Positions 1 to 60,237 of a stretch of DNA of 60,237 nucleotides are shown piece by piece. The DNA is from Alphaproteobacteria bacterium (lineage in GTDB: Bacteria > Pseudomonadota > Alphaproteobacteria > RF32 > CAG-239): the NCBI GenBank assembly GCA_017470165.1, contig JAFUEX010000002.1, positions 1 to 60,237 on the forward strand, read 5' to 3'. Each line of letters begins with the position of its first letter. The stretch's first letter is position 1. The translations under genes and the position numbers were made by a program. The notes below the pieces were generated by a model. It searched no databases, was not told the DNA's origin, and worked only from the letters and a program-made list of their open reading frames with translations.

Positions 1-190
1 AAAACAAAAGAAGCGCCAATCTTTTTCGACTGACGCTCCAGACAAGGTGCAATGATGATGCCCAAATTTACTTTACTTCGACAATAAAATAAAATCATCA
101 CACACCTTGCCCTTTCACACCGTTAAACCATAAACGACCTTTTCTGCCTTGTGACAAACAGAGCTGACGTTCATAGCTATTTCGGTGATT

Positions 191-246
191 CATAATGAAA
201 GCTGATTATTTCGAGTTTTCAACTTTCATTATGCATACATTATAAT
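191..246 (+). promoter_or_regulatory. Promoter with inverted-repeat operator upstream of the small Cys/His protein gene
   Basis: An 11-bp inverted repeat, CATAATGAAAG at 191-201 and CTTTCATTATG at 223-233, lies directly upstream of a perfect -10 hexamer TATAAT at 241-246. A weak -35 (TTCAAC, 218-223, 17-bp spacer) overlaps the right arm. A dimeric repressor binding here would block the polymerase; this is inferred from layout. The rest of 1-360 shows no gene. Confidence 0.45.
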
Positions 247-360
247 ATATATCTTTTTAGTTGTCAACAGAACTTTTGAAAAATATTATGCTATTTCAGA
301 TGCTTAAATGCAAATTTTAATAATTTTGAATATATGAAAAACGACAATAAGGAGGTTTAA

Positions 361-534
361 ATGTCTAAAAATTCATTTACGGAAGCTCTGCAACGGCTTA
401 TTAGATTTCTGTCCGTGGAGAAATTTCGTTGTAAATACTGCGGAAAACTTGTTTTGACAATCCCAAAATCGCACCCAAAAGAATGCAAGCACTCACCTAA
501 CCATCGCCACGACTTCATCACGGTGCATAGGTAA
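361..534 (+). CDS. Small Cys/His-rich (zinc-ribbon-like) protein, 57 aa
   Basis: The ORF starts at ATG 361, five bases after a strong AAGGAGG ribosome binding site (349-355), and ends at TAA 534. The product is basic, with a CKYC pair at residues 24-27 followed by Cys42, His44, His48 and His50, which suggests a small zinc-binding knuckle. I do not recognise the family. It sits at the outer edge of the AT-rich restriction island behind a promoter with an inverted-repeat operator, so a small regulator or an accessory defence protein is possible. The strong Shine-Dalgarno sequence and spacing are the main reasons to call it. Confidence 0.6.
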   Translation: MSKNSFTEALQRLIRFLSVEKFRCKYCGKLVLTIPKSHPKECKHSPNHRHDFITVHR

Positions 535-591
535 ACGCCACCTTAAATCGAAAAATGCAAAAAAATGCCAAAAATCTTACAAAATCACATC

Positions 592-620
592 TTGACATCA
601 GTATCTACACTATATATCAT
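592..620 (+). promoter_or_regulatory. Sigma-70-type promoter
   Basis: A perfect -35 TTGACA at 592-597 and a -10 TATCAT at 615-620 are separated by 17 bp. Transcription would start near 627 and run to the terminator at 912-944. Confidence 0.7.
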
Positions 621-691
621 TGGTACGGAAAATCGGTATAGAGGTCATATTGATTAATTAACTTTTAGATATTGAAAGCGAGGTGATTACT

Positions 692-865
692 TTGTATACA
701 ATGTTGAATGCTTTGACTTGGGCATCAAGGGCTAATACAGCACATAGTCTTACCCAAGCCCGCAACTGGAATGATGTTTTAAACATTACAGTCCAATGCT
801 TCATTACAGAATGCTTGCTACAACAAGCCAAAAATATTGTTCGTAACCAATACTATTACTGGTAA
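692..865 (+). CDS. Possible small protein (57 aa), or a non-coding transcript of about 320 nt
   Basis: This reading frame fills the middle of a self-contained transcription unit: promoter 592-620, terminator 912-944. GAGGTGA at 680-686 is a plausible Shine-Dalgarno for a TTG start at 692; an in-frame GTG at 683 and ATG at 701 are alternatives. The peptide contains WASRANTAHSLTQARNW and ends in YYYW, and I do not recognise it. The unit may instead be a small RNA in which the open frame is accidental. It lies between the small Cys/His gene and the TIGR04141 gene, which is read from the other strand. Confidence 0.35.
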   Translation: MYTMLNALTWASRANTAHSLTQARNWNDVLNITVQCFITECLLQQAKNIVRNQYYYW

Positions 866-911
866 GGTTGCTTGAAAGGATTTCGTTATGTTAAATCGAC
901 ATAGCTGATAC

Positions 912-944
912 AGAGTGGAAGGATTAAACCAACCACTCTTTTTT
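912..944 (+). terminator. Rho-independent terminator
   Basis: The stem AGAGTGG (912-918) pairs with CCACTCT (933-939) and is followed by a T-run to 944. It ends the short plus-strand unit that begins near 627. Confidence 0.75.
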
Positions 945-986
945 ATACTATATCCAAAGAAGTAGTTTATTAAGACTAAGAGAAAG

Positions 987-2624
987 CTAAACTGCTGTAT
1001 TATCAACTTCTTTAATGTAAAAATACTTGATATTATCTTCAGAACACCCCATTCCTTTTAATAGAGATACTGCATCCAAAAATGTTATTTTAGAAAAAAT
1101 CGGCAAATCTTCGGAATCTGATATAATACCAAAATAAATTTTTCTATTCATTGGAATATCAGATTGAGCTATCTCATTAAATTTCTTTTTATACTCTGTA
1201 TCCTCTGATTTTGATATATTTGCTAATCTTTCAGAAACAACTCCTTGATTCCATAAATGGCTTAACGAGGACGAACTATTTTTCATTTTGATATGAAAGA
1301 ATATGTTATTGCTTGGATCAAATATATCACAAATTTCTATACGACCTTTTTCATAATTTATCAATTTTTTATCAAACAACTTTCGGTTTCCTGTTGTATT
1401 TTTAATATTATATAAACCTTCGCATTTTTCAGATTTTCCATCTATAATTTCGCATTGATTGTAGCTTTTAAAATAATTACCCAGAAAATTATTTTCGCAT
1501 TTAAACTTTTTTATCTTTTCATTTACATCTTGCAGAAAAGTATCTTCAATACGATACCAAATACCTTTAGATAAATAGAAGACGTGGTTATTTAATTCTG
1601 CTTCTGCAACTAGACATTTTTTTAATGACCAAGCAATATAACCTTCGTCTACATCATCATTTTCTTTATTTTTATCATTTGTATCATCATTTTGAGTTGG
1701 TGGTTCTTTCAAAATTTTAATTTTTCTATTTAAAATCGTTGGACTATTAAAGTCTTCGTCTTTCAATTCATATATATCTAAATTAAAAAAAGTTTTTCTA
1801 CCAAATTTATAGGCGTAAAACTCTTCTGGATTTATTATTTCATAGTCAGCTAGATAAACATTATCAAAATTTTTATTTTGCAATTTGGATAATAGTTGTT
1901 TATCTAACAATATTTGCTCTGTTTTAGTCGCCTTTTTTATATTATTAATACTAGAAAGGAAAATATCTTTTTTATATTCTTCTGATTTATATTCTTTAAT
2001 TAACTGTACTGATAAATTGGCAATTTCACTTTTCTCTATCTTTGTTTTCAGAGATAGACTACTTCTTCCTGTAGGTGCAAAGAAAATATCTTTATAATTG
2101 TCTTTAATTGGCCCTGATAATTTTTCGATTAAATCTTTTGTTGCGTTAAAATCATAATCTTGAACTGAGGATAAAATACTTGAAATTTCTTGTTTTTGTT
2201 TTGTGTGATCTGCTGGACTCGATAATATTATAGATTTTATTTTACTACCATCAAGAACATTTAAGGTTACTTGTAAACCAAAATCTTCTTCGCATACATC
2301 ACTTTTTAGGATATTATGCCCATTTCCAAAAGTATAAACCAATATTCTATTTGAATTAGTGTCTGTGTAAAATAAAATACAAGATGGAGTTGATGTCACA
2401 GTAACTTCTGTATTTAAGTCCAAGTATTTTACCCACCAAGGTTGGCTTGTATAAACATCATCATCAAGGTACGCTGTTATGCCGTTCTCATCAATTATCT
2501 TTGTGAGGTTTATTTTTTGTTCAATATTATTTACTTTGCGTTTTTGTTTCATTGCATCGTCAATATTAATTCCTTCCTTTAACATTCTTACGCTTAACTT
2601 AACTGCTTTATCTTTTTTACTCAT
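987..2624 (-). CDS. TIGR04141/DUF6119 family sporadically distributed protein
   Basis: This is a 545-aa soluble, Lys/Asp/Asn-rich protein. The C-terminal third contains a segment with HIKMKNSSSSLSHLWNQG at roughly residues 444-461, which matches the hallmark of the TIGR04141 (DUF6119) family as I know it. That family is patchily distributed and often found next to restriction-modification and other defence genes; its biochemistry is not established to my knowledge. The start at 2624 is supported by AGGAG six bases upstream. It is the last gene of the leftward island cluster, 130 bp downstream of the frameshifted nuclease-like gene. No signal peptide or membrane segment is visible. The family assignment is good; the role is inferred from context only. 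Confidence 0.8.
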   Translation of the reverse strand: MSKKDKAVKLSVRMLKEGINIDDAMKQKRKVNNIEQKINLTKIIDENGITAYLDDDVYTSQPWWVKYLDLNTEVTVTSTPSCILFYTDTNSNRILVYTFGNGHNILKSDVCEEDFGLQVTLNVLDGSKIKSIILSSPADHTKQKQEISSILSSVQDYDFNATKDLIEKLSGPIKDNYKDIFFAPTGRSSLSLKTKIEKSEIANLSVQLIKEYKSEEYKKDIFLSSINNIKKATKTEQILLDKQLLSKLQNKNFDNVYLADYEIINPEEFYAYKFGRKTFFNLDIYELKDEDFNSPTILNRKIKILKEPPTQNDDTNDKNKENDDVDEGYIAWSLKKCLVAEAELNNHVFYLSKGIWYRIEDTFLQDVNEKIKKFKCENNFLGNYFKSYNQCEIIDGKSEKCEGLYNIKNTTGNRKLFDKKLINYEKGRIEICDIFDPSNNIFFHIKMKNSSSSLSHLWNQGVVSERLANISKSEDTEYKKKFNEIAQSDIPMNRKIYFGIISDSEDLPIFSKITFLDAVSLLKGMGCSEDNIKYFYIKEVDNTAV

Positions 2625-2754
2625 ATTAACTCCTAGTTCAAGTTTTGTTAATCATAGCTATTACTTAGGAATTTTAATGCGAAAAAGCAAGACATTGCAG
2701 TTAAATCTGATAATCTTAAAATACCAATAGTTACCAGTGCAAGATTCGGATATA

Positions 2755-3262
2755 TTAGTATCCTATTATCAATATCCCTTCCAAAGGTATCTGAACTCGA
2801 TTACTCACATATAAGGTATGGAAAAAATTGCATACTTTTTCGAAATCTTTTGATTGCCGATAGATATTTCTAACAGCAATACAGCAATATTTGACGTTAT
2901 GCATCATACACGCCTCGTAGAAGTCCTTCAAAAATTGATAATTGGTATAAGCTCTACCAGCTTCAACTTCTATGACGGTATGATATTCCGAAGAGTAAGC
3001 ATCTGCTTCAAATGCCAAGTTGATAGTTCCATTATGACCAAATAAAACGGGAACTCGTATTTTTTCTTCTAGTTTTTTAGATTTTTCAACTAAATATCCT
3101 TCTTTTTCTAATCCTTTTGACACAATATGCAGAACCTCATCGCTCTCCAATTTGTTACTATTAGAGTCTATTGCCGGTACTACTTAGGGTGAACACATCA
3201 ACTACTTTTTTTAAATGAGTTTCTATTTCTTTATTTTCGGGAAAGTACATCCAATTAATCAT
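2755..3262 (-). pseudogene. Nuclease-like (PD-(D/E)XK-type candidate) gene interrupted by one frameshift
   Basis: The intact-looking 131-residue part (3150-2755) contains FEADAYSSEYHTVIEVEAGRA and later YCCIAVRN, a pattern like a PD-(D/E)XK core (Asp then Glu-X-Glu). A second frame from ATG 3262, with AAGGA eight bases upstream and only 11 bp after the methyltransferase stop, encodes MINWMYFPENKEIETHLKKV and then VDVF. The two pieces read as one protein of about 165 aa if the frame moves by +1 between about 3160 and 3210. I recall intact relatives with the order N-W-F..LKKVVEVF..LSSDEVL..VEVEAGRA..GVLIIGY, which supports fusion. It may be decayed, or the read-through may be lost to a sequencing error. 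Nuclease function is inferred. Confidence 0.6.
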
Positions 3263-3273
3263 TGTTTAAATCC

Positions 3274-4506
3274 TTATTCTGCTGCCATTTTAAATGACTG
3301 TTCTTCCGTTAAATCACTATTTAGGCAATCCAACATTTCGACCAAACAACAACCTATATGATAACTTAAATTAACAGGAACAGCGTTGCCAATTTGTTTA
3401 TATTGTGATGACATTGTGCCTTGAAATTTCCAATTATCGGGAAATGACTGGATTCTCGCATATTCTCTCACTGTCAATGGTCTTGTTTCACTTGGGTGAC
3501 AACGCTCTGTTTGTTTTTGGGCTGGAGCACAAGTTAATGTTAAACTCGGCTCATCCCAAGATAAACGTCTCGCCATACCAGTCTTACCACCAGATAAGTG
3601 GAAACTGCCTTTCATATATTCTTTTTGAATATCAATCGGTAAATCTCTCCAATATCCACCTTCTGGAACTAGTGATAATATTTCAGCTTTACGTTTAGGA
3701 TAGCTTTGACCTTCTGATTTTGGACAATCTTTTAGTGCAGCTCTTAATGAAACTGTATAATTCTTTTCTATAGGAAAGATAAAAGGAATATTCAAATCAT
3801 TGCGAATCGCCATAATTATGAGCCTTTCTCTTTTTTGTGGCACATCTAAATATTGTGCTCTTAAGACCTTATATTGCACCTTATAGCCAATTTCTTTCAA
3901 AGCATTAACCATTGTCTTCAAAGTTCTACCATTGTCGTGTTTTAATAATCCTTTGACATTCTCACCAACGGCAATCTTGGGCATTGTTTCTTTAACGCAA
4001 CGAGCAAATTCAAAGAACAACGTTCCTCTGGTATCCTCAAATCCCATACTTTTTCCAGCATAACTAAAGGCTTGACAAGGGAATCCTGCTTGAACTATAT
4101 CAACTTTACCTTTCCATTTAGAAAAATCTACACTATGAACATCTGCATGAATAATGTTAGTTCCTTTGGGAAAATTATGTTTCAGTGTTGCAACGCAGTC
4201 TTTATCTATTTCATTTAATAAAATATGTTGAATACCTGCATTTTCAAAACCTAAAGCTGTTCCCCCAGCTCCAGCAAATAATTCTATTGCGGTATAAGGC
4301 GATTTAATTTCTGATTTTAATACCTTAAATTCTTCTTCTGATTTATTATTTAGTTTATTTAGCAGGGCAAAAACTTCATCATCATTAAACATACGGTGAT
4401 TTTTATCAGAACGCTCAGCCTTGATTAACCCTTTCTTTTCCCAGCGTCTTATTGTATCAATGGATAAATTTAGTTTTTCACTTACTTCGTGAATAGATAG
4501 CCACAT
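3274..4506 (-). CDS. DNA (cytosine-C5) methyltransferase with N-terminal MerR-like HTH
   Basis: This is a 410-aa modification enzyme. Residues 1-52 form a MerR/excisionase-type helix-turn-helix (IHEVSEKLNLSIDTIRRWEK). The catalytic domain follows: SAM-binding FAGAGG at 77-82, the Pro-Cys nucleophile in GFPCQ (Cys144), ENV at 182-184, QKRER at 224-228, and the C-terminal motifs RPLTVREYARIQSF and QIGNAVPVN. It transfers methyl to C5 of cytosine. Pairing with an Eco47II-type endonuclease predicts the target GGNCC. The HTH could let it repress its own promoter, as is known for several C5 methyltransferases with such domains. Start 4506 has AGGGAG upstream. A hairpin separates it from the endonuclease gene, so the two are probably transcribed or tuned separately. 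Confidence 0.95.
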   Translation of the reverse strand: MWLSIHEVSEKLNLSIDTIRRWEKKGLIKAERSDKNHRMFNDDEVFALLNKLNNKSEEEFKVLKSEIKSPYTAIELFAGAGGTALGFENAGIQHILLNEIDKDCVATLKHNFPKGTNIIHADVHSVDFSKWKGKVDIVQAGFPCQAFSYAGKSMGFEDTRGTLFFEFARCVKETMPKIAVGENVKGLLKHDNGRTLKTMVNALKEIGYKVQYKVLRAQYLDVPQKRERLIIMAIRNDLNIPFIFPIEKNYTVSLRAALKDCPKSEGQSYPKRKAEILSLVPEGGYWRDLPIDIQKEYMKGSFHLSGGKTGMARRLSWDEPSLTLTCAPAQKQTERCHPSETRPLTVREYARIQSFPDNWKFQGTMSSQYKQIGNAVPVNLSYHIGCCLVEMLDCLNSDLTEEQSFKMAAE

Positions 4507-4541
4507 AATTAAATCTCCCTTGTTAACTGATTACAATATAA

Positions 4542-4571
4542 AATAACCCCTGCATATATGCAAGGGTTATT
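4542..4571 (-). terminator. Hairpin between endonuclease and methyltransferase genes
   Basis: AATAACCC (4542-4549) pairs with GGGTTATT (4564-4571), with an inner TGCA/TGCA stem and a TATA loop. T-rich flanks on both strands allow termination in either direction; the leftward use would end the endonuclease message before the methyltransferase start at 4506. Confidence 0.6.
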
Positions 4572-4593
4572 TTTTAATATAAGATGATTTTTA

Positions 4594-5307
4594 TTAATTG
4601 TTTGATTTTTCTTCAATTTCTGTTGCCAAATTATTTACGACATCTTCAATTATGGTCGTACCATCAATCTCATTTGCAACTTCTGCGATATTATCAATTA
4701 GTGCTTCATAAAAATCTTCATCACCCGTCAATCTATACCAAAACTCTTTACCAGCATAAACAGGGTGTGATTTATTAATGGTTTTATACATTGTTGATAG
4801 ATCATCGCTATTGCCATAAAACACACCAACAATACAGTCTATATCAGGATTAAAATCTTTTACCCCATTTGTCCTTGCTAAATTTCTAATTGCCTGAAAA
4901 TGGTTTAATATGGTTGTAATATCGTCTTTATTTATGGTATTTGGGCCAGCTTTAATTTGACAATACTTGTGTCTGCCATCAACTTGATCCTTAAACTCAA
5001 CATCAATACCAGACGTAGTCGAAGCAAAGCCATTTAATACATCTTTGCAAAAAGATTGCATCTGAGTGCCAAAAATTGTATTTATTGAAGTTCCTAAAAC
5101 ACGAGGATAAACAAGAGCCTTGGCAATACACTTACTATCACAATTACCAAAAGCAAAATTAGCTAAATATTTTTGTAAAAAAGGATTGGGATTAAATTCC
5201 TTTAAGTGTTTAGCTTTTTCTGTTTGCTTTTTATGATTAACAACAATCTTTTCTCTAAAAAATTGTTTTGCTTTTTCTAATATTACCTGTTTTTCTGCTG
5301 GTGTCAT
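4594..5307 (-). CDS. Type II restriction endonuclease, Eco47II family
   Basis: This is a 237-aa endonuclease. The stretch SGIDVEF, DQVDGRHKY and then CQIKAGPNTINKDD (residues about 99-129) contains the candidate PD-(D/E)XK residues and matches the Eco47II/Sau96I family, whose members cut GGNCC. It continues with the family segments VGVFYG and GKEFWYRLTGDEDFY. The start at 5307 has GGAGA six bases upstream. It pairs with the downstream C5 methyltransferase as a restriction-modification system. The length is normal and no damage is visible, so the enzyme is probably active. The specificity is a family-level inference. Confidence 0.92.
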   Translation of the reverse strand: MTPAEKQVILEKAKQFFREKIVVNHKKQTEKAKHLKEFNPNPFLQKYLANFAFGNCDSKCIAKALVYPRVLGTSINTIFGTQMQSFCKDVLNGFASTTSGIDVEFKDQVDGRHKYCQIKAGPNTINKDDITTILNHFQAIRNLARTNGVKDFNPDIDCIVGVFYGNSDDLSTMYKTINKSHPVYAGKEFWYRLTGDEDFYEALIDNIAEVANEIDGTTIIEDVVNNLATEIEEKSNN

Positions 5308-5650
5308 ATTGATTCTCCATTTTTATTTAAGGCGATTCTACATTAAACATTACGAAAAGCAAGTGATAATTGACTTTATTTACCAATCTTTCTTATAACA
5401 CAATAGGATTGCAGAAAAAATTACGACCAGTTACACATAAACCTTAAATGGGTAAAAACATTATAAAAAAATTGCTTCGTTTACATTATTAAGATATGAA
5501 TCAAGGTAAATAACGTTTTTTTCGTCATACAATGCGATGGTGCTGTTTTACGCAAGTTTATCGCGAAAAATCAATTTCTGCATTGTCTGATGGGAAAATC
5601 AAAGGCAAATGATGTGTTTTAATTTAAAACTTGATTTTTATAAAAAATGT
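5308..5650. other. AT-rich intergenic stretch, no gene seen
   Basis: About 340 bases upstream of the endonuclease carry no convincing ORF, tRNA or repeat. The leftward promoter of the endonuclease and the rightward promoter of the following RNA must lie here, but I see no clear consensus pair. Confidence 0.4.
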
Positions 5651-5672
5651 GATACTTTACCTTCTAATTGGT

Positions 5673-5784
5673 CGTATCGATTCTTCGGTATGGGAACGTT
5701 ATTTAATGTTCGGGTGCGTACTTTGAGAGCCTAAACACGCCATAAATTCAGCCCTCACTTCATTTGAGAAGTGTGGCTTTTTTT
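5673..5784 (+). ncRNA. Structured RNA: two tight hairpins followed by a terminator (sRNA or leader)
   Basis: Three stems occur in a row. Hairpin 1 is CGTATCGA-TTCT-TCGGTATG (5673-5692, 8 bp). Hairpin 2 is GAACGTT-ATTT-AATGTTC (5694-5711, 7 bp). A terminator follows, with CACTTC (5756-5761) pairing GAAGTG (5768-5773), AGCC pairing GGCT, and seven Ts to 5784. The region has no ORF. It lies 54 bases upstream of the frameshifted gene at 5839, so it is either a small RNA or an attenuator or riboswitch-like leader. It matches no RNA family I know. Confidence 0.55.
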
Positions 5785-5838
5785 ATGTCTTAATTTCTCC
5801 GATGAAGTTTATGTTAACTAAATTTTTGGAGAATAACT

Positions 5839-6595
5839 ATGAGAAAACATATTGAAGACGTAGAAATTGCACTGATGTATACAGCTGACCTCGAACTAGT
5901 CCTTTTTCTTAGAGAAAATGGCATTGGAATTGACCGTCTACTTTATTGTAGACAACTGAAATCTATCAAAAATAATATCAGGACAACTGTTACTTGAACT
6001 GTTTAAGAAACGTTGTCTTAATGCAAAGGATATTACAGATGTTCTAGGAAATTCACGAGTAGACACGATGGTTAAAAAAATATTTAACTTTTTACCTGAT
6101 GAATCTTTTAAAGTTTTTTTTCCTGTTCTTACTAAAAGTAAAATTGTGTTTAACCCCATAATTAAACTAACAGACTTTATTGTTTCTGTTTCTGACTTAT
6201 CCACTATACAGATATATCTTAGAAATGAAAATGAGAAGAAAAAGCAAAAGGATAAAGACAATGCTACAAACAAAATTAAAATTGTAAGTAGTGAAGCTAA
6301 AGAATTTGATGATTACACCATCTATTATTGTTTTAAGATTCATCAAGATGGTGCTTATGACTTAGAAATGGGGATAGATCACAAATTTACAATTACTTGG
6401 CGAGAAGATGCTGCATTATATCTTGATAATAGATTTTATGATAAAAACAGCTATTCAGATTGGAAACTCTTTAGTTTTCCTAAAAACATTAAGATTGAGC
6501 TTATGTTGTTTAAGCTGCCTGAGCCAGATGTTCCTGTATCAACTGATATTGCGAATACATCAGCATTATCTGGTTGTGATGCTGGTACAAGTTAG
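5839..6595 (+). pseudogene. Uncharacterised island gene interrupted by a frameshift
   Basis: ATG 5839 follows GGAG by seven bases and opens a frame that runs to TGA 5997 (52 aa: MRKHIEDVEIALMYTADLEL...). The +1 frame continues without a break into the ORF ending at 6595 (GQLLLELFKKRCLNAKDI...). Removing one A from the AAAAA run at 5968-5972 joins them into a product of about 250 aa (KSIKIISGQLLLELF). The second half has a charged Lys-rich middle and a beta-rich tail with DYTIYYCFKIHQDGAYDLEMG. I do not recognise the family. The gene lies downstream of the hairpin leader and upstream of a strong terminator. A true slippage event or a sequencing error are both possible. Confidence 0.55.
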
Positions 6596-6642
6596 TAATA
6601 AACTCTGTTCGAAATGTGCTGTTATCGTACCGCCATCAAAAC

Positions 6643-6668
6643 AAAAGCGCCTATTAGGGCGCTTTTTT
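6643..6668. terminator. Bidirectional terminator at island edge
   Basis: AAAAGCGCC (6643-6651) pairs with GGCGCTTTT (6658-6666) around TATTAG, with T-runs on both strands. It ends the rightward island gene and the leftward addBA message, and marks the island/core boundary. Confidence 0.85.
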
Positions 6669-6699
6669 ATGGAATTATTGGGAAAAGATAACCTTATAA

Positions 6700-9600
6700 C
6701 TAGTCAATCTTCATAATGTGAGAGGTGTTGGTCCAAAGGATATAAGTTTCAATTTGTTTGGTGGGGTAAAGCCTTGCGATAAGACTGCGGTAGGCTCGCA
6801 TTTGTTTGAGATAGGCTGTGGGGACTTCGTTCAATGCCGAGGCGGCCGGCCGATTGGTTTTATAATCAATAATCATTACCTTGTCTTCGGTTATGACCAA
6901 ACGGTCGATTTGTCCAGATATGATGCGGTCGTCAACCAATCCCATTACCGAGACCTCGGCAACGGACGATGGGGAGAAAAGCGGAGCAAACTGCGGTGAT
7001 GATATCAATGCCGTTACTTCGGTAAAAATTTTGTCTTGCTCTGCGGCAGAAAATTCAGCGGCCTGAGTTTTGAGATAGGCTCGGATGGCATCTTCACGTT
7101 TGTCAGGAGAGTTGGCAGGAATAAATTGCAGCAGTTTGTGTATAATCAATCCGCGACTGTAGAGGCGGGTGGAATCAGTTTGGCTCAGAGGTGATGAAGC
7201 GCCTTGCTGGGCTTCGTCTTGGTGTGAGGGAGTAAGCGGTTTGGCCAGAGGGGATTCTTGCGGAGCCGGAGACTTAAGCCACACGGGGAGGGTGACAGGC
7301 GCTTCGATGGGAGCTTTTTTTTGTGAGGCAAGTGATGGTGTGAGAGAGTTTATATGATAGCGAATTACTCCTTGTTCGTCAGCGGAGGCAATTTGTGCCA
7401 AAGCAGAGCGGCATAAATTGTACCACGAATCGTCATTCGGGGCGTTGGAATTGGAATAGCCGCAAATATAAAGTTGCTCACCGGCACGGGTGAGGGCAAC
7501 ATACAGCAGTCGGTGGTATTCTTCCAGAGAGGCAGCCTGATCGGATGATTGGATGGTCTGACAAGCAGAATTGTAGTAATTTTTGTTAAGAGGATAAAAA
7601 ATTTGACTATTGTCACGCAGCCATCTTGCATCTTGTTTGAGTTTTTTGAGCCGCAAGGTGTCGGGGAGGATAACAACCGGAGCTTGTAATCCCTTGGAGG
7701 CATGGACGGTCATTATCCGTACGGCATCAAAATCGGTTTGCTCTAAGTTGCGTTTAATTTCGGGGTCGCCGCTTTGCATCCAGTCGACAAACAATTGCAG
7801 TGACGGAGTATGGTCTTGCTCAAATGATAAGGTGAGATTGATAAACTCGTCAATGGCATCTTCGCATTCGATACTCAGACGGGAGACGAATTTGCCGCGA
7901 CCGTTCATTGCGGTAAGAATGTGATTGAAAAACTCAAACGGACGGGATTGTTTGCCCAATTTGAGCAAAGAACGCAGTTGGTCGGCAGTTGCAATATAAT
8001 TCGGGTTGGAACAGAGCCTTTCCCATAAGGTGAGGGGAGCGCGATTGTAACAAAGGGTGAATAAATCGTCGTCATCCAAGGAAAACAGCGGTGATTTTAA
8101 GAGGCAGGCTAAGTTGAGGTCGTTTTGGGGCAGAAGTACAAAATTGGCCGCGGCCAACAGGTCATTGATGGCGATTTGGTCGTTGAGGTTGATTTTATCA
8201 ATACCGGTGACGGAAACCTGTGCATTTTTGAGGGCGCGCACCATTTCTTCCACAAAGGAATTGCGGCGTTGTACCAAAATGAGAAAATCGCGATAGTGCA
8301 GCGGTTCGCCGTTGGCTTTGCGCTCACCTGAGTCAACCTTGGAGCGGATGGTCTCGGCGATTTTTTGGGCCAGCAGTGATGAGGCTGACTGCGAGGGGTG
8401 GCGCTCAATAGGGGGATACCACACATCATCGTCGGTGGTATCGTTTAAGGGGTAGGTAACCGGCCAAATTTCGATGTGGCCGCCCTCGCCGATGCGGGAG
8501 GGTTCGTGGCGGATGTTATCACCTGTTGCCACCACCCCGCAAGCCGCAGGAAGTCGGGAAAAGGTGGTGTTTACCATATCAAGTATGGCAGAAGTAGAAC
8601 GAAATGATACTTCCATATTGATGGTTTGAAATTGGGGAGCAGTTGCGGCAAAGTGGGCGTGCATCTTTTCAAACTCGGCAACATCCGCTCCCTGAAAGGA
8701 ATAAATTGATTGTTTGCGGTCGCCGACGGCAAAAATGGTGGGAGCGGAATTTTTAGCACCCATACCGGCAAAAAATTCAGAGGCCAGTGAGCGGATAATT
8801 GACCATTGCTGCGGCGAAGTATCCTGAGCTTCGTCAATCAAGATGTGGTCAATGCCGCCATCAAGTTTGTAGAGCACCCAAGCCGCATCGGAAGAATTGG
8901 CCAGCAACCGGTCGGTTTTGACAATCAGGTCATTATAGTCCAGTTGTGAGTGGATGAATTTGTAATGGTCATAACGGCTGAGCAGTTCGGAGGCGAGATT
9001 GAGCACGGCGATGGTGGAATCGCGCAAATCGATATCGCGCAGACGAGAAAGACTGTCAATTAGTTGTGAACATATATTTTGATAAATTTCGGGGGCGGAG
9101 GGGAATTTGCCGATGGATTTTTTAACCAATAATTTTTGATTGAGGCTGTGGTCTTTGTTGAGCAAAACTTGGGTGACTGCCGCAAAGTCGCGCGAGCGAA
9201 GCGCTGAGGCTAATAAGGAGGCATTGGTTTGCGAGACAAGAGTGCCGGCTTGCAAGGCGGCAATGAGCGTTGTAAAATCATCAAGGCTGACATTTTGCCA
9301 AAAAGCTGCAATGACGGTTTCTGAAGAGGTGTCATCGGTAAGATGCAACTGATGATTGATGTTTTGCAAAGCCGCTTCGATATTGGGAAAGGCGGCAAAA
9401 TAGTTGTTCAGCATACTGCAATTGGTAGTTATGGAGGCCAAAATTTTAGGAAAGGCGGTTTCGCTTGAATGTTCGGTAAGATAACTCAGCGCTTGTCGTA
9501 TGGCGGGGGTGGTGATATGACCTGAAAGGATGTCCTGTTTAATTTTTTGCAACACCTCTTGGGTTTCACGGTCGTCAATAACCGAAAAATAGGGCGAAAT

Positions 9601-10044
9601 TCCGGCTTCAATTGGAAAACGCTTGAGAATTTCCTGACAAAAACTGTGGATGGTTTGGATTTTGATGCCCTCGGGGGTGTCAAGCAAAACGGCAAATAAG
9701 CGTCTGGCCTGTTCTACCAATTCCACCGAGGGTGATGAGATATCAAGCAGAGATGATAATTGGGAGGATAGCTCGCGGTCATCAATTGAAGCCCATTTGG
9801 CCAAGCGGTCGATAATGCGGTTGTTCATTTCAGAGGCCGCGGCTTTGGTATAGGTAAGGCACAAAATGTGTGCAGGGGAGGCGCCGTTGAGCAGCAGCCG
9901 CAAAACGCGGTCGGATAGAACTTTGGTTTTGCCGGTACCGGCTGAGGCCTCCACCCAAACCGATTGTTGCGGGGAGGCTGCTTGATATTGGCGCTGCGAG
10001 GCCAGTCGGATACGGGTTTGACGTTGGGTGGAAATGTCGTTCAA
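6700..10044 (-). CDS. addA: Double-strand break repair helicase-nuclease AddA (alphaproteobacterial type)
   Basis: This is a UvrD/Rep-type superfamily 1 helicase of about 1114 aa with a C-terminal RecB-like nuclease. Visible motifs are Walker A ASAGTGKT near residue 35, LTYTKAAASEM, the Walker B region IDEAQDTSPQQW, QSIYSFQGAD, VHASKGLQAPVV, and the nuclease core SGQIDRLV..IIDYKTNRP near the C-terminus. With AddB it processes broken ends for RecA loading. The open frame extends to ATG 10074, but I choose TTG 10044: AGGAG lies six bases upstream and the start overlaps the addB stop as TTGA, typical of coupled translation. It is the last gene of the rph-rdgB-addB-addA run. Confidence 0.95.
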   Translation of the reverse strand: MNDISTQRQTRIRLASQRQYQAASPQQSVWVEASAGTGKTKVLSDRVLRLLLNGASPAHILCLTYTKAAASEMNNRIIDRLAKWASIDDRELSSQLSSLLDISSPSVELVEQARRLFAVLLDTPEGIKIQTIHSFCQEILKRFPIEAGISPYFSVIDDRETQEVLQKIKQDILSGHITTPAIRQALSYLTEHSSETAFPKILASITTNCSMLNNYFAAFPNIEAALQNINHQLHLTDDTSSETVIAAFWQNVSLDDFTTLIAALQAGTLVSQTNASLLASALRSRDFAAVTQVLLNKDHSLNQKLLVKKSIGKFPSAPEIYQNICSQLIDSLSRLRDIDLRDSTIAVLNLASELLSRYDHYKFIHSQLDYNDLIVKTDRLLANSSDAAWVLYKLDGGIDHILIDEAQDTSPQQWSIIRSLASEFFAGMGAKNSAPTIFAVGDRKQSIYSFQGADVAEFEKMHAHFAATAPQFQTINMEVSFRSTSAILDMVNTTFSRLPAACGVVATGDNIRHEPSRIGEGGHIEIWPVTYPLNDTTDDDVWYPPIERHPSQSASSLLAQKIAETIRSKVDSGERKANGEPLHYRDFLILVQRRNSFVEEMVRALKNAQVSVTGIDKINLNDQIAINDLLAAANFVLLPQNDLNLACLLKSPLFSLDDDDLFTLCYNRAPLTLWERLCSNPNYIATADQLRSLLKLGKQSRPFEFFNHILTAMNGRGKFVSRLSIECEDAIDEFINLTLSFEQDHTPSLQLFVDWMQSGDPEIKRNLEQTDFDAVRIMTVHASKGLQAPVVILPDTLRLKKLKQDARWLRDNSQIFYPLNKNYYNSACQTIQSSDQAASLEEYHRLLYVALTRAGEQLYICGYSNSNAPNDDSWYNLCRSALAQIASADEQGVIRYHINSLTPSLASQKKAPIEAPVTLPVWLKSPAPQESPLAKPLTPSHQDEAQQGASSPLSQTDSTRLYSRGLIIHKLLQFIPANSPDKREDAIRAYLKTQAAEFSAAEQDKIFTEVTALISSPQFAPLFSPSSVAEVSVMGLVDDRIISGQIDRLVITEDKVMIIDYKTNRPAASALNEVPTAYLKQMRAYRSLIARLYPTKQIETYILWTNTSHIMKID

Positions 10045-12926
10045 TTGTCTTCTCCTTGAGATGAAACAGACCATTCTTTTACTCTGGCTAAATGCTCATA
10101 ATCGGAGTATTCCGGCAGATGTTTGGGGTTGGGACGGCTCAGATATCCAGTTTCGGGGAAAGAAAACAGATTGATAATGGTGAGAATTTGGTCACGGGTT
10201 TTTTGTAAAATCGTGTTGATTTCGCTATCGATAACGATGGTTTTGTCGTTTAACTTCCAGTACATCAGCGAGTTAATTTCACCGGAGGACAGGCTTTCAA
10301 AACCGCCGGCATCGGCAATCAGCGCTTCTATCGGCAGTTGCGGCGCGTAACCGCCTTTGACCTCTTTGATTTGACGGGCGCGGCCGGTTTTGTAGTCGAT
10401 TATGTTATAACTGCCGAGCACCGTGCGGTCAATGCGGTCGGCTTTGGCATAAATTTCAAATCTTCCCATCGGGGTGTTATCAAAATACATATGCCCCCAA
10501 ACTTCGCTGTATATGCGGCTGATTTGTGAGCGGTAGTCTTTTTCAATGGTTAGTATCCAGTCGATAATTTGCTGATAACGCGGCAGCCAAAACGCCAACT
10601 TGTCTTTGGTTATGTCGTCGCAAAGAAATGCCTTTTGCCCCATAGTGATGAGGATTTGACGAGCATCATCAGGCAAATGTTCGGGGTAAGTGCGGGCAAA
10701 CTCATCAAGAATGTTGTGGACGATGTTGCCAAAGTCGGCCGCGGTTAATTCGGCGTTGAGTTCGCCTAACGGTTTGAGCTTGAGGATGTATTCGGCAAAG
10801 ACACTATAGGGGTCGCGCAACAATTTTTCAAAAGCACTGGCCGAAAGTTTTACCGGTCGGGCGCTGACCGGCGGATGTGGCGCGGGAGGTGATATTTTGA
10901 CATAAGTGTTCGGAGTGTCCAGCAGGTGCCCGAGTTTTAGAGGTAACGGCGCGTTGAGTTGTTGCGGACTGAGGCCGCCGGCCTGCAACACGGTGGTAAG
11001 ACGCATAAGCCAGCGTGATTTGACGGTTTGGGCGCCGTCGGACATTTGACTGCGAGTGATGTACACTTCGGGAGCACCCAACAGACCGGCGAAATCTAAT
11101 GCGGTAACGCCGATTTGCTGTTCGGGCAGATTGAGACCGAAATCGCGTTTCATCGGGCGCGACATCCAAGGGTCGGATGGAGCAGAGGCCGGCCATATCC
11201 CCTCGTTGCAGCTCCCGATAATGATGGTATCGTAGTGATTGAGGCGAGCTTCAAGCGGCCCCAATATTTTGATGCGAGGATGACTGAAAGCGGTGCTGCG
11301 AACCATAATGCCGCTCATCAATGCCTCAAACAGCTCAAGATATTCCGCAGGGTTGATGTTGCCGATGACGGACGCGTTGTCAAGCAGGGAAGAAACAAAA
11401 TCGGCGGCAGCTGCTCCATCGTCACCTTCCCACAGCAAGGTGCTGCCATCAATTGTGTCGGTTGAGCTTAAATCTTCGGCAAGACGGAGATGAGTTTGGA
11501 ACAAGTCGGCAAAATCGGCCTGAGGCTGCTGACACAATTCTACCAGAGGATTAAGCGCAGAGTTTATGGCATCAAGAAAATGCTGAGCTTCGGTATCAGC
11601 TTGTTTTTCCCGCATAAGGTTTTTGTCAACACGTTCGGCCATGGCAGCGGCCAATTCTTGCGATAGATGAGCGGAGAGGAGCGAGTGTTTTATCAGGCTC
11701 AGTATCTCAGGTTTTGAATCGCGGTTAAGGCAGGTTTCAGCGATGCTGCGCATAAAAATACCCCACGAAGTTTGTGCAAGCGGAACGCCGGCCGAATCGT
11801 CAATAGTGATGCCCCAGCGTTCAAGTTCGCCGGAGACGCGACGCGCCAGATTGCGATCGGGGGTTACCAGCGCGATGGTGCGGGCAGGAGTTTCCAAAGT
11901 TTGCCGCAACAAAACAGCAATTGCCACTGCTTCTTCGCGGATGGACGGACATTCAATCAGATGGATGTTGTCAAGGCATTCATTCGAGATACGGCCATCA
12001 AGTTGCCGCCAAATGTGCGAAGTGGAGGCCGGTCGCATAATCTCGCTGATAAGTTTTTCGCGCAAGGGAGCTGCAGGTGGGGTGAGGTCTGTGATTTGTT
12101 CGCGCTTGAGCTCCAAAAAATCCAGCAGTTGTTTAAGTTCAAACTGAGGATGGGTTTCGTCAATTTGCTGCCATGAGGCCTCATCAAGCAGTTTATCTAA
12201 TCCGGCAAGGTAAACTTCGCCTAAAGGCAGAGACAAGATGGTTTTGAGAAGATTTTTCATTGCCGGAGAAACTGCGGTAGTGCCGGCGATGATAATTTTT
12301 TTATCCGGCGGTGAATTTTGCCAAAGCTCGCTTTGTTTGTTCATCATAATGTTGCGGCGAGTTTGGGCATCAATGCAAAAGCGTTCTTGTAGAATATTCG
12401 GCCAATAAGCGGTGATAATGCTGAGAAATTTGAGGGTTTCTTGCCAGTGAGATGCATATTCTAAAGGAACAAGCCGGTCAAGCGTGTCCCAATTGAGGCC
12501 TTGTAAAGACACCTCATCAAGCAGTGTGCCAAGCTCTTGCGCCAAATGACAGGATTGGGCCAGAGAAATCTGTTTGATGCCAAACTCCAAAGGGCGTCCG
12601 GCAATCAATTTCATCAACAAAAGTGTACGCTCCAAAGGAGAAATGACCGGTGGAATTTGTAAAAATTCTTCGGCGAGCTGCGGAGAAAAAAATAACATTT
12701 CGTCTTCGCGGATATCACCAATGGCGCGCATTTGCGGTAGCAGGGTCGGGTTCATACCGTTGAGGCGGACAAAAGCCTCAGAAAGTGAGCGGCAAGCACG
12801 GCGATTGGGAAGCAAAATCAGAGCTTCGGACAAAGCCAAAGGATTGGCGGCATAATCGTCCAGCAGTTTTTGCGCCAGAGTTTCAACAAAATTGTTGGAT
12901 ACGGAAATGTTATAGATTTCAGACAT
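10041..12926 (-). CDS. addB: Double-strand break repair protein AddB
   Basis: This is a 961-aa partner of AddA. The N-terminus carries ALILLPNRRACRSLSEAF, the degenerate helicase-like region of alphaproteobacterial AddB. The C-terminus has a RecB-type nuclease motif, AKADRIDR..YNIIDYKTGRA, followed by GYAPQLPIEALI, a Q-loop typical of these nucleases. It overlaps rdgB by 8 bp upstream and addA by 4 bp downstream, so the four genes are translationally coupled. Length is normal for the family. Confidence 0.95.
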   Translation of the reverse strand: MSEIYNISVSNNFVETLAQKLLDDYAANPLALSEALILLPNRRACRSLSEAFVRLNGMNPTLLPQMRAIGDIREDEMLFFSPQLAEEFLQIPPVISPLERTLLLMKLIAGRPLEFGIKQISLAQSCHLAQELGTLLDEVSLQGLNWDTLDRLVPLEYASHWQETLKFLSIITAYWPNILQERFCIDAQTRRNIMMNKQSELWQNSPPDKKIIIAGTTAVSPAMKNLLKTILSLPLGEVYLAGLDKLLDEASWQQIDETHPQFELKQLLDFLELKREQITDLTPPAAPLREKLISEIMRPASTSHIWRQLDGRISNECLDNIHLIECPSIREEAVAIAVLLRQTLETPARTIALVTPDRNLARRVSGELERWGITIDDSAGVPLAQTSWGIFMRSIAETCLNRDSKPEILSLIKHSLLSAHLSQELAAAMAERVDKNLMREKQADTEAQHFLDAINSALNPLVELCQQPQADFADLFQTHLRLAEDLSSTDTIDGSTLLWEGDDGAAAADFVSSLLDNASVIGNINPAEYLELFEALMSGIMVRSTAFSHPRIKILGPLEARLNHYDTIIIGSCNEGIWPASAPSDPWMSRPMKRDFGLNLPEQQIGVTALDFAGLLGAPEVYITRSQMSDGAQTVKSRWLMRLTTVLQAGGLSPQQLNAPLPLKLGHLLDTPNTYVKISPPAPHPPVSARPVKLSASAFEKLLRDPYSVFAEYILKLKPLGELNAELTAADFGNIVHNILDEFARTYPEHLPDDARQILITMGQKAFLCDDITKDKLAFWLPRYQQIIDWILTIEKDYRSQISRIYSEVWGHMYFDNTPMGRFEIYAKADRIDRTVLGSYNIIDYKTGRARQIKEVKGGYAPQLPIEALIADAGGFESLSSGEINSLMYWKLNDKTIVIDSEINTILQKTRDQILTIINLFSFPETGYLSRPNPKHLPEYSDYEHLARVKEWSVSSQGEDN

Positions 12927-13506
12927 TAAATTCCTGCTCTAAGAACAAGCGTAAGGCGCATCCACGATGGGAGACGGCCGATTTTTCACTATCGGTCATT
13001 TCGGCAAAAGTTTTGGTCGAGCCTTCAGGAACGAACACCGGATCATAGCCGAATCCGCCATCGCCCCGCCGGTTCTTGATGATGCGCCCGTTGACGCGGC
13101 CTTCATAAAAACGAATGGGTTGTTGCGGAATTTTGAGTGCCAATACGCAAGAAAAATGGGCGCTCCAGTCAGTGTTTCCGGTTGATTCCAACTCCGAGAG
13201 CAATTTGCTTATGCCTAAATCAAAGTTGCGATTGGGGGCATAACGGGCAGAATATACTCCGGGGGCGCCGTTCAAGGCATCAACACACAAGCCGGAATCG
13301 TCAGCCATACAAGGGCGAGCGGAGAGGGCGGCCAAGGCCTCGGCTTTGAGCGCAGCATTTTCGGCAAAAGTGGTGCCGGTCTCTTCTACGTCGGGTAAAT
13401 TGAGTTCGGCGGCAGAATAAATTGTTACACCAAAAGGCGACAGCAGTTGTTTAAATTCGTTTATTTTGCCTTGATTGTGCGAGGCGATAATCAGTTCTTT
13501 TATCAT
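12919..13506 (-). CDS. rdgB: RdgB/HAM1 non-canonical purine NTP pyrophosphatase
   Basis: The 195-aa protein hydrolyses dITP, XTP and similar nucleotides to monophosphates, keeping damaged purines out of DNA. It shows the N-terminal SHNQGKINEF (substrate loop), the catalytic ADDSGLCVDAL, the GAPGVYSARY motif and the C-terminal FGYDPVFVPEGS..FAEM..EKSAVSHRG. It overlaps rph by the classic ATGA and addB by 8 bp. The rph-rdgB pairing is common in proteobacteria; coupling to addBA puts nucleotide sanitation and break repair in one message. Confidence 0.97.
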   Translation of the reverse strand: MIKELIIASHNQGKINEFKQLLSPFGVTIYSAAELNLPDVEETGTTFAENAALKAEALAALSARPCMADDSGLCVDALNGAPGVYSARYAPNRNFDLGISKLLSELESTGNTDWSAHFSCVLALKIPQQPIRFYEGRVNGRIIKNRRGDGGFGYDPVFVPEGSTKTFAEMTDSEKSAVSHRGCALRLFLEQEFNV

Positions 13507-14210
13507 AATAACACCTCTTTTTGACGGGCGATGATTTGGCGGATGCCGAGTTGGCCGAGTTCGAACAAGTCATCAAATTGTTCGCGAGTGAAAGGCAGGC
13601 CTTCGGCGGTGCCCTGAATCTCGATAATTTTGGCACTTTCGGTCATTACAAAGTTCATATCAACCTGCGAAGTTGAGTCTTCTGTGTAGTCGACATCAAG
13701 AACCGCCTCATTGTTGCAAATGTCACAGGAGACTGCCGCGACAAATTCACGAATGGGATTTTGTTGCAATTTGCCTTCGGCGAGCAGCTTTTTTATCGCC
13801 AGATACAAAGCGATAAACCCGCCGGAAATTGAGGCCACACGGGTACCGCCGTCGGCTTGGATGACATCACAATCGATGGTGATGCATATCTCGGGCATCT
13901 TTTCCAAATCGAGTACGGCGCGCAGGCTGCGGCCGATAAGACGTTGGATTTCCTGAGTGCGGCCGGAGGACTTTTTGACCTCGCGGGTGATGCGGGTTTG
14001 GGTAGAGCGCGGCAACATTGCATATTCGGCCGTGAGCCAGCCCTTGTTTTCGCCCTTGAGCCAAGATGGAACTTTTTCGTCAACAGTGGCAGTGCATATA
14101 ACGTGAGTGTTGCCGTATTTAACCAGACATGACCCTTCGGCATAAGGATTAAACGAAGGGATGAACTCAATATCGCGCAACTGATTATTAAGACGATTGG
14201 CTTTTCGCAT
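13503..14210 (-). CDS. rph: Ribonuclease PH
   Basis: The 235-aa phosphorolytic 3'-5' exoribonuclease trims tRNA 3' ends. Family motifs include FNPYAEGSCLVKYGNTHVIC, the phosphate-binding SSGRTQEIQRLIGRSLRA, IDCDVIQADGGTR, and VDYTEDSTSQVDMNFV. It is the first gene of the leftward operon with rdgB, addB and addA, and lies 33 bp downstream of the glycogen synthase stop on the same strand, so read-through from that gene is possible. Confidence 0.97.
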   Translation of the reverse strand: MRKANRLNNQLRDIEFIPSFNPYAEGSCLVKYGNTHVICTATVDEKVPSWLKGENKGWLTAEYAMLPRSTQTRITREVKKSSGRTQEIQRLIGRSLRAVLDLEKMPEICITIDCDVIQADGGTRVASISGGFIALYLAIKKLLAEGKLQQNPIREFVAAVSCDICNNEAVLDVDYTEDSTSQVDMNFVMTESAKIIEIQGTAEGLPFTREQFDDLFELGQLGIRQIIARQKEVLL

Positions 14211-14243
14211 AGTGTGTTATCCTTAAAATTAAGATGTCAAAAA

Positions 14244-16277
14244 CTATAAATGACCGGTTTTGAGCAGCGAGTAATACTTTTCCAACGAGCCGTCGGCAAC
14301 ATCCCAGCTAAAATCTTTTTGCATGGCGTGCCGCTGCATTTCGGAAATGAGATTGGGCATTTCGTAAAAGGTAAGCAGAGCATTTTCCAAGGTCTCGTTG
14401 TAGGCATTAATATTGTTCTTGAGACGGCGAGCAGTGATGTTGTTGCCATAAACATGGCGACCTTCGCTGAAAAATACCTCGGTGCGAAAACCGTCAATAT
14501 GGTCGTCAATAGTATCAACCAAGCCTCCGGTGGACATAGCAATCGGCAGGCTGCCCTTGGCCAAAGCCTCCATTTGGGTGAGGCCGCAAGGTTCAAACCG
14601 ACAAGGCATAAGGTAGAAATCGGCTGCCAATTGCACCGCATAGGCAAATTGATCGCGATAGCCGTGAAAAACAAAGATACGCGCTCCTGCTTGCGGATTG
14701 ATTTTGGTTACGGTGTCTTTGAGGCGCTGCAAATCTCGGAACAATTCAATGTTGCCGGCGCCGCCGAGTACAAAAATCGGCATTTCCAAATCATCGGCAG
14801 AATATTTTTGCACAAAGTTGAGAATGGATTGTGCGGCAATGTCATATCCCTTTTGCTCGACCAAACGCGAGGTGGCGCAAACTACAGGAATGGAAGCAGC
14901 CTTGGGCAGACAATCGGAAATATCGGCAAAACGATAGGTGTCAATCAAGGGAATGATTTTGTCTTTGTATGATTTGTCTTTGGCAATGTGCGACACCAGT
15001 TTGATAAACTCGATTTTGTTGTGCAGTTTGTCGTTAAGGTCGGTTTCGTTATAGGTTTTGAATTCGGTCTCGCCAAAATATTCATTGATGCAACGTATTT
15101 TGTCGGCGTTGGGCGAAATAAGCTGTTTGTTATAGCCGTTGACAATTCCCAAAAAGGTGCAATGGTCTTTGCGGATTTTCAAAATATCGCGGAAATCATA
15201 ACCGAATCCGAGTTCTTTGGACACTTCTTCCATATAGTTTTTGGAAACGGTAACCACGCGGTCAGCCAAATGAAAATTGCAAGAGGCCTGATTGTAGCAA
15301 TCGTGGACAATAAGCGTGTTAAAGGCGCGACGATTGGAGTTCTTGACCGCCTTAGCGTTTTTGAAAATATAAGCCGTGTGTTCGCCATACAGCGAGTTGA
15401 GAATGCGCGCGGTGTTATCATAGTCCCAACCCTGATACCCCAAATGATGAGCGATATGAACAACCGGTAACGAGCGCAGGGCGTCGGAGGTTTCTTCATC
15501 CATTTGCCCTTTTTCGGACATGGCCAGCGGTAAATATTTGGTGAGGCCGGAGATGGTTCCGCTGTGCCAATCGTTGGCGATAATAACATTGGGATAGTCA
15601 GATGTGCCCAAAAAATGCAACAGCAGAGTGTAAACCGCTTTGGAAAAGAAAGCAAAACGCTCAACCTCGTTGACGTTGTGCTCATTGAGGATGTAGCAAC
15701 CGTCTTGAGCTGGAGGGTTCTTTTTGGAAGGGTTGATGCTGAAAAAGTGCTCGTTTTTAAGGAAAATATAGGGGGTGTTTTCGTGGAATCCGGTATAAAC
15801 CTCGACAGGATAGTCGGTGAAGGTTTGGCAGTCGGCATCGCTGATAAAAGGGACGGTGAGCAGAGCGCGGCGCTTAAGAGTGATGTCGCAATGCTCGGCG
15901 CCATGATAGATGTGACCGTCAAATTCGGCTTTTTTCTTGCCGGTATTGCCGATGTACATCGGGGTGACTACCCGCAAAGTTTCACCTTGGGACGAATGGT
16001 GTAAGTTAAAAATATCCGGCAGTTCAGAGGCAATCATCCCCAATCCGCCGGCTTTCATAAAGGTTGCAGTTTCGGCGGAGAGCATCCATCCGTTGATGCG
16101 TTCTATCGGATGCCACGGGTTGCGGCCGAATACCTGACTGCGACCGGAATTCTGAATTTCTAAGGTGCGGGGAGTGGACGGCACCTGATAACTTAAGGAA
16201 AATTTCTTTTTGTTAAATGTAGAAGGAAGAAAAGTTGTACTTTGCAGAATATCGGAACTGATTTTGGGTTTAGACAT
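14244..16277 (-). CDS. glgA: Glycogen/starch synthase (GT5), extended
   Basis: The 677-aa protein would build alpha-1,4-glucan from ADP- or UDP-glucose. Motifs are KAGGLGMIASELP (nucleotide-sugar loop, near residue 75), NDWHSG, SRLVEQKGYDI, and the C-terminal PCRFEPCGLTQMEAL..STGGLVDTIDD loop. It is about 180 residues longer than typical GlgA, with an N-terminal extension and insertions in the first half. No glgB, glgC or glgP is nearby, so it may act alone on a host- or cell-derived pathway outside the window. The start 16277 has only a weak AAAGA upstream. Confidence 0.88.
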   Translation of the reverse strand: MSKPKISSDILQSTTFLPSTFNKKKFSLSYQVPSTPRTLEIQNSGRSQVFGRNPWHPIERINGWMLSAETATFMKAGGLGMIASELPDIFNLHHSSQGETLRVVTPMYIGNTGKKKAEFDGHIYHGAEHCDITLKRRALLTVPFISDADCQTFTDYPVEVYTGFHENTPYIFLKNEHFFSINPSKKNPPAQDGCYILNEHNVNEVERFAFFSKAVYTLLLHFLGTSDYPNVIIANDWHSGTISGLTKYLPLAMSEKGQMDEETSDALRSLPVVHIAHHLGYQGWDYDNTARILNSLYGEHTAYIFKNAKAVKNSNRRAFNTLIVHDCYNQASCNFHLADRVVTVSKNYMEEVSKELGFGYDFRDILKIRKDHCTFLGIVNGYNKQLISPNADKIRCINEYFGETEFKTYNETDLNDKLHNKIEFIKLVSHIAKDKSYKDKIIPLIDTYRFADISDCLPKAASIPVVCATSRLVEQKGYDIAAQSILNFVQKYSADDLEMPIFVLGGAGNIELFRDLQRLKDTVTKINPQAGARIFVFHGYRDQFAYAVQLAADFYLMPCRFEPCGLTQMEALAKGSLPIAMSTGGLVDTIDDHIDGFRTEVFFSEGRHVYGNNITARRLKNNINAYNETLENALLTFYEMPNLISEMQRHAMQKDFSWDVADGSLEKYYSLLKTGHL

Positions 16278-16315
16278 ATATTTTTATCTTTCATGGCGGA
16301 GCGGTTAAAACACTC

Positions 16316-16344
16316 TTGACTTGTCACATTTTAACCACTAAATA
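16316..16344 (+). promoter_or_regulatory. Promoter of grpE
   Basis: TTGACT (16316-16321) and TAAATA (16339-16344) are separated by 17 bp. The CTTGAC form of the -35 also resembles alphaproteobacterial heat-shock promoters, though no good sigma-32 -10 box is seen at shorter spacing. Confidence 0.6.
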
Positions 16345-16397
16345 TTTAGTATATGAACACAATATAAATGGTTTCTAAAATAATTTAAAGAGAAAAA

Positions 16398-16973
16398 ATG
16401 ATGAATAAAGGCAAAAAATTTAGCGATGAAACGCAAAAAGATGATTTTGAGGACTGCGATAACCATCTGGAGGTTTCGGCAGATGAGGAAAATATTGAAC
16501 AAAGAGAAGAAAAAGAGCTGAATATAGAAGAAGTTATTGCTGAAAATCAAAAACTTAAGGATAGTTTTCTGCGGGCATATGCTGAGGCGGAAAATGTTAA
16601 GAAGCGTTGTCAGCAAGAGATGGAAAAAAGTGTGAAATTTGCAGTGGCGGATTTTGCCAAGAGCCTTTTGAGTGTGGCAGATAATTTGCAACGCGCATTG
16701 GATGCGGCACGGGATAGCTCAAAATCGGAGGAAGACGATGCTTTTCGCAAGGGAATCGAGCTGACCCAGACCGAACTAATGAAAGTGTTTGACAAATTTC
16801 ATATTCATAGGATGGATATCATCGGCAAGGTTTTTGATCCGAATTTTCATCAAGTGGTGCAAGAGGTTGAAGATGTCGGCAAGCCGAGCGGTACTATTGT
16901 GGCCGAAGTGCAGCAAGGGTATATGATATATGACAGAATCTTGCGCGAGGCAATGGTGATAGTGGCCAAATAA
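16398..16973 (+). CDS. grpE: Nucleotide exchange factor GrpE
   Basis: The 191-aa co-chaperone promotes ADP release from DnaK. An acidic disordered N-terminus (residues 1-50) leads into a long coiled coil (ENQKLKDSFLRAYAEAENVKKR) and the C-terminal beta-wing, with FDPNFHQVV and GYMIYDRILREAMVIV. ATG 16398 is followed at once by a second ATG (16401). hrcA and dnaKJ are not in the window. A membrane-protein gene follows after 21 bp and is probably cotranscribed. Confidence 0.96.
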   Translation: MMNKGKKFSDETQKDDFEDCDNHLEVSADEENIEQREEKELNIEEVIAENQKLKDSFLRAYAEAENVKKRCQQEMEKSVKFAVADFAKSLLSVADNLQRALDAARDSSKSEEDDAFRKGIELTQTELMKVFDKFHIHRMDIIGKVFDPNFHQVVQEVEDVGKPSGTIVAEVQQGYMIYDRILREAMVIVAK

Positions 16974-16994
16974 TGCGGAACGCTGTGGGGACAG

Positions 16995-17672
16995 ATGCAT
17001 AAGATAGCCGATAAATTTGTGGAACTGCTTAAGTGGCCGGTGGCGGTGGGATTGTTTTTGTCGCTGCCGGCTTTTATTAAGTCGGTGGATGCTTTTAATT
17101 TGGCAAATATTCGCTATATTGCACTGTTTGCCGGTTTTTTGTTTTTCTTCGTGGCACGCACAATGATGGATGCCTCGGCGCGCACAACGATGGAGGTTTT
17201 GGCCCACGAGATGACGCACGCTTTTTTTGCCGTGCTGACTTTTCACAAAGTTAAAGGGTTGCGGATTAATCCCGATGACTCGGGCGGGAGTATGTCGTTT
17301 GAGGGCGACGGCAATTGGCTGATTATTATTGCTCCGTATTTTTTTCCGTTGCTGGGAATGATTACAATGATAATCATCAGTTTTTATCAGATGTTTGCGC
17401 CGATGAATGTTCTGATTAACGGGGTTTACGGGTTTATGCTGGGATATCATATTGATACGGTGTGTTCGCAGATTCACGAAAAACAGACGGATTTGCCGAA
17501 AGTGGGCTATCCGTTTTGTGCGGTGTTTTTGCCGCCGGCCAATTTTTGGATGGTCGGGTGTATGATGGCGTTTAACTCACGCGGCTGGGAAGGGGTATGG
17601 ATGTATACCGGCCTGATTTGGGATTTGGATAAAAAATATTTGGGTTATTTGTTCAATATGTTGGGATTTTAG
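16995..17672 (+). CDS. M50-like integral membrane metalloprotease candidate (HEMTH)
   Basis: The 225-aa protein has about six hydrophobic segments. The segment after the second membrane span carries HEMTHAFF near residue 71, an HExxH zinc motif placed as in M50B-like peptidases. A clear second zinc ligand motif (N/L-D-G type) is not obvious, so activity is uncertain. Aromatic-rich C-terminal helices follow. It is likely in the grpE transcript and ends in a 4-bp convergent overlap with the Mur-ligase gene. A second HExxH membrane protein lies at 20644; the two share topology but little obvious sequence. Confidence 0.6.
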   Translation: MHKIADKFVELLKWPVAVGLFLSLPAFIKSVDAFNLANIRYIALFAGFLFFFVARTMMDASARTTMEVLAHEMTHAFFAVLTFHKVKGLRINPDDSGGSMSFEGDGNWLIIIAPYFFPLLGMITMIIISFYQMFAPMNVLINGVYGFMLGYHIDTVCSQIHEKQTDLPKVGYPFCAVFLPPANFWMVGCMMAFNSRGWEGVWMYTGLIWDLDKKYLGYLFNMLGF

Positions 17673-19027
17673 GCAAGGGCCTGTAATATTTGGCGACTGA
17701 AGTCGGCCAAGGAGTTGTCGTGCGCTCCCATTATCACAATTTTGTCACCGGATACGGCTGCGGTCGAGATGTAGCTGAGGGTATCGGGCTTGGCCGGCAG
17801 GAACAAAGCGTTGTGGTGGCCGTTTTCTTTGATGCGGTTGATGATGTTGAGTGATGATATGTCGGTGTCTTGGGCGGTCAGCTCGTAGATTTCCTGCATA
17901 ATGATGATATCTTCCGGTGACAGCACACGGGCAATCACTGCAGCGGTTTCATCACCGGTGTTGCGTGCGGAAAACGGAGTGTGCGGCTGATACATGGCAA
18001 TAATGCGGCCGCCGCCGGATTTGAGCGCCAAAAGTGAGGCCTCAATTTTGCTCGGATTATGGGCAAAGTCGTGAAATACGGTGATGCCGTTGATGCTGCC
18101 GATTTTTTCCAATCGGGCTTTTACACCGGTGAAACCCTCAAGTGCTTGTGCCGCGTCAAAGGGATTGATGCCGACAACCGAACAGGCGGCAATGGCAGCC
18201 AAGGCATTAGCTACATTAAAACGTCCGATAAGCTGTAAGGTAAAAGTTCTGCCACGTAAAGTATACTCAATTGAGGCGTTGTTAAGAACTATGCGGTCAG
18301 CATAAAAATCGGCTTGCGGATTAACCAGCGAAAAGGTGGTTAAATTGGGATGAGTGATTTTGGCGTGGTAAGGGAAATCTAGGTTCATTACCAAATTTTG
18401 ACAATGCGAGGCAAATGTGCTGAAATAGCCGAACAATTTTTCCAACGAGGTGTGGTCGTGAGAAATATTGGTGATAATGCCGACTTGCGGGTGATATTTT
18501 TGAATGGAGCCGTCACTTTCGTCGGCCTCAATAACGCAATAATCGCCGGTGTTGTAAATATAATTGGGGATGCCGATGCCACCCTCATAATTGCACAGAG
18601 CTCCGCCGTTGACCATACAAGGAGATTTGCCCAACGTGTCAAGAATATAGCCAATCATCGCAGTGGTGGTGGTTTTGCCGGCAGTCCCTCCCACTGCGAT
18701 ACCATAACGGTAAGAGGATAAAATTTCCAGCAACAAATCCGAACGATATTTGATGGGCACCCCCAAAGATTTGGCACGCAGTATGTCGGGATTGTTCGAA
18801 TTTATGGCGGCAGAAACGCACAAGTACTGAGTGTCTTTGCTCAGCATGGAGCCGTCTTGCGGACAAATATGCAAACCGGCTGCAGACAACGCGGTGCGAC
18901 GGTCGAGGTCTTTGCCGGCATCAAATCCGGCATCAGAGCCCCATACTTCATAACCGCGGCGAATCATAATTTGTTCTAGGGGGCTTATGCCATTGCCGGC
19001 AGCGCCGCTGAAAGCGATTTTGGTCAT
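17669..19027 (-). CDS. Mur ligase, MurC/Mpl type (paralogue A)
   Basis: The 452-aa protein has the three-domain Mur ligase layout: an N-terminal Rossmann domain, the ATP loop GGTAGKTTTTAMIGYI (P-loop at about 114-120), the IEADESDGS block, ISHDHTSLEK, GRFNVANALAA and the C-terminal FHDFAHNPSKIEASL. The order and DFAH motif point to Mpl (UDP-MurNAc:tripeptide ligase) or MurC. It is clearly paralogous to the gene at 31413 (shared ICPQDGSM, AMIGYILD, ADESDGSI). No other murein genes adjoin it. Whether it is the biosynthetic MurC, a recycling Mpl, or has other amino-acid specificity cannot be settled here. Confidence 0.85.
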   Translation of the reverse strand: MTKIAFSGAAGNGISPLEQIMIRRGYEVWGSDAGFDAGKDLDRRTALSAAGLHICPQDGSMLSKDTQYLCVSAAINSNNPDILRAKSLGVPIKYRSDLLLEILSSYRYGIAVGGTAGKTTTTAMIGYILDTLGKSPCMVNGGALCNYEGGIGIPNYIYNTGDYCVIEADESDGSIQKYHPQVGIITNISHDHTSLEKLFGYFSTFASHCQNLVMNLDFPYHAKITHPNLTTFSLVNPQADFYADRIVLNNASIEYTLRGRTFTLQLIGRFNVANALAAIAACSVVGINPFDAAQALEGFTGVKARLEKIGSINGITVFHDFAHNPSKIEASLLALKSGGGRIIAMYQPHTPFSARNTGDETAAVIARVLSPEDIIIMQEIYELTAQDTDISSLNIINRIKENGHHNALFLPAKPDTLSYISTAAVSGDKIVIMGAHDNSLADFSRQILQALA

Positions 19028-19050
19028 AATCGTGGTCGTCCTTTGTTGTC

Positions 19051-19899
19051 TTATAGCGCGTCCAAAGTAGTATTTTCCTGCTGTTGGATAATTTTTAAGT
19101 TGGAATAGTCTATGACTATATAGCTTTTTTTGTCACCGTCAACCTCAATGCTGAGGGTTGCGGATATATCGGAATTGTGATAGGTGGAGTACAAAACGGC
19201 GGTGCCGGCGGCAAGCTGGTTTAAGAAATCGGGATTTCCGAGAGGTGCTTCTTCGGTTATGGTCTGCTCTTTGCCTTGGGCGTCTTTGATGGTTTTAGTA
19301 ATTTGCGCCGGAGTAAACATTTGGTCCATATTGCCGTATTTTTTATTCAGATATTCGGAATAGGTTTTGTAAATGTGCAGGGTTTTAGAGGCATCGGGTT
19401 CGTCTTCGATGGCTGAGGAATAAGCCAAAATACGCCAAAGTTCGTCAGTTTTGCCAAACGAAACATAGACCCTCTCAAAAAAGTCGAGTTTTTTGGGTAA
19501 GCGGTTGGCCAAAAAAGAATCGGGATAATCTTTCATCTCGACCTTGGTAAGTTCGACACCTTGGTTGCGGGTGGAAGATATGCCGGCGTTCCACAACAGT
19601 CCGAACGGGGCGGGAAAGGTGAGTTTGTCGGTGGATTTGGAGATAACGGGAGCCGAACTTTTGAATTGAGAAGTGCGCGGTGCAGTAAGTTTGCGCGGGG
19701 CTTGTTTCAGCAGAGCTTTGGCATCGGCAGCAGCGGCTGCATTGGCTGAAGAATCGATGCCGGCTGATTGTTCAACATCTTCTGCGGCGCGCACGATGAT
19801 GTCGGAATCGTCAAACAACAGGTTTTGCGAATAGGCCAAATGCCAAGGCAAAATCAATAAGAGCAGGCCAAACAGCGGAATAAAAATTTTCATTAGCAA
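19051..19899 (-). CDS. Exported protein of unknown function
   Basis: The 282-aa protein starts with a signal peptide (two starts, 19899 and ATG 19893; hydrophobic FIPLFGLLLLILPWHLAYS, cleavage after AYS likely). An Ala-rich, low-complexity linker (SSANAAAAADAKALLKQAPR) follows, then a folded domain with FPAPFGLLWNAGISSTRNQGV and a C-terminal beta-rich part ending VIDYSNLKIIQQQ. I do not recognise the family. It is 23 bp downstream of nothing on its own strand, lies upstream of the Mur ligase in the same direction, and diverges from the TetR gene. Periplasmic location is inferred. Confidence 0.7.
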   Translation of the reverse strand: MLMKIFIPLFGLLLLILPWHLAYSQNLLFDDSDIIVRAAEDVEQSAGIDSSANAAAAADAKALLKQAPRKLTAPRTSQFKSSAPVISKSTDKLTFPAPFGLLWNAGISSTRNQGVELTKVEMKDYPDSFLANRLPKKLDFFERVYVSFGKTDELWRILAYSSAIEDEPDASKTLHIYKTYSEYLNKKYGNMDQMFTPAQITKTIKDAQGKEQTITEEAPLGNPDFLNQLAAGTAVLYSTYHNSDISATLSIEVDGDKKSYIVIDYSNLKIIQQQENTTLDAL

Positions 19900-20013
19900 A
19901 TATCCTTGTGTTATGTTGAAAAATTAAATTGCAACAAATTGACGATATGGTTTAATATAATCACAGGTTTATTGATTTTGCAATTTTTTTATTTGACGGG
20001 TTGGAATAAGCGG

Positions 20014-20634
20014 ATGACGGAAGCAAAAGGCGACAGATTGAAAATTTTTGTACACAAAGAGATGAGAAAAAGTCTGCTGAAGTGCGCGCGTCGGATGGTA
20101 AAGAGAGACGGCATCGCAGCGCTGAGCGCTCGCAAATTGGCGGGTGAGGCCAATTCATCCGTGGGGATGATTTATAATATTTTCGGGACGATGGACAATT
20201 TGATTGCCGAGCAGAATGTGATGACGCTGGAAGAATTGTACGAGCAGATGTGCAAGGTGAGTTTGGGGGATAATGCGTTTAATAATCTGAACCGGTATGC
20301 CGATATTTTGTCAGCTTATATTGTGGCGAATCCGAATTTGTGGAACTTGCTATACAGTCGGCATTTGTCATCGGGTGCGGCCAAAAGCAGTATGGCGGAG
20401 GCGCGGGTGATTAAGAAGATTGACCTGTTGATTTGTTGGCAGGCGGCGGGAATGATAGGCGATATGAGCATAAGAGAAAAGCGGATGATGATTAAGGTAC
20501 TGGAGATGAGTCTGTTTGCGCTGAGCGGCTATCTTTTGGGCAACAAGTTGCAGGAGACTTCCGGATTGAACCGGCATAACTTATGCAAACTGTTGATGAA
20601 TACTTATGTTGCAGGGCTGAACAGTTTGCGATAG
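20014..20634 (+). CDS. TetR-family transcriptional regulator
   Basis: The frame is open from 19906, but the first 36 residues are hydrophobic and unlike the family. I choose ATG 20014, giving 206 aa that begin MTEAKGDRLKIFVHKEMRK. The TetR HTH is at about residues 15-65 (LLKCARRMVKRDGIAALSAR..SSVGMIYNIFGTMDNLIAE). The C-terminal ligand/dimer domain is variable. A TATAAT at 19956-19961 lies in the upstream region. The next gene starts 10 bp later, followed by the DGR reverse transcriptase with an overlap, so this regulator may control the retroelement operon; that is inference from spacing. Confidence 0.85.
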   Translation: MTEAKGDRLKIFVHKEMRKSLLKCARRMVKRDGIAALSARKLAGEANSSVGMIYNIFGTMDNLIAEQNVMTLEELYEQMCKVSLGDNAFNNLNRYADILSAYIVANPNLWNLLYSRHLSSGAAKSSMAEARVIKKIDLLICWQAAGMIGDMSIREKRMMIKVLEMSLFALSGYLLGNKLQETSGLNRHNLCKLLMNTYVAGLNSLR

Positions 20635-20643
20635 GATAAAGAA

Positions 20644-21201
20644 GTGACTGATGTGTTTTACACTAAATGGCTGAAATTTTGGGAATACTTAAATTCTGCG
20701 GAGTTTTTGGGAGAGTTTTTTAACAACCGGTTTTATCTGATATTGATGGTGATTGTGCTGATACATATCAAAAATTTCACCTATAAATCGATGTTTATGG
20801 CGGCGTTGATTAATATTCCGGGGACATTGCTGCACGAGCTGACGCATTTTATAACCGGACTGGTGTTGAATGCGCGGCCGTGCAATTTTACAGTGTTTCC
20901 CAAACGGGCGCCGGACGGATATGTTATGGGGAGTGTGGGTTTTCGCAACATTACTTTCTATAATGCGGTGCCGTCGGCTTTGGCGCCGCTGGCGTTGTTG
21001 CCCATAGGGTTTTATGTCAACCGCTATTTGTTGCCCGAGATGGAGCCGACATTGCTTAATTGTATTTTGTATATGCTGCTGCAGACGGTGCTGATTGAGA
21101 ATGCGATACCTTCGCGAGCCGATTTCAGGGTGGCCGGATTGTATGTCAGCGGAGTTATCTTTTATTTGGGCTTAGGGGTGGCCACCTTGGTTTGGCTGTG
21201 A
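20644..21201 (+). CDS. M50-like membrane metalloprotease candidate (HELTH)
   Basis: The 185-aa protein starts at GTG 20644 with AAAGAAG just upstream; GTG 20653 is an alternative. It has several membrane segments. IPGTLLHELTHFITG (about residues 59-73) gives an HExxH zinc motif inside a helix, and ENAIPSRADFRV near 155 resembles the second M50 motif (N-x-x-P...D). Substrate unknown. It lies between the TetR gene and the reverse transcriptase, overlapping the latter by 10 bp, so it is in the same transcript as the DGR. Confidence 0.6.
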   Translation: MTDVFYTKWLKFWEYLNSAEFLGEFFNNRFYLILMVIVLIHIKNFTYKSMFMAALINIPGTLLHELTHFITGLVLNARPCNFTVFPKRAPDGYVMGSVGFRNITFYNAVPSALAPLALLPIGFYVNRYLLPEMEPTLLNCILYMLLQTVLIENAIPSRADFRVAGLYVSGVIFYLGLGVATLVWL

Positions 21202-22511
21202 AGCAGCAACGGGGGGAAGAATCGGAACAATTTGCGGCGATTAACGATTGTCCGTTTGTTAAACTGGATGATTTGTATCGGGCCTATTATGAATGCCGCA
21301 AGCACAAAAGGCGCACGAGTAATGCCATAGCTTTTGAGCTGGATTTTGAGCGCAATCTTATAGATTTGTGGCGAGAGATAAATTCTGGAGAATATCAGAT
21401 AAGCCGCTCAATTGCTTTTACGGTGGACTATCCAGTGAAAAGGGAGGTATTTGCGGCGGATTTTCGCGACAGGGTGGTGCATCATCTTATCATTGACAAA
21501 ATAAATCATTTGTTGGAGGCGGAATTTATCCCCGACAGCTATAGTTGCCGTGAGGGAAAAGGAACATTGTTCGGGGCAAAAAGGGTGCAGCAGATGTTGG
21601 CTCGGTGCTCAAGTGAGGGGAAAGAAGACTGTTATATCCTAAAACTGGACATTCGTTCGTTTTTTATGAGTATTTATAAGCCGCTGTTGTATCAAAAGTT
21701 GGAAGATTTTTTGCAGGCCAAATATCAAGGTGATGATTTGGCGATAATTTTATCGCTGATACGGATGACAATTTTTAACAATCCGGATGAAAGTTGCCGT
21801 ATAAAGGGAAGTTTGCGCGATTGGGACGGGCTGCCGCATCATAAAAGTTTGTTTTGGGCCGAGCGCGAGCGCGGACTGCCGATAGGCAATTTGACCTCGC
21901 AGATATTTGCCAATTTTTATCTCAATGGGCTAGATAAGTTTGTAACGCAAACTCTGGGTATCAGGTATTACGGGCGGTATGTGGATGATTTTGTGCTTAT
22001 CCACAAAGACAAAAGTTTTTTGCAAGAGGCGCATCGCAAGATTGCCGAATTTTTGGATTCGGAACTCAAATTGTCATTGCATCCGCAAAAAGTTTATCTG
22101 CAACACTACAGCAAAGGAGTCAGGTTTATCGGTGCGGTTATCAAATATGACCATATTATAATCGGACGGCGAACCAAGGGCAATTTATACAACAAGATTT
22201 ATGGTTTGCTGCCGATTATGGCGCAAAGTGCCGGAAAAACTTTGGAGATGTTGCCCTGCTTTAATTCCAGTATCAATTCATATTTGGGGTTGATGCGGCA
22301 CTACAAAACTTATCATCTGCGCGGTCATATTCTGCGCTTGCTGAGCTCAACTTTTTTGGCGCCGGCTCTGGAAAAGGTTGCGGATAATTCGCGATTGAAG
22401 GTTGCCAAAATCTTTATGCCGAAGGAGCAAACCAAACATAAGCTGCGGCGGCAAAGACAATATCGTCGTCATTATCATCAACGAAAGGAGAAAAAATATG
22501 GCAGTGTGTAA
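21192..22511 (+). CDS. DGR-type reverse transcriptase
   Basis: The 439-aa protein is an RNA-directed DNA polymerase of the diversity-generating-retroelement class. Palm motifs are LKLDIRSFFMSI (Asp153), GLPIGNLTSQIFANFYLN (228-245) and GRYVDDFVLIH (Asp265/Asp266). The GNxxSQ form of motif 4 is the DGR signature as I know it; group II intron and retron enzymes usually differ there. No maturase or HNH domain follows; the tail is Arg/Lys/His-rich (KLRRQRQYRRHYHQRKEKK). The start is TTG 21192 or GTG 21198, overlapping the previous gene. The 3' end overlaps the Avd gene by 14 bp. It would copy the template repeat with adenine-specific errors. Confidence 0.93.
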   Translation: MAVKQQRGEESEQFAAINDCPFVKLDDLYRAYYECRKHKRRTSNAIAFELDFERNLIDLWREINSGEYQISRSIAFTVDYPVKREVFAADFRDRVVHHLIIDKINHLLEAEFIPDSYSCREGKGTLFGAKRVQQMLARCSSEGKEDCYILKLDIRSFFMSIYKPLLYQKLEDFLQAKYQGDDLAIILSLIRMTIFNNPDESCRIKGSLRDWDGLPHHKSLFWAERERGLPIGNLTSQIFANFYLNGLDKFVTQTLGIRYYGRYVDDFVLIHKDKSFLQEAHRKIAEFLDSELKLSLHPQKVYLQHYSKGVRFIGAVIKYDHIIIGRRTKGNLYNKIYGLLPIMAQSAGKTLEMLPCFNSSINSYLGLMRHYKTYHLRGHILRLLSSTFLAPALEKVADNSRLKVAKIFMPKEQTKHKLRRQRQYRRHYHQRKEKKYGSV

Positions 22512-22848
22512 TCAACTTCCGATATATCGGGATTCGTACCAATTGTTGCTGGAGGTTTATCAGGTTACCAACAAGTTTGCGCGGGATTTTAAGTATAATC
22601 TGGGACAGGATATGAAGCGCGACTGTTTGGATATGGTGCGGCATTTGTATAATGCCAATCACGATGTAGCGGCGAGAGCGGAGCATATTGACAAATTTTT
22701 GAGCACATTCGAGGTGTTAAAAGTGGAAATCAGGCTGTGTGTGGATATGAATATGTTAAGTATCAACAAACTGGCGCAGTTGAGTTTGCTGATGGAGAGT
22801 ATATCGCGGCAGGCGCGGGGGTGGCGAGCCAAGAGTCGGCGGAAGTAA
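22498..22848 (+). CDS. avd: DGR accessory variability determinant (Avd), four-helix bundle
   Basis: The 116-aa protein begins at ATG 22498 behind AAAGGAG (22484-22490). The sequence LPIYRDSYQLLLEVYQVTNK, then RDFKYNLGQDMKRD and the C-terminal LSLLMESISRQARGW matches bAvd/S23-type four-helix-bundle proteins, which bind the DGR reverse transcriptase and are needed for mutagenic cDNA synthesis. The C-terminus is basic (RAKSRRK), fitting nucleic-acid contact. It overlaps the reverse transcriptase gene by 14 bp and ends 13 bp before the oppositely oriented template repeat. Confidence 0.92.
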   Translation: MAVCNQLPIYRDSYQLLLEVYQVTNKFARDFKYNLGQDMKRDCLDMVRHLYNANHDVAARAEHIDKFLSTFEVLKVEIRLCVDMNMLSINKLAQLSLLMESISRQARGWRAKSRRK

Positions 22849-22860
22849 AAAACACTTTTA

Positions 22861-22980
22861 TTAAAGAAGCTGGAAGGCTCGGACGTAATTGTTGTTGTAC
22901 TTATTGTTGTTGTTCCGGTTGCCATCAGACATATTCAGTTTCCAAGAATTGTTGGAGTTGTTCTCGGAAGACGACCGTCT
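22861..22980 (-). repeat. DGR template repeat (TR)
   Basis: Read on the minus strand this 120-bp stretch would encode SSSENNSNNSWKLNMSDGN, then RNNNNKYNNN and YVRAFQLL, then stop. Thirteen Asn codons (nine AAC, four AAT) make it the A-rich template from which a C-type-lectin-like variable repeat is rewritten; the NNNNKYNNNYVR ending is the usual DGR pattern. It is not a gene: the frame closes with a stop just upstream. A 12-bp near-palindrome AGACGACCGTCT (22969-22980, plus strand) marks its 5' side. Adenines lie on the minus strand, so the TR RNA must be read opposite to the reverse transcriptase and avd. Confidence 0.9.
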
Positions 22981-23135
22981 TACAAATAAAATGTTATCAC
23001 TAAAATTTTATGTGCGACGCCGCTACTGGACGTTGCGGATAACCCTTTTTTAATAAAAGAAAAAGCTCGCTTCCAACGACACGAAATCGACTGGAATTCC
23101 GGCAAGACCCATCCGCCGTTCTTGACTTGAGTGTG

Positions 23136-23164
23136 AATATAGCCGAAATAACCGGCATGGTCAA
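23136..23164 (-). promoter_or_regulatory. Promoter for the template-repeat RNA
   Basis: On the minus strand TTGACC (plus 23159-23164) and TATATT (plus 23136-23141) are separated by exactly 17 bp. Transcription would start near 23129 and reach the TR after about 150 nt, giving a dedicated non-coding TR transcript. No plus-strand gene uses this region. Confidence 0.7.
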
Positions 23165-23211
23165 GTGTAATATTTCAGGTGATATTCTTTTAATGACGAT
23201 GAGGCCCCTGA

Positions 23212-23239
23212 TTTTTCAGGAACTATCGTTCCTGAAAAA
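23212..23239. repeat. 12-bp perfect hairpin near the DGR
   Basis: TTTTTCAGGAAC (23212-23223) and GTTCCTGAAAAA (23228-23239) flank a 4-nt loop: TATC on the plus strand, GATA on the minus. No T-run follows the GC part on either strand, so it is not a standard terminator. Its position upstream of the TR promoter is suggestive but its role is unknown. Confidence 0.7.
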
Positions 23240-23437
23240 GAGGTGACAGCAAGAGGAAAGGGGTGACATTTCTCTTGTGGTCGGGAGACCCTTTACTCGC
23301 TGTTTTACAAACGTCTCGGGGAGGGGAACAGAGGAAAGATGGAGGGCGGGGAAAAATACTGTTTATCCCAAGAAAAATTCTTGCAATCAAGTTTTAGTTG
23401 TTATACTGATGAAGTGTGTACTAGTAAGGAGTTTTTT
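23240..23437. other. Intergenic stretch with GTGACA words, no gene seen
   Basis: The region is purine-rich, with GGTGACAG at 23242-23249 and GGTGACA at 23262-23268. Similar words recur in the intergenic region at 48560-48680. The frame open from 23339 is continuous with the next gene but lacks a ribosome binding site, so I do not extend that gene into it. Confidence 0.4.
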
Positions 23438-24082
23438 ATGATGTTTTTTACCAAATCGGAAAAGACAATAGTCTTTAATGTCGTAAGACAATTCGTGTAT
23501 TTTTGTTTGGTTTTTGCTTTTGTGGGGTTGTTGAATTTTTTATCCTCAGTATATCATCAACAAACTTTTGCCGAGCACTGCATTGTCGAAAATATTCAGC
23601 TGGGTTTGCTGATTACCTCCGGAGTGATATTTTTAGCGCAACTGAAATTGCGTCCGGAATATGCCTGTGTTTTGTGGCTGTTGGCCTCGTGCTCGTTTTT
23701 GGGGGCTTGTCGAGAAATGGATATGTTCTTTGATAAAAATTTGCCGATTATAAGCTGGCGAATCGGTTTTATCTTTCCGCTGATTGCACTTTATAAGGCT
23801 TGGCAATACCGCTGGTGTTTGAAGAAAACGCTGCTGCGCTTTTTTACCTCGCCGGCGTTTTATATGATGTGCTGTGCGATGATGATTGTATTGCCGATAG
23901 CACAATATATCGGGCATCGTCCGCTGATGGTTAATGTTTTGGGCACCACAAAAATAGCCGCGGTTAAAGAGTTGTTTGAAGAGGCGCTGGAAGCTGTCGG
24001 ATATCTGCTGATATTTTTGAGTTCAATCGAATGTTATTTCAGCCTGCCGAAAACCGTCAAAGTCAAGGTCAATCGCAAATAG
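23438..24082 (+). CDS. Multi-span membrane protein of unknown function
   Basis: The protein has 214 aa from ATG 23438, seven bases after TAAGGAG (23425-23431); ATG 23441 is the next codon. About six hydrophobic segments are visible (VYFCLVFAFVGLLNFL, LGLLITSGVIFLAQL, ACVLWLLASCSFLGAC, IGFIFPLIALY, MMCCAMMIVLPIAQYIG, AVGYLLIFLSSIE). It is Cys-rich in the membrane parts. I do not recognise a family. It overlaps the convergent glycosyltransferase gene by 14 bp. Confidence 0.75.
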   Translation: MMFFTKSEKTIVFNVVRQFVYFCLVFAFVGLLNFLSSVYHQQTFAEHCIVENIQLGLLITSGVIFLAQLKLRPEYACVLWLLASCSFLGACREMDMFFDKNLPIISWRIGFIFPLIALYKAWQYRWCLKKTLLRFFTSPAFYMMCCAMMIVLPIAQYIGHRPLMVNVLGTTKIAAVKELFEEALEAVGYLLIFLSSIECYFSLPKTVKVKVNRK

Positions 24083-25133
24083 TCGGCCACGGATAATCTT
24101 TAGGCTCAAACTCATCAAACAGCAAATCGGCGATATATTTGGCGATTAGGCGTTCATTGAATAATTGATGATATTTTGCCCAGCCTTTTTTGGCAACCGC
24201 CATGCGTTCTTGCGGGTTGGCGCGGTAGTGTTTGATTTTGGCATAAAGCTCATCTTCGCCTTCAAAAAAGGCAATTTCATCGTCTTTGAACAAATCGCCG
24301 AAGCCGGTTCTTCTATCCATTAGGGCCAAAGCTCCGTTGCCCATAAGGTGTGCCATTCTGTCAGATGAATAAAGATAATCGTGATTGGACCGGTTAATGT
24401 TGAGTCCCATTGCCGTGTTGGAAAATACCCGTTGATATTCGCCGCCGGTCAGGTTTATTCCGTCGACACGCGAGAATAATACCTTATTCATATCAATATT
24501 TTTTTCCACTCGGGTCAAAATATCTTTGGTTTTCATTATCACGCCGTCAAACTCGCGTTCGCTGTTGGGGGAAGACGGAAATACCAAATCCCACTCCGGC
24601 GTTTCAATCTCAAAAGCCCGTCCGGTTTCAATTGAAGCATCTACCGGATTGGGCATAAAGCCTATCTTGTGTTTTTGGGTGTCAAATTGGCGCAGCAGGT
24701 TCTTATCGGCCGTAGTGATAATGGTAGCATCAACCAAATCGATTTTAGAATTAATGTGCTTAATATTTTCCGGTACAATTTCGGGATTAATGCAGTCAAC
24801 ATTCCATTGCAAAACTTTGGTATTAGGAAGGGCTTTACGAATATCAGCCAAAGTGCTCGGTGTGATGGTGTCGGCATGGCCTAAGATAATGCCGTCAGGC
24901 CGGGTGTCAACGCAATATTCATAAAACAGTCGGTTAAAAGGTTTGCTGCCCAACTGTTTGAATTTGCCGAAACAAGAATAAGCCTTTAGGATGTCGCGAT
25001 CGGAAAAGTCCAAAACATTATGACCGTTGCGGATAAGCCCGTGCGAGATTTTATACGGCGCGATATTCATATAACATCCGATACGCTTGATAAAATTAAA
25101 ATTAGTGCAATGAATTATGCGTTTGGGGGTCAT
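24069..25133 (-). CDS. CgeB-like glycosyltransferase
   Basis: The 354-aa cytoplasmic protein has a GT-B fold layout. The N-terminal half has IIHCTNFNF..MNIAPYKISHGLIRNGHNVLDFSDRD and a central GFMPNPVD nucleotide-sugar region. The C-terminal half, with NINRSNHDYLYSSDRMAHLMGNGALALMDRRTGFGDLF, matches the Glyco_trans_1_2/CgeB (spore maturation protein) type. The sugar donor and acceptor are unknown; surface glycan or protein glycosylation is typical. It stands alone, with no polysaccharide cluster around it. Confidence 0.75.
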   Translation of the reverse strand: MTPKRIIHCTNFNFIKRIGCYMNIAPYKISHGLIRNGHNVLDFSDRDILKAYSCFGKFKQLGSKPFNRLFYEYCVDTRPDGIILGHADTITPSTLADIRKALPNTKVLQWNVDCINPEIVPENIKHINSKIDLVDATIITTADKNLLRQFDTQKHKIGFMPNPVDASIETGRAFEIETPEWDLVFPSSPNSEREFDGVIMKTKDILTRVEKNIDMNKVLFSRVDGINLTGGEYQRVFSNTAMGLNINRSNHDYLYSSDRMAHLMGNGALALMDRRTGFGDLFKDDEIAFFEGEDELYAKIKHYRANPQERMAVAKKGWAKYHQLFNERLIAKYIADLLFDEFEPKDYPWPTICD

Positions 25134-25221
25134 TTTTCTCGGCCTTGTGAAAATCGGTTAAACTAAATCTTAAAGAAAATCGTTGGTAAAAGCAAAAAAT
25201 GTGTACATCATATCTGACGGC

Positions 25222-25250
25222 TTGCAATTACAACGATTCCGTAATATTAT
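25222..25250 (+). promoter_or_regulatory. Promoter of the small lipoprotein gene
   Basis: TTGCAA (25222-25227) and TATTAT (25245-25250) are separated by 17 bp, 46 bases before the start codon. Confidence 0.55.
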
Positions 25251-25295
25251 GACCAAGTAAATGTTAAAAAAACTTTAATTAAAGGGAATAATATT

Positions 25296-25574
25296 ATGAA
25301 AAAATACATCGTTTTGGCCGCTATGTTGTTGGCCGGCTGCGATACTTTGAGTGCTTTGCAATCTTCGGAAATGAGCCAGCTTAATGCTTGTATGCTTTCC
25401 GAGGCGCAGACCAGACTGACCAGCGGTACTTTGTTTGCCTCGGGTATCAAGGCAGCAGCTACCGATTTGTCGCAGACCTGCATCAAAAAACTTGCTTTGC
25501 AGAAGGCAGGGTTGGACGACACGGCTTTGAGCTCGGCTACTTCAATCATCAATTCGCTCAAGGCAGCTCAATAA
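25296..25574 (+). CDS. Small lipoprotein, 92 aa
   Basis: The N-terminus MKKYIVLAAMLLAGC is a lipoprotein signal with lipobox LAGC (Cys15). The mature part of about 77 aa is helical and Ala/Ser/Leu-rich, with two further Cys residues (NACML, QTCIKK) that could pair in the periplasm. It has its own promoter and a terminator at 25596-25632, so it is a monocistronic, probably well-expressed envelope lipoprotein. The family is unknown to me. Confidence 0.8.
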   Translation: MKKYIVLAAMLLAGCDTLSALQSSEMSQLNACMLSEAQTRLTSGTLFASGIKAAATDLSQTCIKKLALQKAGLDDTALSSATSIINSLKAAQ

Positions 25575-25595
25575 TTTTGTAAGATGAGGTTATGG

Positions 25596-25632
25596 CAGGG
25601 AGGTGTGGGGTGTTTTGCCTCCCTGTTGTTTT
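25596..25632 (+). terminator. Terminator after the lipoprotein gene
   Basis: CAGGGAGG (25596-25603) pairs with CCTCCCTG (25618-25625), followed by TTGTTTT. Confidence 0.8.
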
Positions 25633-25650
25633 GGGGGAGGAAAACTGAAA

Positions 25651-26619
25651 ATGCATATTGGGAACTTTTTGACTGCTCCGCATTATGTTTTGTCGCCTTG
25701 GGCGATGTGGAGTATTTTCGGCGCGGTGGTATTGGCACTGCTGTTTTTTGATTTGTTTGTGTTCAACCGCAAAAACGAAGTTCCGAGTTTTGTGCACACG
25801 CTGGTGTTGTGTCTTTTGTATGTGGCGGCAGCCGGCATTTTCGGTGTGTTTGTTATTTATGAAGAGGGGCTGGATAAAGGGATGGATTTTTACACCGGAT
25901 TTTTGGTGGAAAAAAGCCTGTCTTTGGATAATATTTTTATTATGTCGCTGGTGTTTCAGGCGGTGGGAGTGCCGCGGGAATATCAGCATCGGGTGTTGTT
26001 TTGGGGTATCTTAGGTGCTATCGTGATGCGGGCATTGCTCATCGGCGTCGGCGATGTGCTGATTGTCAATTTCCATTGGGTGCTGTATGTATTCTCGGGC
26101 ATATTGGTTTATACCGGTGTTAAGATGGTGCTGGCTAAGGACGGAGAAGAAACAGATTTTAAGGATTCGAAAATTTATCAGATGGTGGGAAGGTTTTTTC
26201 ATGTAACACCGGAGATAAGAGGGGCGCATTTTTTTGTTTGTGAAAACGGCCGGCACTATATTACTCCGCTGTTTTTCGCGCTGGTGATTATTGAGTTGAT
26301 GGATGTGGTGTTTGCATTAGACAGCATACCGGCGATTTTCTTGATTACGCAGGATGTGTTTGTGGTTTATACCAGTAATATTTTTGCGATATTGGGGTTG
26401 CGGGCTTTGTACTTTTTGCTGGAGGCGATAGTGTATAAGTTCAAGTACTTGAAATATGCGCTAAGTCTTATTTTGATTTTTATTGGGTTGAAGATTTTTG
26501 TGCCGATGTTGTTAGAATTTGAAATAACACCGTTGCAGTCATTGGCGGTTACTTTCAGTTTGTTGAGCGGGGGGATTTTGCTGTCGATTTATAAAACACG
26601 GAATGAAAGTGTAAAATAA
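25651..26619 (+). CDS. TerC/Alx-family integral membrane protein
   Basis: The 322-aa protein runs from ATG 25651 (GGGGGAGG upstream), with about nine membrane spans. Family landmarks are FDLFVFNRKNE, FYTGFLVEKSLSLDNIFIM (acidic intramembrane motif) and ALVIIELMDVVFALDSIPAIF (second acidic motif), then YTSNIFAILGLRALYFLL. TerC/Alx proteins export Mn(II) or Ca(II), loading metalloproteins or relieving metal stress. The frame is open from 25603, but that part lies inside the preceding terminator. No yybP-ykoY-like riboswitch could be made out in the short leader. Confidence 0.92.
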   Translation: MHIGNFLTAPHYVLSPWAMWSIFGAVVLALLFFDLFVFNRKNEVPSFVHTLVLCLLYVAAAGIFGVFVIYEEGLDKGMDFYTGFLVEKSLSLDNIFIMSLVFQAVGVPREYQHRVLFWGILGAIVMRALLIGVGDVLIVNFHWVLYVFSGILVYTGVKMVLAKDGEETDFKDSKIYQMVGRFFHVTPEIRGAHFFVCENGRHYITPLFFALVIIELMDVVFALDSIPAIFLITQDVFVVYTSNIFAILGLRALYFLLEAIVYKFKYLKYALSLILIFIGLKIFVPMLLEFEITPLQSLAVTFSLLSGGILLSIYKTRNESVK

Positions 26620-26632
26620 TTTAAAAAAGTGC

Positions 26633-26661
26633 TTGCAAAAAAAATAAAGTGAGTCTATAGT
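26633..26661 (+). promoter_or_regulatory. Promoter of tRNA-Lys
   Basis: TTGCAA (26633-26638) and TATAGT (26656-26661) are separated by exactly 17 bp; transcription would start about 20 nt upstream of the tRNA. Confidence 0.7.
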
Positions 26662-26687
26662 CCGCTCATAAACACGTGTGAGATTAT

Positions 26688-26764
26688 GCGTGCGTAGCTC
26701 AGTTGGCTAGAGCAACTGACTCTTAATCAGTGGGTCCAGGGTTCGAATCCCTGCGCGCGTACCA
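26688..26764 (+). tRNA. tRNA-Lys (CTT anticodon)
   Basis: The 77-nt cloverleaf includes an encoded CCA. The acceptor GCGTGCG pairs CGCGCGT (with two G-U pairs), the D-arm begins at GCTC, the anticodon stem ACTGA/TCAGT holds the loop CTCTTAA (anticodon CTT), and the T-arm is CAGGG-TTCGAAT-CCCTG. Discriminator A and CCA end at 26764. Its 3' end takes part in a large inverted repeat with the downstream terminator region. Confidence 0.95.
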
Positions 26765-26805
26765 ATAAAAATGGCCACCCTTATGGGTGGTCATTTTTAT
26801 TGGTA
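26760..26805 (+). terminator. tRNA terminator hairpin with 21-nt arms
   Basis: TACCAATAAAAATG plus GCCACCC (26760-26780) pairs with GGGTGGT plus CATTTTTATTGGTA (26785-26805), with one G-T pair and a TTAT loop. The stem is far longer than needed for termination and reaches into the tRNA 3' end. Confidence 0.8.
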
Positions 26806-27040
26806 AATGTGTGCAGTGGATTTGAACCCTGAAAAAGGGTTCGACAACAAGCGAAAGGCACACGGGAGTGTGCCGGTCAGCTTTAGCTGATGAGCGCAGT
26901 TGCGGCGAAGCCAATCCCGAAGCGCCACAACATTGAGCCACCCTTATGGGTGGTCATTTTTATTGGTAAATGTGTGCAGTGGATTTGAACCCTGAAAAAG
27001 GGTTCGACAACAAGCGAAAGGCACACGGGAGTGTGCCGGT
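26774..27040. repeat. Two identical 104-nt direct repeats downstream of tRNA-Lys
   Basis: Copies at 26774-26877 and 26937-27040 are identical over 104 nt, separated by 59 nt of unrelated sequence. Each holds three hairpins: CCACCC-TTAT-GGGTGG, GAACCC..GGGTTC, and GGCACAC-GGGA-GTGTGCC. On the minus strand each copy carries GGGTTCAAATCC, a T-arm (B-box) sequence, followed by TTTACCA, so the unit includes a degenerate, inverted tRNA 3' end. Open frames across it are spurious. The unit could be a small mobile or recombination-prone tRNA-derived element. Confidence 0.85.
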
Positions 27041-27101
27041 GAGGAAACAGCCGAACGAGCACAGTCAACGAAGTAATTCCGCTGGGCTCACCATTTACTG
27101 A

Positions 27102-27125
27102 AAAGGTTGCTTTTTAGCAACCTTT
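27102..27125 (-). terminator. Hairpin downstream of small membrane protein gene
   Basis: AAAGGTTGC (27102-27110) pairs with GCAACCTTT (27117-27125). On the minus strand a short T-run follows, so it probably ends the leftward gene at 27182. Confidence 0.5.
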
Positions 27126-27181
27126 CCGTGTTTGCTTAAAATACCACAACTTATCAAAAATCAATGATGCATTTTACAAAT

Positions 27182-27409
27182 TTAATCTAATGCCGATAAT
27201 TTTTGCCCTGTTTTTTCACACCAATCTTGTTGATGTCCGTTTTGCAGACATTCTTTTGGACGGGCATATTCTTGATAATGCGGATATAAGAAAAGCAACC
27301 CAATGCCTAAAATCATGGCAATTGCGATAGAATAAAGCACTCCCCTATAGATGAAGTTGGTTACTCTATCTAATATTTGCTTTACGCATATTTGATGTTC
27401 TTCGGTCAT
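27182..27409 (-). CDS. Small single-span membrane protein, 75 aa
   Basis: The 75-aa protein has one clear membrane helix (YSIAIAMILGIGLLFLYP). The N-terminal side (MTEEHQICVKQILDRVTNF) is amphipathic, and the C-terminal side is polar with two Cys (ECLQNGHQQDWCEK) that could form a disulfide if outside. I do not recognise it. It is isolated between the tRNA repeat region and the infA region. Short length and lack of a clear ribosome binding site limit confidence. Confidence 0.5.
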   Translation of the reverse strand: MTEEHQICVKQILDRVTNFIYRGVLYSIAIAMILGIGLLFLYPHYQEYARPKECLQNGHQQDWCEKTGQKLSALD

Positions 27410-27609
27410 TCAACAAATCCTCGCAACGTTGATAGTAGCAGCAAACTACTTTTAATATATTTTGATTTTTGACTTTTTGTCACTTGTTTTACCTCTAAAA
27501 ACCACTACCATTAACTAAATATAATAATAAGAGCCGATTGTAAATCAGCTCTCAACTTTGCCAATATATTTTATTTCTATTTAATATCAGACATTGGAAT
27601 CGGTTTTAG
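27410..27609. other. Intergenic stretch, no gene seen
   Basis: This is AT-rich sequence without a convincing ORF or repeat, upstream of the 75-aa gene. A short imperfect inverted repeat, AGAGCCGATTG/AATCAGCTCT, near 27530 could be a weak terminator. Confidence 0.35.
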
Positions 27610-27768
27610 TTAATCGGAGTTGTGCCCCCAAAAGTTGGTGGTATACTGCGGGTAGTTGACTGCGGACAGACCTTGCGCGGCGTAGGTTTGTTTTAGCTGA
27701 TTTTCTTTATCGGTGCGGGCAATAAGAAGAGCAGAAATAATAGCAACAGCAGATACAAAACAAAAACG
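27610..27768 (-). pseudogene. Start-less coding-like remnant
   Basis: After an in-frame TGA the minus strand reads FVSAVAIISALLIARTDKEN, then QLKQTYAAQGLSAVNYPQ and YTTNFWGHNSD, then TAA at 27610. It looks like a membrane helix followed by a soluble tail, but has no ATG, GTG or TTG in frame and starts inside the infA terminator. It is probably the 3' end of a gene whose start was lost. Confidence 0.3.
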
Positions 27769-27789
27769 GCATCAAGGAAGGATGATGCC
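27768..27789 (-). terminator. Terminator of the sensor kinase-infA transcript
   Basis: GGCATCA (27768-27774) pairs with TGATGCC (27783-27789); on the minus strand it is followed by GTTTTTGTTTTG. Confidence 0.8.
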
Positions 27790-27810
27790 GTGGGAACTAT
27801 TTTGCTGCGA

Positions 27811-28032
27811 CTAATCTTTGTGACGGAAAGTAATGCGACCTTTGGTGAGGTCGTAGGGGGTCATCTCAATATCAACTTTGTCGCCAACCATTACACGAAT
27901 ACGAAATTTGCGCATTTTGCCGGCAGTGTGAGCCAAAATTTCAACCCCGTTTTCCAGTTTTACGCGGAACATCGCGTTGGGAAGTTTTTCGATAACTTCA
28001 CCGGTTAATTCTAACAATTCTTCTTTGCTCAT
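27811..28032 (-). CDS. infA: Translation initiation factor IF-1
   Basis: The 73-aa S1/OB-fold protein binds the ribosomal A site during initiation. Motifs are [42 protein letters not shown] and [13 protein letters not shown]-like [17 protein letters not shown]. Length is exactly typical. Its ATG overlaps the sensor kinase stop as ATGA, so its translation is coupled to a regulatory gene, an unusual setting for infA. Confidence 0.97.
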
Positions 28033-29762
28033 TTGTTTGTACCTTTGTTATTTTTTGTGTTCTTTATAATCGTTTGTTTGGGATTTTGCAAGTGTTTTTG
28101 AACAGGAAATATAAAAGTAAAGCAACTGCCCTTGCCAAGGGTCGATTTTACGTCGATAGTGCCGCCTTGTTTTTCAATGATGGATTTGGTGATGGATAGT
28201 CCCAAACCGGTGCCTTGAGATGACACATTTTGATTGCCATGCGAGAAAAACGGATTGAAAATGCGGCTTAAATTTTCTTTGGCGATGCCTGAGCCGTTAT
28301 CGGTGAAACTGATTTTGATGCCACTTTTGGGTGAAGATGTGATTTTTATCTTGAGCAGGCCTTTGTGGGGCATGGCTTTGATGGCATTGAGGATGATATT
28401 TATGGTGGCGATTTTGAAGTCGGTTTCGTTGCCTTGGAGGATGATTTCTTTGGCGGGAATATCGAGTTCAATTTCCACGCCGTGAATTTTGGCTTCGTAG
28501 TCAAGCAGGCTGATGGTGTCGGATACCGATGCACAGCAGTCAAACGAAGTACTTATCATATCGTAGTTGCGGGTGAGTTTGAGCAGGCGCTCGGGGACTT
28601 GCGTGGCATTGACAATTTCATTATAAATCATAGTGATGAGTTTTTTGTCTTCGGCATCATCGGGTTTGTTGTTAAAATATTTGGACATCAGATGTTCGGT
28701 GATGATGCGCAGTGCTCCCAACTGATTCTTAATCTCGTGGGCAATGGACGAAGACAAAAAGCCTAAAGAAGATACTTTTTGCTGGTGAGAAAAGTCGATG
28801 TCTTGGCTAAGGTCGCGGATGGATTCGATGATGCAGCGATGATTGGCATCATAGATTAGAGGGGCGGCATTCACGGCCAAATAGCGGTTGGGCTGGTGAG
28901 CAAACTGTTGAATGGTGTTGGTTTTGGTGGCTTGTTTTTGCAATATTTCGCAAACCGGACATTTAAGTTGCGGAGAGTTGCAGGGATTGTTGATGCCGAA
29001 AGATGAGGCATAACATTTGCCGAGGCGTTGGGAGGTGTCTCCGGAGATGGCATAATAGCTCTTGTTGGCAATGATAATGTTATAATGGTCGTCGATTACG
29101 CGAATTCCGTCGGGAATGCTGTCAATAATAGATTGCAAAAAATTCTCTTCTTCTTTGATTTTTTGCATCATATGCTGCAGGTTGTCCAACATGGTGTTAA
29201 AGGTTTCACTGAGGCGGTCAAGCTCGTCAATCAGGCGGGCGTTTTGACGCAGAGGAATACGCAGTGAAAGGTCGCCCTTGGCAATACGCTCGGAAATGGC
29301 CGAGATTTTGTTGATGGGGATTAAAATCAAACGGTTAATCAACCAGCCCATAATCAACAGAAATATTATTTGTACCACGGTAGAAAATGCGATTACGATG
29401 ACACCGCGATTGATGATTTGATATTGCTCATTAAACTGACGGGTGCGCTCAGCAATGTTTTTTTGCTCTTTGACCAAAAAATTGGCGTTGCTGTCGTCCA
29501 AAAAGGATGAAAGATATTGATAATCACCGGAGTTGATTTTCAGGTTGGGATTTTGGGAGATAAAGTATTTGAGGTCTTTAGATAGGTTGATGTTGTGCAT
29601 CAAAAGTTCGTTATACTGCTGATTGCGTTGGATTGATGTTTGCTGGTCCTTTTCAATTTTGAGCGAATAAGTGGTGTAAAAAGTATAGATGAACAGAGCA
29701 CAGGAGCTGATAAGCAAAGTGAAGATAAGGTAAATGATTTTGCGGTTGAGACTGATAAACAC
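28029..29762 (-). CDS. Membrane sensor histidine kinase (HAMP-PAS-HisKA-HATPase)
   Basis: The 577-aa protein has two membrane helices (about 9-30 and 119-149) bracketing a periplasmic sensor region, then a HAMP domain (150-200). A PAS domain (about 205-320) carries a Cys cluster (Cys250, Cys261, Cys268, Cys271 in KCPVC). The HisKA box [16 protein letters not shown] has phospho-acceptor His342, followed by HATPase motifs [19 protein letters not shown] and GTGLGLSI. It would autophosphorylate and pass phosphate to a response regulator, possibly the divergently encoded NarL-type protein. The Cys cluster suggests redox or metal sensing; this is inferred. The tail is Lys/Asn-rich. Confidence 0.92.
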
Positions 29763-29923
29763 TTTATTTTCTCCAATTCATATCACAAACTTGAGGCCAG
29801 TTTAGCACAGATTGGTTGATAAAAGATAAACAAAGGCGGTGAATGAGGGTAATTTTTTAGACGTCTGTCTTTAAATGCGGGCGGAGGAGAATTATATCTG
29901 CGTTAGTTATGGAGGATTATGAG

Positions 29924-30526
29924 ATGAAAATTTTAATCGCGGATAATCAAGCGCTCTATCGGGACGGGTTACGACATAATTTGAAAAGAATCAGGCCGGA
30001 AGCGGTGGTTGCGGATGCCGAATCGTTTGCTCAGATAAAGGAGGTGTTGCGTCAACATAATGATTTTGATTTGGTGTTGGCGGATATTGATATGTCGGGA
30101 GATTGGGAAACACACATTCGTGAATTGCTGAACCTTTCACCCAAGCTGCGTATCGGGGTGATGGCGTCGGATGGAGACAACGATAAGATGAAAAAAGCGC
30201 AAAATATCGGACTATGTTGCTATTTGCCGAAAAATATTGAAACAACGGAATTAACATCGGCGCTGAGCACTATACTTAAAGGCGGAACTTATTATCCGGC
30301 ATTTGAGCTGCGGCCTAAAATTAATAATGGCGGTAAAAAACTGACTAATCGGCAGTTTGAGGTATTGCGTTATTTGGCGCAAGGGTTGTCCAATAAGCAA
30401 ATAGCTTATTATATGAATGTGTCGGAGGCTACGGTTAAACTGCATATAAATGCATTGCTTCGGGCAATCGAGGCCAGCAATCGTACGCAGGCGGTGGTTA
30501 AATCGCAAAAGTTGGGCATAATTTAG
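29924..30526 (+). CDS. NarL/LuxR-type response regulator
   Basis: The protein has 200 aa from ATG 29924, which follows GGAGG (29911-29915) by eight bases; an upstream ATG at 29909 overlaps that Shine-Dalgarno and is unlikely. The receiver domain has Asp7/Asp54 (LVLADIDMSGD) and a C-terminal Pro-Lys (YLPKN). The LuxR-type HTH is at about 140-195 (LTNRQFEVLRYLAQGLSNKQ, then IAYYMNVSEATVKLHINALL). Divergent from the sensor kinase with a 161-bp gap, so the two may be partners, although NarL regulators usually pair with HisKA_3 kinases rather than this type. Confidence 0.92.
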   Translation: MKILIADNQALYRDGLRHNLKRIRPEAVVADAESFAQIKEVLRQHNDFDLVLADIDMSGDWETHIRELLNLSPKLRIGVMASDGDNDKMKKAQNIGLCCYLPKNIETTELTSALSTILKGGTYYPAFELRPKINNGGKKLTNRQFEVLRYLAQGLSNKQIAYYMNVSEATVKLHINALLRAIEASNRTQAVVKSQKLGII

Positions 30527-31422
30527 GCCTGCCAGCTTAGAGTGCATACTTGCGGCGAGGTGCAAATTTCTGTCTTGATTCCCAAAGGAAGCAGGTGGCG
30601 CTCGGGAATGTGACCATAATTAAAATCGCGAATGACCGGAATGGACAGGTCTTGTGCGAAGTCATTTATGCAATCGGCAATGCTGCCGTCGGCAGGGTCC
30701 TGTATCGGGCAATCGGTAAAGGCGCCAAAGATAACGGCACGCAAGCGAGCAAAATACGGCTGAAGTTTAAGCTGCTGTAGCATAAGGTCAACTTTGTAAG
30801 TTTTTTCTCCGATGTCTTCCAATAATAATATTTTGTCAGTTAAATCTGGAAAATACGGAGTACCGCAAAGCTGACAAAGTACGCTGAGGCACCCCCCAAC
30901 AATTTCGCCTTGAGTTTGGACGGAGACAGGGCAGGTGCCGGAGGTTATGGTGTGATTATCATCCAACAATGCAGACTGCAAGCGGGCTGCCATTTGCGGG
31001 TTGAGGCGATTATCTTGGGTGTCGTAAAGGGGGAGAAAACCGCTGAGCGAAGGGGCGGCGCAACGAGCCAAAGCGGCATTTTGTAAGGCGGTGGAATCGC
31101 TTAGGCCGATAATTAATTTGGGATTGCGGCGCAACAGGTCGAAGTTGAGGCTGGGAAGTGCTCTTAAAGCACCGGCTCCTCCGCGGATACACATAAGAGC
31201 TTTGACCTCGGGATTAAGCAACATCGTATTGATTGCGGCGGCTCTAGCGTTATCACAGCCTGCCATATAACGATAGGAAGAGGTGAGGTTGTTGGCACGC
31301 AGTGGGACAAAGCCCATATCGCGCAGGGCGTTTTCGGCCGGAGCTAAATCTTTTTGATCCAATCCGGCTGAAGGAGCTATCAGTCCGATGGTGTCACCAT
31401 AATGCAACAAGCTCATCGGCAA
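30523..31422 (-). CDS. ldcA: LD-carboxypeptidase, peptidase S66 family
   Basis: The 299-aa cytoplasmic serine peptidase removes the terminal D-Ala from murein tetrapeptides during recycling. Family motifs are GDTIGLIAPSAG, CIRGGAGALRALP (substrate loop near residue 100), IGLSDSTALQNA with the nucleophile Ser in GLSDST, and the C-terminal Glu/His region LLEDIGEKTYKVD and YGHIPERHLLPLG. It overlaps the Mpl-like ligase gene by 10 bp, and its product, tripeptide, is the Mpl substrate. It overlaps the response-regulator stop by 4 bp at the other end. Confidence 0.93.
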   Translation of the reverse strand: MPMSLLHYGDTIGLIAPSAGLDQKDLAPAENALRDMGFVPLRANNLTSSYRYMAGCDNARAAAINTMLLNPEVKALMCIRGGAGALRALPSLNFDLLRRNPKLIIGLSDSTALQNAALARCAAPSLSGFLPLYDTQDNRLNPQMAARLQSALLDDNHTITSGTCPVSVQTQGEIVGGCLSVLCQLCGTPYFPDLTDKILLLEDIGEKTYKVDLMLQQLKLQPYFARLRAVIFGAFTDCPIQDPADGSIADCINDFAQDLSIPVIRDFNYGHIPERHLLPLGIKTEICTSPQVCTLSWQA

Positions 31423-32783
31423 TTCTCCAAAATGCGGTATCCCATATCGGTGATGGTATTATCACGCGCTCCCATCAAAACAATACGGTCGCCTTTAGTT
31501 GCAAGCTGCAACAGTTTTCTTTCCAAGTCATCGCGATGGTTAAAAAACAGAGCTTGCTTGCCCAAAGATTGCAAATAGTTGGTCAGGTACTGCGAGGAGA
31601 TGTCGCGGTTGACGGTGCCGCCGGAGAAATAAATTTCTGGCATCATAAGGATGTCGTCAGCATCCATATAACGGGCGAAACTCTCCATTATTTCGCGCCC
31701 CATTAAGCGCATCGGAGCAAAACCATGCGGCTGAAACATTATCAGCAGGCGGCCGTTATAAGATTTGAGGGCTGACATTGATGCGGCAACTTTGTCGGGA
31801 TTGTGGGCAAAATCGTCAATGACGGTGATGCCGTTTTTTTGCCCTAAAACCTCCAAGCGACGCTTGGCTCCGGCAAAGGTTTGCAAAATTTCGCAAGCCG
31901 AGTCGGGGTCAACACCAAGCAAAGAGCAGACAGCCAGTGCTGCCATGGCATTGGCAACATTAAAGCGGCCGATGAGTGGAAGCCGGTAGGTATGTGAGTT
32001 GAATACGAAGGATGAGCCGCCATATTCGGCTTTGATGTCCGCGGCATAAAAATCGGCAGTGGCATCCTCAATGGAAAAGGTTTTGATGTTGGGGTGGCGG
32101 CCGGATAATTTGCGGCAATGCGGACAGTCTTGGTTGAGGACGGCTCCGAAAGAGGCACGAGCCACAAAGTTACCAAACAAAATTTCCAACTCATTCAAGG
32201 TTTTGTGGTCAAGCGAAATGTTGTTTACCACGGCTATATAGGGAGTATATTTTTCGATGGAGCCGTCGCTTTCGTCGGCCTCAATGATGCAGATGTCGCC
32301 TTCGTTGAGAATTACGTTGGGCAAGCCGGCTGATGAGGCATAGTTTTGCATACCCGCGCCGTTGATTACGGTGGGATGCAAGTTCGATTTGTCCAAAATA
32401 TAGCCTATCATGGCGGTGAGGGTTGATTTGCCCGAGGTGCCGCCGACGGCCACACGTTTGGCATAAGAAGAAAATACTTCGGCCAAAAGGTCGGAACGGC
32501 GTTTGACGGGAATGCCGAGTTCCATGGCGCGTTTGACATCCGGAATGGTGTTTTCCACAGCGGTTGAGGTGTAAAGAACCTCGATGTTGTCATTAGCAAA
32601 CATTGATCCGTCCTGAGGACATATTTTGATGCCGGCAGCGCTCAAAGCCTGACGGATGGCGACTTCTTTGCCCTGATCAAAACTACGATCTGAGCCATAA
32701 ACCTCAAAGCCTTTGGCCTTTAACACCTGAGCTAAGGCACTCATACCGGAGCCGGCAACTGCACAAAAACCAACTGTTTTCAT
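31413..32783 (-). CDS. mpl: Mpl-like Mur ligase (paralogue B)
   Basis: The protein has about 456 aa from ATG 32783 (MKTVGFCAVAGSGMSALAQV); a TTG at 32807 in the same frame is less likely. P-loop GGTSGKSTLTAMIGYI, IEADESDGSIEKY, ISLDHKTLNELE, GRFNVANAMAA and VIDDFAHNPDKVAASM give the Mur-ligase order. Mpl joins recycled L-Ala-D-Glu-meso-Dap to UDP-MurNAc. The 10-bp overlap with the S66 carboxypeptidase gene, which makes that tripeptide, favours Mpl over MurC. It is paralogous to the gene at 17669. Confidence 0.82.
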   Translation of the reverse strand: MKTVGFCAVAGSGMSALAQVLKAKGFEVYGSDRSFDQGKEVAIRQALSAAGIKICPQDGSMFANDNIEVLYTSTAVENTIPDVKRAMELGIPVKRRSDLLAEVFSSYAKRVAVGGTSGKSTLTAMIGYILDKSNLHPTVINGAGMQNYASSAGLPNVILNEGDICIIEADESDGSIEKYTPYIAVVNNISLDHKTLNELEILFGNFVARASFGAVLNQDCPHCRKLSGRHPNIKTFSIEDATADFYAADIKAEYGGSSFVFNSHTYRLPLIGRFNVANAMAALAVCSLLGVDPDSACEILQTFAGAKRRLEVLGQKNGITVIDDFAHNPDKVAASMSALKSYNGRLLIMFQPHGFAPMRLMGREIMESFARYMDADDILMMPEIYFSGGTVNRDISSQYLTNYLQSLGKQALFFNHRDDLERKLLQLATKGDRIVLMGARDNTITDMGYRILENCR

Positions 32784-32812
32784 AGCGTTAATTATTCCTT
32801 CACACAAAAAAT

Positions 32813-32845
32813 AACCATTGGATTGAGCCTAGCACTCCAATGGTT
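32813..32845 (-). terminator. Terminator of the Bat operon
   Basis: AACCATTGGA (32813-32822) pairs perfectly with TCCAATGGTT (32836-32845); on the minus strand ATTTTTTG follows. Confidence 0.85.
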
Positions 32846-32870
32846 AAATTTTATCTAAAATTATGTGATT

Positions 32871-34640
32871 TTATTTGTATAAACGCGGAAGCAGATCAGC
32901 TGACGTTTTTTTTGCTGCGGGCTTGAGTTTAGAAATGCGAGCAAATACGCGCAAAAATGCTTGCGGATGCCAAGAAGGTTTCGCAGCGGAATATAAATAT
33001 TCGCGGATGTTGGCCAATTCGCGGTCAAATTCCGTATCTTCTATGGCACGGCCGATGTCTTGCAAGCCGGTGATATCAAGGTGAGGATAACGGATTTTTC
33101 CCCATTGCAGCAAAGAATCGCGCAAGGCCGGAATATCACCGCGCCGCGCTGCGGAGATGACCGCGCGTTGCAAACGAGATGACGAATTGGGACTGAAGGA
33201 GAACAATTTTACCAGCAAAAAGGTTATGAATATGCCGCCGATAAAAGCCGCCAGCAGGGCTAAGATAATTTGAGCGTTGCTGAGATAAGGCTGAGGAGTT
33301 GACGGCTGCAGCTCAACTTGCGCCGATGTTTGGGGTTGCTCCATCTCGGGCTGTGGTGAGAGTGATATATCATCGGCAGGCAACGAGGAAATAAGCGAAG
33401 AGGATGATGCTTGCTCATTCGGTGCGGGGGCAACATTGATGCGAACTGACGGTAAGACGGCAACCGCGGCGGTATCGCGGAGTGTGTCATACCAGTTTAA
33501 TCTTATCTCGGGCAAGTCAATCACACCGGCGGTGGTTGGAATATAAACGTTGCTGATTTTGGCCTGAGAGACAATTTTGCCGTTTTCGACAGCGGTTGAA
33601 CGAATCGGTTTTTCGGGATATTGTTTAACCTTAGAGATGGCGGCAAATTTGATATCGGGAAGCTGCGAATCCAAAACTCCGTCAGCTTGCAAATAGACAG
33701 TGCGGCTGATGGGTTCACCGACAATGAACTGCGAGGGCGGAGTGTTAAACTCGGCAGACAGCTCAACTTTGGATGAGGGAAGCCACCAGCCGTTTGAAGT
33801 CGCCGCCGGCCGAACATTTATTTCAATCGGTTGAGCGGTCAACATAACCGGATTTTTCTGCGCAAAAATATCATTGATACCAAAATCGGATAATAAATTA
33901 TCATCGCGGAAAAAATCGGCAAACGGGTCGCGGCGTGAGTTTTTGGTTAGGTAAAAGCCGGAAAAACGGACGGCCGGAATGGTCAATTTGCCGCTTTTTT
34001 GCGGGAATAGAGCATAATGATAGGTTATTTTGCGCATATTTTGCCCGTTGATGATTTGATTAGTTATTTGCGGGGTGCCGAATATTTTGATAACCCAGTC
34101 GTCATCGGCGGCGACAAAAGCAGGTTCATCACCTTGCAGACCGCCGGTATCATAGATAGTGAGATAATAGTTGATTTGTTGCTGCACAAACGGAGTATAA
34201 TTGTCAACCTTGCCGCTCATTTTGAAACGAGGGGAGGAATTATCGGCCTTAGGGGACGAAGTAACATCGTTGCCGGATGATACTTTGAGGATTATCGGTT
34301 GGGTGGAATAGCCGGCCAAATCTATAGCGGGGATAGTTATATCACCCGAGTGATTGGGTATCATTACCAAATTCCACTGTCGTGAGCGACTGACATTACC
34401 ATTGATGATATTGGTGTGATAACCATTGGTTACCGACATTACGGTGAAGTCTTGAGACAGGGATTTGAAATCGGGAGTTTGCGAAGTGTCAACATCTTTG
34501 AGCTCCAGCGTGAGTACAACGGCTTCGCCTTCCGGTGACGGGTTGCGGTTGACATAAGCCTCAAAACTTTGCCCTGATGCGGTGGCAATGAGAATGAGAT
34601 TAATAAGCAGTCCGCATAAAATTTTTTTCATATTGTGCAC
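32871..34640 (-). CDS. batD: BatD-like (oxygen tolerance) membrane-anchored protein
   Basis: The 589-aa protein has a Sec signal (MKKILCGLLINLILIATASG from the second Met at 34631). It has BatD-type repeated Ig-like domains with FEAYVNRNPSPEGEAVVLTL, a Pro/Ser/Gln-rich spacer near 430-460, a membrane helix (IILALLAAFIGGIFITFLLV, about 470-490) and a cytoplasmic helical domain ending RISKLKPAAKK. In the Bacteroides and Leptospira Bat systems it acts in stress/aerotolerance at the envelope. It is last in the leftward operon, 1 bp from the upstream gene and followed by a strong terminator. Confidence 0.88.
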   Translation of the reverse strand: MHNMKKILCGLLINLILIATASGQSFEAYVNRNPSPEGEAVVLTLELKDVDTSQTPDFKSLSQDFTVMSVTNGYHTNIINGNVSRSRQWNLVMIPNHSGDITIPAIDLAGYSTQPIILKVSSGNDVTSSPKADNSSPRFKMSGKVDNYTPFVQQQINYYLTIYDTGGLQGDEPAFVAADDDWVIKIFGTPQITNQIINGQNMRKITYHYALFPQKSGKLTIPAVRFSGFYLTKNSRRDPFADFFRDDNLLSDFGINDIFAQKNPVMLTAQPIEINVRPAATSNGWWLPSSKVELSAEFNTPPSQFIVGEPISRTVYLQADGVLDSQLPDIKFAAISKVKQYPEKPIRSTAVENGKIVSQAKISNVYIPTTAGVIDLPEIRLNWYDTLRDTAAVAVLPSVRINVAPAPNEQASSSSLISSLPADDISLSPQPEMEQPQTSAQVELQPSTPQPYLSNAQIILALLAAFIGGIFITFLLVKLFSFSPNSSSRLQRAVISAARRGDIPALRDSLLQWGKIRYPHLDITGLQDIGRAIEDTEFDRELANIREYLYSAAKPSWHPQAFLRVFARISKLKPAAKKTSADLLPRLYK

Positions 34641-36533
34641 CTATTGTTTTTCGTTATAACGATTTTTTTGATATTCCTGACGGATGAGCGCCCGCAGCAA
34701 ACCGCCGGTATCTTCGGGAATTTCGCGGTATTGCTGCAATTTTGCTTGAGTTTTTTCATCGTATTCCTCCCCAAAGCCGTCGTTGTCACTGGACAGCGGC
34801 ATCTCGGAAGGAGCCCCTTGAGGAGAAGAGGACTGCGGACTTAGAGCCGAACTTTCTTCGCCGGAGGAGGCAGAATCGGATGATGATTCTTGAGCCGAAC
34901 CGGAGAAGGCAGATCTGCTGTCGGGTTGTGCATTGCCGGATGACTGATCGGTGTTGCCGGAAGTGTCGGTCGGTTCGGTGCCAGAGAAGGTATCAGATTG
35001 TTCTTCGGAAACATCGGCCGAGGAAGATGAACCGTTTGCGGCATCGGCATCTGAAGAGCTATCAGCATTATCAGCATTGTCCTCGGTATGGTTTTCAGAG
35101 CTGCCGGATGCGGAGTTTTTATCATTTGAGTTTTGATCGCTGTCTTGGGTATTGTTATCGGAAGAATTATCCGATGCGCCTTGGGATGAGTTTTGGTCGT
35201 TTTCGCTTTGGTCGTCAGACGATGATGAGGAGGAAGAAGAATAAGATGATGTTGATGATTGATTTTGCTGTTGTTTCAGGTATTCCAAATTGAATTTGGC
35301 ATCTTCGTGATCGGGAACTTGCTCCAAAACCTCTTCGTATTTTGCGATGGCTTGAGAAATTTGGCCTGATTTGGCCAAAGCATTGCCTTGGTTATACAAT
35401 CCCTCGGGAGAAGAATCCTTGAGATAGAGTTGATAAGATTTGGCGTAATCTCCCAAGCGATAGTAGCTGGCAGCCTGCCATTGGGGAGAACGGAAATCGG
35501 CAGCGGCGGCGGCAAAATCTCCGGCATTAAACGATTTTAGCCCATCTTGATCAGCATTGGTGAAAAATCCGGCATAGGCCGGCGAGGCACTAAGCAACAC
35601 CACCCATATCAGCAGCCCGCGGCGAAACAGCAATAGGCAACATAGCAGGGGAAATATCAGCAGATAATAGCCGTTGTCCAACCATTGCAGGGTTTGGTTT
35701 TTGCTTTCGGATGAGGGGGCGTTTTTTTCATTGATGGCAGAGGCCAGTGAAGAGAGATAATCATCGCCGGACGACAAAGTCCGATAACTTCCGGCTCCGG
35801 CCTGAGCAATCATTTGCAACTTTTCGTTGTAATCAGATGAGGGAGAGAAAATATTTATTTGATAATTGCGGGCGGCAGCCTGTTTGGCTTGAGCCAGTGC
35901 CAAATCAAATTTTTGCCCGACATCAGAAGTGAAGATAACGATACTGCCTTGGGCGAATCCGGTGGTTTGCAAACGCTGCACGGCAAGCTCTATCGCTCGG
36001 TCGAGACGGTCGCCGTTGGCCGGCATAATATCAGAAGCAACCGCTTGGAGCAGGTTGGAGGCAAGAGCGGAATCTTCGGTGAACGGAAGAATAATAAACG
36101 GCTCAACGCTATAAACCCCTAAACTGATTTGTATAGTGGTGAGCATACGCAAAAAATCCTGCATTTGGTATTTAGCACGCGTTACATATCCGGAATCGGC
36201 GGTTGAGGTGTCAAGGCCTTGGGATAAATTGAGCATAAGCACTACGGGATTTTGTTTTTGCAGCAAAGGAAGCTCGACTTTTTGCCAAGAGGGGCCTGCG
36301 GCAGCAATAATTGCACTCAGCATACCGATAAGACCGGCTCGGAGGTAAAATTTGCGATTGGGCGCTGAGCCTTTAATCAGCAGAAATCTGAGCAACCGTT
36401 CGTCAATTACTTGCCGCCAAGATGACTGCAGAACGCTTTGACGAGCAAATATATGATAGGCAATAAGCGGCAGTAACGCCAGCAACAACAGCCACGGCCG
36501 CAAAAAGTGAAAATTGTGCCAAAACTCCATCAT
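34641..36533 (-). CDS. BatB/BatC fusion: VWA domain plus TPR and acidic Ser/Asp/Asn-rich tail
   Basis: The 630-aa protein has N-terminal membrane helices (WLLLLALLPLIAYHIF, AGLIGMLSAIIAAAG), a VWA domain from about 95 (VVLMLNLSQGLDTS; the MIDAS DxSxS is altered to NLSQG) and a membrane pair near 300. A TPR unit of BatC type follows (YNQGNALAKSGQISQAIAKY), then about 190 residues of Ser/Asp/Asn/Gln low complexity. BatB and BatC are separate genes in many genomes; here they are joined. The Asp-to-Asn change in the MIDAS may weaken metal binding. ATG overlap with batA (4 bp) shows coupling. Confidence 0.85.
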   Translation of the reverse strand: MMEFWHNFHFLRPWLLLLALLPLIAYHIFARQSVLQSSWRQVIDERLLRFLLIKGSAPNRKFYLRAGLIGMLSAIIAAAGPSWQKVELPLLQKQNPVVLMLNLSQGLDTSTADSGYVTRAKYQMQDFLRMLTTIQISLGVYSVEPFIILPFTEDSALASNLLQAVASDIMPANGDRLDRAIELAVQRLQTTGFAQGSIVIFTSDVGQKFDLALAQAKQAAARNYQINIFSPSSDYNEKLQMIAQAGAGSYRTLSSGDDYLSSLASAINEKNAPSSESKNQTLQWLDNGYYLLIFPLLCCLLLFRRGLLIWVVLLSASPAYAGFFTNADQDGLKSFNAGDFAAAAADFRSPQWQAASYYRLGDYAKSYQLYLKDSSPEGLYNQGNALAKSGQISQAIAKYEEVLEQVPDHEDAKFNLEYLKQQQNQSSTSSYSSSSSSSSDDQSENDQNSSQGASDNSSDNNTQDSDQNSNDKNSASGSSENHTEDNADNADSSSDADAANGSSSSADVSEEQSDTFSGTEPTDTSGNTDQSSGNAQPDSRSAFSGSAQESSSDSASSGEESSALSPQSSSPQGAPSEMPLSSDNDGFGEEYDEKTQAKLQQYREIPEDTGGLLRALIRQEYQKNRYNEKQ

Positions 36534-37528
36534 TGCAGCCTCCTTTGATTAGCCAGCAACAGAGCGCAACTTAAGAAAAATGCCGCCAGCAGGGGAATAT
36601 AGTAAAATTCCTCGGCGTTTTGCACATATCGGTCGTCAGAGGTGGTGGTTTCCAGAGTGTCGATAAGTTGGTAAACCTGTTGGAGTTCTCCGGTTTGGGC
36701 AGCACGAAAATAGCGGGCTTTGGTGGCTTCAGCCAAAGCCTTAAGCTCGGTCTCATCAACACCGGACAAGCCGGCTAATGACAGCATTTGACTGAATAAA
36801 TCAGGCGAGCCGACACCGATGGTATAAACTTTTATTCCTTCATCTTGCGCCAATTTTATGGCTTGCAGCATCGACAAAGACCCGTCGTTGTTCTCGCCGT
36901 CCGTAAGCAGGATGATGACTTTGTTTTGCGGGTTGCCGTTGGAACGCATATTTTTCAATGCCAAGGCCAAAGCATCGCCGATGCTGGTGGAATCACCGGC
37001 CATACCGGCTTGCATGGCATAAAGAATGTCTTTGACAGCAGCTTTGTCATAGGTGAGAGGAGATTGGAGATAGGCTCGTGTGCCGAACAAAATCAGCCCG
37101 ATGCGGTCATCAGCGCGTTTTTGCACAAAGTCGGCAACGGTCATTTTAACAGCGCTAAGACGGTCAATGCGGCGGCCTTGATAGGCAAAGTCGCGCTCCA
37201 GCATAGAAGTTGAAATATCTAATACCAACATAATGTCGCGGCCTTGAGATGGCAAGCGCTGCTCTTCGCTCATAATTATCGGCCGCATAGCGCTAAGGCA
37301 CAGTAATATCCAGATAAAATACAAGCCTAAAAAACGCCAGCTCAAACGCGAATTGGAAGATACTCCCGACCACCAGCCTTTGTTTTGGGTATTTATGCGT
37401 TGCAAGTCGTCGATAAAAGGAACGCGCAGAGCATCACCATGCAGTCCCTTGGCCGCCGGCAATAATATATAACAAATAATGGGGAGCGGCAATAGCAACA
37501 AGGCGGCAGGTTGAGCAAACTCAATCAT
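36530..37528 (-). CDS. batA: BatA-like VWA-domain membrane protein
   Basis: The 332-aa protein has N-terminal membrane helices, a VWA domain (DIMLVLDISTSML intact MIDAS near residue 100; later LLTDGENNDGS) and a C-terminal membrane helix (YIPLLAAFFLSCALLLA). It overlaps the DUF4381 gene and the next gene by 4 bp each. BatA partners BatB in the Bat envelope complex. No MoxR ATPase or DUF58 gene precedes the operon here, although they usually do. Confidence 0.9.
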   Translation of the reverse strand: MIEFAQPAALLLLPLPIICYILLPAAKGLHGDALRVPFIDDLQRINTQNKGWWSGVSSNSRLSWRFLGLYFIWILLCLSAMRPIIMSEEQRLPSQGRDIMLVLDISTSMLERDFAYQGRRIDRLSAVKMTVADFVQKRADDRIGLILFGTRAYLQSPLTYDKAAVKDILYAMQAGMAGDSTSIGDALALALKNMRSNGNPQNKVIILLTDGENNDGSLSMLQAIKLAQDEGIKVYTIGVGSPDLFSQMLSLAGLSGVDETELKALAEATKARYFRAAQTGELQQVYQLIDTLETTTSDDRYVQNAEEFYYIPLLAAFFLSCALLLANQRRLQ

Positions 37529-37977
37529 AGGTTTTCTCCTATCCAGACAATGCCGAACTTCTGCAGCAGCTCAAGGTCGTGCGGTGAAAAATCGGCAGTA
37601 TCCGGCGACATATAGGGTGCATTGAGCAGCAGCGAGCCGGTTTTATCCGACAAAGAGGCCGAAGTGTGCGAGTTGAGAAAAGCCAGCCATTTTTTTCCGC
37701 TCAAAGCCACTGCATCGGGATATTTATAAACACAGATGCGCTTTAATATCTCGGAAATCAGAGCGGCAGAAGGGATGACATCATTGGCAGAAATGCCGCG
37801 GATAAGCCGCAAGGCATAGAGTTTTTTGGATTTGCGCCGCAGCCATAATGCCAGACGCGCGGCGACAAAACCGATAATGATTGCCGCCAAAATAACCCAC
37901 CAGCCATAGCCCAACGGCCAAAAAGAGACACCGTTGGCTAGGTGAATATCGCGTAAATCTGGCAGGTTGTCCGGCAT
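37525..37977 (-). CDS. DUF4381 membrane protein of the Bat operon
   Basis: The 150-aa protein has one membrane helix (WWVILAAIIIGFVAARLALWL) after the motif LRDIHLANGVSFWPLGYGW, which is typical of DUF4381. A cytoplasmic helical domain follows (RGISANDVIPSAALISEILK, then KKWLAFLNSH). It is first in the leftward operon with BatA, BatB/C and BatD, and 63 bp downstream of the tyrS stop. Confidence 0.85.
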   Translation of the reverse strand: MPDNLPDLRDIHLANGVSFWPLGYGWWVILAAIIIGFVAARLALWLRRKSKKLYALRLIRGISANDVIPSAALISEILKRICVYKYPDAVALSGKKWLAFLNSHTSASLSDKTGSLLLNAPYMSPDTADFSPHDLELLQKFGIVWIGENL

Positions 37978-38040
37978 TATTACCTCAAAGTTATATTGAT
38001 GTTATCCTATATTTAGGAATTGGCGCGGCGATAATCAATA

Positions 38041-39294
38041 TCATTGCAATTTGACGATGCCAAATTTTTTCTTACCGAGGGCAATTTTAAGACTGCCTTG
38101 AGTAAAATCTTCGGATTTTAAGCGATAGTTTTCATCACTTATGGCGGCGTCATTGATTTTGAGACCTCCCTGTTTTATCAAACGGCGAGCCTCTCCTTTA
38201 GACGAACAAAATCCGATGCCGACAAATACATCCAATATACCGCAACCGAGCTGAGCCGTGAAAGACGGCAGGTTATCGCCCATTCCACCTTGCTCAAAAG
38301 TTTGTGCAGCAGTGGAGATGGCGTCAGAGGCTGCAGTTTCGCCACGGCATATTTTGGTGGCCTCAAAGGCAAGGATTTTTTTTGCCTCGTTGATTTCTTT
38401 GTCTTGCAATTTTTCTAAGCGCATCACCTCAGACATAGGCAAGTCGGTATATATGCGCAGGCATTTACCCACTTCGGTGTCGCCGATGTTGCGGAAATAT
38501 TGATAATAATCATAAGAAGAAAGTTTGTCTTCGTTAATCCATACGGCGTTGCCTTCGGATTTGCCCATTTTTTTGCCCGAGGCATCGGTGATAATCGGCG
38601 AGGTGTAGCCAAACAATTCAACATTGTATTTGCGACGGCCGAGTTCGGTGCCGGAGGTTATGTTACCCCATTGGTCGGAGCCGGCAATTTGGGCGCGGCA
38701 ACCGTATCTTTGATTAAGAACGCAAAAATCATAGCCCTGAAGCAGCATATAATTAAACTCTAAAAAGCTCATCGGTTGTTCGCGCTCAAGTCGGGTTTTT
38801 ACGCTGTCCATGGTGAGCATACGATTAACCGAATAGCAAGTGCCGATATCGCGCAAAAACTCCAGATAGTTTACATCCTTAAACCAATTCCAGTTATCTT
38901 CCATAATGGCGTCATTGCCTTGATCGCCGAATTGCAGAAATTTGGAAAAGGATTGGCGCAGCCCCTGAATATTGTGAGCCAAGGTTTCTTCGCTTAAGAA
39001 GGGGCGCAGCTTGTCTTTGCCGGAGGGATCGCCGATGCGGGCGGTGGCTCCGCCGACCAGAGCTATCGGCTTGTGGCCGCATTTTTGAAACCAGCGCAAC
39101 ATCATTAAAGGCACAATATGGCCGACGTGCAAGCTGTCGCCGGTGGGATCCGAACCCAGATAACCTACTGCCGGTGTGCCTGTCCTTTCACACTCGTAAA
39201 GGTAGGCATCAAAGCCTTCCAAATCGGTGCATTGATTGTAAAAACCACGTTCCAGCATAATGTTTAAGAATTCAGACTTTAATTGTGTCATCAA
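38041..39294 (-). CDS. tyrS: Tyrosyl-tRNA synthetase
   Basis: The 417-aa class I synthetase charges tRNA-Tyr. It shows GSDPTGDSLHVGHIVPL (HIGH motif as HVGH), ALVGGATARIGDPSGK, the tyrosine pocket QGYDFCVLNQRYGC..GSDQWGN, KMGKSEGNAVW (KMSKS as KMGKS, a known variant) and a C-terminal S4 domain (GEARRLIKQGGLKIND). A second ATG at 39291 is adjacent. It is upstream of the Bat operon on the same strand and divergent from anmK. Confidence 0.97.
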   Translation of the reverse strand: MMTQLKSEFLNIMLERGFYNQCTDLEGFDAYLYECERTGTPAVGYLGSDPTGDSLHVGHIVPLMMLRWFQKCGHKPIALVGGATARIGDPSGKDKLRPFLSEETLAHNIQGLRQSFSKFLQFGDQGNDAIMEDNWNWFKDVNYLEFLRDIGTCYSVNRMLTMDSVKTRLEREQPMSFLEFNYMLLQGYDFCVLNQRYGCRAQIAGSDQWGNITSGTELGRRKYNVELFGYTSPIITDASGKKMGKSEGNAVWINEDKLSSYDYYQYFRNIGDTEVGKCLRIYTDLPMSEVMRLEKLQDKEINEAKKILAFEATKICRGETAASDAISTAAQTFEQGGMGDNLPSFTAQLGCGILDVFVGIGFCSSKGEARRLIKQGGLKINDAAISDENYRLKSEDFTQGSLKIALGKKKFGIVKLQ

Positions 39295-39404
39295 TTTACC
39301 CTTTTGTTTATAACTAAATTTTAACCTCTGTCGGCGTACAATTTACGCGACGCAGAGCATAATAGCATATATTTTTGCTAATGCAAGAAAGGAGTTAAAA
39401 TTTT

Positions 39405-40502
39405 ATGTCATCGTTGCAGAGTTTTACGGCTTTGGGATTGGCCAGCGGTTCGGAATTGGATGGATTACGTGCGGCTATTATTACCACTGACGGGGTGGAT
39501 GTGTTCGATTGCGGTGAAAATTTTGAGTTTCCCTATGACGGAGATTTGCGCGATGAATTGCGACAATTGCAAAAAAATCGGATGAAAACGACTGAAGAAC
39601 AAAGGCAGTCGGCAAATGAAAAATTCAGTGATTTTTGTATCGCGGCAGCGAAGGAAATTGTGACGGATAATCCGCAAATCAATCTGATAGGCTGGGGCGG
39701 ACATATTATTTGTCATCAGCCGAGCGAGCATAAACTTTATCAGCTCGGTGATTGCAAAAAAATGGCGCAAGAGTTGAAAATTGCCACTGTCGGTAGGTTT
39801 CGTAATGCCGATATTTTGGCCGGCGGATTGGGAGCGCCGATGTCGGCGATTTATTATGCGGCATTGGCGCAAAATATGCCGAAACCTTTGGCTTTTGTTT
39901 GTGTCGGTGGTGTGAGCACGGTGTTTTATATCGGGCAAAACGGCGAATTGCTGGCCTATGATGCAGGGCCGGGGAATGCGGTGATTAACGAGTGGGTTGA
40001 TCGGCATGGGGGAATGCATCAGGATTATAATGGTCGTTTGGCTATCAGCGGCAAGGTGCAAGATGAGATTATGCAAAGTTTGATGAAGCATAAATTTTTG
40101 AGCCAAGTGCCGCCCAAAATTGCCGATAAGAGTACTTTTGCCGATAAGATGGAGCATTTGGAAGGACTGAGTTTGGAAGACGGCGCAGCGACGGCAACGG
40201 CTTGGGTGGCAGAAGGAATTGCCAAAGCTATCAAAGATTTTATGCCGGAGATGCCGGAAAAAATAGTGGTGTGCGGTAATGGAGTAGCCAATCCGACTTT
40301 GATGAGATTTATTCGGCAGAAAATGAGCGGGGCAACAGTTTGTGTGGCCGAAGATTGCGGTTGGTGCGCAAGAGGAATCGAACCGCAGGCTTTTGCTTTT
40401 TTGGCGGTGCGACGCTGCAATCGGATGCCGACCTCTTATCCTTTTACTACCGGTGCGGCCGGTGAGGTTATCGGCGGAGAGGTGTTTGCGGGGCAGGACT
40501 AA
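39405..40502 (+). CDS. anmK: Anhydro-N-acetylmuramic acid kinase
   Basis: The 365-aa kinase cleaves and phosphorylates 1,6-anhydro-MurNAc to MurNAc-6-P in murein recycling. Family features are the N-terminal ALGLASGSELDGLRAAI (nucleotide loop, usually MSGTSxDG), GHIICHQPSEHKLYQLGD, VGRFRNADILAGGLGAP, YDAGPGNAVINEWV and the C-terminal KIVVCGNGVANPTLM. It starts at ATG 39405 after AAAGGAG. The convergent overlap with alr is 4 bp. The common catalytic MSGTSLDG is altered to LASGSELDG; Asp in LDG is retained. Confidence 0.9.
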   Translation: MSSLQSFTALGLASGSELDGLRAAIITTDGVDVFDCGENFEFPYDGDLRDELRQLQKNRMKTTEEQRQSANEKFSDFCIAAAKEIVTDNPQINLIGWGGHIICHQPSEHKLYQLGDCKKMAQELKIATVGRFRNADILAGGLGAPMSAIYYAALAQNMPKPLAFVCVGGVSTVFYIGQNGELLAYDAGPGNAVINEWVDRHGGMHQDYNGRLAISGKVQDEIMQSLMKHKFLSQVPPKIADKSTFADKMEHLEGLSLEDGAATATAWVAEGIAKAIKDFMPEMPEKIVVCGNGVANPTLMRFIRQKMSGATVCVAEDCGWCARGIEPQAFAFLAVRRCNRMPTSYPFTTGAAGEVIGGEVFAGQD

Positions 40503-41590
40503 TATTTGTAGCGGCGGTCAAAACGCGGGTTTTTGCCTAAGCGTGACATAATTTCATAAGAGATGGTGCCGGCATCGCGCGCCATATCGTCAAGAGTGTA
40601 AAAATCATCGGCCAAAACGGCATAGTTGCCGACTTTTATATCAGGAACGGCGGTAATGTCGCATATGATGTTGTCCATAGAAACACGGCCGATAATGCGA
40701 GCTTCAAACAGACCGGAAGCAGTGGGAAAGAATACTTTGCCGGTATTGGACAGGCTGCGGGGAATGCCATCGCCGTAGCCGATTGAAACAATGGCGATTG
40801 AGCGTTCGTCAGCGGCGCGATAGGTTGCGGAATAACCGACAAAATCGCCTTTGGGAAGGCGAGCTGTTTGCAAAACTGGAGCTTTGACGCTTACAACGTT
40901 TTGCATTTGGTTGGGGCGATAGGGAGCGGTATTGATGCCATACATTGCTGCACCCAAACGTACCATATTTTGTCGAAAGTCACCGCCCAAAAATACACCG
41001 TCGGAAGCGGCCAGAGAGGCGGGAGTTTCCGGAAAATACTCAGCCTTGAGACGTTGAAAATTATTAAGCTGATGCTCGTTCATAAAATGGTCTTTTTCGT
41101 CGCCGCAGGCAAGATGCGAAATAACCAAAGAAAACCGGCGCAAATCATTGGTCGAAAGGCGCGAAAGCTCATCTTCGCGGAAACCCAAACGGTTGAGACC
41201 GGTTTCGATTTGGATAGCAGCCGGAGATGACGCCAGCGGTGAAGAGCGCCAAAATTCCAGCATATCCGGTGAGCAGATTACGGGGCGCAACTGCGGTGTT
41301 TGCCGGAACAACTCAAGCGAATCGGAGCCGCAGCCTTGCAAGACATAAATGGTGACATCACCGAGCATTTGAGCAATGGGCTGTGCTTCCGAGGCATGGG
41401 CGGTGAAAAAATGGCGCACCGCAGCTTTGTCATAAAGCAGACGGGCAACAACCATAGCATCAAGGCCATAGGCATTATCCTTGATTACTGCTGCAGGGAT
41501 GGCCGGATGGGCAATTTGCCGCAAGGTTTGGAAATTGGATAGAAGATTGTTAAGGTTTATTTCTAAAATCGGTCTTGTAAAAATCTGCAT
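40499..41590 (-). CDS. alr: Alanine racemase
   Basis: The 363-aa PLP enzyme makes D-Ala for cell-wall synthesis. It shows LEINLNNLLSNFQTL, the PLP lysine in AVIKDNAYGLDA (near residue 37), TGLNRLGF, SDGVFLGG, VGYSATYRAADERSIAIVSIGYGDG with the second catalytic Tyr in GYGDG, and RVSMDNIICD. The usual KADAYGHG loop reads KDNAYGLD, a modest variation. It is divergent from the TatD gene (36 bp gap). Confidence 0.95.
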   Translation of the reverse strand: MQIFTRPILEINLNNLLSNFQTLRQIAHPAIPAAVIKDNAYGLDAMVVARLLYDKAAVRHFFTAHASEAQPIAQMLGDVTIYVLQGCGSDSLELFRQTPQLRPVICSPDMLEFWRSSPLASSPAAIQIETGLNRLGFREDELSRLSTNDLRRFSLVISHLACGDEKDHFMNEHQLNNFQRLKAEYFPETPASLAASDGVFLGGDFRQNMVRLGAAMYGINTAPYRPNQMQNVVSVKAPVLQTARLPKGDFVGYSATYRAADERSIAIVSIGYGDGIPRSLSNTGKVFFPTASGLFEARIIGRVSMDNIICDITAVPDIKVGNYAVLADDFYTLDDMARDAGTISYEIMSRLGKNPRFDRRYKY

Positions 41591-41626
41591 AATCGCCTAC
41601 TATATTGAAAAGAGGTTTTAACTGCC

Positions 41627-42343
41627 ATGCAATTTATAGATTCTCATATTCATTTGCAAGATTATAAAACAAGAAATACGCAGCAAATTATCGCCTCGTT
41701 AAGAAATACGGGGTGTGTCGGGGCGCTGGTTGTGGCGGCCAAAGCGGATGATTTTGCCAAAATAAGCGCTTTGGCTGATGAAAATGCCGATTGGATGATA
41801 CCGGCTTTCGGGGTGCATCCGCAGTATGCCGCAGTGAGCGGAGAAGAAGATATGCTACAGCTGGAGTATTATTTGCAAAAACATCCTAAAGCGCATATCG
41901 GAGAGTGCGGGCTGGACCGTTTGCAAGAGGCTGATTTGGAGCGGCAAATTGGGTTGTTAAAACGGCAGATGAAATTGGCTACTTTGTACCAACGGCCGCT
42001 GAACATCCACATCGTTAGGGCAGAGGATGTCATAAGCTCCTTAAAAAAAGAACTGCCGGAGCGCTTTGTGCTGCATTCGTTTGCCGGTTCAAAGCCGTTT
42101 TTGGAAGATATGCTGAACAGAGGCGCTTATTTGTCGCTTAATCCCAAAGTGCTGCAACGCAAAGCAGCCTCTTTGATAGAGCTGATACCAAATGAGCGGT
42201 TGTTGACCGAGAGCGATGCGCCCTATCAGGCAAAGGCTGAAGATATTCCTGATTTTATCGAAAAACTGGCAGCAATAAGGGGCAATGCACCGGAAAAATT
42301 GGCGGCTGCAATAAGAGATAATTTTGACCGTTTGGCCAAATAA
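41627..42343 (+). CDS. TatD-family metal-dependent hydrolase
   Basis: The 238-aa TIM-barrel hydrolase is a TatD-type DNase or related phosphoesterase. Metal ligands are FIDSHIHLQDY, AFGVHPQYA, GECGLDR, HSFAGSKPF and TESDAPYQ. It is slightly shorter than canonical TatD (about 260 aa). Substrate is not predictable from sequence. Confidence 0.92.
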   Translation: MQFIDSHIHLQDYKTRNTQQIIASLRNTGCVGALVVAAKADDFAKISALADENADWMIPAFGVHPQYAAVSGEEDMLQLEYYLQKHPKAHIGECGLDRLQEADLERQIGLLKRQMKLATLYQRPLNIHIVRAEDVISSLKKELPERFVLHSFAGSKPFLEDMLNRGAYLSLNPKVLQRKAASLIELIPNERLLTESDAPYQAKAEDIPDFIEKLAAIRGNAPEKLAAAIRDNFDRLAK

Positions 42344-42448
42344 TGACGGATAATTTATAAAAAAAATAATTTTTTTAATTTATTCTTAAAAATAGTGTGT
42401 TAAACTGCCAAGAAAATGATGATTTGTTGCGGTGAGGTTTCAAACGCT

Positions 42449-43309
42449 ATGAAAATGATAAAACCGATTGTTAATTTTGCTAAAATTGCCGATGACTATG
42501 ACACTTTTGTGTTTGGTTTTAATGGTGTGCTGTCAGACGGCAATGTGATTTTTCCGGCGGCGGCCGATTGTTTGAAAAAACTGGCGGCGATGAAAAAGAA
42601 AATCGTAATTGTCAGTAATATGGCTTTGCGGGTGGTCGAGGTGGTTGAACAGTTGCAAAAATGCGGTGTTCCCGCGGGGGTGTTTGCCAATATTGTCACG
42701 GCCGGAGAAATGCTGCACTATCGTTTGAAATATCCGCGCGGCGATTATGAAGCAGTGGGAGAAATTTATTATCAAATCGGCGATGCGGCCTATAGCAAGG
42801 TGATGAGTAATTTGCCGCATCAGCGCACCAATATGATAAGCAAGGCGCATTTTTTGTTTATGTCGAGTACGGCGTCGGCTAATGATACGATAGATGCTTA
42901 TCGTCCGAGCTTGGAGCAGGCGGTGAGTTTCGGGTTGCCGTTTATTTGCGCCGGCAATGACACGTCGTGTTTTAAGGAAGGTAAGCTCTCTTTGGCGCCG
43001 GGGGCTTTTGCCGAGGCCTATGCCGTGTTGGGCGGCAGGGTTATCACTTTGGGCAAGCCGGATGTGCGGATGCTTAATTATGCGCTGGAGGGATTAGGCG
43101 ATATCTCACGAGTTGTAGTGGTCGGCGATAATGCGGCTACGGATATTAAGATGGCGGCAATAGCAGGGTATCCTTCCGTATTGGTATCAAAGGGCCGGCA
43201 TATTAATTATTTGGGCGAGGGATATATCCCTGATGTGGCCAAGACCAGAGAATTGTCAAACAGTTTTGATGTTTCACCTGATTGTGTTATTTCCGAGGTG
43301 CGTTGGTAG
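42449..43309 (+). CDS. HAD-IIA superfamily protein, TIGR01459 type, lacking the nucleophile Asp
   Basis: The protein has 286 aa from ATG 42449; an in-frame ATG pair at 42416 has no better ribosome binding site. The TIGR01459 layout is seen: motif I region TFVFGFNGVLSDGNVIFPAA, motif II IVIVSNMALRV, cap domain, LGKPDVRMLNYAL and motif IV VVVGDNAATDIKMAA. In motif I the catalytic Asp of D-x-x-G-V-L is replaced by Gly (residue 23), so phosphatase chemistry is doubtful. It is followed after 1 bp by a small membrane-protein gene. Confidence 0.85.
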   Translation: MKMIKPIVNFAKIADDYDTFVFGFNGVLSDGNVIFPAAADCLKKLAAMKKKIVIVSNMALRVVEVVEQLQKCGVPAGVFANIVTAGEMLHYRLKYPRGDYEAVGEIYYQIGDAAYSKVMSNLPHQRTNMISKAHFLFMSSTASANDTIDAYRPSLEQAVSFGLPFICAGNDTSCFKEGKLSLAPGAFAEAYAVLGGRVITLGKPDVRMLNYALEGLGDISRVVVVGDNAATDIKMAAIAGYPSVLVSKGRHINYLGEGYIPDVAKTRELSNSFDVSPDCVISEVRW

Positions 43310-43310
43310 A

Positions 43311-43859
43311 ATGAAATATTTGACCAAATATTTGGTGATGTTGTTGATGTTGCTGGGGCTGGCCGGTTGGCTGATGAGCGAGAGAATAATCAATTGGGGC
43401 AGGGAACGGCCTTATTTGAGAAACCCTCAGGCCGAGCATAGTTTGGATGCTGAGGAGTTCTATAGTTTTCTTAATGTGTGGGACAAGGCCGAACATGGTA
43501 GAATGCGCCCGTATTTGAGCACCAATCCGCTGGAGGAAAAAATGCGGACTTCGTGGGTAATGAAAAGTTGGCTGGAGCTATATGGCTGGAATGTTGAGAG
43601 ATTTTTTTATGATGAGCTGCGGATAAGAGAGTTGTTGCGGTGCGTGATGTTGAAAAATAATCATGCAGATAATGTGGTGATGGCGCAAAAGAACGGTTTG
43701 GGACTGGAGAGTATTATACAGCAACAGGAGCAGCAGTTAAAACAGTGCAAATACAGCACCGATGAGCTGTCGTTGGTCGAAGAAAACATCTCGCTTATCA
43801 ATAAGGTTATGCCAACGATGTTTTTGCAGGTTAACAATATGAATTTGATGAAGGAATAA
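43311..43859 (+). CDS. Membrane-anchored protein of unknown function
   Basis: The protein has 182 aa from ATG 43311, just after the HAD stop. One N-terminal membrane helix (YLVMLLMLLGLAGWLMSE) anchors a soluble helical domain with NPLEEKMRTSWVMKSWLELY, YDELRIRELLRCVMLKNNHA and a Gln-rich coil (IIQQQEQQLKQC). I do not recognise the family. It lies 4 bp before the PilT/DotB-like ATPase gene, so the two may act together, perhaps as an inner-membrane partner of the ATPase. Confidence 0.7.
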   Translation: MKYLTKYLVMLLMLLGLAGWLMSERIINWGRERPYLRNPQAEHSLDAEEFYSFLNVWDKAEHGRMRPYLSTNPLEEKMRTSWVMKSWLELYGWNVERFFYDELRIRELLRCVMLKNNHADNVVMAQKNGLGLESIIQQQEQQLKQCKYSTDELSLVEENISLINKVMPTMFLQVNNMNLMKE

Positions 43860-43863
43860 ATTA

Positions 43864-44832
43864 ATGCCGACAATTAAAGACACGCGTTTTTCAGATATTT
43901 ATATTACCGAAGAGGATAATAAAGCCTATATTCCGGACGCACGTACGCATAATGCGTTGATTGAGTTTAATCCCGATGATTTTGAGGAATTTTTTGCGGT
44001 GGTAAAAAAGGAATATGACGGCAGCGATCCGAGTTATCCGGTGTGTTATGAAGGGATTAATTTCCGTGCGGAGAGGTCGGTCACCTCGCAGGGGGCATTG
44101 TATTGTTTGCGCCGGATGCCGGAAGTGGTGCCGCCGATACGCGGGTTGGGTTATCCTTCCGAGCTGATTAATTATTTGGTGTCGCTGCGGCGGTGTTCGG
44201 GGCTGATATTGTGTGCCGGTGCCACAGGTTCGGGCAAGACGACATTTATTTCATCGTTGTTGAAAGAATATTTGATGGAGGAGGGTGGTTTTGCCTATAC
44301 GATTGAGAATCCGGCCGAGCAGCCGCTGAGCGGTATTTATCATGCCAGAAACGGCGGTTTGGGTGTTTGCAGACAGACTATGCCGCTGAACAATAGCTGG
44401 GGCGATTCACTGAAATCGGCGCTGCGTTCGGCTCCGAGGTATATTATGGTGGGCGAGATACGAACGCCGGATGCGGCAGATGAATTGCTGCGCGCTTCGG
44501 TTTCAGGGCACTTGGTGTTTTCAACCATCCACGCCAATAATGTTATAGATGCGCTGAGTTCACTGGTTAAATATGCTTCGGCCAGCGATATGAGCGAAGA
44601 GTTGGCTTATGATATGCTTTCGCGCGGGTTGTTGGGGGTTATTCATCAAACCCTTATTGGCAAGGGAACCAAAAAGCCGTCAGTGCAGTTTTTGATGGCA
44701 AACCCCAATACTTCACGCGGTGATCAGGTGCGCGGTATCATCAAAACCGGTAATCTGAATTTGGCCACAACGATTGAGCAGCAAATGATAAGAATGGCGC
44801 GCAGTCAGGAATTGTTCCCTGAGATGGATTAA
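43864..44832 (+). CDS. Secretion ATPase, DotB/PilT-like (GspE superfamily)
   Basis: The 322-aa hexameric ATPase has an N-terminal PAS-like domain, Walker A GATGSGKTTFISSLL, IENPAEQPLSG (Asp box), Walker B YIMVGEIRTPDAADELLRA, and the His box GHLVFSTIHANNVIDAL. The size and lack of an N1E domain fit PilT/DotB rather than GspE. DotB powers type IVB secretion and PilT retracts pili. No pilus or Dot/Icm gene adjoins it except the small membrane protein upstream. It overlaps the convergent ABC-F gene by 4 bp. Confidence 0.88.
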   Translation: MPTIKDTRFSDIYITEEDNKAYIPDARTHNALIEFNPDDFEEFFAVVKKEYDGSDPSYPVCYEGINFRAERSVTSQGALYCLRRMPEVVPPIRGLGYPSELINYLVSLRRCSGLILCAGATGSGKTTFISSLLKEYLMEEGGFAYTIENPAEQPLSGIYHARNGGLGVCRQTMPLNNSWGDSLKSALRSAPRYIMVGEIRTPDAADELLRASVSGHLVFSTIHANNVIDALSSLVKYASASDMSEELAYDMLSRGLLGVIHQTLIGKGTKKPSVQFLMANPNTSRGDQVRGIIKTGNLNLATTIEQQMIRMARSQELFPEMD

Positions 44833-46628
44833 GCTCCGAGCTGTTCTTTGAGCAAAGCCAATTCCAGCCATTGTTCTTCTTTGGCAGAGACTTCTTGGTG
44901 TTTTTCTTCCAGAAGTTTGGAGGCTTCGTCGAATCTATCGGGAGCAGACTGATAGAGGTCGGGGTCAGACAGCTCTTGGGTGAGTTGGGCAATTTCCTGA
45001 TTGAGGGCGGCGATTTCTTCGGGGAGAATTTTGAGCCGGCGCTCTTGATTGTAGCTTAGCTTTTGAGATGATTTGGTGCGCGGAAGTGCGGCGGGTACGG
45101 CAGGTTTTCCCGCAGGCGCGGGTGTGGTAAGCGGAGATGACGAAATTTTGGATAACAAATCGCTGTAACTGCCGGCATTTTCAAATATGGTGCCGTCGCC
45201 TTGCATATAAATTACCGAACCGGCTATACGGTCCAGAAAATCACGGTCGTGGCTGACAATCAAAATAGTGCCTGTGTATTCGTCAAGCACCTCTTGCAAC
45301 AGGTCGAGGGTGTCCATATCCAAATCATTGGTGGGTTCGTCCAGTACCAAAAAATTGGAAGGCTGCGCCAGTGTTTTAGCCAACATCAAACGGTTTTTTT
45401 CCCCTCCAGAAAGTGCAGATACCGGACAGTGTGCCTGCGCCGGTTTAAAGAGAAAATCTTTCAGATAGGCGACAACGTGACGCCAATGACCCTGCACCAT
45501 AAGATGATCGCCTTTGTCACATAGCGTCTGCCACAAAGTTTTCTTGGGGTCTAAAGTGATGCGGTTTTGGTCAAAATAGGCCTCTTCCAAATTTTTGCCG
45601 ATGCGTACAAAACCGGAATCGGGCGCCAAACGCTTGGTTAACAATTTTATCAAGGTAGTTTTGCCGGCGCCGTTGGGGCCGACAATGCCTATTTTGTTGC
45701 CGCGAATGATGCGCGTGGAAAAGTCTTTGATGATAGTGCGTTCACCGAAACTTTTGGAAATATGTTTGGCTTCAATAACCAGTTTGGAGCGGAAATCTCC
45801 CTCTTCGATGCTGAGCTCAACACGGCCGATTTGTTTAATCTGTTCCTTTCGTTCACGCCTTAGCTCGAGCAAGCGGCGCAAGCGGCCCATATTGCGCCGG
45901 CGGCGGGCGGTTACCCCTTTGTGAAGCCATTCGGTTTCTTCGGCGATTTGCTTGCAGAGGCGAGTTTGCTCAATTATCTCTTGGTTGATGATGGCCTCCT
46001 GCCATTCTTCAAAGTGGGTAAATCCTTTGTCGGAGGTGTGCATTTTGCCGCGGTCAAGCCAAAAGGTTTTTTGGGAAACGTGCGATAAAAACATTCTATC
46101 ATGCGAGATTATCACCACAGCTCCTTTGAAATCACGAATGATGCCTTCCAAAATTTCGATGGTGGTAATATCAAGGTGATTGGTCGGCTCGTCAAGCAGC
46201 AAAATATCGGGAGAGTTGATTAAGGCTGCAGCCAGTGAGGCCTTGCGGCATTCGCCGCCGGAAGCAGTGGCAGGACTGAGTGCCCCGTTAATGGAGAGCT
46301 TTTCCAACCATATATCGGCCAAATATTCGTTGTTTTCTTTAACCGGAAGAGCTGATAAAATGGCCTCTTTTAAGTTGGCAAAGCGGGAAAGATCAGGTTC
46401 TTGAGGCATATAGGCGATACGGGTGGAGGGCTGGATGAAGATTTCGCCTTCGTCAGGCTCAATCAGGCCGGCAATCACTTTTAACAAGGTGGATTTACCC
46501 GAGCCGTTGCGACCGATAAGACAGATTTTGTTGCCCTTGGAAATATTAATGTCAATGCCGCTGAACAGGCGATTGTCGCCAAAGGCCAGCGAAACGTTTT
46601 TTAAGGTAAAAATAGGGGCTTCCGCCAT
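44829..46628 (-). CDS. uup: ABC-F family ATPase, Uup-like
   Basis: The 599-aa soluble protein has two ABC domains. First: GRNGSGKSTLL, signature SGGECRKASLA. Second: GPNGAGKTTLI, signature SGGEKNRLMLA, LVLDEPTNDLDMDTLD. A linker with RRRRNMGRLRRLLELRRERK lies between, and a C-terminal coiled coil (EEIAALNQEIAQLTQEL) follows a Pro/Ala/Ser-rich spacer; these are Uup features. ABC-F proteins act on the ribosome, or in Uup's case are linked to branched-DNA stability. No membrane domain. Confidence 0.92.
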   Translation of the reverse strand: MAEAPIFTLKNVSLAFGDNRLFSGIDINISKGNKICLIGRNGSGKSTLLKVIAGLIEPDEGEIFIQPSTRIAYMPQEPDLSRFANLKEAILSALPVKENNEYLADIWLEKLSINGALSPATASGGECRKASLAAALINSPDILLLDEPTNHLDITTIEILEGIIRDFKGAVVIISHDRMFLSHVSQKTFWLDRGKMHTSDKGFTHFEEWQEAIINQEIIEQTRLCKQIAEETEWLHKGVTARRRRNMGRLRRLLELRRERKEQIKQIGRVELSIEEGDFRSKLVIEAKHISKSFGERTIIKDFSTRIIRGNKIGIVGPNGAGKTTLIKLLTKRLAPDSGFVRIGKNLEEAYFDQNRITLDPKKTLWQTLCDKGDHLMVQGHWRHVVAYLKDFLFKPAQAHCPVSALSGGEKNRLMLAKTLAQPSNFLVLDEPTNDLDMDTLDLLQEVLDEYTGTILIVSHDRDFLDRIAGSVIYMQGDGTIFENAGSYSDLLSKISSSPLTTPAPAGKPAVPAALPRTKSSQKLSYNQERRLKILPEEIAALNQEIAQLTQELSDPDLYQSAPDRFDEASKLLEEKHQEVSAKEEQWLELALLKEQLGA

Positions 46629-46784
46629 AGTTTTATCACCGGATAATCAAGGATTAAGTTCTAAACGGAGGAGGTTATATAACGTTTATGCACAATATGC
46701 AAATAAATATTTACAGGGATTGATAAAAAATATAGACTGTTTACCAGTTATTGGTTTAACTTTCGATAAAAGGAGTTTATCTCT

Positions 46785-47198
46785 ATGCCATTAAAAATAG
46801 AGCTCAGACCGCACGAGAGCGTTATCATCGGCGGAGCAATCATAACTAACGAGAACAACCGTATTCGGTTTTACATTGACGGGGATGTGCCGATTTTGCG
46901 CGAAAAATTTATTTTGCGCGAGAAGGATGCCACTACTCCGGCCAAGCGCATTTATTTTGTGGTTCAACAGATGTATTTAACCAACGGTAATCAGGAATTT
47001 CAGAAACTGTTTATTCAATATGTCAGAGAGTTGCAGGAGGCCTCGCCGAGTCTGCGTCCTTATGTGACTTCGGTAGCCGAGGCGGTTATTGTCGGCAACT
47101 ATTATGATGCGATTAAACAGGCCGGAAAACTGGTTGAGCAGGAGGATGCTTTGTTCGGGTCGGCGCTCAAAGGCGAGTTGCCGGAAGAAGAAAAATAA
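46785..47198 (+). CDS. flbT: Flagellin post-transcriptional regulator FlbT
   Basis: The 137-aa protein starts at ATG 46785 with AAGGAG upstream. The opening MPLKIELRPHESVIIGGAII, then FYIDGDVPILREKFILREKD and KRIYFVVQQMYL, is the FlbT pattern. In Caulobacter FlbT binds the 5' leader of flagellin mRNA and promotes its decay until the hook is built. The next gene, 97 bp on, is a flagellin. No flaF is seen. Confidence 0.93.
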   Translation: MPLKIELRPHESVIIGGAIITNENNRIRFYIDGDVPILREKFILREKDATTPAKRIYFVVQQMYLTNGNQEFQKLFIQYVRELQEASPSLRPYVTSVAEAVIVGNYYDAIKQAGKLVEQEDALFGSALKGELPEEEK

Positions 47199-47295
47199 AT
47201 TATTTTAATTTTTGCTTAAACATTTGTGTGTCATAATAGCATAGGCCTAAGAGTATACATAGGTCGGATTATGAGTAAAATTAAGGAGAATAAAA

Positions 47296-48411
47296 ATGAC
47301 TCAATCTATCACATTAACAGCGAGTATGCGTTCGAATTTGGCATCTTTGAAGTCAATTCAAGGCCAAATGGACACCACTCAAGGCAGATTGTCTACCGGT
47401 AAAAAGGTAAATTCTGCTATTGATAATGCTTCGTCATATTATCAGTCCCGCGCCTTGACCAATCGTGCGTCGGATTTGGATTCTTTGTTGGATTCGATGG
47501 GACAAGGTATTCAAACCATTCAAGCAGCCAATGAAGGTATTGAGGCAGTTACCTCTTACATTGAGCAGGCCAAGTCGGTTGCCAACTCGGCTTTCGCGTT
47601 GGATCCTTCGGCTTCGGATTACGCTACTCAGCTGAATAACTATCAAACTCAGTTCAACCAAATTGTCGGTGAAATTTCCACTTTGGCCAAAGATGCTTCT
47701 TATCAAGGTATCAACTTGTTGACCGGCGGTAAGTTGACGGTTATGTTTAACGAGACCCGTACTCACAAATTGGATGTTCAGGGTGATGATATTGTAAACA
47801 AAATGTCACAGAGCAATATCGGTTTTCAGGCTGCCACTTGGGCTGATACGGTTGTAACCGCTAAAACAGCAATGGATGCAGCCAAGACGGCTTTGGACGG
47901 CACAACAGCTCCGACACAGTCATCGGCAGGCGATCCGGTGGCCGGTAAGACATATTATACCAAGAATGCCGATGGCACTTTTGCCAAGATTGACCCGCAG
48001 CCGACAGGCACCGGTTCGATTACGACATCTATGTACGAGGATAGCGGCACCTACGCTACTGCTTTGTCGACCTATGAAACAGCGGTTACTACTTATGAGA
48101 GCGCTATTACCAATACTACCACCGGTTCGGTTGCTAAAATCAATGCCAGCTTGGACAGCATTGCTAAGGCCACCAATTACCTGCGTGATTATTCTTCGGT
48201 TTTGGGTAATAATTTCTCGATTATCGAAACCAGACAGAACTTCACCGAGGCGTTGATTGACGTGCTGGAGACTGGTTCGGATAACTTGGTACTGGCCGAT
48301 ATGAACGAAGAGAGTGCGAACTATCTGGCACTGCAAACTAGACAGCAGTTGGCGATTAACTCGCTGGCCTTGGCTTCGCAGTCGGCACAGTCAGTGCTTA
48401 ACTTGTTCTAA
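47296..48411 (+). CDS. Flagellin
   Basis: The 371-aa protein has the conserved D0/D1 N-terminus (LTASMRSNLASLKSIQGQMD, RLSTGKKVNSAIDNASSYYQ) and C-terminus (NEESANYLALQTRQQLAINS, LALASQSAQSVLNLF). The central surface region (about 165-275) is Thr/Ala/Ser-rich and divergent. It starts at ATG 47296 with AAGGAG upstream. The 97-nt leader after flbT is where FlbT would be expected to act. A terminator follows at 48442. It is the only filament gene in the window; basal body and export genes are absent. Confidence 0.95.
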   Translation: MTQSITLTASMRSNLASLKSIQGQMDTTQGRLSTGKKVNSAIDNASSYYQSRALTNRASDLDSLLDSMGQGIQTIQAANEGIEAVTSYIEQAKSVANSAFALDPSASDYATQLNNYQTQFNQIVGEISTLAKDASYQGINLLTGGKLTVMFNETRTHKLDVQGDDIVNKMSQSNIGFQAATWADTVVTAKTAMDAAKTALDGTTAPTQSSAGDPVAGKTYYTKNADGTFAKIDPQPTGTGSITTSMYEDSGTYATALSTYETAVTTYESAITNTTTGSVAKINASLDSIAKATNYLRDYSSVLGNNFSIIETRQNFTEALIDVLETGSDNLVLADMNEESANYLALQTRQQLAINSLALASQSAQSVLNLF

Positions 48412-48441
48412 TAGTCAGGTATCAAAAGCTTATAATGGAGA

Positions 48442-48470
48442 AGAGCGGAGGGTTTATCCGCTCTTTTTTT
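48442..48470 (+). terminator. Flagellin terminator
   Basis: AGAGCGGA (48442-48449) pairs with TCCGCTCT (48457-48464), then seven Ts. Confidence 0.9.
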
Positions 48471-48479
48471 GCAATCGTA

Positions 48480-48780
48480 TTAAAAGAAGCAGTGACAACA
48501 GAACCGGCCCATCGCTTTCTTATAATGCCCTTTTTCTTGTCCTATCACCTGTTTTCTTCCCCTGTCACCCCCCCCCCCGAGCGGATATCAGTCCGCGAGT
48601 GAGGGGTCTCATCGTTATAGTACACTTTTAGTCATGAGACAGCTTATTCGCTCGTCCCTCGCGAAGCGGTGACAGGAGGGGATATAAGAGCCCCGCTTAT
48701 TCGTGCCTTACGGCACTCAGCGTTGACAGGAAAATGAAAAAGGCGCTCAAGGTGGGACGATACAATATGGAGAATAAGAA
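48480..48780. repeat. Intergenic region with stacked small palindromes, GTGACAG words and a C11 tract
   Basis: No gene is seen in 300 bp. The region has an uninterrupted run of eleven Cs (48568-48578), hairpins GCGGA-TATCAG-TCCGC (48581-48596), GTCTCAT..ATGAGAC (48606-48640) and GTGCC-TTAC-GGCAC (48703-48716), plus CTGTCACC (48562-48569) and GGTGACAG (48668-48675) in opposite orientation. Related words occur near the DGR at 23242. It may be a decayed repeat element or a protein-binding cluster. Confidence 0.5.
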
Positions 48781-48901
48781 GGAGCAGGGTTTAAAAATAT
48801 AAAATAAGGCTTATTTAGCAAAACAAGATTAAATTATGCTTGCGAAATTTTATCAATTGATGTATGTTGGGGGCAGTTTTTAATAAAAGGGGTAAAAAAC
48901 T

Positions 48902-49477
48902 ATGACAGATAAAAATTCTAAATTAAACTATTGGATGATTGCCACAGTGGCTTTGGCGGTTGTTTTGTGCTTGGTTATGTGTTTCAGATGCTGCGGTATG
49001 AAGGTTGCGGTTATCAACACGCAGAACCTGTTTGCGCATTCGTCGGTTATTCGTAATTTGCAGATAGAACAGCAGATTAAGTATGCCGAAATTGAGAAAT
49101 GGGTAGCCGAGTCGGACAAGCAAATCAGAAAGCAGCCTACCACAGCTAAACAAAAAGAGCTGATGGCTAAGTTGCAGGCTGAATTGGCACAAAAGCAATT
49201 GGCTTTTCAACAGGAGATTGCCGCTCGTTCCCAGCAAGCTGAGGATGAGATTGTGGCTTTGATTGAAAAAGTTGCTCATAAGAAAGGTTTTAAGGTAGTG
49301 CTGGTTAAGTCTTCGCTGGTTACCGGCGGGGTTGATATCACTGATGATGTGATTGCCGCGATGAATAATGTGGCCGCCGCGCAAGATGAGCAAAAGGATG
49401 AGGAAACTCCGGCAGAGGCTGATGCTGAGGCCAAAGTTGAGACAGAGGAAGCTCCGGTTGAAGAGAGCAGCAAATAG
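48902..49477 (+). CDS. OmpH/Skp-like membrane-anchored protein
   Basis: The 191-aa protein has an N-terminal membrane helix (YWMIATVALAVVLCLVMCF) followed by the OmpH-type start MKVAVINTQNLFAHSSVIRN, a long Lys/Glu/Gln coiled-coil tentacle region (KELMAKLQAELAQKQLAFQQ) and a beta strand (FKVVLVKSSLVTGG). The tail is acidic, Glu/Ala-rich. Skp family chaperones hold outer-membrane proteins in the periplasm; here the signal looks uncleaved, so the chaperone may stay anchored. A CC pair near residue 30 could be lipid-modified, though no lipobox is clear. Confidence 0.75.
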   Translation: MTDKNSKLNYWMIATVALAVVLCLVMCFRCCGMKVAVINTQNLFAHSSVIRNLQIEQQIKYAEIEKWVAESDKQIRKQPTTAKQKELMAKLQAELAQKQLAFQQEIAARSQQAEDEIVALIEKVAHKKGFKVVLVKSSLVTGGVDITDDVIAAMNNVAAAQDEQKDEETPAEADAEAKVETEEAPVEESSK

Positions 49478-49502
49478 CCAACTATTTGTTTAGTGATTAG
49501 AG

Positions 49503-49533
49503 AAAATCCCGATAAGTTGATTATCGGGATTTT
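49503..49533. terminator. Bidirectional terminator
   Basis: AAAATCCCGATAA (49503-49515) pairs perfectly with TTATCGGGATTTT (49521-49533) around GTTGA, with T-runs on both sides; it serves the Skp-like gene and the leftward ABC-2 remnant. Confidence 0.9.
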
Positions 49534-49926
49534 TTGGTTGTCGATTGTGCCAAGACGGCTAAAGTAAAATACAGTCCGCATAATCCCCATAATATTAAGC
49601 AATCATTTTTTACTTGAAAAAAAGAGGTATCCATTTGATTGAGGCGAACGAGTCCGCGCATCATCGAAGTGGAGGGGACAAGGCGTGCCAGCAATTTGAG
49701 AAGCTGGGGTATTACCTTGTAGAGCCAAACAAATCCTGACAAAAATATCAGGGGCACGGACGAGGGAATCAACAACATAAAGCAGCTTTCTTGTGTGGAA
49801 TAAAGGCGAGACAGTGCTTGTCCGAGAAAGGCGGTGCTGAGCAAAAACGGCCAGTCCGGTGGCAGCAATAAAGACCGACAAAATAAGCAATTTGCAAAAT
49901 CCCAACAACAAGCGTTTTAATTTCAT
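49521..49926 (-). pseudogene. Decayed ABC-2 type transporter permease
   Basis: The 3' part (49868-49521) encodes the last membrane domain of an ABC-2 permease: LGQALSRLYSTQESCFMLLI, then PLIFLSGFVW, LVPSTSMMRGLVRLNQM and LWGLCGLYFTLAVLA, as in YhhJ/YbhR-type exporters. A start-like MKLKRLLLGFCKLLILSVFI at 49926 lies in another frame, and about 250 N-terminal residues of a normal permease are missing. No ABC ATPase or HlyD gene is adjacent. The remnant faces a divergent MarR gene, which may once have controlled it. Confidence 0.65.
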
Positions 49927-50028
49927 AGCGGTTCTTTCGGTTATAAATGGTTGATATAACAACTGATTGACATAATAATTCTTTTCGGTTTATAATGTCA
50001 ACCATAAAATTACGTTGAGGGTGCGAAT

Positions 50029-50472
50029 ATGAACAAAATAAGGGCTAATCATTACACGGAAACGCTGATTTATAAGTTGGACGGCGCGTTGAAAAATATC
50101 AAATTGGAGTTGAATCAATTTATTTTGACATTGGAGCCGCATATTACTTCGGAGCAGTTCGCGGTGCTGGATACGGTTTATGGCAATGAGGGTATATGTC
50201 AGCAAGATGTGGCTAATATTTTGATGAAAGATAAGTCAAACATCAAACGGCTGGTGGAGATTTTGGAAGAAAAACAGTATGTGGTGCGCAGCGTGGGGCG
50301 AAAAAACAACCGGCTGGTTAATTATCTGACAATCACGGTTAAGGGTAAAGAGGTGGTGGACGCTAATATGCCGAAAGTCAAGCAATATTTAGAAAAGCGC
50401 TTTGATAACGTTTCGCAAGATGAAATGCGGATATTGGAGAATATTATGGCCAAAATTAAGAAAAATGCTTGA
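50029..50472 (+). CDS. MarR-family transcriptional regulator
   Basis: The 147-aa winged-helix protein has a MarR core: ILTLEPHITSEQFAVLDTVY, recognition helix area CQQDVANILMKDKSNIKRLV and the wing EILEEKQYVVRSVGRKNNRL, followed by LTITVKGKEVV. The start is ATG 50029. It lies upstream of and divergent from the decayed ABC-2 permease, the arrangement of a local efflux repressor that has lost its target. Confidence 0.93.
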   Translation: MNKIRANHYTETLIYKLDGALKNIKLELNQFILTLEPHITSEQFAVLDTVYGNEGICQQDVANILMKDKSNIKRLVEILEEKQYVVRSVGRKNNRLVNYLTITVKGKEVVDANMPKVKQYLEKRFDNVSQDEMRILENIMAKIKKNA

Positions 50473-50565
50473 AAGTGACAAAGAAGAGCAGTTTTTTGTT
50501 GTTTTAGAGAGTATTTTCTGATATAATGCCGATAAGAGGTGCTGATTGATAGGGGATTGGTCGAT

Positions 50566-50934
50566 ATGGAAACGCAACAAGATATAGATGAGATTTTTGG
50601 ATGGGAATCGCAACCGCAGGATGAGAAGAGGAATGTGTCGGTTGAGATGAGACAAAAGGAAACGCTTGATAGCAAATTTCAGGAGCTTAACAAGCAAAAT
50701 GAGGAGAAGCGCCGGATAATTGAACGACTTAAACGACGCAAGAAGGAGTATTATTTGAATACGGTAGAACGTCAAAAGCGGCTTGCGTTACGGAAAGAGC
50801 AGAAGAGACAACAGCAAACCATACTGAAAAAGAGCGGACGGAGTGCTCCGCCAGAGGCTGGAATGCGCACCAGCGGGCAAAAGGTCGAGCGGAAAGAGTT
50901 GCTTAAGGTACTTTTGCGAAAAAAAACAAGGTAA
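50566..50934 (+). CDS. Highly charged coiled-coil protein, unknown
   Basis: The protein has 122 aa from ATG 50566, eight bases after AGGGGA; a GTG at 50539 is an alternative. An acidic start (METQQDIDEIFGWE) leads to a long Lys/Arg/Glu/Gln helix (KQNEEKRRIIERLKRRKKEY) and a very basic tail. No domain is recognised. Basic coiled coils of this kind often bind nucleic acid, but nothing here proves it. Confidence 0.6.
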   Translation: METQQDIDEIFGWESQPQDEKRNVSVEMRQKETLDSKFQELNKQNEEKRRIIERLKRRKKEYYLNTVERQKRLALRKEQKRQQQTILKKSGRSAPPEAGMRTSGQKVERKELLKVLLRKKTR

Positions 50935-50963
50935 AGGTGTTAGCAAATAAGGCCGATAAATTT

Positions 50964-51419
50964 CTAGAATCCGAGTTCTTGCAGGCGGCGGATGGTTGCA
51001 GCCGCTGAGGTGTGAAGTATGCCGATGCCGCCGGCGGATTCCCAGCGTTCGATATTGGGCGGATAATCATCAATAAGAATGTCACCGGATTTGAGGAAGT
51101 TTTGTTTTTCTTTGCTGAGGCAACAATTGACTTTGATGTCGGCACCGAGATGTTTTTTTATCCAGCGGCGCTTTTCGATGTTGGCTTTGTCAAAACCATG
51201 ATGCGGCAGGCCGGTCAAAATTTCAAAAGACAGGTTTGCCAGATAATCGGTTAATTCAAAAGCATCATCTTTGGGCGGCAGGTTCACCCAATAGTCAGAA
51301 GTGTTAACCACCCGCTCCCACATTTGTTGACGGGGCAAATCATCCGGCAGACAGTTGAATGCGGTCATAAACCCGCGGTCAAAATCAACCAAAACTCCAT
51401 CCATATCACAATATATCAT
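50964..51419 (-). CDS. 5'(3')-deoxyribonucleotidase-like HAD phosphatase
   Basis: The protein has about 151 aa from ATG 51419 (MIYCDMDGVLVDFDRG); a Met at 51431 is in frame. Motif I DMDGVLVD is intact, ILTGLPHHG forms motif II, and ILIDDYPPNIERWESAGG is motif IV. The short size and cap match the NT5C (PF06941) nucleotidases that control dNMP pools. It is downstream of the HD-domain gene with a 13-bp gap, suggesting a nucleotide-salvage pair. Confidence 0.88.
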   Translation of the reverse strand: MIYCDMDGVLVDFDRGFMTAFNCLPDDLPRQQMWERVVNTSDYWVNLPPKDDAFELTDYLANLSFEILTGLPHHGFDKANIEKRRWIKKHLGADIKVNCCLSKEKQNFLKSGDILIDDYPPNIERWESAGGIGILHTSAAATIRRLQELGF

Positions 51420-51432
51420 CAAAAACTCCAAT

Positions 51433-52218
51433 TTATACCAAGGTTACTTCGTTTATATTAAGGTGAGTTTTGAGAAAGTCAATGTCCGCATCGCTCGCAC
51501 CGCGTTCTTTGAGGGCAAGGATAGCCGAATCGATGAAGTCCAATTCTTTGATGCGTTTGAGAGTGGAGGCAAAACATATGTCGTTTATCCAAGCGAGTTT
51601 GCCCACCGCACCGTCGGAGGCCGTGCGTATTTCGGAGCTGATAATGTTGGTGCGGCGACGTAAGCAGTTTTTGACGCCGGCAGACAAAACACCTTGAGGC
51701 AATTGGCCGATGCGGTCAATATTGTGATAGGCAAAATAGCGCATATTTTCGAGCTTGTCTGCATCACGCAAAAGTCTGGCCATAAGGGAGGCAAATTTTT
51801 GCTGTGCGGGAGGAAGATTGGTATAATAAGGATTGGTATAGTCAATGGCGAAGTGATTGTGCTCAGCAATGGCAAAGAGGAGGGCCGGTTGATTAAAATA
51901 CGGATGGCCGGTCAGCATTTTAGCGGCTTCAATACCGTGGTCATATTCGCGGTTGCTGAGATGCTGTCCGTTGCGATGCTGATAGAACCTTCCCAAATCA
52001 TGCAGAATGGCCGATATTTCAACCAGTTGGCGCTCAGCGGGTGAAAAAGAGGCAAAAAGATCTCTTTCCGCATAAAAAATATCCATAATATCGTGGGCAA
52101 CGCCAAAAGAGTGCTTGAGTTTGTGGAGCAACCAAACGGAAACCTGCGGCGAGGCATCTTTAATCTGCGAGGCATAGGCATCACCGATAAGCCGTGAGGC
52201 TTCATAGATATTTTCCAT
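51433..52218 (-). CDS. HD-domain phosphohydrolase
   Basis: The 261-aa protein is predicted as a metal-dependent hydrolase. Metal ligands are KLKHSFGVAHD, AILHDLGRFYQHRNG (HD), EYDHGIEAAK and LLRDADKLENM. The spacing fits HD-domain proteins acting on nucleotides. It precedes the deoxyribonucleotidase gene on the same strand. Substrate unknown. Confidence 0.85.
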   Translation of the reverse strand: MENIYEASRLIGDAYASQIKDASPQVSVWLLHKLKHSFGVAHDIMDIFYAERDLFASFSPAERQLVEISAILHDLGRFYQHRNGQHLSNREYDHGIEAAKMLTGHPYFNQPALLFAIAEHNHFAIDYTNPYYTNLPPAQQKFASLMARLLRDADKLENMRYFAYHNIDRIGQLPQGVLSAGVKNCLRRRTNIISSEIRTASDGAVGKLAWINDICFASTLKRIKELDFIDSAILALKERGASDADIDFLKTHLNINEVTLV

Positions 52219-52239
52219 AAATTTGCTCTCCTCTTAAAA

Positions 52240-52584
52240 CTATTTGTGGATTAACAAGCGAACAAAGTTCATTATAAACGCGATACCCATAAAAGTGACG
52301 ATACGCGCCGCCCATACGATAAGCGAGGCGTTGTGGCCGACGATGGCAAATTGGATGATGAGCGCGGTGAGAGCGGCGCAACCCAGAATGACAAACCAAT
52401 AGCCGCGATTTCCCAAAAAAATGAAGGTACAAGCCGCAGCCGTAACCGCCGTAGTATTTTCTTTGGCATAAGTCAGGCACAATGTGCAAAAAGATTTTAT
52501 GGCTGCGATGTTGAGTATATAACCGCAAGCGATGATGACCAGTACAAGAGCTGAAATATAAAGATAAGTTTTAGTTTTGGACAT
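52240..52584 (-). CDS. Four-span membrane protein with CxxC, unknown
   Basis: The protein has 114 aa from ATG 52584 (MSKTKTYLYISALVLVIIAC); the frame is open to 52656. There are four hydrophobic helices. Between the first two lies SFCTLCLTYAKEN, a CxxC at a membrane edge, reminiscent of thiol-oxidoreductase (VKOR-like) membrane proteins but too short for a firm call. It is upstream of the HD gene with a 21-bp gap. Confidence 0.6.
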   Translation of the reverse strand: MSKTKTYLYISALVLVIIACGYILNIAAIKSFCTLCLTYAKENTTAVTAAACTFIFLGNRGYWFVILGCAALTALIIQFAIVGHNASLIVWAARIVTFMGIAFIMNFVRLLIHK

Positions 52585-52786
52585 AGTATTGAAGTTCCCC
52601 ATAGGTTGAAAGTTTTGACGGTAAGTAATGCAAAAAAACAAACCGAGCTCAAGCATAATAGCTTGATTTATTTTCGCAAGAGTTTTTGTGCCAGAAGCGG
52701 ATATTTTTATAAAAGGTGTGGATTTGTTAATAATTTTATCTTATATTAAGCGGCAAGAGTTTGACCAATGTTAAGGAGATGGAAAA

Positions 52787-53542
52787 ATGAAAAGTTTTTT
52801 GGCAGCTTGCTTGTTTTTGATTTTGTTGGCCGGATGCGGGTATTTGGGATATAAGTATTATTTGGAAAAACCGCAGCAGGGGACAGTGAATTTGAGCACC
52901 TCGGCTGATGGAGAAGTGATGCCGGATGTGGTTGAGATTAGTGTTACGGTGAAAACCGATGATAAAAATTCTTTGGCCGCGGCTGCCAAAGAAAATAAAG
53001 AAAAATCGGACAAGGTTTATGGAATGTTGGCGGGAATGATTAATACCAAGGCGGGCGACTATATCAAGACAGCTAATTATAACGCACAGCCGGTATATGT
53101 TTATGATAATGAGCTGAAACGTCGGGTGATGGAAAAATATGAGGTTTCCAACAGTATTATCGTGCATACTAAAAATATTGCGCAACTGGGAGAGATGATT
53201 GACCGTGCGATAGGTTTGGGTGCAACAGATGTTAACGACCTCAAGTTCTCGGTTTCCGGCTATGAGGATAAGTGTCGCGAGTTGTTGCAAGAGGCCGGTG
53301 ATGCGGCCTTGGCGCGGGCAAAAGTGGTAGCGAAGGCGGCCGGTACCAAAGTGGTGGGTGTGCGTTCGATTAATGCCGGATGCTCGGAGAATAACCAACA
53401 GCACGTGCCTTATCGGATGATGGCTAAGATGGCTATGGCAACTGCGGATGGGGTGATGAATGAGGCTATGCCCGCCACTCCGATACAAAGCGGCACAGTG
53501 AAAATTTTTGCTAATTTTAATGCCGACTATTTTATTGAATAA
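52787..53542 (+). CDS. SIMPL-domain (DUF541) lipoprotein
   Basis: The 251-aa protein has a lipoprotein-like signal (FLILLAGCGYLGYKYYL; a membrane helix is the alternative). The SIMPL domain is seen in VNLSTSADGEVMPDVVEISV, KDSKV-type helix NKEKSDKVYGML, YNAQPVYVYDNELKRRV, and ATDVNDLKFSVSGYE. SIMPL proteins are periplasmic, beta-barrel-like assemblies of unclear role, including IRAK1-like and E. coli YggE proteins linked to oxidative stress. It has its own terminator. Confidence 0.88.
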   Translation: MKSFLAACLFLILLAGCGYLGYKYYLEKPQQGTVNLSTSADGEVMPDVVEISVTVKTDDKNSLAAAAKENKEKSDKVYGMLAGMINTKAGDYIKTANYNAQPVYVYDNELKRRVMEKYEVSNSIIVHTKNIAQLGEMIDRAIGLGATDVNDLKFSVSGYEDKCRELLQEAGDAALARAKVVAKAAGTKVVGVRSINAGCSENNQQHVPYRMMAKMAMATADGVMNEAMPATPIQSGTVKIFANFNADYFIE

Positions 53543-53567
53543 GGCAGTTGTGTGAAACAAGCAAAAG

Positions 53568-53598
53568 ACCGTCGTTGATGCCAAGCGGCGGTTTTTTT
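53568..53598 (+). terminator. Terminator after the SIMPL gene
   Basis: ACCGTCG (53568-53574) pairs with CGGCGGT (53586-53592), one G-U pair, then seven Ts. Confidence 0.8.
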
Positions 53599-53616
53599 GT
53601 AAAAAATATGGGCTGG

Positions 53617-54057
53617 TTATTCGCGGTGGTAAGGATGGCCGGAAAGGATGGTTTGCACGCGGTAAATTTGCTCGGCCAAAACCGCCCGCATCAAAATATG
53701 CGGCAGGGTGAGACGTCCGAAAGATAAAACCAAGTCGGCGCGTTGAAGCGTGGCGGGCAGATGTCCATTTGCCCCGCCGATAAGAAAACAAATTTCCGAA
53801 GTGCCGTGTTGGAGCCAGTTATCAATGGTTGATGCTAGTTCGAGCGAAGAGATGTTGACACCGTGTTCGTCGAGCACGACAACTTTTGCTCCGTGGGGAA
53901 TCGAAGAACATAGAAATTCAGCTTCGGAGGCCTGATCGGAATTGTCTTTCTCTTTAACCGTAAGCTGCCAATGCGAGCGTTTGATATACTCGCTGATAAT
54001 GGCGGCTTCGGGAGAATTTTTTTTACATTTGCCGATGGCTATAATGGTTGCTTTCAT
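53617..54057 (-). CDS. rlmH: 23S rRNA pseudouridine-1915 N3-methyltransferase RlmH
   Basis: The protein has 146 aa from ATG 54057 (MKATIIAIGKCKK); an upstream in-frame ATG at 54147 lies inside the phosphate transporter gene and is rejected. The SPOUT knot has VVLDEHGVNISSLELA, FLIGGANGHLP and SFGRLTLPHILMRAVLAEQI, ending in YHRE, all RlmH hallmarks. It is 4 bp downstream of the transporter stop. Confidence 0.96.
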   Translation of the reverse strand: MKATIIAIGKCKKNSPEAAIISEYIKRSHWQLTVKEKDNSDQASEAEFLCSSIPHGAKVVVLDEHGVNISSLELASTIDNWLQHGTSEICFLIGGANGHLPATLQRADLVLSFGRLTLPHILMRAVLAEQIYRVQTILSGHPYHRE

Positions 54058-54061
54058 GGAC

Positions 54062-55108
54062 TTAGTAGACCACCTGTTGAAAAACGTTTTGCAAGAAGAA
54101 CAGCGAAATATAGCAGATAAGCGCTGAGGTAATCGGAGTAATGACAAAGCTGACGGCTATTTTGCCGATAATGCCCCAGTTGAGATCGCGACCGCCTTTG
54201 GCCAATCCTAAGCCGATAACCGCACCGATAACGGCCTGAGTGGCCGAAACCGGCACTAACGGAAGCGCCGGCAAATGCAAAGAGATAAGCAGATTTTGCA
54301 ACCCTTGCGAGGAAAAAATAAACAGCACCAGACCTTGAGCCATAACTACTACCCAAGCCATCAGCGGAGACAATTTCATAATGGTGTTGCCGATGGTTTC
54401 AATAACTTTGTGCGAGTAGGTGCAGATGCCGACCGAGATGGCAATACCTCCCAAGAGAAACAAAACCTGAGCCTGATTGAGGTTAAATCCCAAGGGAAGT
54501 GTTAAAGCCGGCAGAGGACTCGATTTGATGAATACCCCCATAACATTGGCGATATTGTTGGCGCCAAGCGAATAAGTGCCGAAAGCGCCGGCCAAAATAA
54601 GAGCAATGCGGGTGAGGCTGTCTTTGCGCAAAATGTGTAACTGCCAATGCTTAAAGATATATTTGAGCAAAATATAAAGCAAAACAGAAAAAATGCCGCC
54701 GAATATAGGACCCAATGCCCAAGCGGATATAATTTTGGTGAGCACGACCAAATCAGTGGAACGACCGGCAAAAAAGTTCCACCCGATGATGGCGCCGACA
54801 ATGGCTTGCGAGGTGGAAACGGGAATCGACAACTTGACCATCCACGAGGCGGTGAGGGCGGCAGACAAGGCCACCATAAACGAGCCGGCCAGCGTGGTGA
54901 TGTTTCCCAAAGAGCCAAGAGTTTGTGAAGTGCCGGAGCCGGCAATTACCGCGCCTAAAATAATGCAAATCGAAGAAATGACGGCAGCGGTGCGGAATTT
55001 TATCATTTTGGTGGCAACCGCAGTGCCGAAATTAGAGGCCTCGCTGGCGCCCAGTGACCAGCCTAAAAATAAACCGGAACTAAGGTAAAGCAGAAAGGTT
55101 AAGTCCAT
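54062..55108 (-). CDS. pit: PiT-family inorganic phosphate transporter
   Basis: The 348-aa membrane transporter has about ten spans. The duplicated PiT signature is present: SLGASEASNFGTAVATKMIK-like N-terminal copy and GANNIANVMGVFIKSSPLPA-like C-terminal copy, plus VPVSATQAVIGAVIG. It imports metal-phosphate with a cation gradient. Its ATG overlaps the stop of the DUF47 gene by 1 bp (TAATG), the usual partner arrangement. Confidence 0.95.
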   Translation of the reverse strand: MDLTFLLYLSSGLFLGWSLGASEASNFGTAVATKMIKFRTAAVISSICIILGAVIAGSGTSQTLGSLGNITTLAGSFMVALSAALTASWMVKLSIPVSTSQAIVGAIIGWNFFAGRSTDLVVLTKIISAWALGPIFGGIFSVLLYILLKYIFKHWQLHILRKDSLTRIALILAGAFGTYSLGANNIANVMGVFIKSSPLPALTLPLGFNLNQAQVLFLLGGIAISVGICTYSHKVIETIGNTIMKLSPLMAWVVVMAQGLVLFIFSSQGLQNLLISLHLPALPLVPVSATQAVIGAVIGLGLAKGGRDLNWGIIGKIAVSFVITPITSALICYISLFFLQNVFQQVVY

Positions 55109-55767
55109 TACAAATCTCGCTTAATTGTGAAAATCAACAAGCGGTCGATAAAATCTTCCGACTGGTCGGCAATGTCGGCAATGCTGTCCACAAATTGTCG
55201 CAGTTGTAATTTTTCGGCCAAAGAGCGGTCGGAGGCAAAAATTTGCTCCAAAAGTTTGCGAGAGCAGAGGTCGGATTCATGCTCGATAAAATACACTTTT
55301 TGCGAATAATCACGTACGGCACTCAAATCGCGGAAAAAGGCACGTGAGGCTTTGCACATATTTTCGGCAGCATCGGCGCTGAGGTGGCAAAGCTCGATAA
55401 ACATTTTGCGATATTCCTCAGGGATAAGCGGCATTTCGGCAAAAAACATATAAGTTACTTCATCGAATTTGTTGATGACCTTGTCAAAATTTTCAATCAG
55501 CTCCAGCACATCGGCGCGTAAATCGGGAATAAGATTGTAGCCATAGAGATTGTTTTCGATGCTGCGACGCAGATCGTCGGCAGAGTGCTCAATCAACTTG
55601 ATTTGCTTGGAGTGCTTTTTGAAATCGGCGTTGCGACCATTTTCCAAATAAATTTTGACGGCCTGAATGAAGGTCATACCGGCATCAATCAGTTTATCGT
55701 GAAAGCGGTCGATTTCGTTTTCCAACGCTTTGGTTTTGGAGAATAATGACAAATGAATATGGAACAT
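55108..55767 (-). CDS. DUF47/PhoU-like regulator of the phosphate transporter
   Basis: The 219-aa all-helical protein is of the TIGR00153/DUF47 type: HLSLFSKTKALENEIDRFHD, HSADDLRRSIENNLYGYNLI, LIENFDKVINKFDEV and the C-terminal SIADIADQSEDFIDRL. These proteins accompany PiT carriers and are thought to tune their activity. Stop and start codons of the two genes overlap, so expression is coupled. Confidence 0.93.
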   Translation of the reverse strand: MFHIHLSLFSKTKALENEIDRFHDKLIDAGMTFIQAVKIYLENGRNADFKKHSKQIKLIEHSADDLRRSIENNLYGYNLIPDLRADVLELIENFDKVINKFDEVTYMFFAEMPLIPEEYRKMFIELCHLSADAAENMCKASRAFFRDLSAVRDYSQKVYFIEHESDLCSRKLLEQIFASDRSLAEKLQLRQFVDSIADIADQSEDFIDRLLIFTIKRDL

Positions 55768-55903
55768 TAAGACACCTTAAAATTTTATGCGTAAAGATTA
55801 TATTTGTTACAATAATATTTATTTTTGACTTGTAAATAATATTTTACTTGTTAATATACCATTCTGTTAGAAAAATATATCACAAATTAGGGGATGTAAT
55901 AAA

Positions 55904-56614
55904 ATGAAAAATTCAAATGCTGTTTATATTTCAATAGTGGCACTGATTTTGTCGATTGTTTCGTTGGCACTGTGCCTGACCTGCAAGAAGGGTGATGTTG
56001 CCGGTGCATTGAAGGCGAATCCGGAGTTGGTGGTTCAAGCAATGCAGGATTATGAGACCCAACAAAGAGAAAATGCCATGAAGTTGGTTGAGGAGAACTT
56101 GAAAAAGTATTCCGATGAGCTGTATGCCAGAGCGGATGACGGAATTATCGGCAACCCGAACGGCAAGATGGTTTTGGTTGAGTTCTTTGACTTTTCTTGC
56201 GGGTTCTGCCGCAGAGTTCATCCGGCAATCAAAGAGATTGTTGCCAACAATCCGGATGTAAAGGTTATAGCCAAGCCGATGACTTTCCTCTCGCCGGCGT
56301 CTAAGTATGCGGCCAAAGTTGCTTTGGCGGCTGCCGAACAGGGTAAGTTTGCCGATATGTACAATGCATTCTTTGAATTTGAAGGGCGTCTGAGCGAATC
56401 CAAGATTGACGAATTGGCAACTAATGCCGGTTTGGATATGGAGAAACTGAAGGCCGATATGGAATCGGACAAAGTTAACAAGACTTTGAGCGCTACTGCC
56501 GAATTGGCCGGCAAGGTTAATGTAAGCGGTGTTCCGACTATGGTATTCAATAACAAGATTTTGCAGACTTTGGATGCTTCGGTTATCCAAGAGGCGATTG
56601 ACGCTGCAAAATAG
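55904..56614 (+). CDS. DsbA-like thiol-disulfide oxidoreductase, membrane-anchored
   Basis: The 236-aa protein has an N-terminal membrane helix (VYISIVALILSIVSLALCL) with two Cys (CLTC), a helical spacer, then a thioredoxin fold: FFDFSCGFCRRVHPAIKEIV with the active-site CGFC (Cys99/Cys102), the helical insert and the cis-Pro GVPTMVF. It resembles Com1/BdbD-type DsbA proteins that oxidise envelope proteins. It has a strong terminator. Confidence 0.92.
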   Translation: MKNSNAVYISIVALILSIVSLALCLTCKKGDVAGALKANPELVVQAMQDYETQQRENAMKLVEENLKKYSDELYARADDGIIGNPNGKMVLVEFFDFSCGFCRRVHPAIKEIVANNPDVKVIAKPMTFLSPASKYAAKVALAAAEQGKFADMYNAFFEFEGRLSESKIDELATNAGLDMEKLKADMESDKVNKTLSATAELAGKVNVSGVPTMVFNNKILQTLDASVIQEAIDAAK

Positions 56615-56632
56615 TCGGTGGTTCGTATAGTG

Positions 56633-56665
56633 AAAAAAGCTGCTTTGAAATGAGCAGCTTTTTTT
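56633..56665 (+). terminator. Terminator after the DsbA-like gene
   Basis: AAAAAAGCTGCT (56633-56644) pairs with AGCAGCTTTTTT (56653-56664), followed by a further T. Confidence 0.9.
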
Positions 56666-56746
56666 ATGGGATAAAATTCTCAGCACTTGAGTTTTGAGAT
56701 TTAAAAAGCTATATATAAGACAAATAATTTTTTAGGATGTGAGGCA

Positions 56747-58606
56747 ATGGGAAAAAACTTTTTGATTTGGCTGGGAGTTTTCTTGGCGGTGTCGATTGTC
56801 GCCAGTTTGTGGAGCGGCGATGTTTCGAGAGTCGGTGCTGAGAGGATGGCTTTTTCCGAGTTTATGGATAAGGTGGAGCATAAACAAGTGTCGGAGGTGG
56901 TGATTTCGGGGGCCAGCATCAACGGAGTTGGAACCGATGGAACCAAGTTTTATACCTATGCGCCTTATGACCCTACAATGGTTGAAAACCTGCGTAACAA
57001 CAATGTGAAAGTGACGGCAATACCGGAAGATAATACCGGCGACAATTTGTGGGGAGTGTTTGTCTCGTGGTTCCCGATGTTGTTGTTAATCGGAGTGTGG
57101 GTGTTTTTTATGCGTCAGGCCAATATGGGCAATAATAAGGCGATGAGTTTCGGTAAGTCGCGGGCTCGATTGATTGAGAACACCAAGAAGGTGACTTTTG
57201 ATGATGTGGCCGGTGCTGATGAGGCCAAGCAGGAATTGGAGGAGATTATTGATTTTCTGCGCGATCCGGCCAAATTTCAGCGCTTGGGCGGTAAAATTCC
57301 CCGCGGTGTGTTGATGGTGGGGCCTCCGGGTACCGGTAAAACTTTGCTGGCGCGGGCAGTAGCCGGTGAGGCTGATGTGCCGTTTTTCTCAATCTCCGGT
57401 TCGGATTTTGTGGAGATGTTTGTGGGTGTGGGAGCTTCTCGCGTGCGGGATATGTTCGTGCAGGCCAAGAAGAATGCGCCGTGTTTGTTGTTTATTGATG
57501 AGATTGATGCGGTGGGGCGGCATCGCGGCGCCGGTTTGGGCGGCGGTAATGATGAGCGCGAGCAAACCTTGAATCAACTATTGGTAGAAATGGATGGTTT
57601 TGAGGATAAGGAGAACGTGATTGTGATTGCGGCCACCAATCGTCCGGATGTGTTGGATCCGGCGCTGTTGCGTCCGGGGCGGTTTGATCGTCAGGTTACA
57701 GTGACGAATCCAGATAAAAAAGGACGTGAAGAGATATTGAAAGTCCATGTTAAAAAAGTGCCGTTGGCTAAGGATGTCAATTTGTCGGTAATTGCTCGAG
57801 GGACGCCGGGGTTTTCGGGGGCGGATTTAGCCAATTTGGTGAATGAAGCGGCGCTGTTGGCGGCACGCAAGAACAAAACCAAGGTAACCTCCAAAGACTT
57901 TGACGAGGCTAAAGACAAGGTATTGATGGGGGCTGAGCGCAAATCAATGGCAATGGATGACGATGAGAAAAAACTCACCGCTTATCACGAGGCCGGACAC
58001 GCAATATGCTCGTTGTTTGTCGAGGAGACCGACCCTATTCACAAGGCTACGATTATCCCCAGAGGACGGGCTTTGGGAATGGTGCAGCAATTGCCGGAAA
58101 AAGACCATTATTCTTATTCCAAGACCAAGATGTTGTCGCGTCTGATTATTATGATGGGCGGACGCGTGGCCGAGGAGATGAAATTCGGAGAGCAGCGTAT
58201 TACTTCGGGAGCATCGTCGGATATTGCCGCAGCTACGAATCTGGCTCGCTCGATGGTTACCGAGTGGGGAATGAGCGAAAAATTGGGGCCGATTTTGTAT
58301 GCCGAGAATACCGGCGAGGTGTTTTTGGGCAAGTCGGTTACACAAAGCCGTAATATGAGCGAAGAAACCGCCAAACTGGTGGATGCCGAAATCAAACGTT
58401 TGGTGACGGAGGCTTATGACGACGCCAAAAAATTGCTCGGCGAACATCAGGAAGACTGGGAAAAATTGGCTAAGGCGTTGATAGAATATGAGACCCTGAG
58501 CGGCGAAGAAATTAAAGATTTGCTGGACGGCAAGGAGCCGGAGCGAGGCAGTGACGCGCCGGTTGCCGAGGAAAAAAGAGTGCAGTCGTCAATTCCTGAG
58601 ATTTGA
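56747..58606 (+). CDS. ftsH: ATP-dependent zinc metalloprotease FtsH
   Basis: The 619-aa inner-membrane AAA+ protease degrades misfolded and regulatory membrane and cytosolic proteins. Two membrane helices (about 5-22 and 103-123) flank a periplasmic domain; AAA+ motifs are GPPGTGKT (192-199), [13 protein letters not shown] and the [23 protein letters not shown]; the zinc site is YHEAGHA near residue 415. The tail is charged. tilS usually precedes ftsH; here it does not. Confidence 0.98.
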
Positions 58607-58635
58607 TGAATTTTTGAGCGATTGAGTAAGAACAG

Positions 58636-58668
58636 AGCCTTTTTCGTGCTGAGCGGGAAGGGCTTTTT
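58636..58668 (+). terminator. ftsH terminator
   Basis: AGCCTTTTTCG (58636-58646) pairs with CGGGAAGGGCT (58654-58664), three G-U pairs, then TTTTTG and TTTTTC. Confidence 0.7.
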
Positions 58669-58801
58669 GTTTTTCTTTCATAGATAATAGCTTTTTTTTA
58701 AGGAGACTGAGCGGGAAGAAAATATAATTTAAATTTTAATCAATTATTATAGATATTGCAGCTAAAGTGACGGCAATACCAATGCGAATCAGAGGTGAGA
58801 A

Positions 58802-60067
58802 ATGCGCAAACTTATAAGGGATTGGCTTAAGTCGTTGATGATTTATTGTGACCGGCGGATGATGGTAATGCTGATGCTGGGATTTGTGTCGGGTTTGCCC
58901 TTTTTGCTGGTGGGGTCGACATTGTCGTGGTGGCTGAAAGATGCCGGAGTATCGCTGGCAGCCATCGGGATGTTTGCCGCGGTTAAGGCGCCTTATAGTT
59001 TTAAGTGGTTGTTTTCGCCGATTATTGACCAGTATAGGTTACCATTGTTTTGCAAATTGGGAAGACGCCGCGGTTGGGCGGTGTTTATTCAGCTTTGGCT
59101 GATGGGAGCTTTGGTGCTGATGTCGGTGACGAATCCGGCGGCTTGTGCGGGAATGTTTGTGGGGGTAGCATTTTTGACAGCATTGTTTTCGGCCTCACAA
59201 GATATTGTGTTGGATGCTTATCGTATTGAACGATTTAAGGAAAACGAGCAAGCGGCTGGAGTGGCAGTGTTTGTTTTCGGCTATCGGCTGGGAACGTTAT
59301 TTGCCGGAGCCGGAGCGCTGATTATGGCTGATATTTGGGAGTGGAGCAGGGTTTATCAAGTGATGGCACTGGCAGTGATGATTGGCACAATCACGATTTT
59401 GCTGTCGGATGAGCCAAAGGACAATAAGCCTTCACGGCCGCGAAATATGCGGGCGGTAGTGGTTAATGCGGTAATAAAACCATTTACTGATTTTATGAAA
59501 CGCGAAAAATGGGGCTGGATTTTGCTGTTTATCTTTTTTTATCGGATGAGCGATGCCTATATTGCTCCGATGGCTTATCCGTTTTTTGATGATGTGGGGT
59601 TTACCAAATTGGAGATAGCTTATATTATCAAGATTTATGGAGTGTTGGCCACGATATTCGGAACTTTTGTTGGCGGAGTGGTGGTGAACCGCTTAGGTTT
59701 GGCCAAATCGCTGCTGTTTTGCGGGGTGTTGCACGGATTGTCTAATGTATTGTATATCTGGCAAGTGTATGCCGGCAACGATACCGGAGTGTTGACCATT
59801 ACCATATTTATCGAAAATATATCGGGAGGTATGGGAACGGCGGCATTGGTGGCCTATTTGTCATCCTTGTGTAATCGTAAATATACTGCTACGCAATATG
59901 CGTTGTTATCATCATTTATGGGAATGGCGCGGGATATTTTTGCGATGACTTCGGGAATTGTGGCACATTGGGTCTCGTGGTTGGGTTTCTTTGGAATTGC
60001 TGCGGCGATGTCGTTACCAGGGATTGGAGTTTTGCTGTATTTGATGCGCCAAAAGGCAATTAAATGA
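58802..60067 (+). CDS. ampG: AmpG-like muropeptide permease (MFS)
   Basis: The 421-aa transporter has about twelve membrane spans. The N-terminal half has the AmpG pattern: MLGFVSGLPFLLVGSTLSWW, GVSLAAIGMFAAVKAPYSFK, FSPIIDQY, LGRRRGWAVFIQL and FSASQDIVLDAYRIE, then FGYRLGTLFAG. AmpG imports GlcNAc-anhydroMurNAc peptides for recycling. This fits the presence of anmK, an S66 carboxypeptidase and Mpl-like ligases elsewhere in the window. Confidence 0.9.
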   Translation: MRKLIRDWLKSLMIYCDRRMMVMLMLGFVSGLPFLLVGSTLSWWLKDAGVSLAAIGMFAAVKAPYSFKWLFSPIIDQYRLPLFCKLGRRRGWAVFIQLWLMGALVLMSVTNPAACAGMFVGVAFLTALFSASQDIVLDAYRIERFKENEQAAGVAVFVFGYRLGTLFAGAGALIMADIWEWSRVYQVMALAVMIGTITILLSDEPKDNKPSRPRNMRAVVVNAVIKPFTDFMKREKWGWILLFIFFYRMSDAYIAPMAYPFFDDVGFTKLEIAYIIKIYGVLATIFGTFVGGVVVNRLGLAKSLLFCGVLHGLSNVLYIWQVYAGNDTGVLTITIFIENISGGMGTAALVAYLSSLCNRKYTATQYALLSSFMGMARDIFAMTSGIVAHWVSWLGFFGIAAAMSLPGIGVLLYLMRQKAIK

Positions 60068-60197
60068 CAGTTAATAATTTTTTAATTAATTGTATGTTAT
60101 AACCAAAGTCATATTACTAAAGAGAGAATTGTATGAGGGGTGTTTTTGAGCTATAGTAGAGCTATAAAGATAACCCGAATTTTTAAGGAGAGGAACG

Positions 60198-60237
60198 ATG
60201 ACAATGTTTAAGCACACAGATGAGGCCGGCCGTTCAA
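60198..60237 (+). CDS. Start of a gene cut by the window edge
   Basis: ATG 60198 follows AAGGAGAGG closely and reads MTMFKHTDEAGRS before the end. Too short to identify; a real start is supported by the ribosome binding site. Confidence 0.5.
   Translation, partial: MTMFKHTDEAGRS

Follow-up and report, generated by a model that had tools for sequence, protein, structure and literature searches.

An apparently flipped RT-avd operon and a putative self-contained template RNA in a diversity-generating retroelement of an uncultured gut alphaproteobacterium

Genes at the locus

The window (the whole stretch of DNA that was analyzed, 60,237 nucleotides) contains a diversity-generating retroelement (DGR), as identified by its reverse transcriptase (RT), its accessory protein Avd, and the features of its template repeat (TR) and variable repeat (VR). 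The open reading frame of the RT, at 21192–22511 on the plus strand, matches Pfam RVT_1 (1.6e-18) and contains both an LPIGNLTSQ and a YVDD motif; the SQ motif within the GN..SQ block is a mark of DGR-type RTs, and the RT tree described below adds to the identification. The listed start codon is TTG 21192, and GTG 21198 is the likelier start. On the same strand, avd (22498–22848) encodes a DGR accessory protein that matches Pfam bAvd (1.8e-14, 54.6 bits against a cutoff of 40), and its ATG overlaps the end of the RT open reading frame by 14 nt. A DGR-class RT and a coupled Avd had been claimed in an earlier, sequence-only reading of this DNA, and both are confirmed.

Upstream of the RT is a plus-strand gene of 185 aa (20644–21201), which we regard as a host core gene because it is present in 34 of the 36 genomes of the genus, its own included. 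As read from the sequence, the likely RT start, GTG 21198, shares bases with the stop codon of this gene. Its product is membrane-protein-like by eye and has no Pfam match. Five relatives that are free of the DGR keep the upstream gene order, and eight downstream window proteins gave no match in 7–12 kb of the DGR-free relatives. The gene next in one of these relatives, which we take to encode a proton pyrophosphatase, has no match in the window's own MAG.

Template repeat, variable repeat, and target

An Asn-codon-rich repeat lies directly after avd, and its minus-strand reading is ...NNSWKLNMSDGNRNNNNKYNNNYVRAFQLL. The TR that could be matched to a VR spans 22867–22976 on the minus strand. 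The genome-wide search for a VR, which had been proposed earlier, has now been run on the window's own genome (1.45 Mb in 26 contigs, 88.9% complete), and the VR was found on another contig, at G000:C16:23191-23300, with 81% identity. TR and VR differ at 21 of 110 aligned positions, and 20 of these differences fall on the 38 minus-strand adenines of the TR (14 to G, 4 to T, and 2 to C). The binomial probability of at least 20 of 21 mismatches falling on adenines is 8.3e-9. The sole non-adenine difference is a T to C change near the 3′ end, leaving 71 of 72 non-adenine TR positions identical in the VR. The minus-strand reading of the TR, made in the sequence-only reading, is therefore established by the direction of the changes in the VR and not by codon content alone.

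Further VRs were sought with the TR in its own genome at E ≤ 10 and none emerged: there were nine matches, comprising the TR itself, the VR, and seven others of 14–24 bases with E of 0.02 or worse. The diversified flagellin-like target of a relative gave 14 matches in the same genome. Of these, six loci (two within the Lcl_C region) were set against the TR and rejected as further VRs, since at most 45% of their non-adenine positions agree with it.

The VR lies in an open reading frame listed as 235 aa (L009:6099-6806, minus strand), which is 154 aa long when taken from an inner ATG (L009:6102-6563). The 154-residue product matches phrog_4245 at 5.5e-5, has no Pfam match at E ≤ 0.001, and, across 56 aa, shares 51% identity with the Lcl_C region of the target of a relative (E 2e-4). 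When it was used as the query, no relatives were found in viral contigs. Its neighbors are a repressor-like gene, a DNA methyltransferase gene, and a short gene of an uncharacterized phage family; the contig, C16, also encodes terminase, head-tail adaptor, tail, and tail-fiber-like proteins and an integrase, with mutL- and pgi-family genes past the integrase. No related RT was found in this prophage: the own-genome RT search (E ≤ 1e-20) matches the window's contig (C17) and contig C15 only. The host DGR appears to act in trans, rewriting a gene of the prophage; that some DGRs have remote targets is recognized in published work (PMC8144416).

Structure of the template RNA

The element extends back on the minus strand to approximately 23104, the start of a structured 5′ leader (22986–23104) of the predicted template RNA. 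In the aligned units the leader has a common plan, which comprises hairpin H0, bounded by GCC and GAGC, a strand rich in A and T, and the nested stem H1/H2. The A/T-rich strand is predicted to pair with sequence at the 3′ end of the TR, and we call this long-range helix P1. The 5′ strand of P1 in the window is at 23045–23059, and the 3′ strand is at 22855–22869, at and just past the end of the TR. These arms are 93% complementary and are separated by 175 nt.

RNAalifold gave 42 pairs, 30 of them changed on both sides, for 27 alphaproteobacterial units (alignment A1), which include tandem copies and close relatives and are thus not independent. For the 39 main pairs, which make up the leader and P1, 94.9% of cells are paired and 30 pairs are changed on both sides; the structure is favored by having been derived from the alignment on which it was counted, but the controls lie far below, with slid controls 40%–52% paired and none of 500 shuffles as high on any measure. 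P1, H1, and H2 are all retained in the window row, where P1 and H2 have a single mismatch apiece. R1, a model restricted to the leader, was built from 23 rows and leaves out the 3′ strand of P1; it scores the window leader at 74.5 bits, the window row being part of the model. Folding of the window template unit alone gave a weak signal (z −2.15, with 5 of 200 shuffles as good).

Rfam gave no match to the TR unit of the window (only isrK, at 22.4 bits against 50) and no leader family in units from seven relative loci, where only tmRNA models appeared. No description of the leader was found in those portions of the literature that were searched, which does not establish its absence from print. 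What appears to be new here is the placing of the TR inside a folded template RNA, in which a 5′ leader and the long-range P1 helix would close around the TR; the strong covariation argues for this structure.

The well-known phage BPP-1 element shares with the window an RT, an Avd, a TR, and adenine-directed changes in a VR. It differs in having avd, TR, spacer, and brt on one strand, with 144 nt from TR to brt, whereas the window has TR and RT on opposite strands. A structured spacer 3′ of the BPP-1 TR is reported to recruit RT-Avd (PMC12875486). In the window, by contrast, the structured part lies on the 5′ side of the TR, with no distinct spacer to be seen. Candidate RT start codons in ten collinear loci lie approximately 7 to 42 nt past P1, which is too close for a 144-nt spacer like that of BPP-1 to fit outside the RT gene. 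A BPP-1-type 3′ spacer of about 140 nt leading into the RT appears to be absent from the window and from ten relatives, unless it overlaps coding sequence. Leader-TR units are also found in tandem arrays of two to seven, which supports the view that leader, TR, and P1 form a self-contained unit.

Orientation of the RT-avd block

The layout of the window, with RT and Avd on the plus strand and the TR on the minus strand, is best understood from its nearest relatives. In six sister loci (L040, L041, L042, L051, L079, and L082), all collinear DGRs of gut Alphaproteobacteria, the leader-TR unit is upstream of the RT and on the RT strand, and avd follows the RT in the four whose contig extends past it. 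Most relatives outside this group have avd upstream of the RT. Leader, P1, and TR are present in all six sister loci, as in the window, but there all parts are on one strand. Because leader-TR, RT, and avd are collinear in the sister loci, we interpret the window as a flip of RT-avd; as far as its sequence indicates, the window keeps the whole template RNA unit and only the RT-avd part has turned. The best segments of the sister loci are 56%–65% identical to the window, with one piece at 71%. The RT tree (47 rows, midpoint-rooted for drawing, and with no row for the Shewanella baltica RT) shows a clade of seven rows (100/98) in which six group together (99/95) and the window branches outermost. 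In each of these six, the TR shares the strand of the RT.

When relative loci were scanned for TR/VR pairs with adenine-directed changes, 15 of 22 yielded one, as did 19 of 20 in a second set, for which the first 9500 bases of each were used. Disregarding a palindrome-like artefact at the top of the L087 ranking, the TR of the best pair is on the RT strand in 34 of 34 loci. Minus-strand pairs of lower rank were seen in L049, L060, and L074; the one in L049 is the same pair with roles swapped, and 3 of its 13 changes are not at A. As a control, S. baltica pSbal02 was put through the scan, and its opposite-strand TR was picked up. On contigs with a related RT, each of 36 leader units, at 19 RT loci, shares the RT strand; the window has the only TR-bearing match on the opposite strand. 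A weak opposite-strand leader match in G096 (E 9e-4) has no TR after the leader and was dropped from the count. Only one MAG contig shows the flipped layout: 14 viral-contig relatives (best 52% identity), 62 genome-contig loci, and 25 other genomes of the family with a related RT yielded no near copy.

The P1 strand of the window ends 6 nt from the avd stop codon, and the stretch of approximately 28–42 nt that separates P1 from the likely RT start in the sister loci is missing. Invertible DNA was considered and rejected, because none of the four inverted pairs in 20300–23700 flanks the RT-avd block, the best being P1 itself.

The sequence-only reading had singled out the opposite-strand layout as unusual. 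The TR does lie opposite the RT, but the oddity is less new than it seemed, since inverted DGRs have been in print since 2012: the DiGReF study (PMC3521204) describes 'inverted' DGRs in S. baltica OS155, Vibrio sp. RC586, and Photobacterium angustum S14, and a 2019 study (PMC6642488) counts an RT-inverted cassette class. Of the DiGReF cases we examined the first, on pSbal02 of S. baltica OS155, and the comparison with inverted DGRs refers to this one. It has its RT at 4935-6239 (plus strand), TR at 6221-6358, and VR at 7121-7258 (both minus strand), so that RT and TR are convergent, and its VR carries 17 adenine changes and no others. As in the window, its TR is on the strand opposite to the RT. 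Four features set it apart. Its RT is only 29.9% identical to that of the window, whose clade mates are approximately 56%–65% identical and collinear. An avd-like open reading frame, recognized by eye, is on the TR strand and divergent from the RT, whereas the window avd follows the RT. Its VR is near the TR and on the same strand, whereas that of the window is in a prophage on another contig. Finally, no R1 leader was detected in pSbal02, whereas the window has one.

Judged by identity to the S. baltica RT, the window RT appears to fall outside the Shewanella/Vibrio inverted cluster. Given this distance (about 30% identity) and the outermost position of the window in an otherwise collinear clade, its layout is probably a separate flip of the RT-Avd block. 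As its nearest kin are collinear, the flip looks independent of the Shewanella-type inversion. The simplest history is a single RT-avd flip in the window's lineage, though the course of events may have been longer.

Transcription and proposed mechanism

A sigma70-like promoter, TTGACC-17-TATATT, is found at 23164–23136 on the minus strand and is a candidate for the start of the template RNA on the strength of its consensus match. It had been put forward in the sequence-only reading, and it is indeed present approximately 160 nt ahead of the TR. The match is, however, modest: 10 of 12 consensus positions agree, a score that first-order resampling of the 121 nt preceding the leader reaches in 1.7% of 2000 cases, and promoter-like sites over 20500–23600 are at chance level (7 found, 6.4 expected). 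In six collinear relatives the corresponding upstream sequence scores no more than 7 to 9 of 12. No terminator was found in this region of the window. As the two transcripts would be convergent without a visible terminator, they could interfere with or dampen each other. Separate supply of the TR RNA and of RT/Avd would fit the anatomy.

The reading that we favor, and consider probable, is that this DGR has its RT-avd operon flipped relative to a separate, self-contained template RNA. RT and Avd would be expressed on the plus strand, from a transcript coupled to the host gene before them, while a short RNA of approximately 270 nt would start near 23130 on the minus strand and fold so that P1 brackets the TR. 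RT-Avd would bind this RNA, presumably by recognizing the leader, although shared helices are no proof of binding. Copying, with errors at adenines, would begin near P1 and end near the leader stem, and the cDNA would rewrite the VR of the small protein in the C16 prophage. The flip would be tolerated because all that the template RNA needs is 5′ of the TR or in the P1 strand right after it, and co-transcription with the RT gene is not required. Since the RNA 3′ of the window P1 is antisense to avd, this antisense stretch may now act as the spacer, unless the element does without one, as the sister loci suggest.

The element might instead have been active while collinear, with the VR written then and the inversion having since disabled it. 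The VR sequence comes from one contig, and its changes may predate the flip. Decay does seem to occur in the leader family, since a related genome (L172) has a leader whose decayed TR runs, by eye, into a flagellin-like end, and another (G046) has a TR unit without a related RT (E ≤ 1e-20) or a VR (E ≤ 0.01). In the window, however, the RT, Avd, leader, P1, and TR have each stayed intact, the VR continues to agree with the TR at 71 of 72 non-adenine positions, and the junctions are at ORF edges, with the GTG start at the host stop codon and P1 6 nt from that of avd. We consider a dead element unlikely.

Less likely again, to a degree that makes it doubtful, is a misjoined assembly of a TR-first cassette whose true order is TR-RT-avd on one strand. 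The layout does come from a single MAG of 88.9% completeness in 26 contigs, and those near relatives whose TR and RT share a contig are collinear. A misjoin would be expected to cut open reading frames more often, though, whereas here a complete host gene meets an RT open reading frame of normal N-terminal length at an overlapping stop and start, P1 is 6 nt from the avd stop, and the P1-RT stretch of approximately 28–42 nt found in the sister loci is absent. Junctions of this kind at ORF edges argue against a random misjoin, while being no substitute for reads. It is barely credible that the second DGR-like RT of this genome, on contig C15 (IGNFTSQ and YCDD at G000:C15:63370-63819), copies the window TR with the window RT-Avd as a bystander, as the C15 RT adjoins a candidate variable protein of its own (by eye) and is only approximately 30%–40% identical, and R1-type leaders adjoin RTs of the window's family at 19 other loci.

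If the flipped operon works with a separate template RNA as we propose, templates could be supplied apart from RT-Avd, which bears on how new targets are gained. The window can be regarded as a natural experiment in which template and enzyme genes have been uncoupled, and its target is possibly a prophage gene diversified by a host-encoded enzyme. This differs from L040 and L042, the two collinear loci with a local VR, where the target is a flagellin-like gene downstream.

Distribution of the leader

R1 matches 47 of the 62 genome-contig loci at E ≤ 0.05, each with a match on the RT strand; the E-values are rough, and agreement is by construction for the 11 loci that contributed rows to R1 and for some further ones from the same genomes as rows. 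The matched loci include Bacteroidota, Legionellaceae, Treponema, and Chlorobium. Weaker opposite-strand matches occur in L041, L049, and L088 (E 3e-4 to 0.02), and in L041 this place, checked in its twin L170, has no TR. No R1 match was found in BPP-1 (positions 1–12000), in stretches of Vibrio VP58.5 and Shewanella QDWS, or in S. baltica pSbal02.

Fifteen matched loci from outside the Alphaproteobacteria, ten from Bacteroidota and five from Gammaproteobacteria (four of them Legionella kin), were aligned separately (alignment A3). They fold to a similar plan, P1 included, with one more hairpin. In A3, 96.6% of cells are paired and 25 of 52 pairs are changed on both sides, and none of 500 shuffles is as high. 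Its P1 is more conserved than covarying, with 3 of 14 pairs changed on both sides. In Treponema and Chlorobium the match is by the leader alone, P1 being outside the alignment there.

To our knowledge, BPP-1, whose guiding structure is 3′ of the TR, is the main system for which it is known in detail how a DGR RT locates and bounds its template. A 5′ leader that covaries and, in many DGRs, closes a helix around the TR would be a second, testable architecture beside it. On balance, and by no wide measure, we lean toward the view that a large DGR lineage, spanning Alphaproteobacteria, Bacteroidota, and Legionellaceae, uses a self-contained template ncRNA in which the 5′ leader and P1 replace the BPP-1 3′ spacer, keep the TR in a closed loop, and fix the points at which copying begins and ends. 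If true, this would explain the tandem arrays, the detached templates, and the convergent layout with a prophage target in trans.

A scan of the window's family with R1 found at least 51 matches in 25 of 153 genomes, its own included, a lower bound because the filters were stricter and 24 candidates were scored per genome; family genomes and genome-contig loci overlap, so these counts are not independent of those above. An order-level scan adds only one genome. R1 also matches 4 of 15 viral-contig loci, in one of which (L178) the leader is downstream of the RT. Of the family matches, thirteen are on contigs without a related RT, some of them at contig ends.

Arrangement of leader and template in related loci

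The unit formed by the structured leader and the template repeat (TR) occurs in tandem, in 2 to 7 copies upstream of the reverse transcriptase (RT), in five loci of relatives (L048, L019, L024, L026 and L027) and on contig C129 of family genome G067, and the template sequence often differs between the copies within an array. Another cassette order is found on a viral contig (L178:2335-4030), where the RT of a diversity-generating retroelement (DGR) has a leader match downstream, on the same strand as the RT.

A complete leader-TR unit also occurs flanked by host genes (G046:C10:48028-48287; loci L142 and L171), in a genome in which searches found no related RT (E <= 1e-20) and no variable repeat (E <= 0.01). 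On contig C21 of genome G135 (L172:1409-1712), the leader is followed by a decayed TR that continues, as judged by eye, into a flagellin-like C-terminus; this locus looks like a DGR relic.

Flagellin-like targets and a second RT

Two collinear sister loci of the window carry a flagellin-like DGR target downstream, with Flagellin_N and Flagellin_C domains at L042:6922-9282 and Flagellin_N at L040:6761-8182. In each, the variable repeat lies inside a region resembling Lcl_C, which scores below the Pfam cutoff for that domain. Flagellin is named as a DGR target in a single phrase of PMC6642488.

The window itself holds a flagellin-like gene (47296-48408), whose similarity to the relatives' diversified target lies mainly at the target's ends, the variable region being unmatched.

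The window's genome contains a second DGR-like RT on another contig (G000:C15:63370-63819, locus L039; Pfam RVT_1), with the motifs IGNFTSQ and YCDD. It lies next to a protein that, judged by eye, is a candidate for the variable protein.
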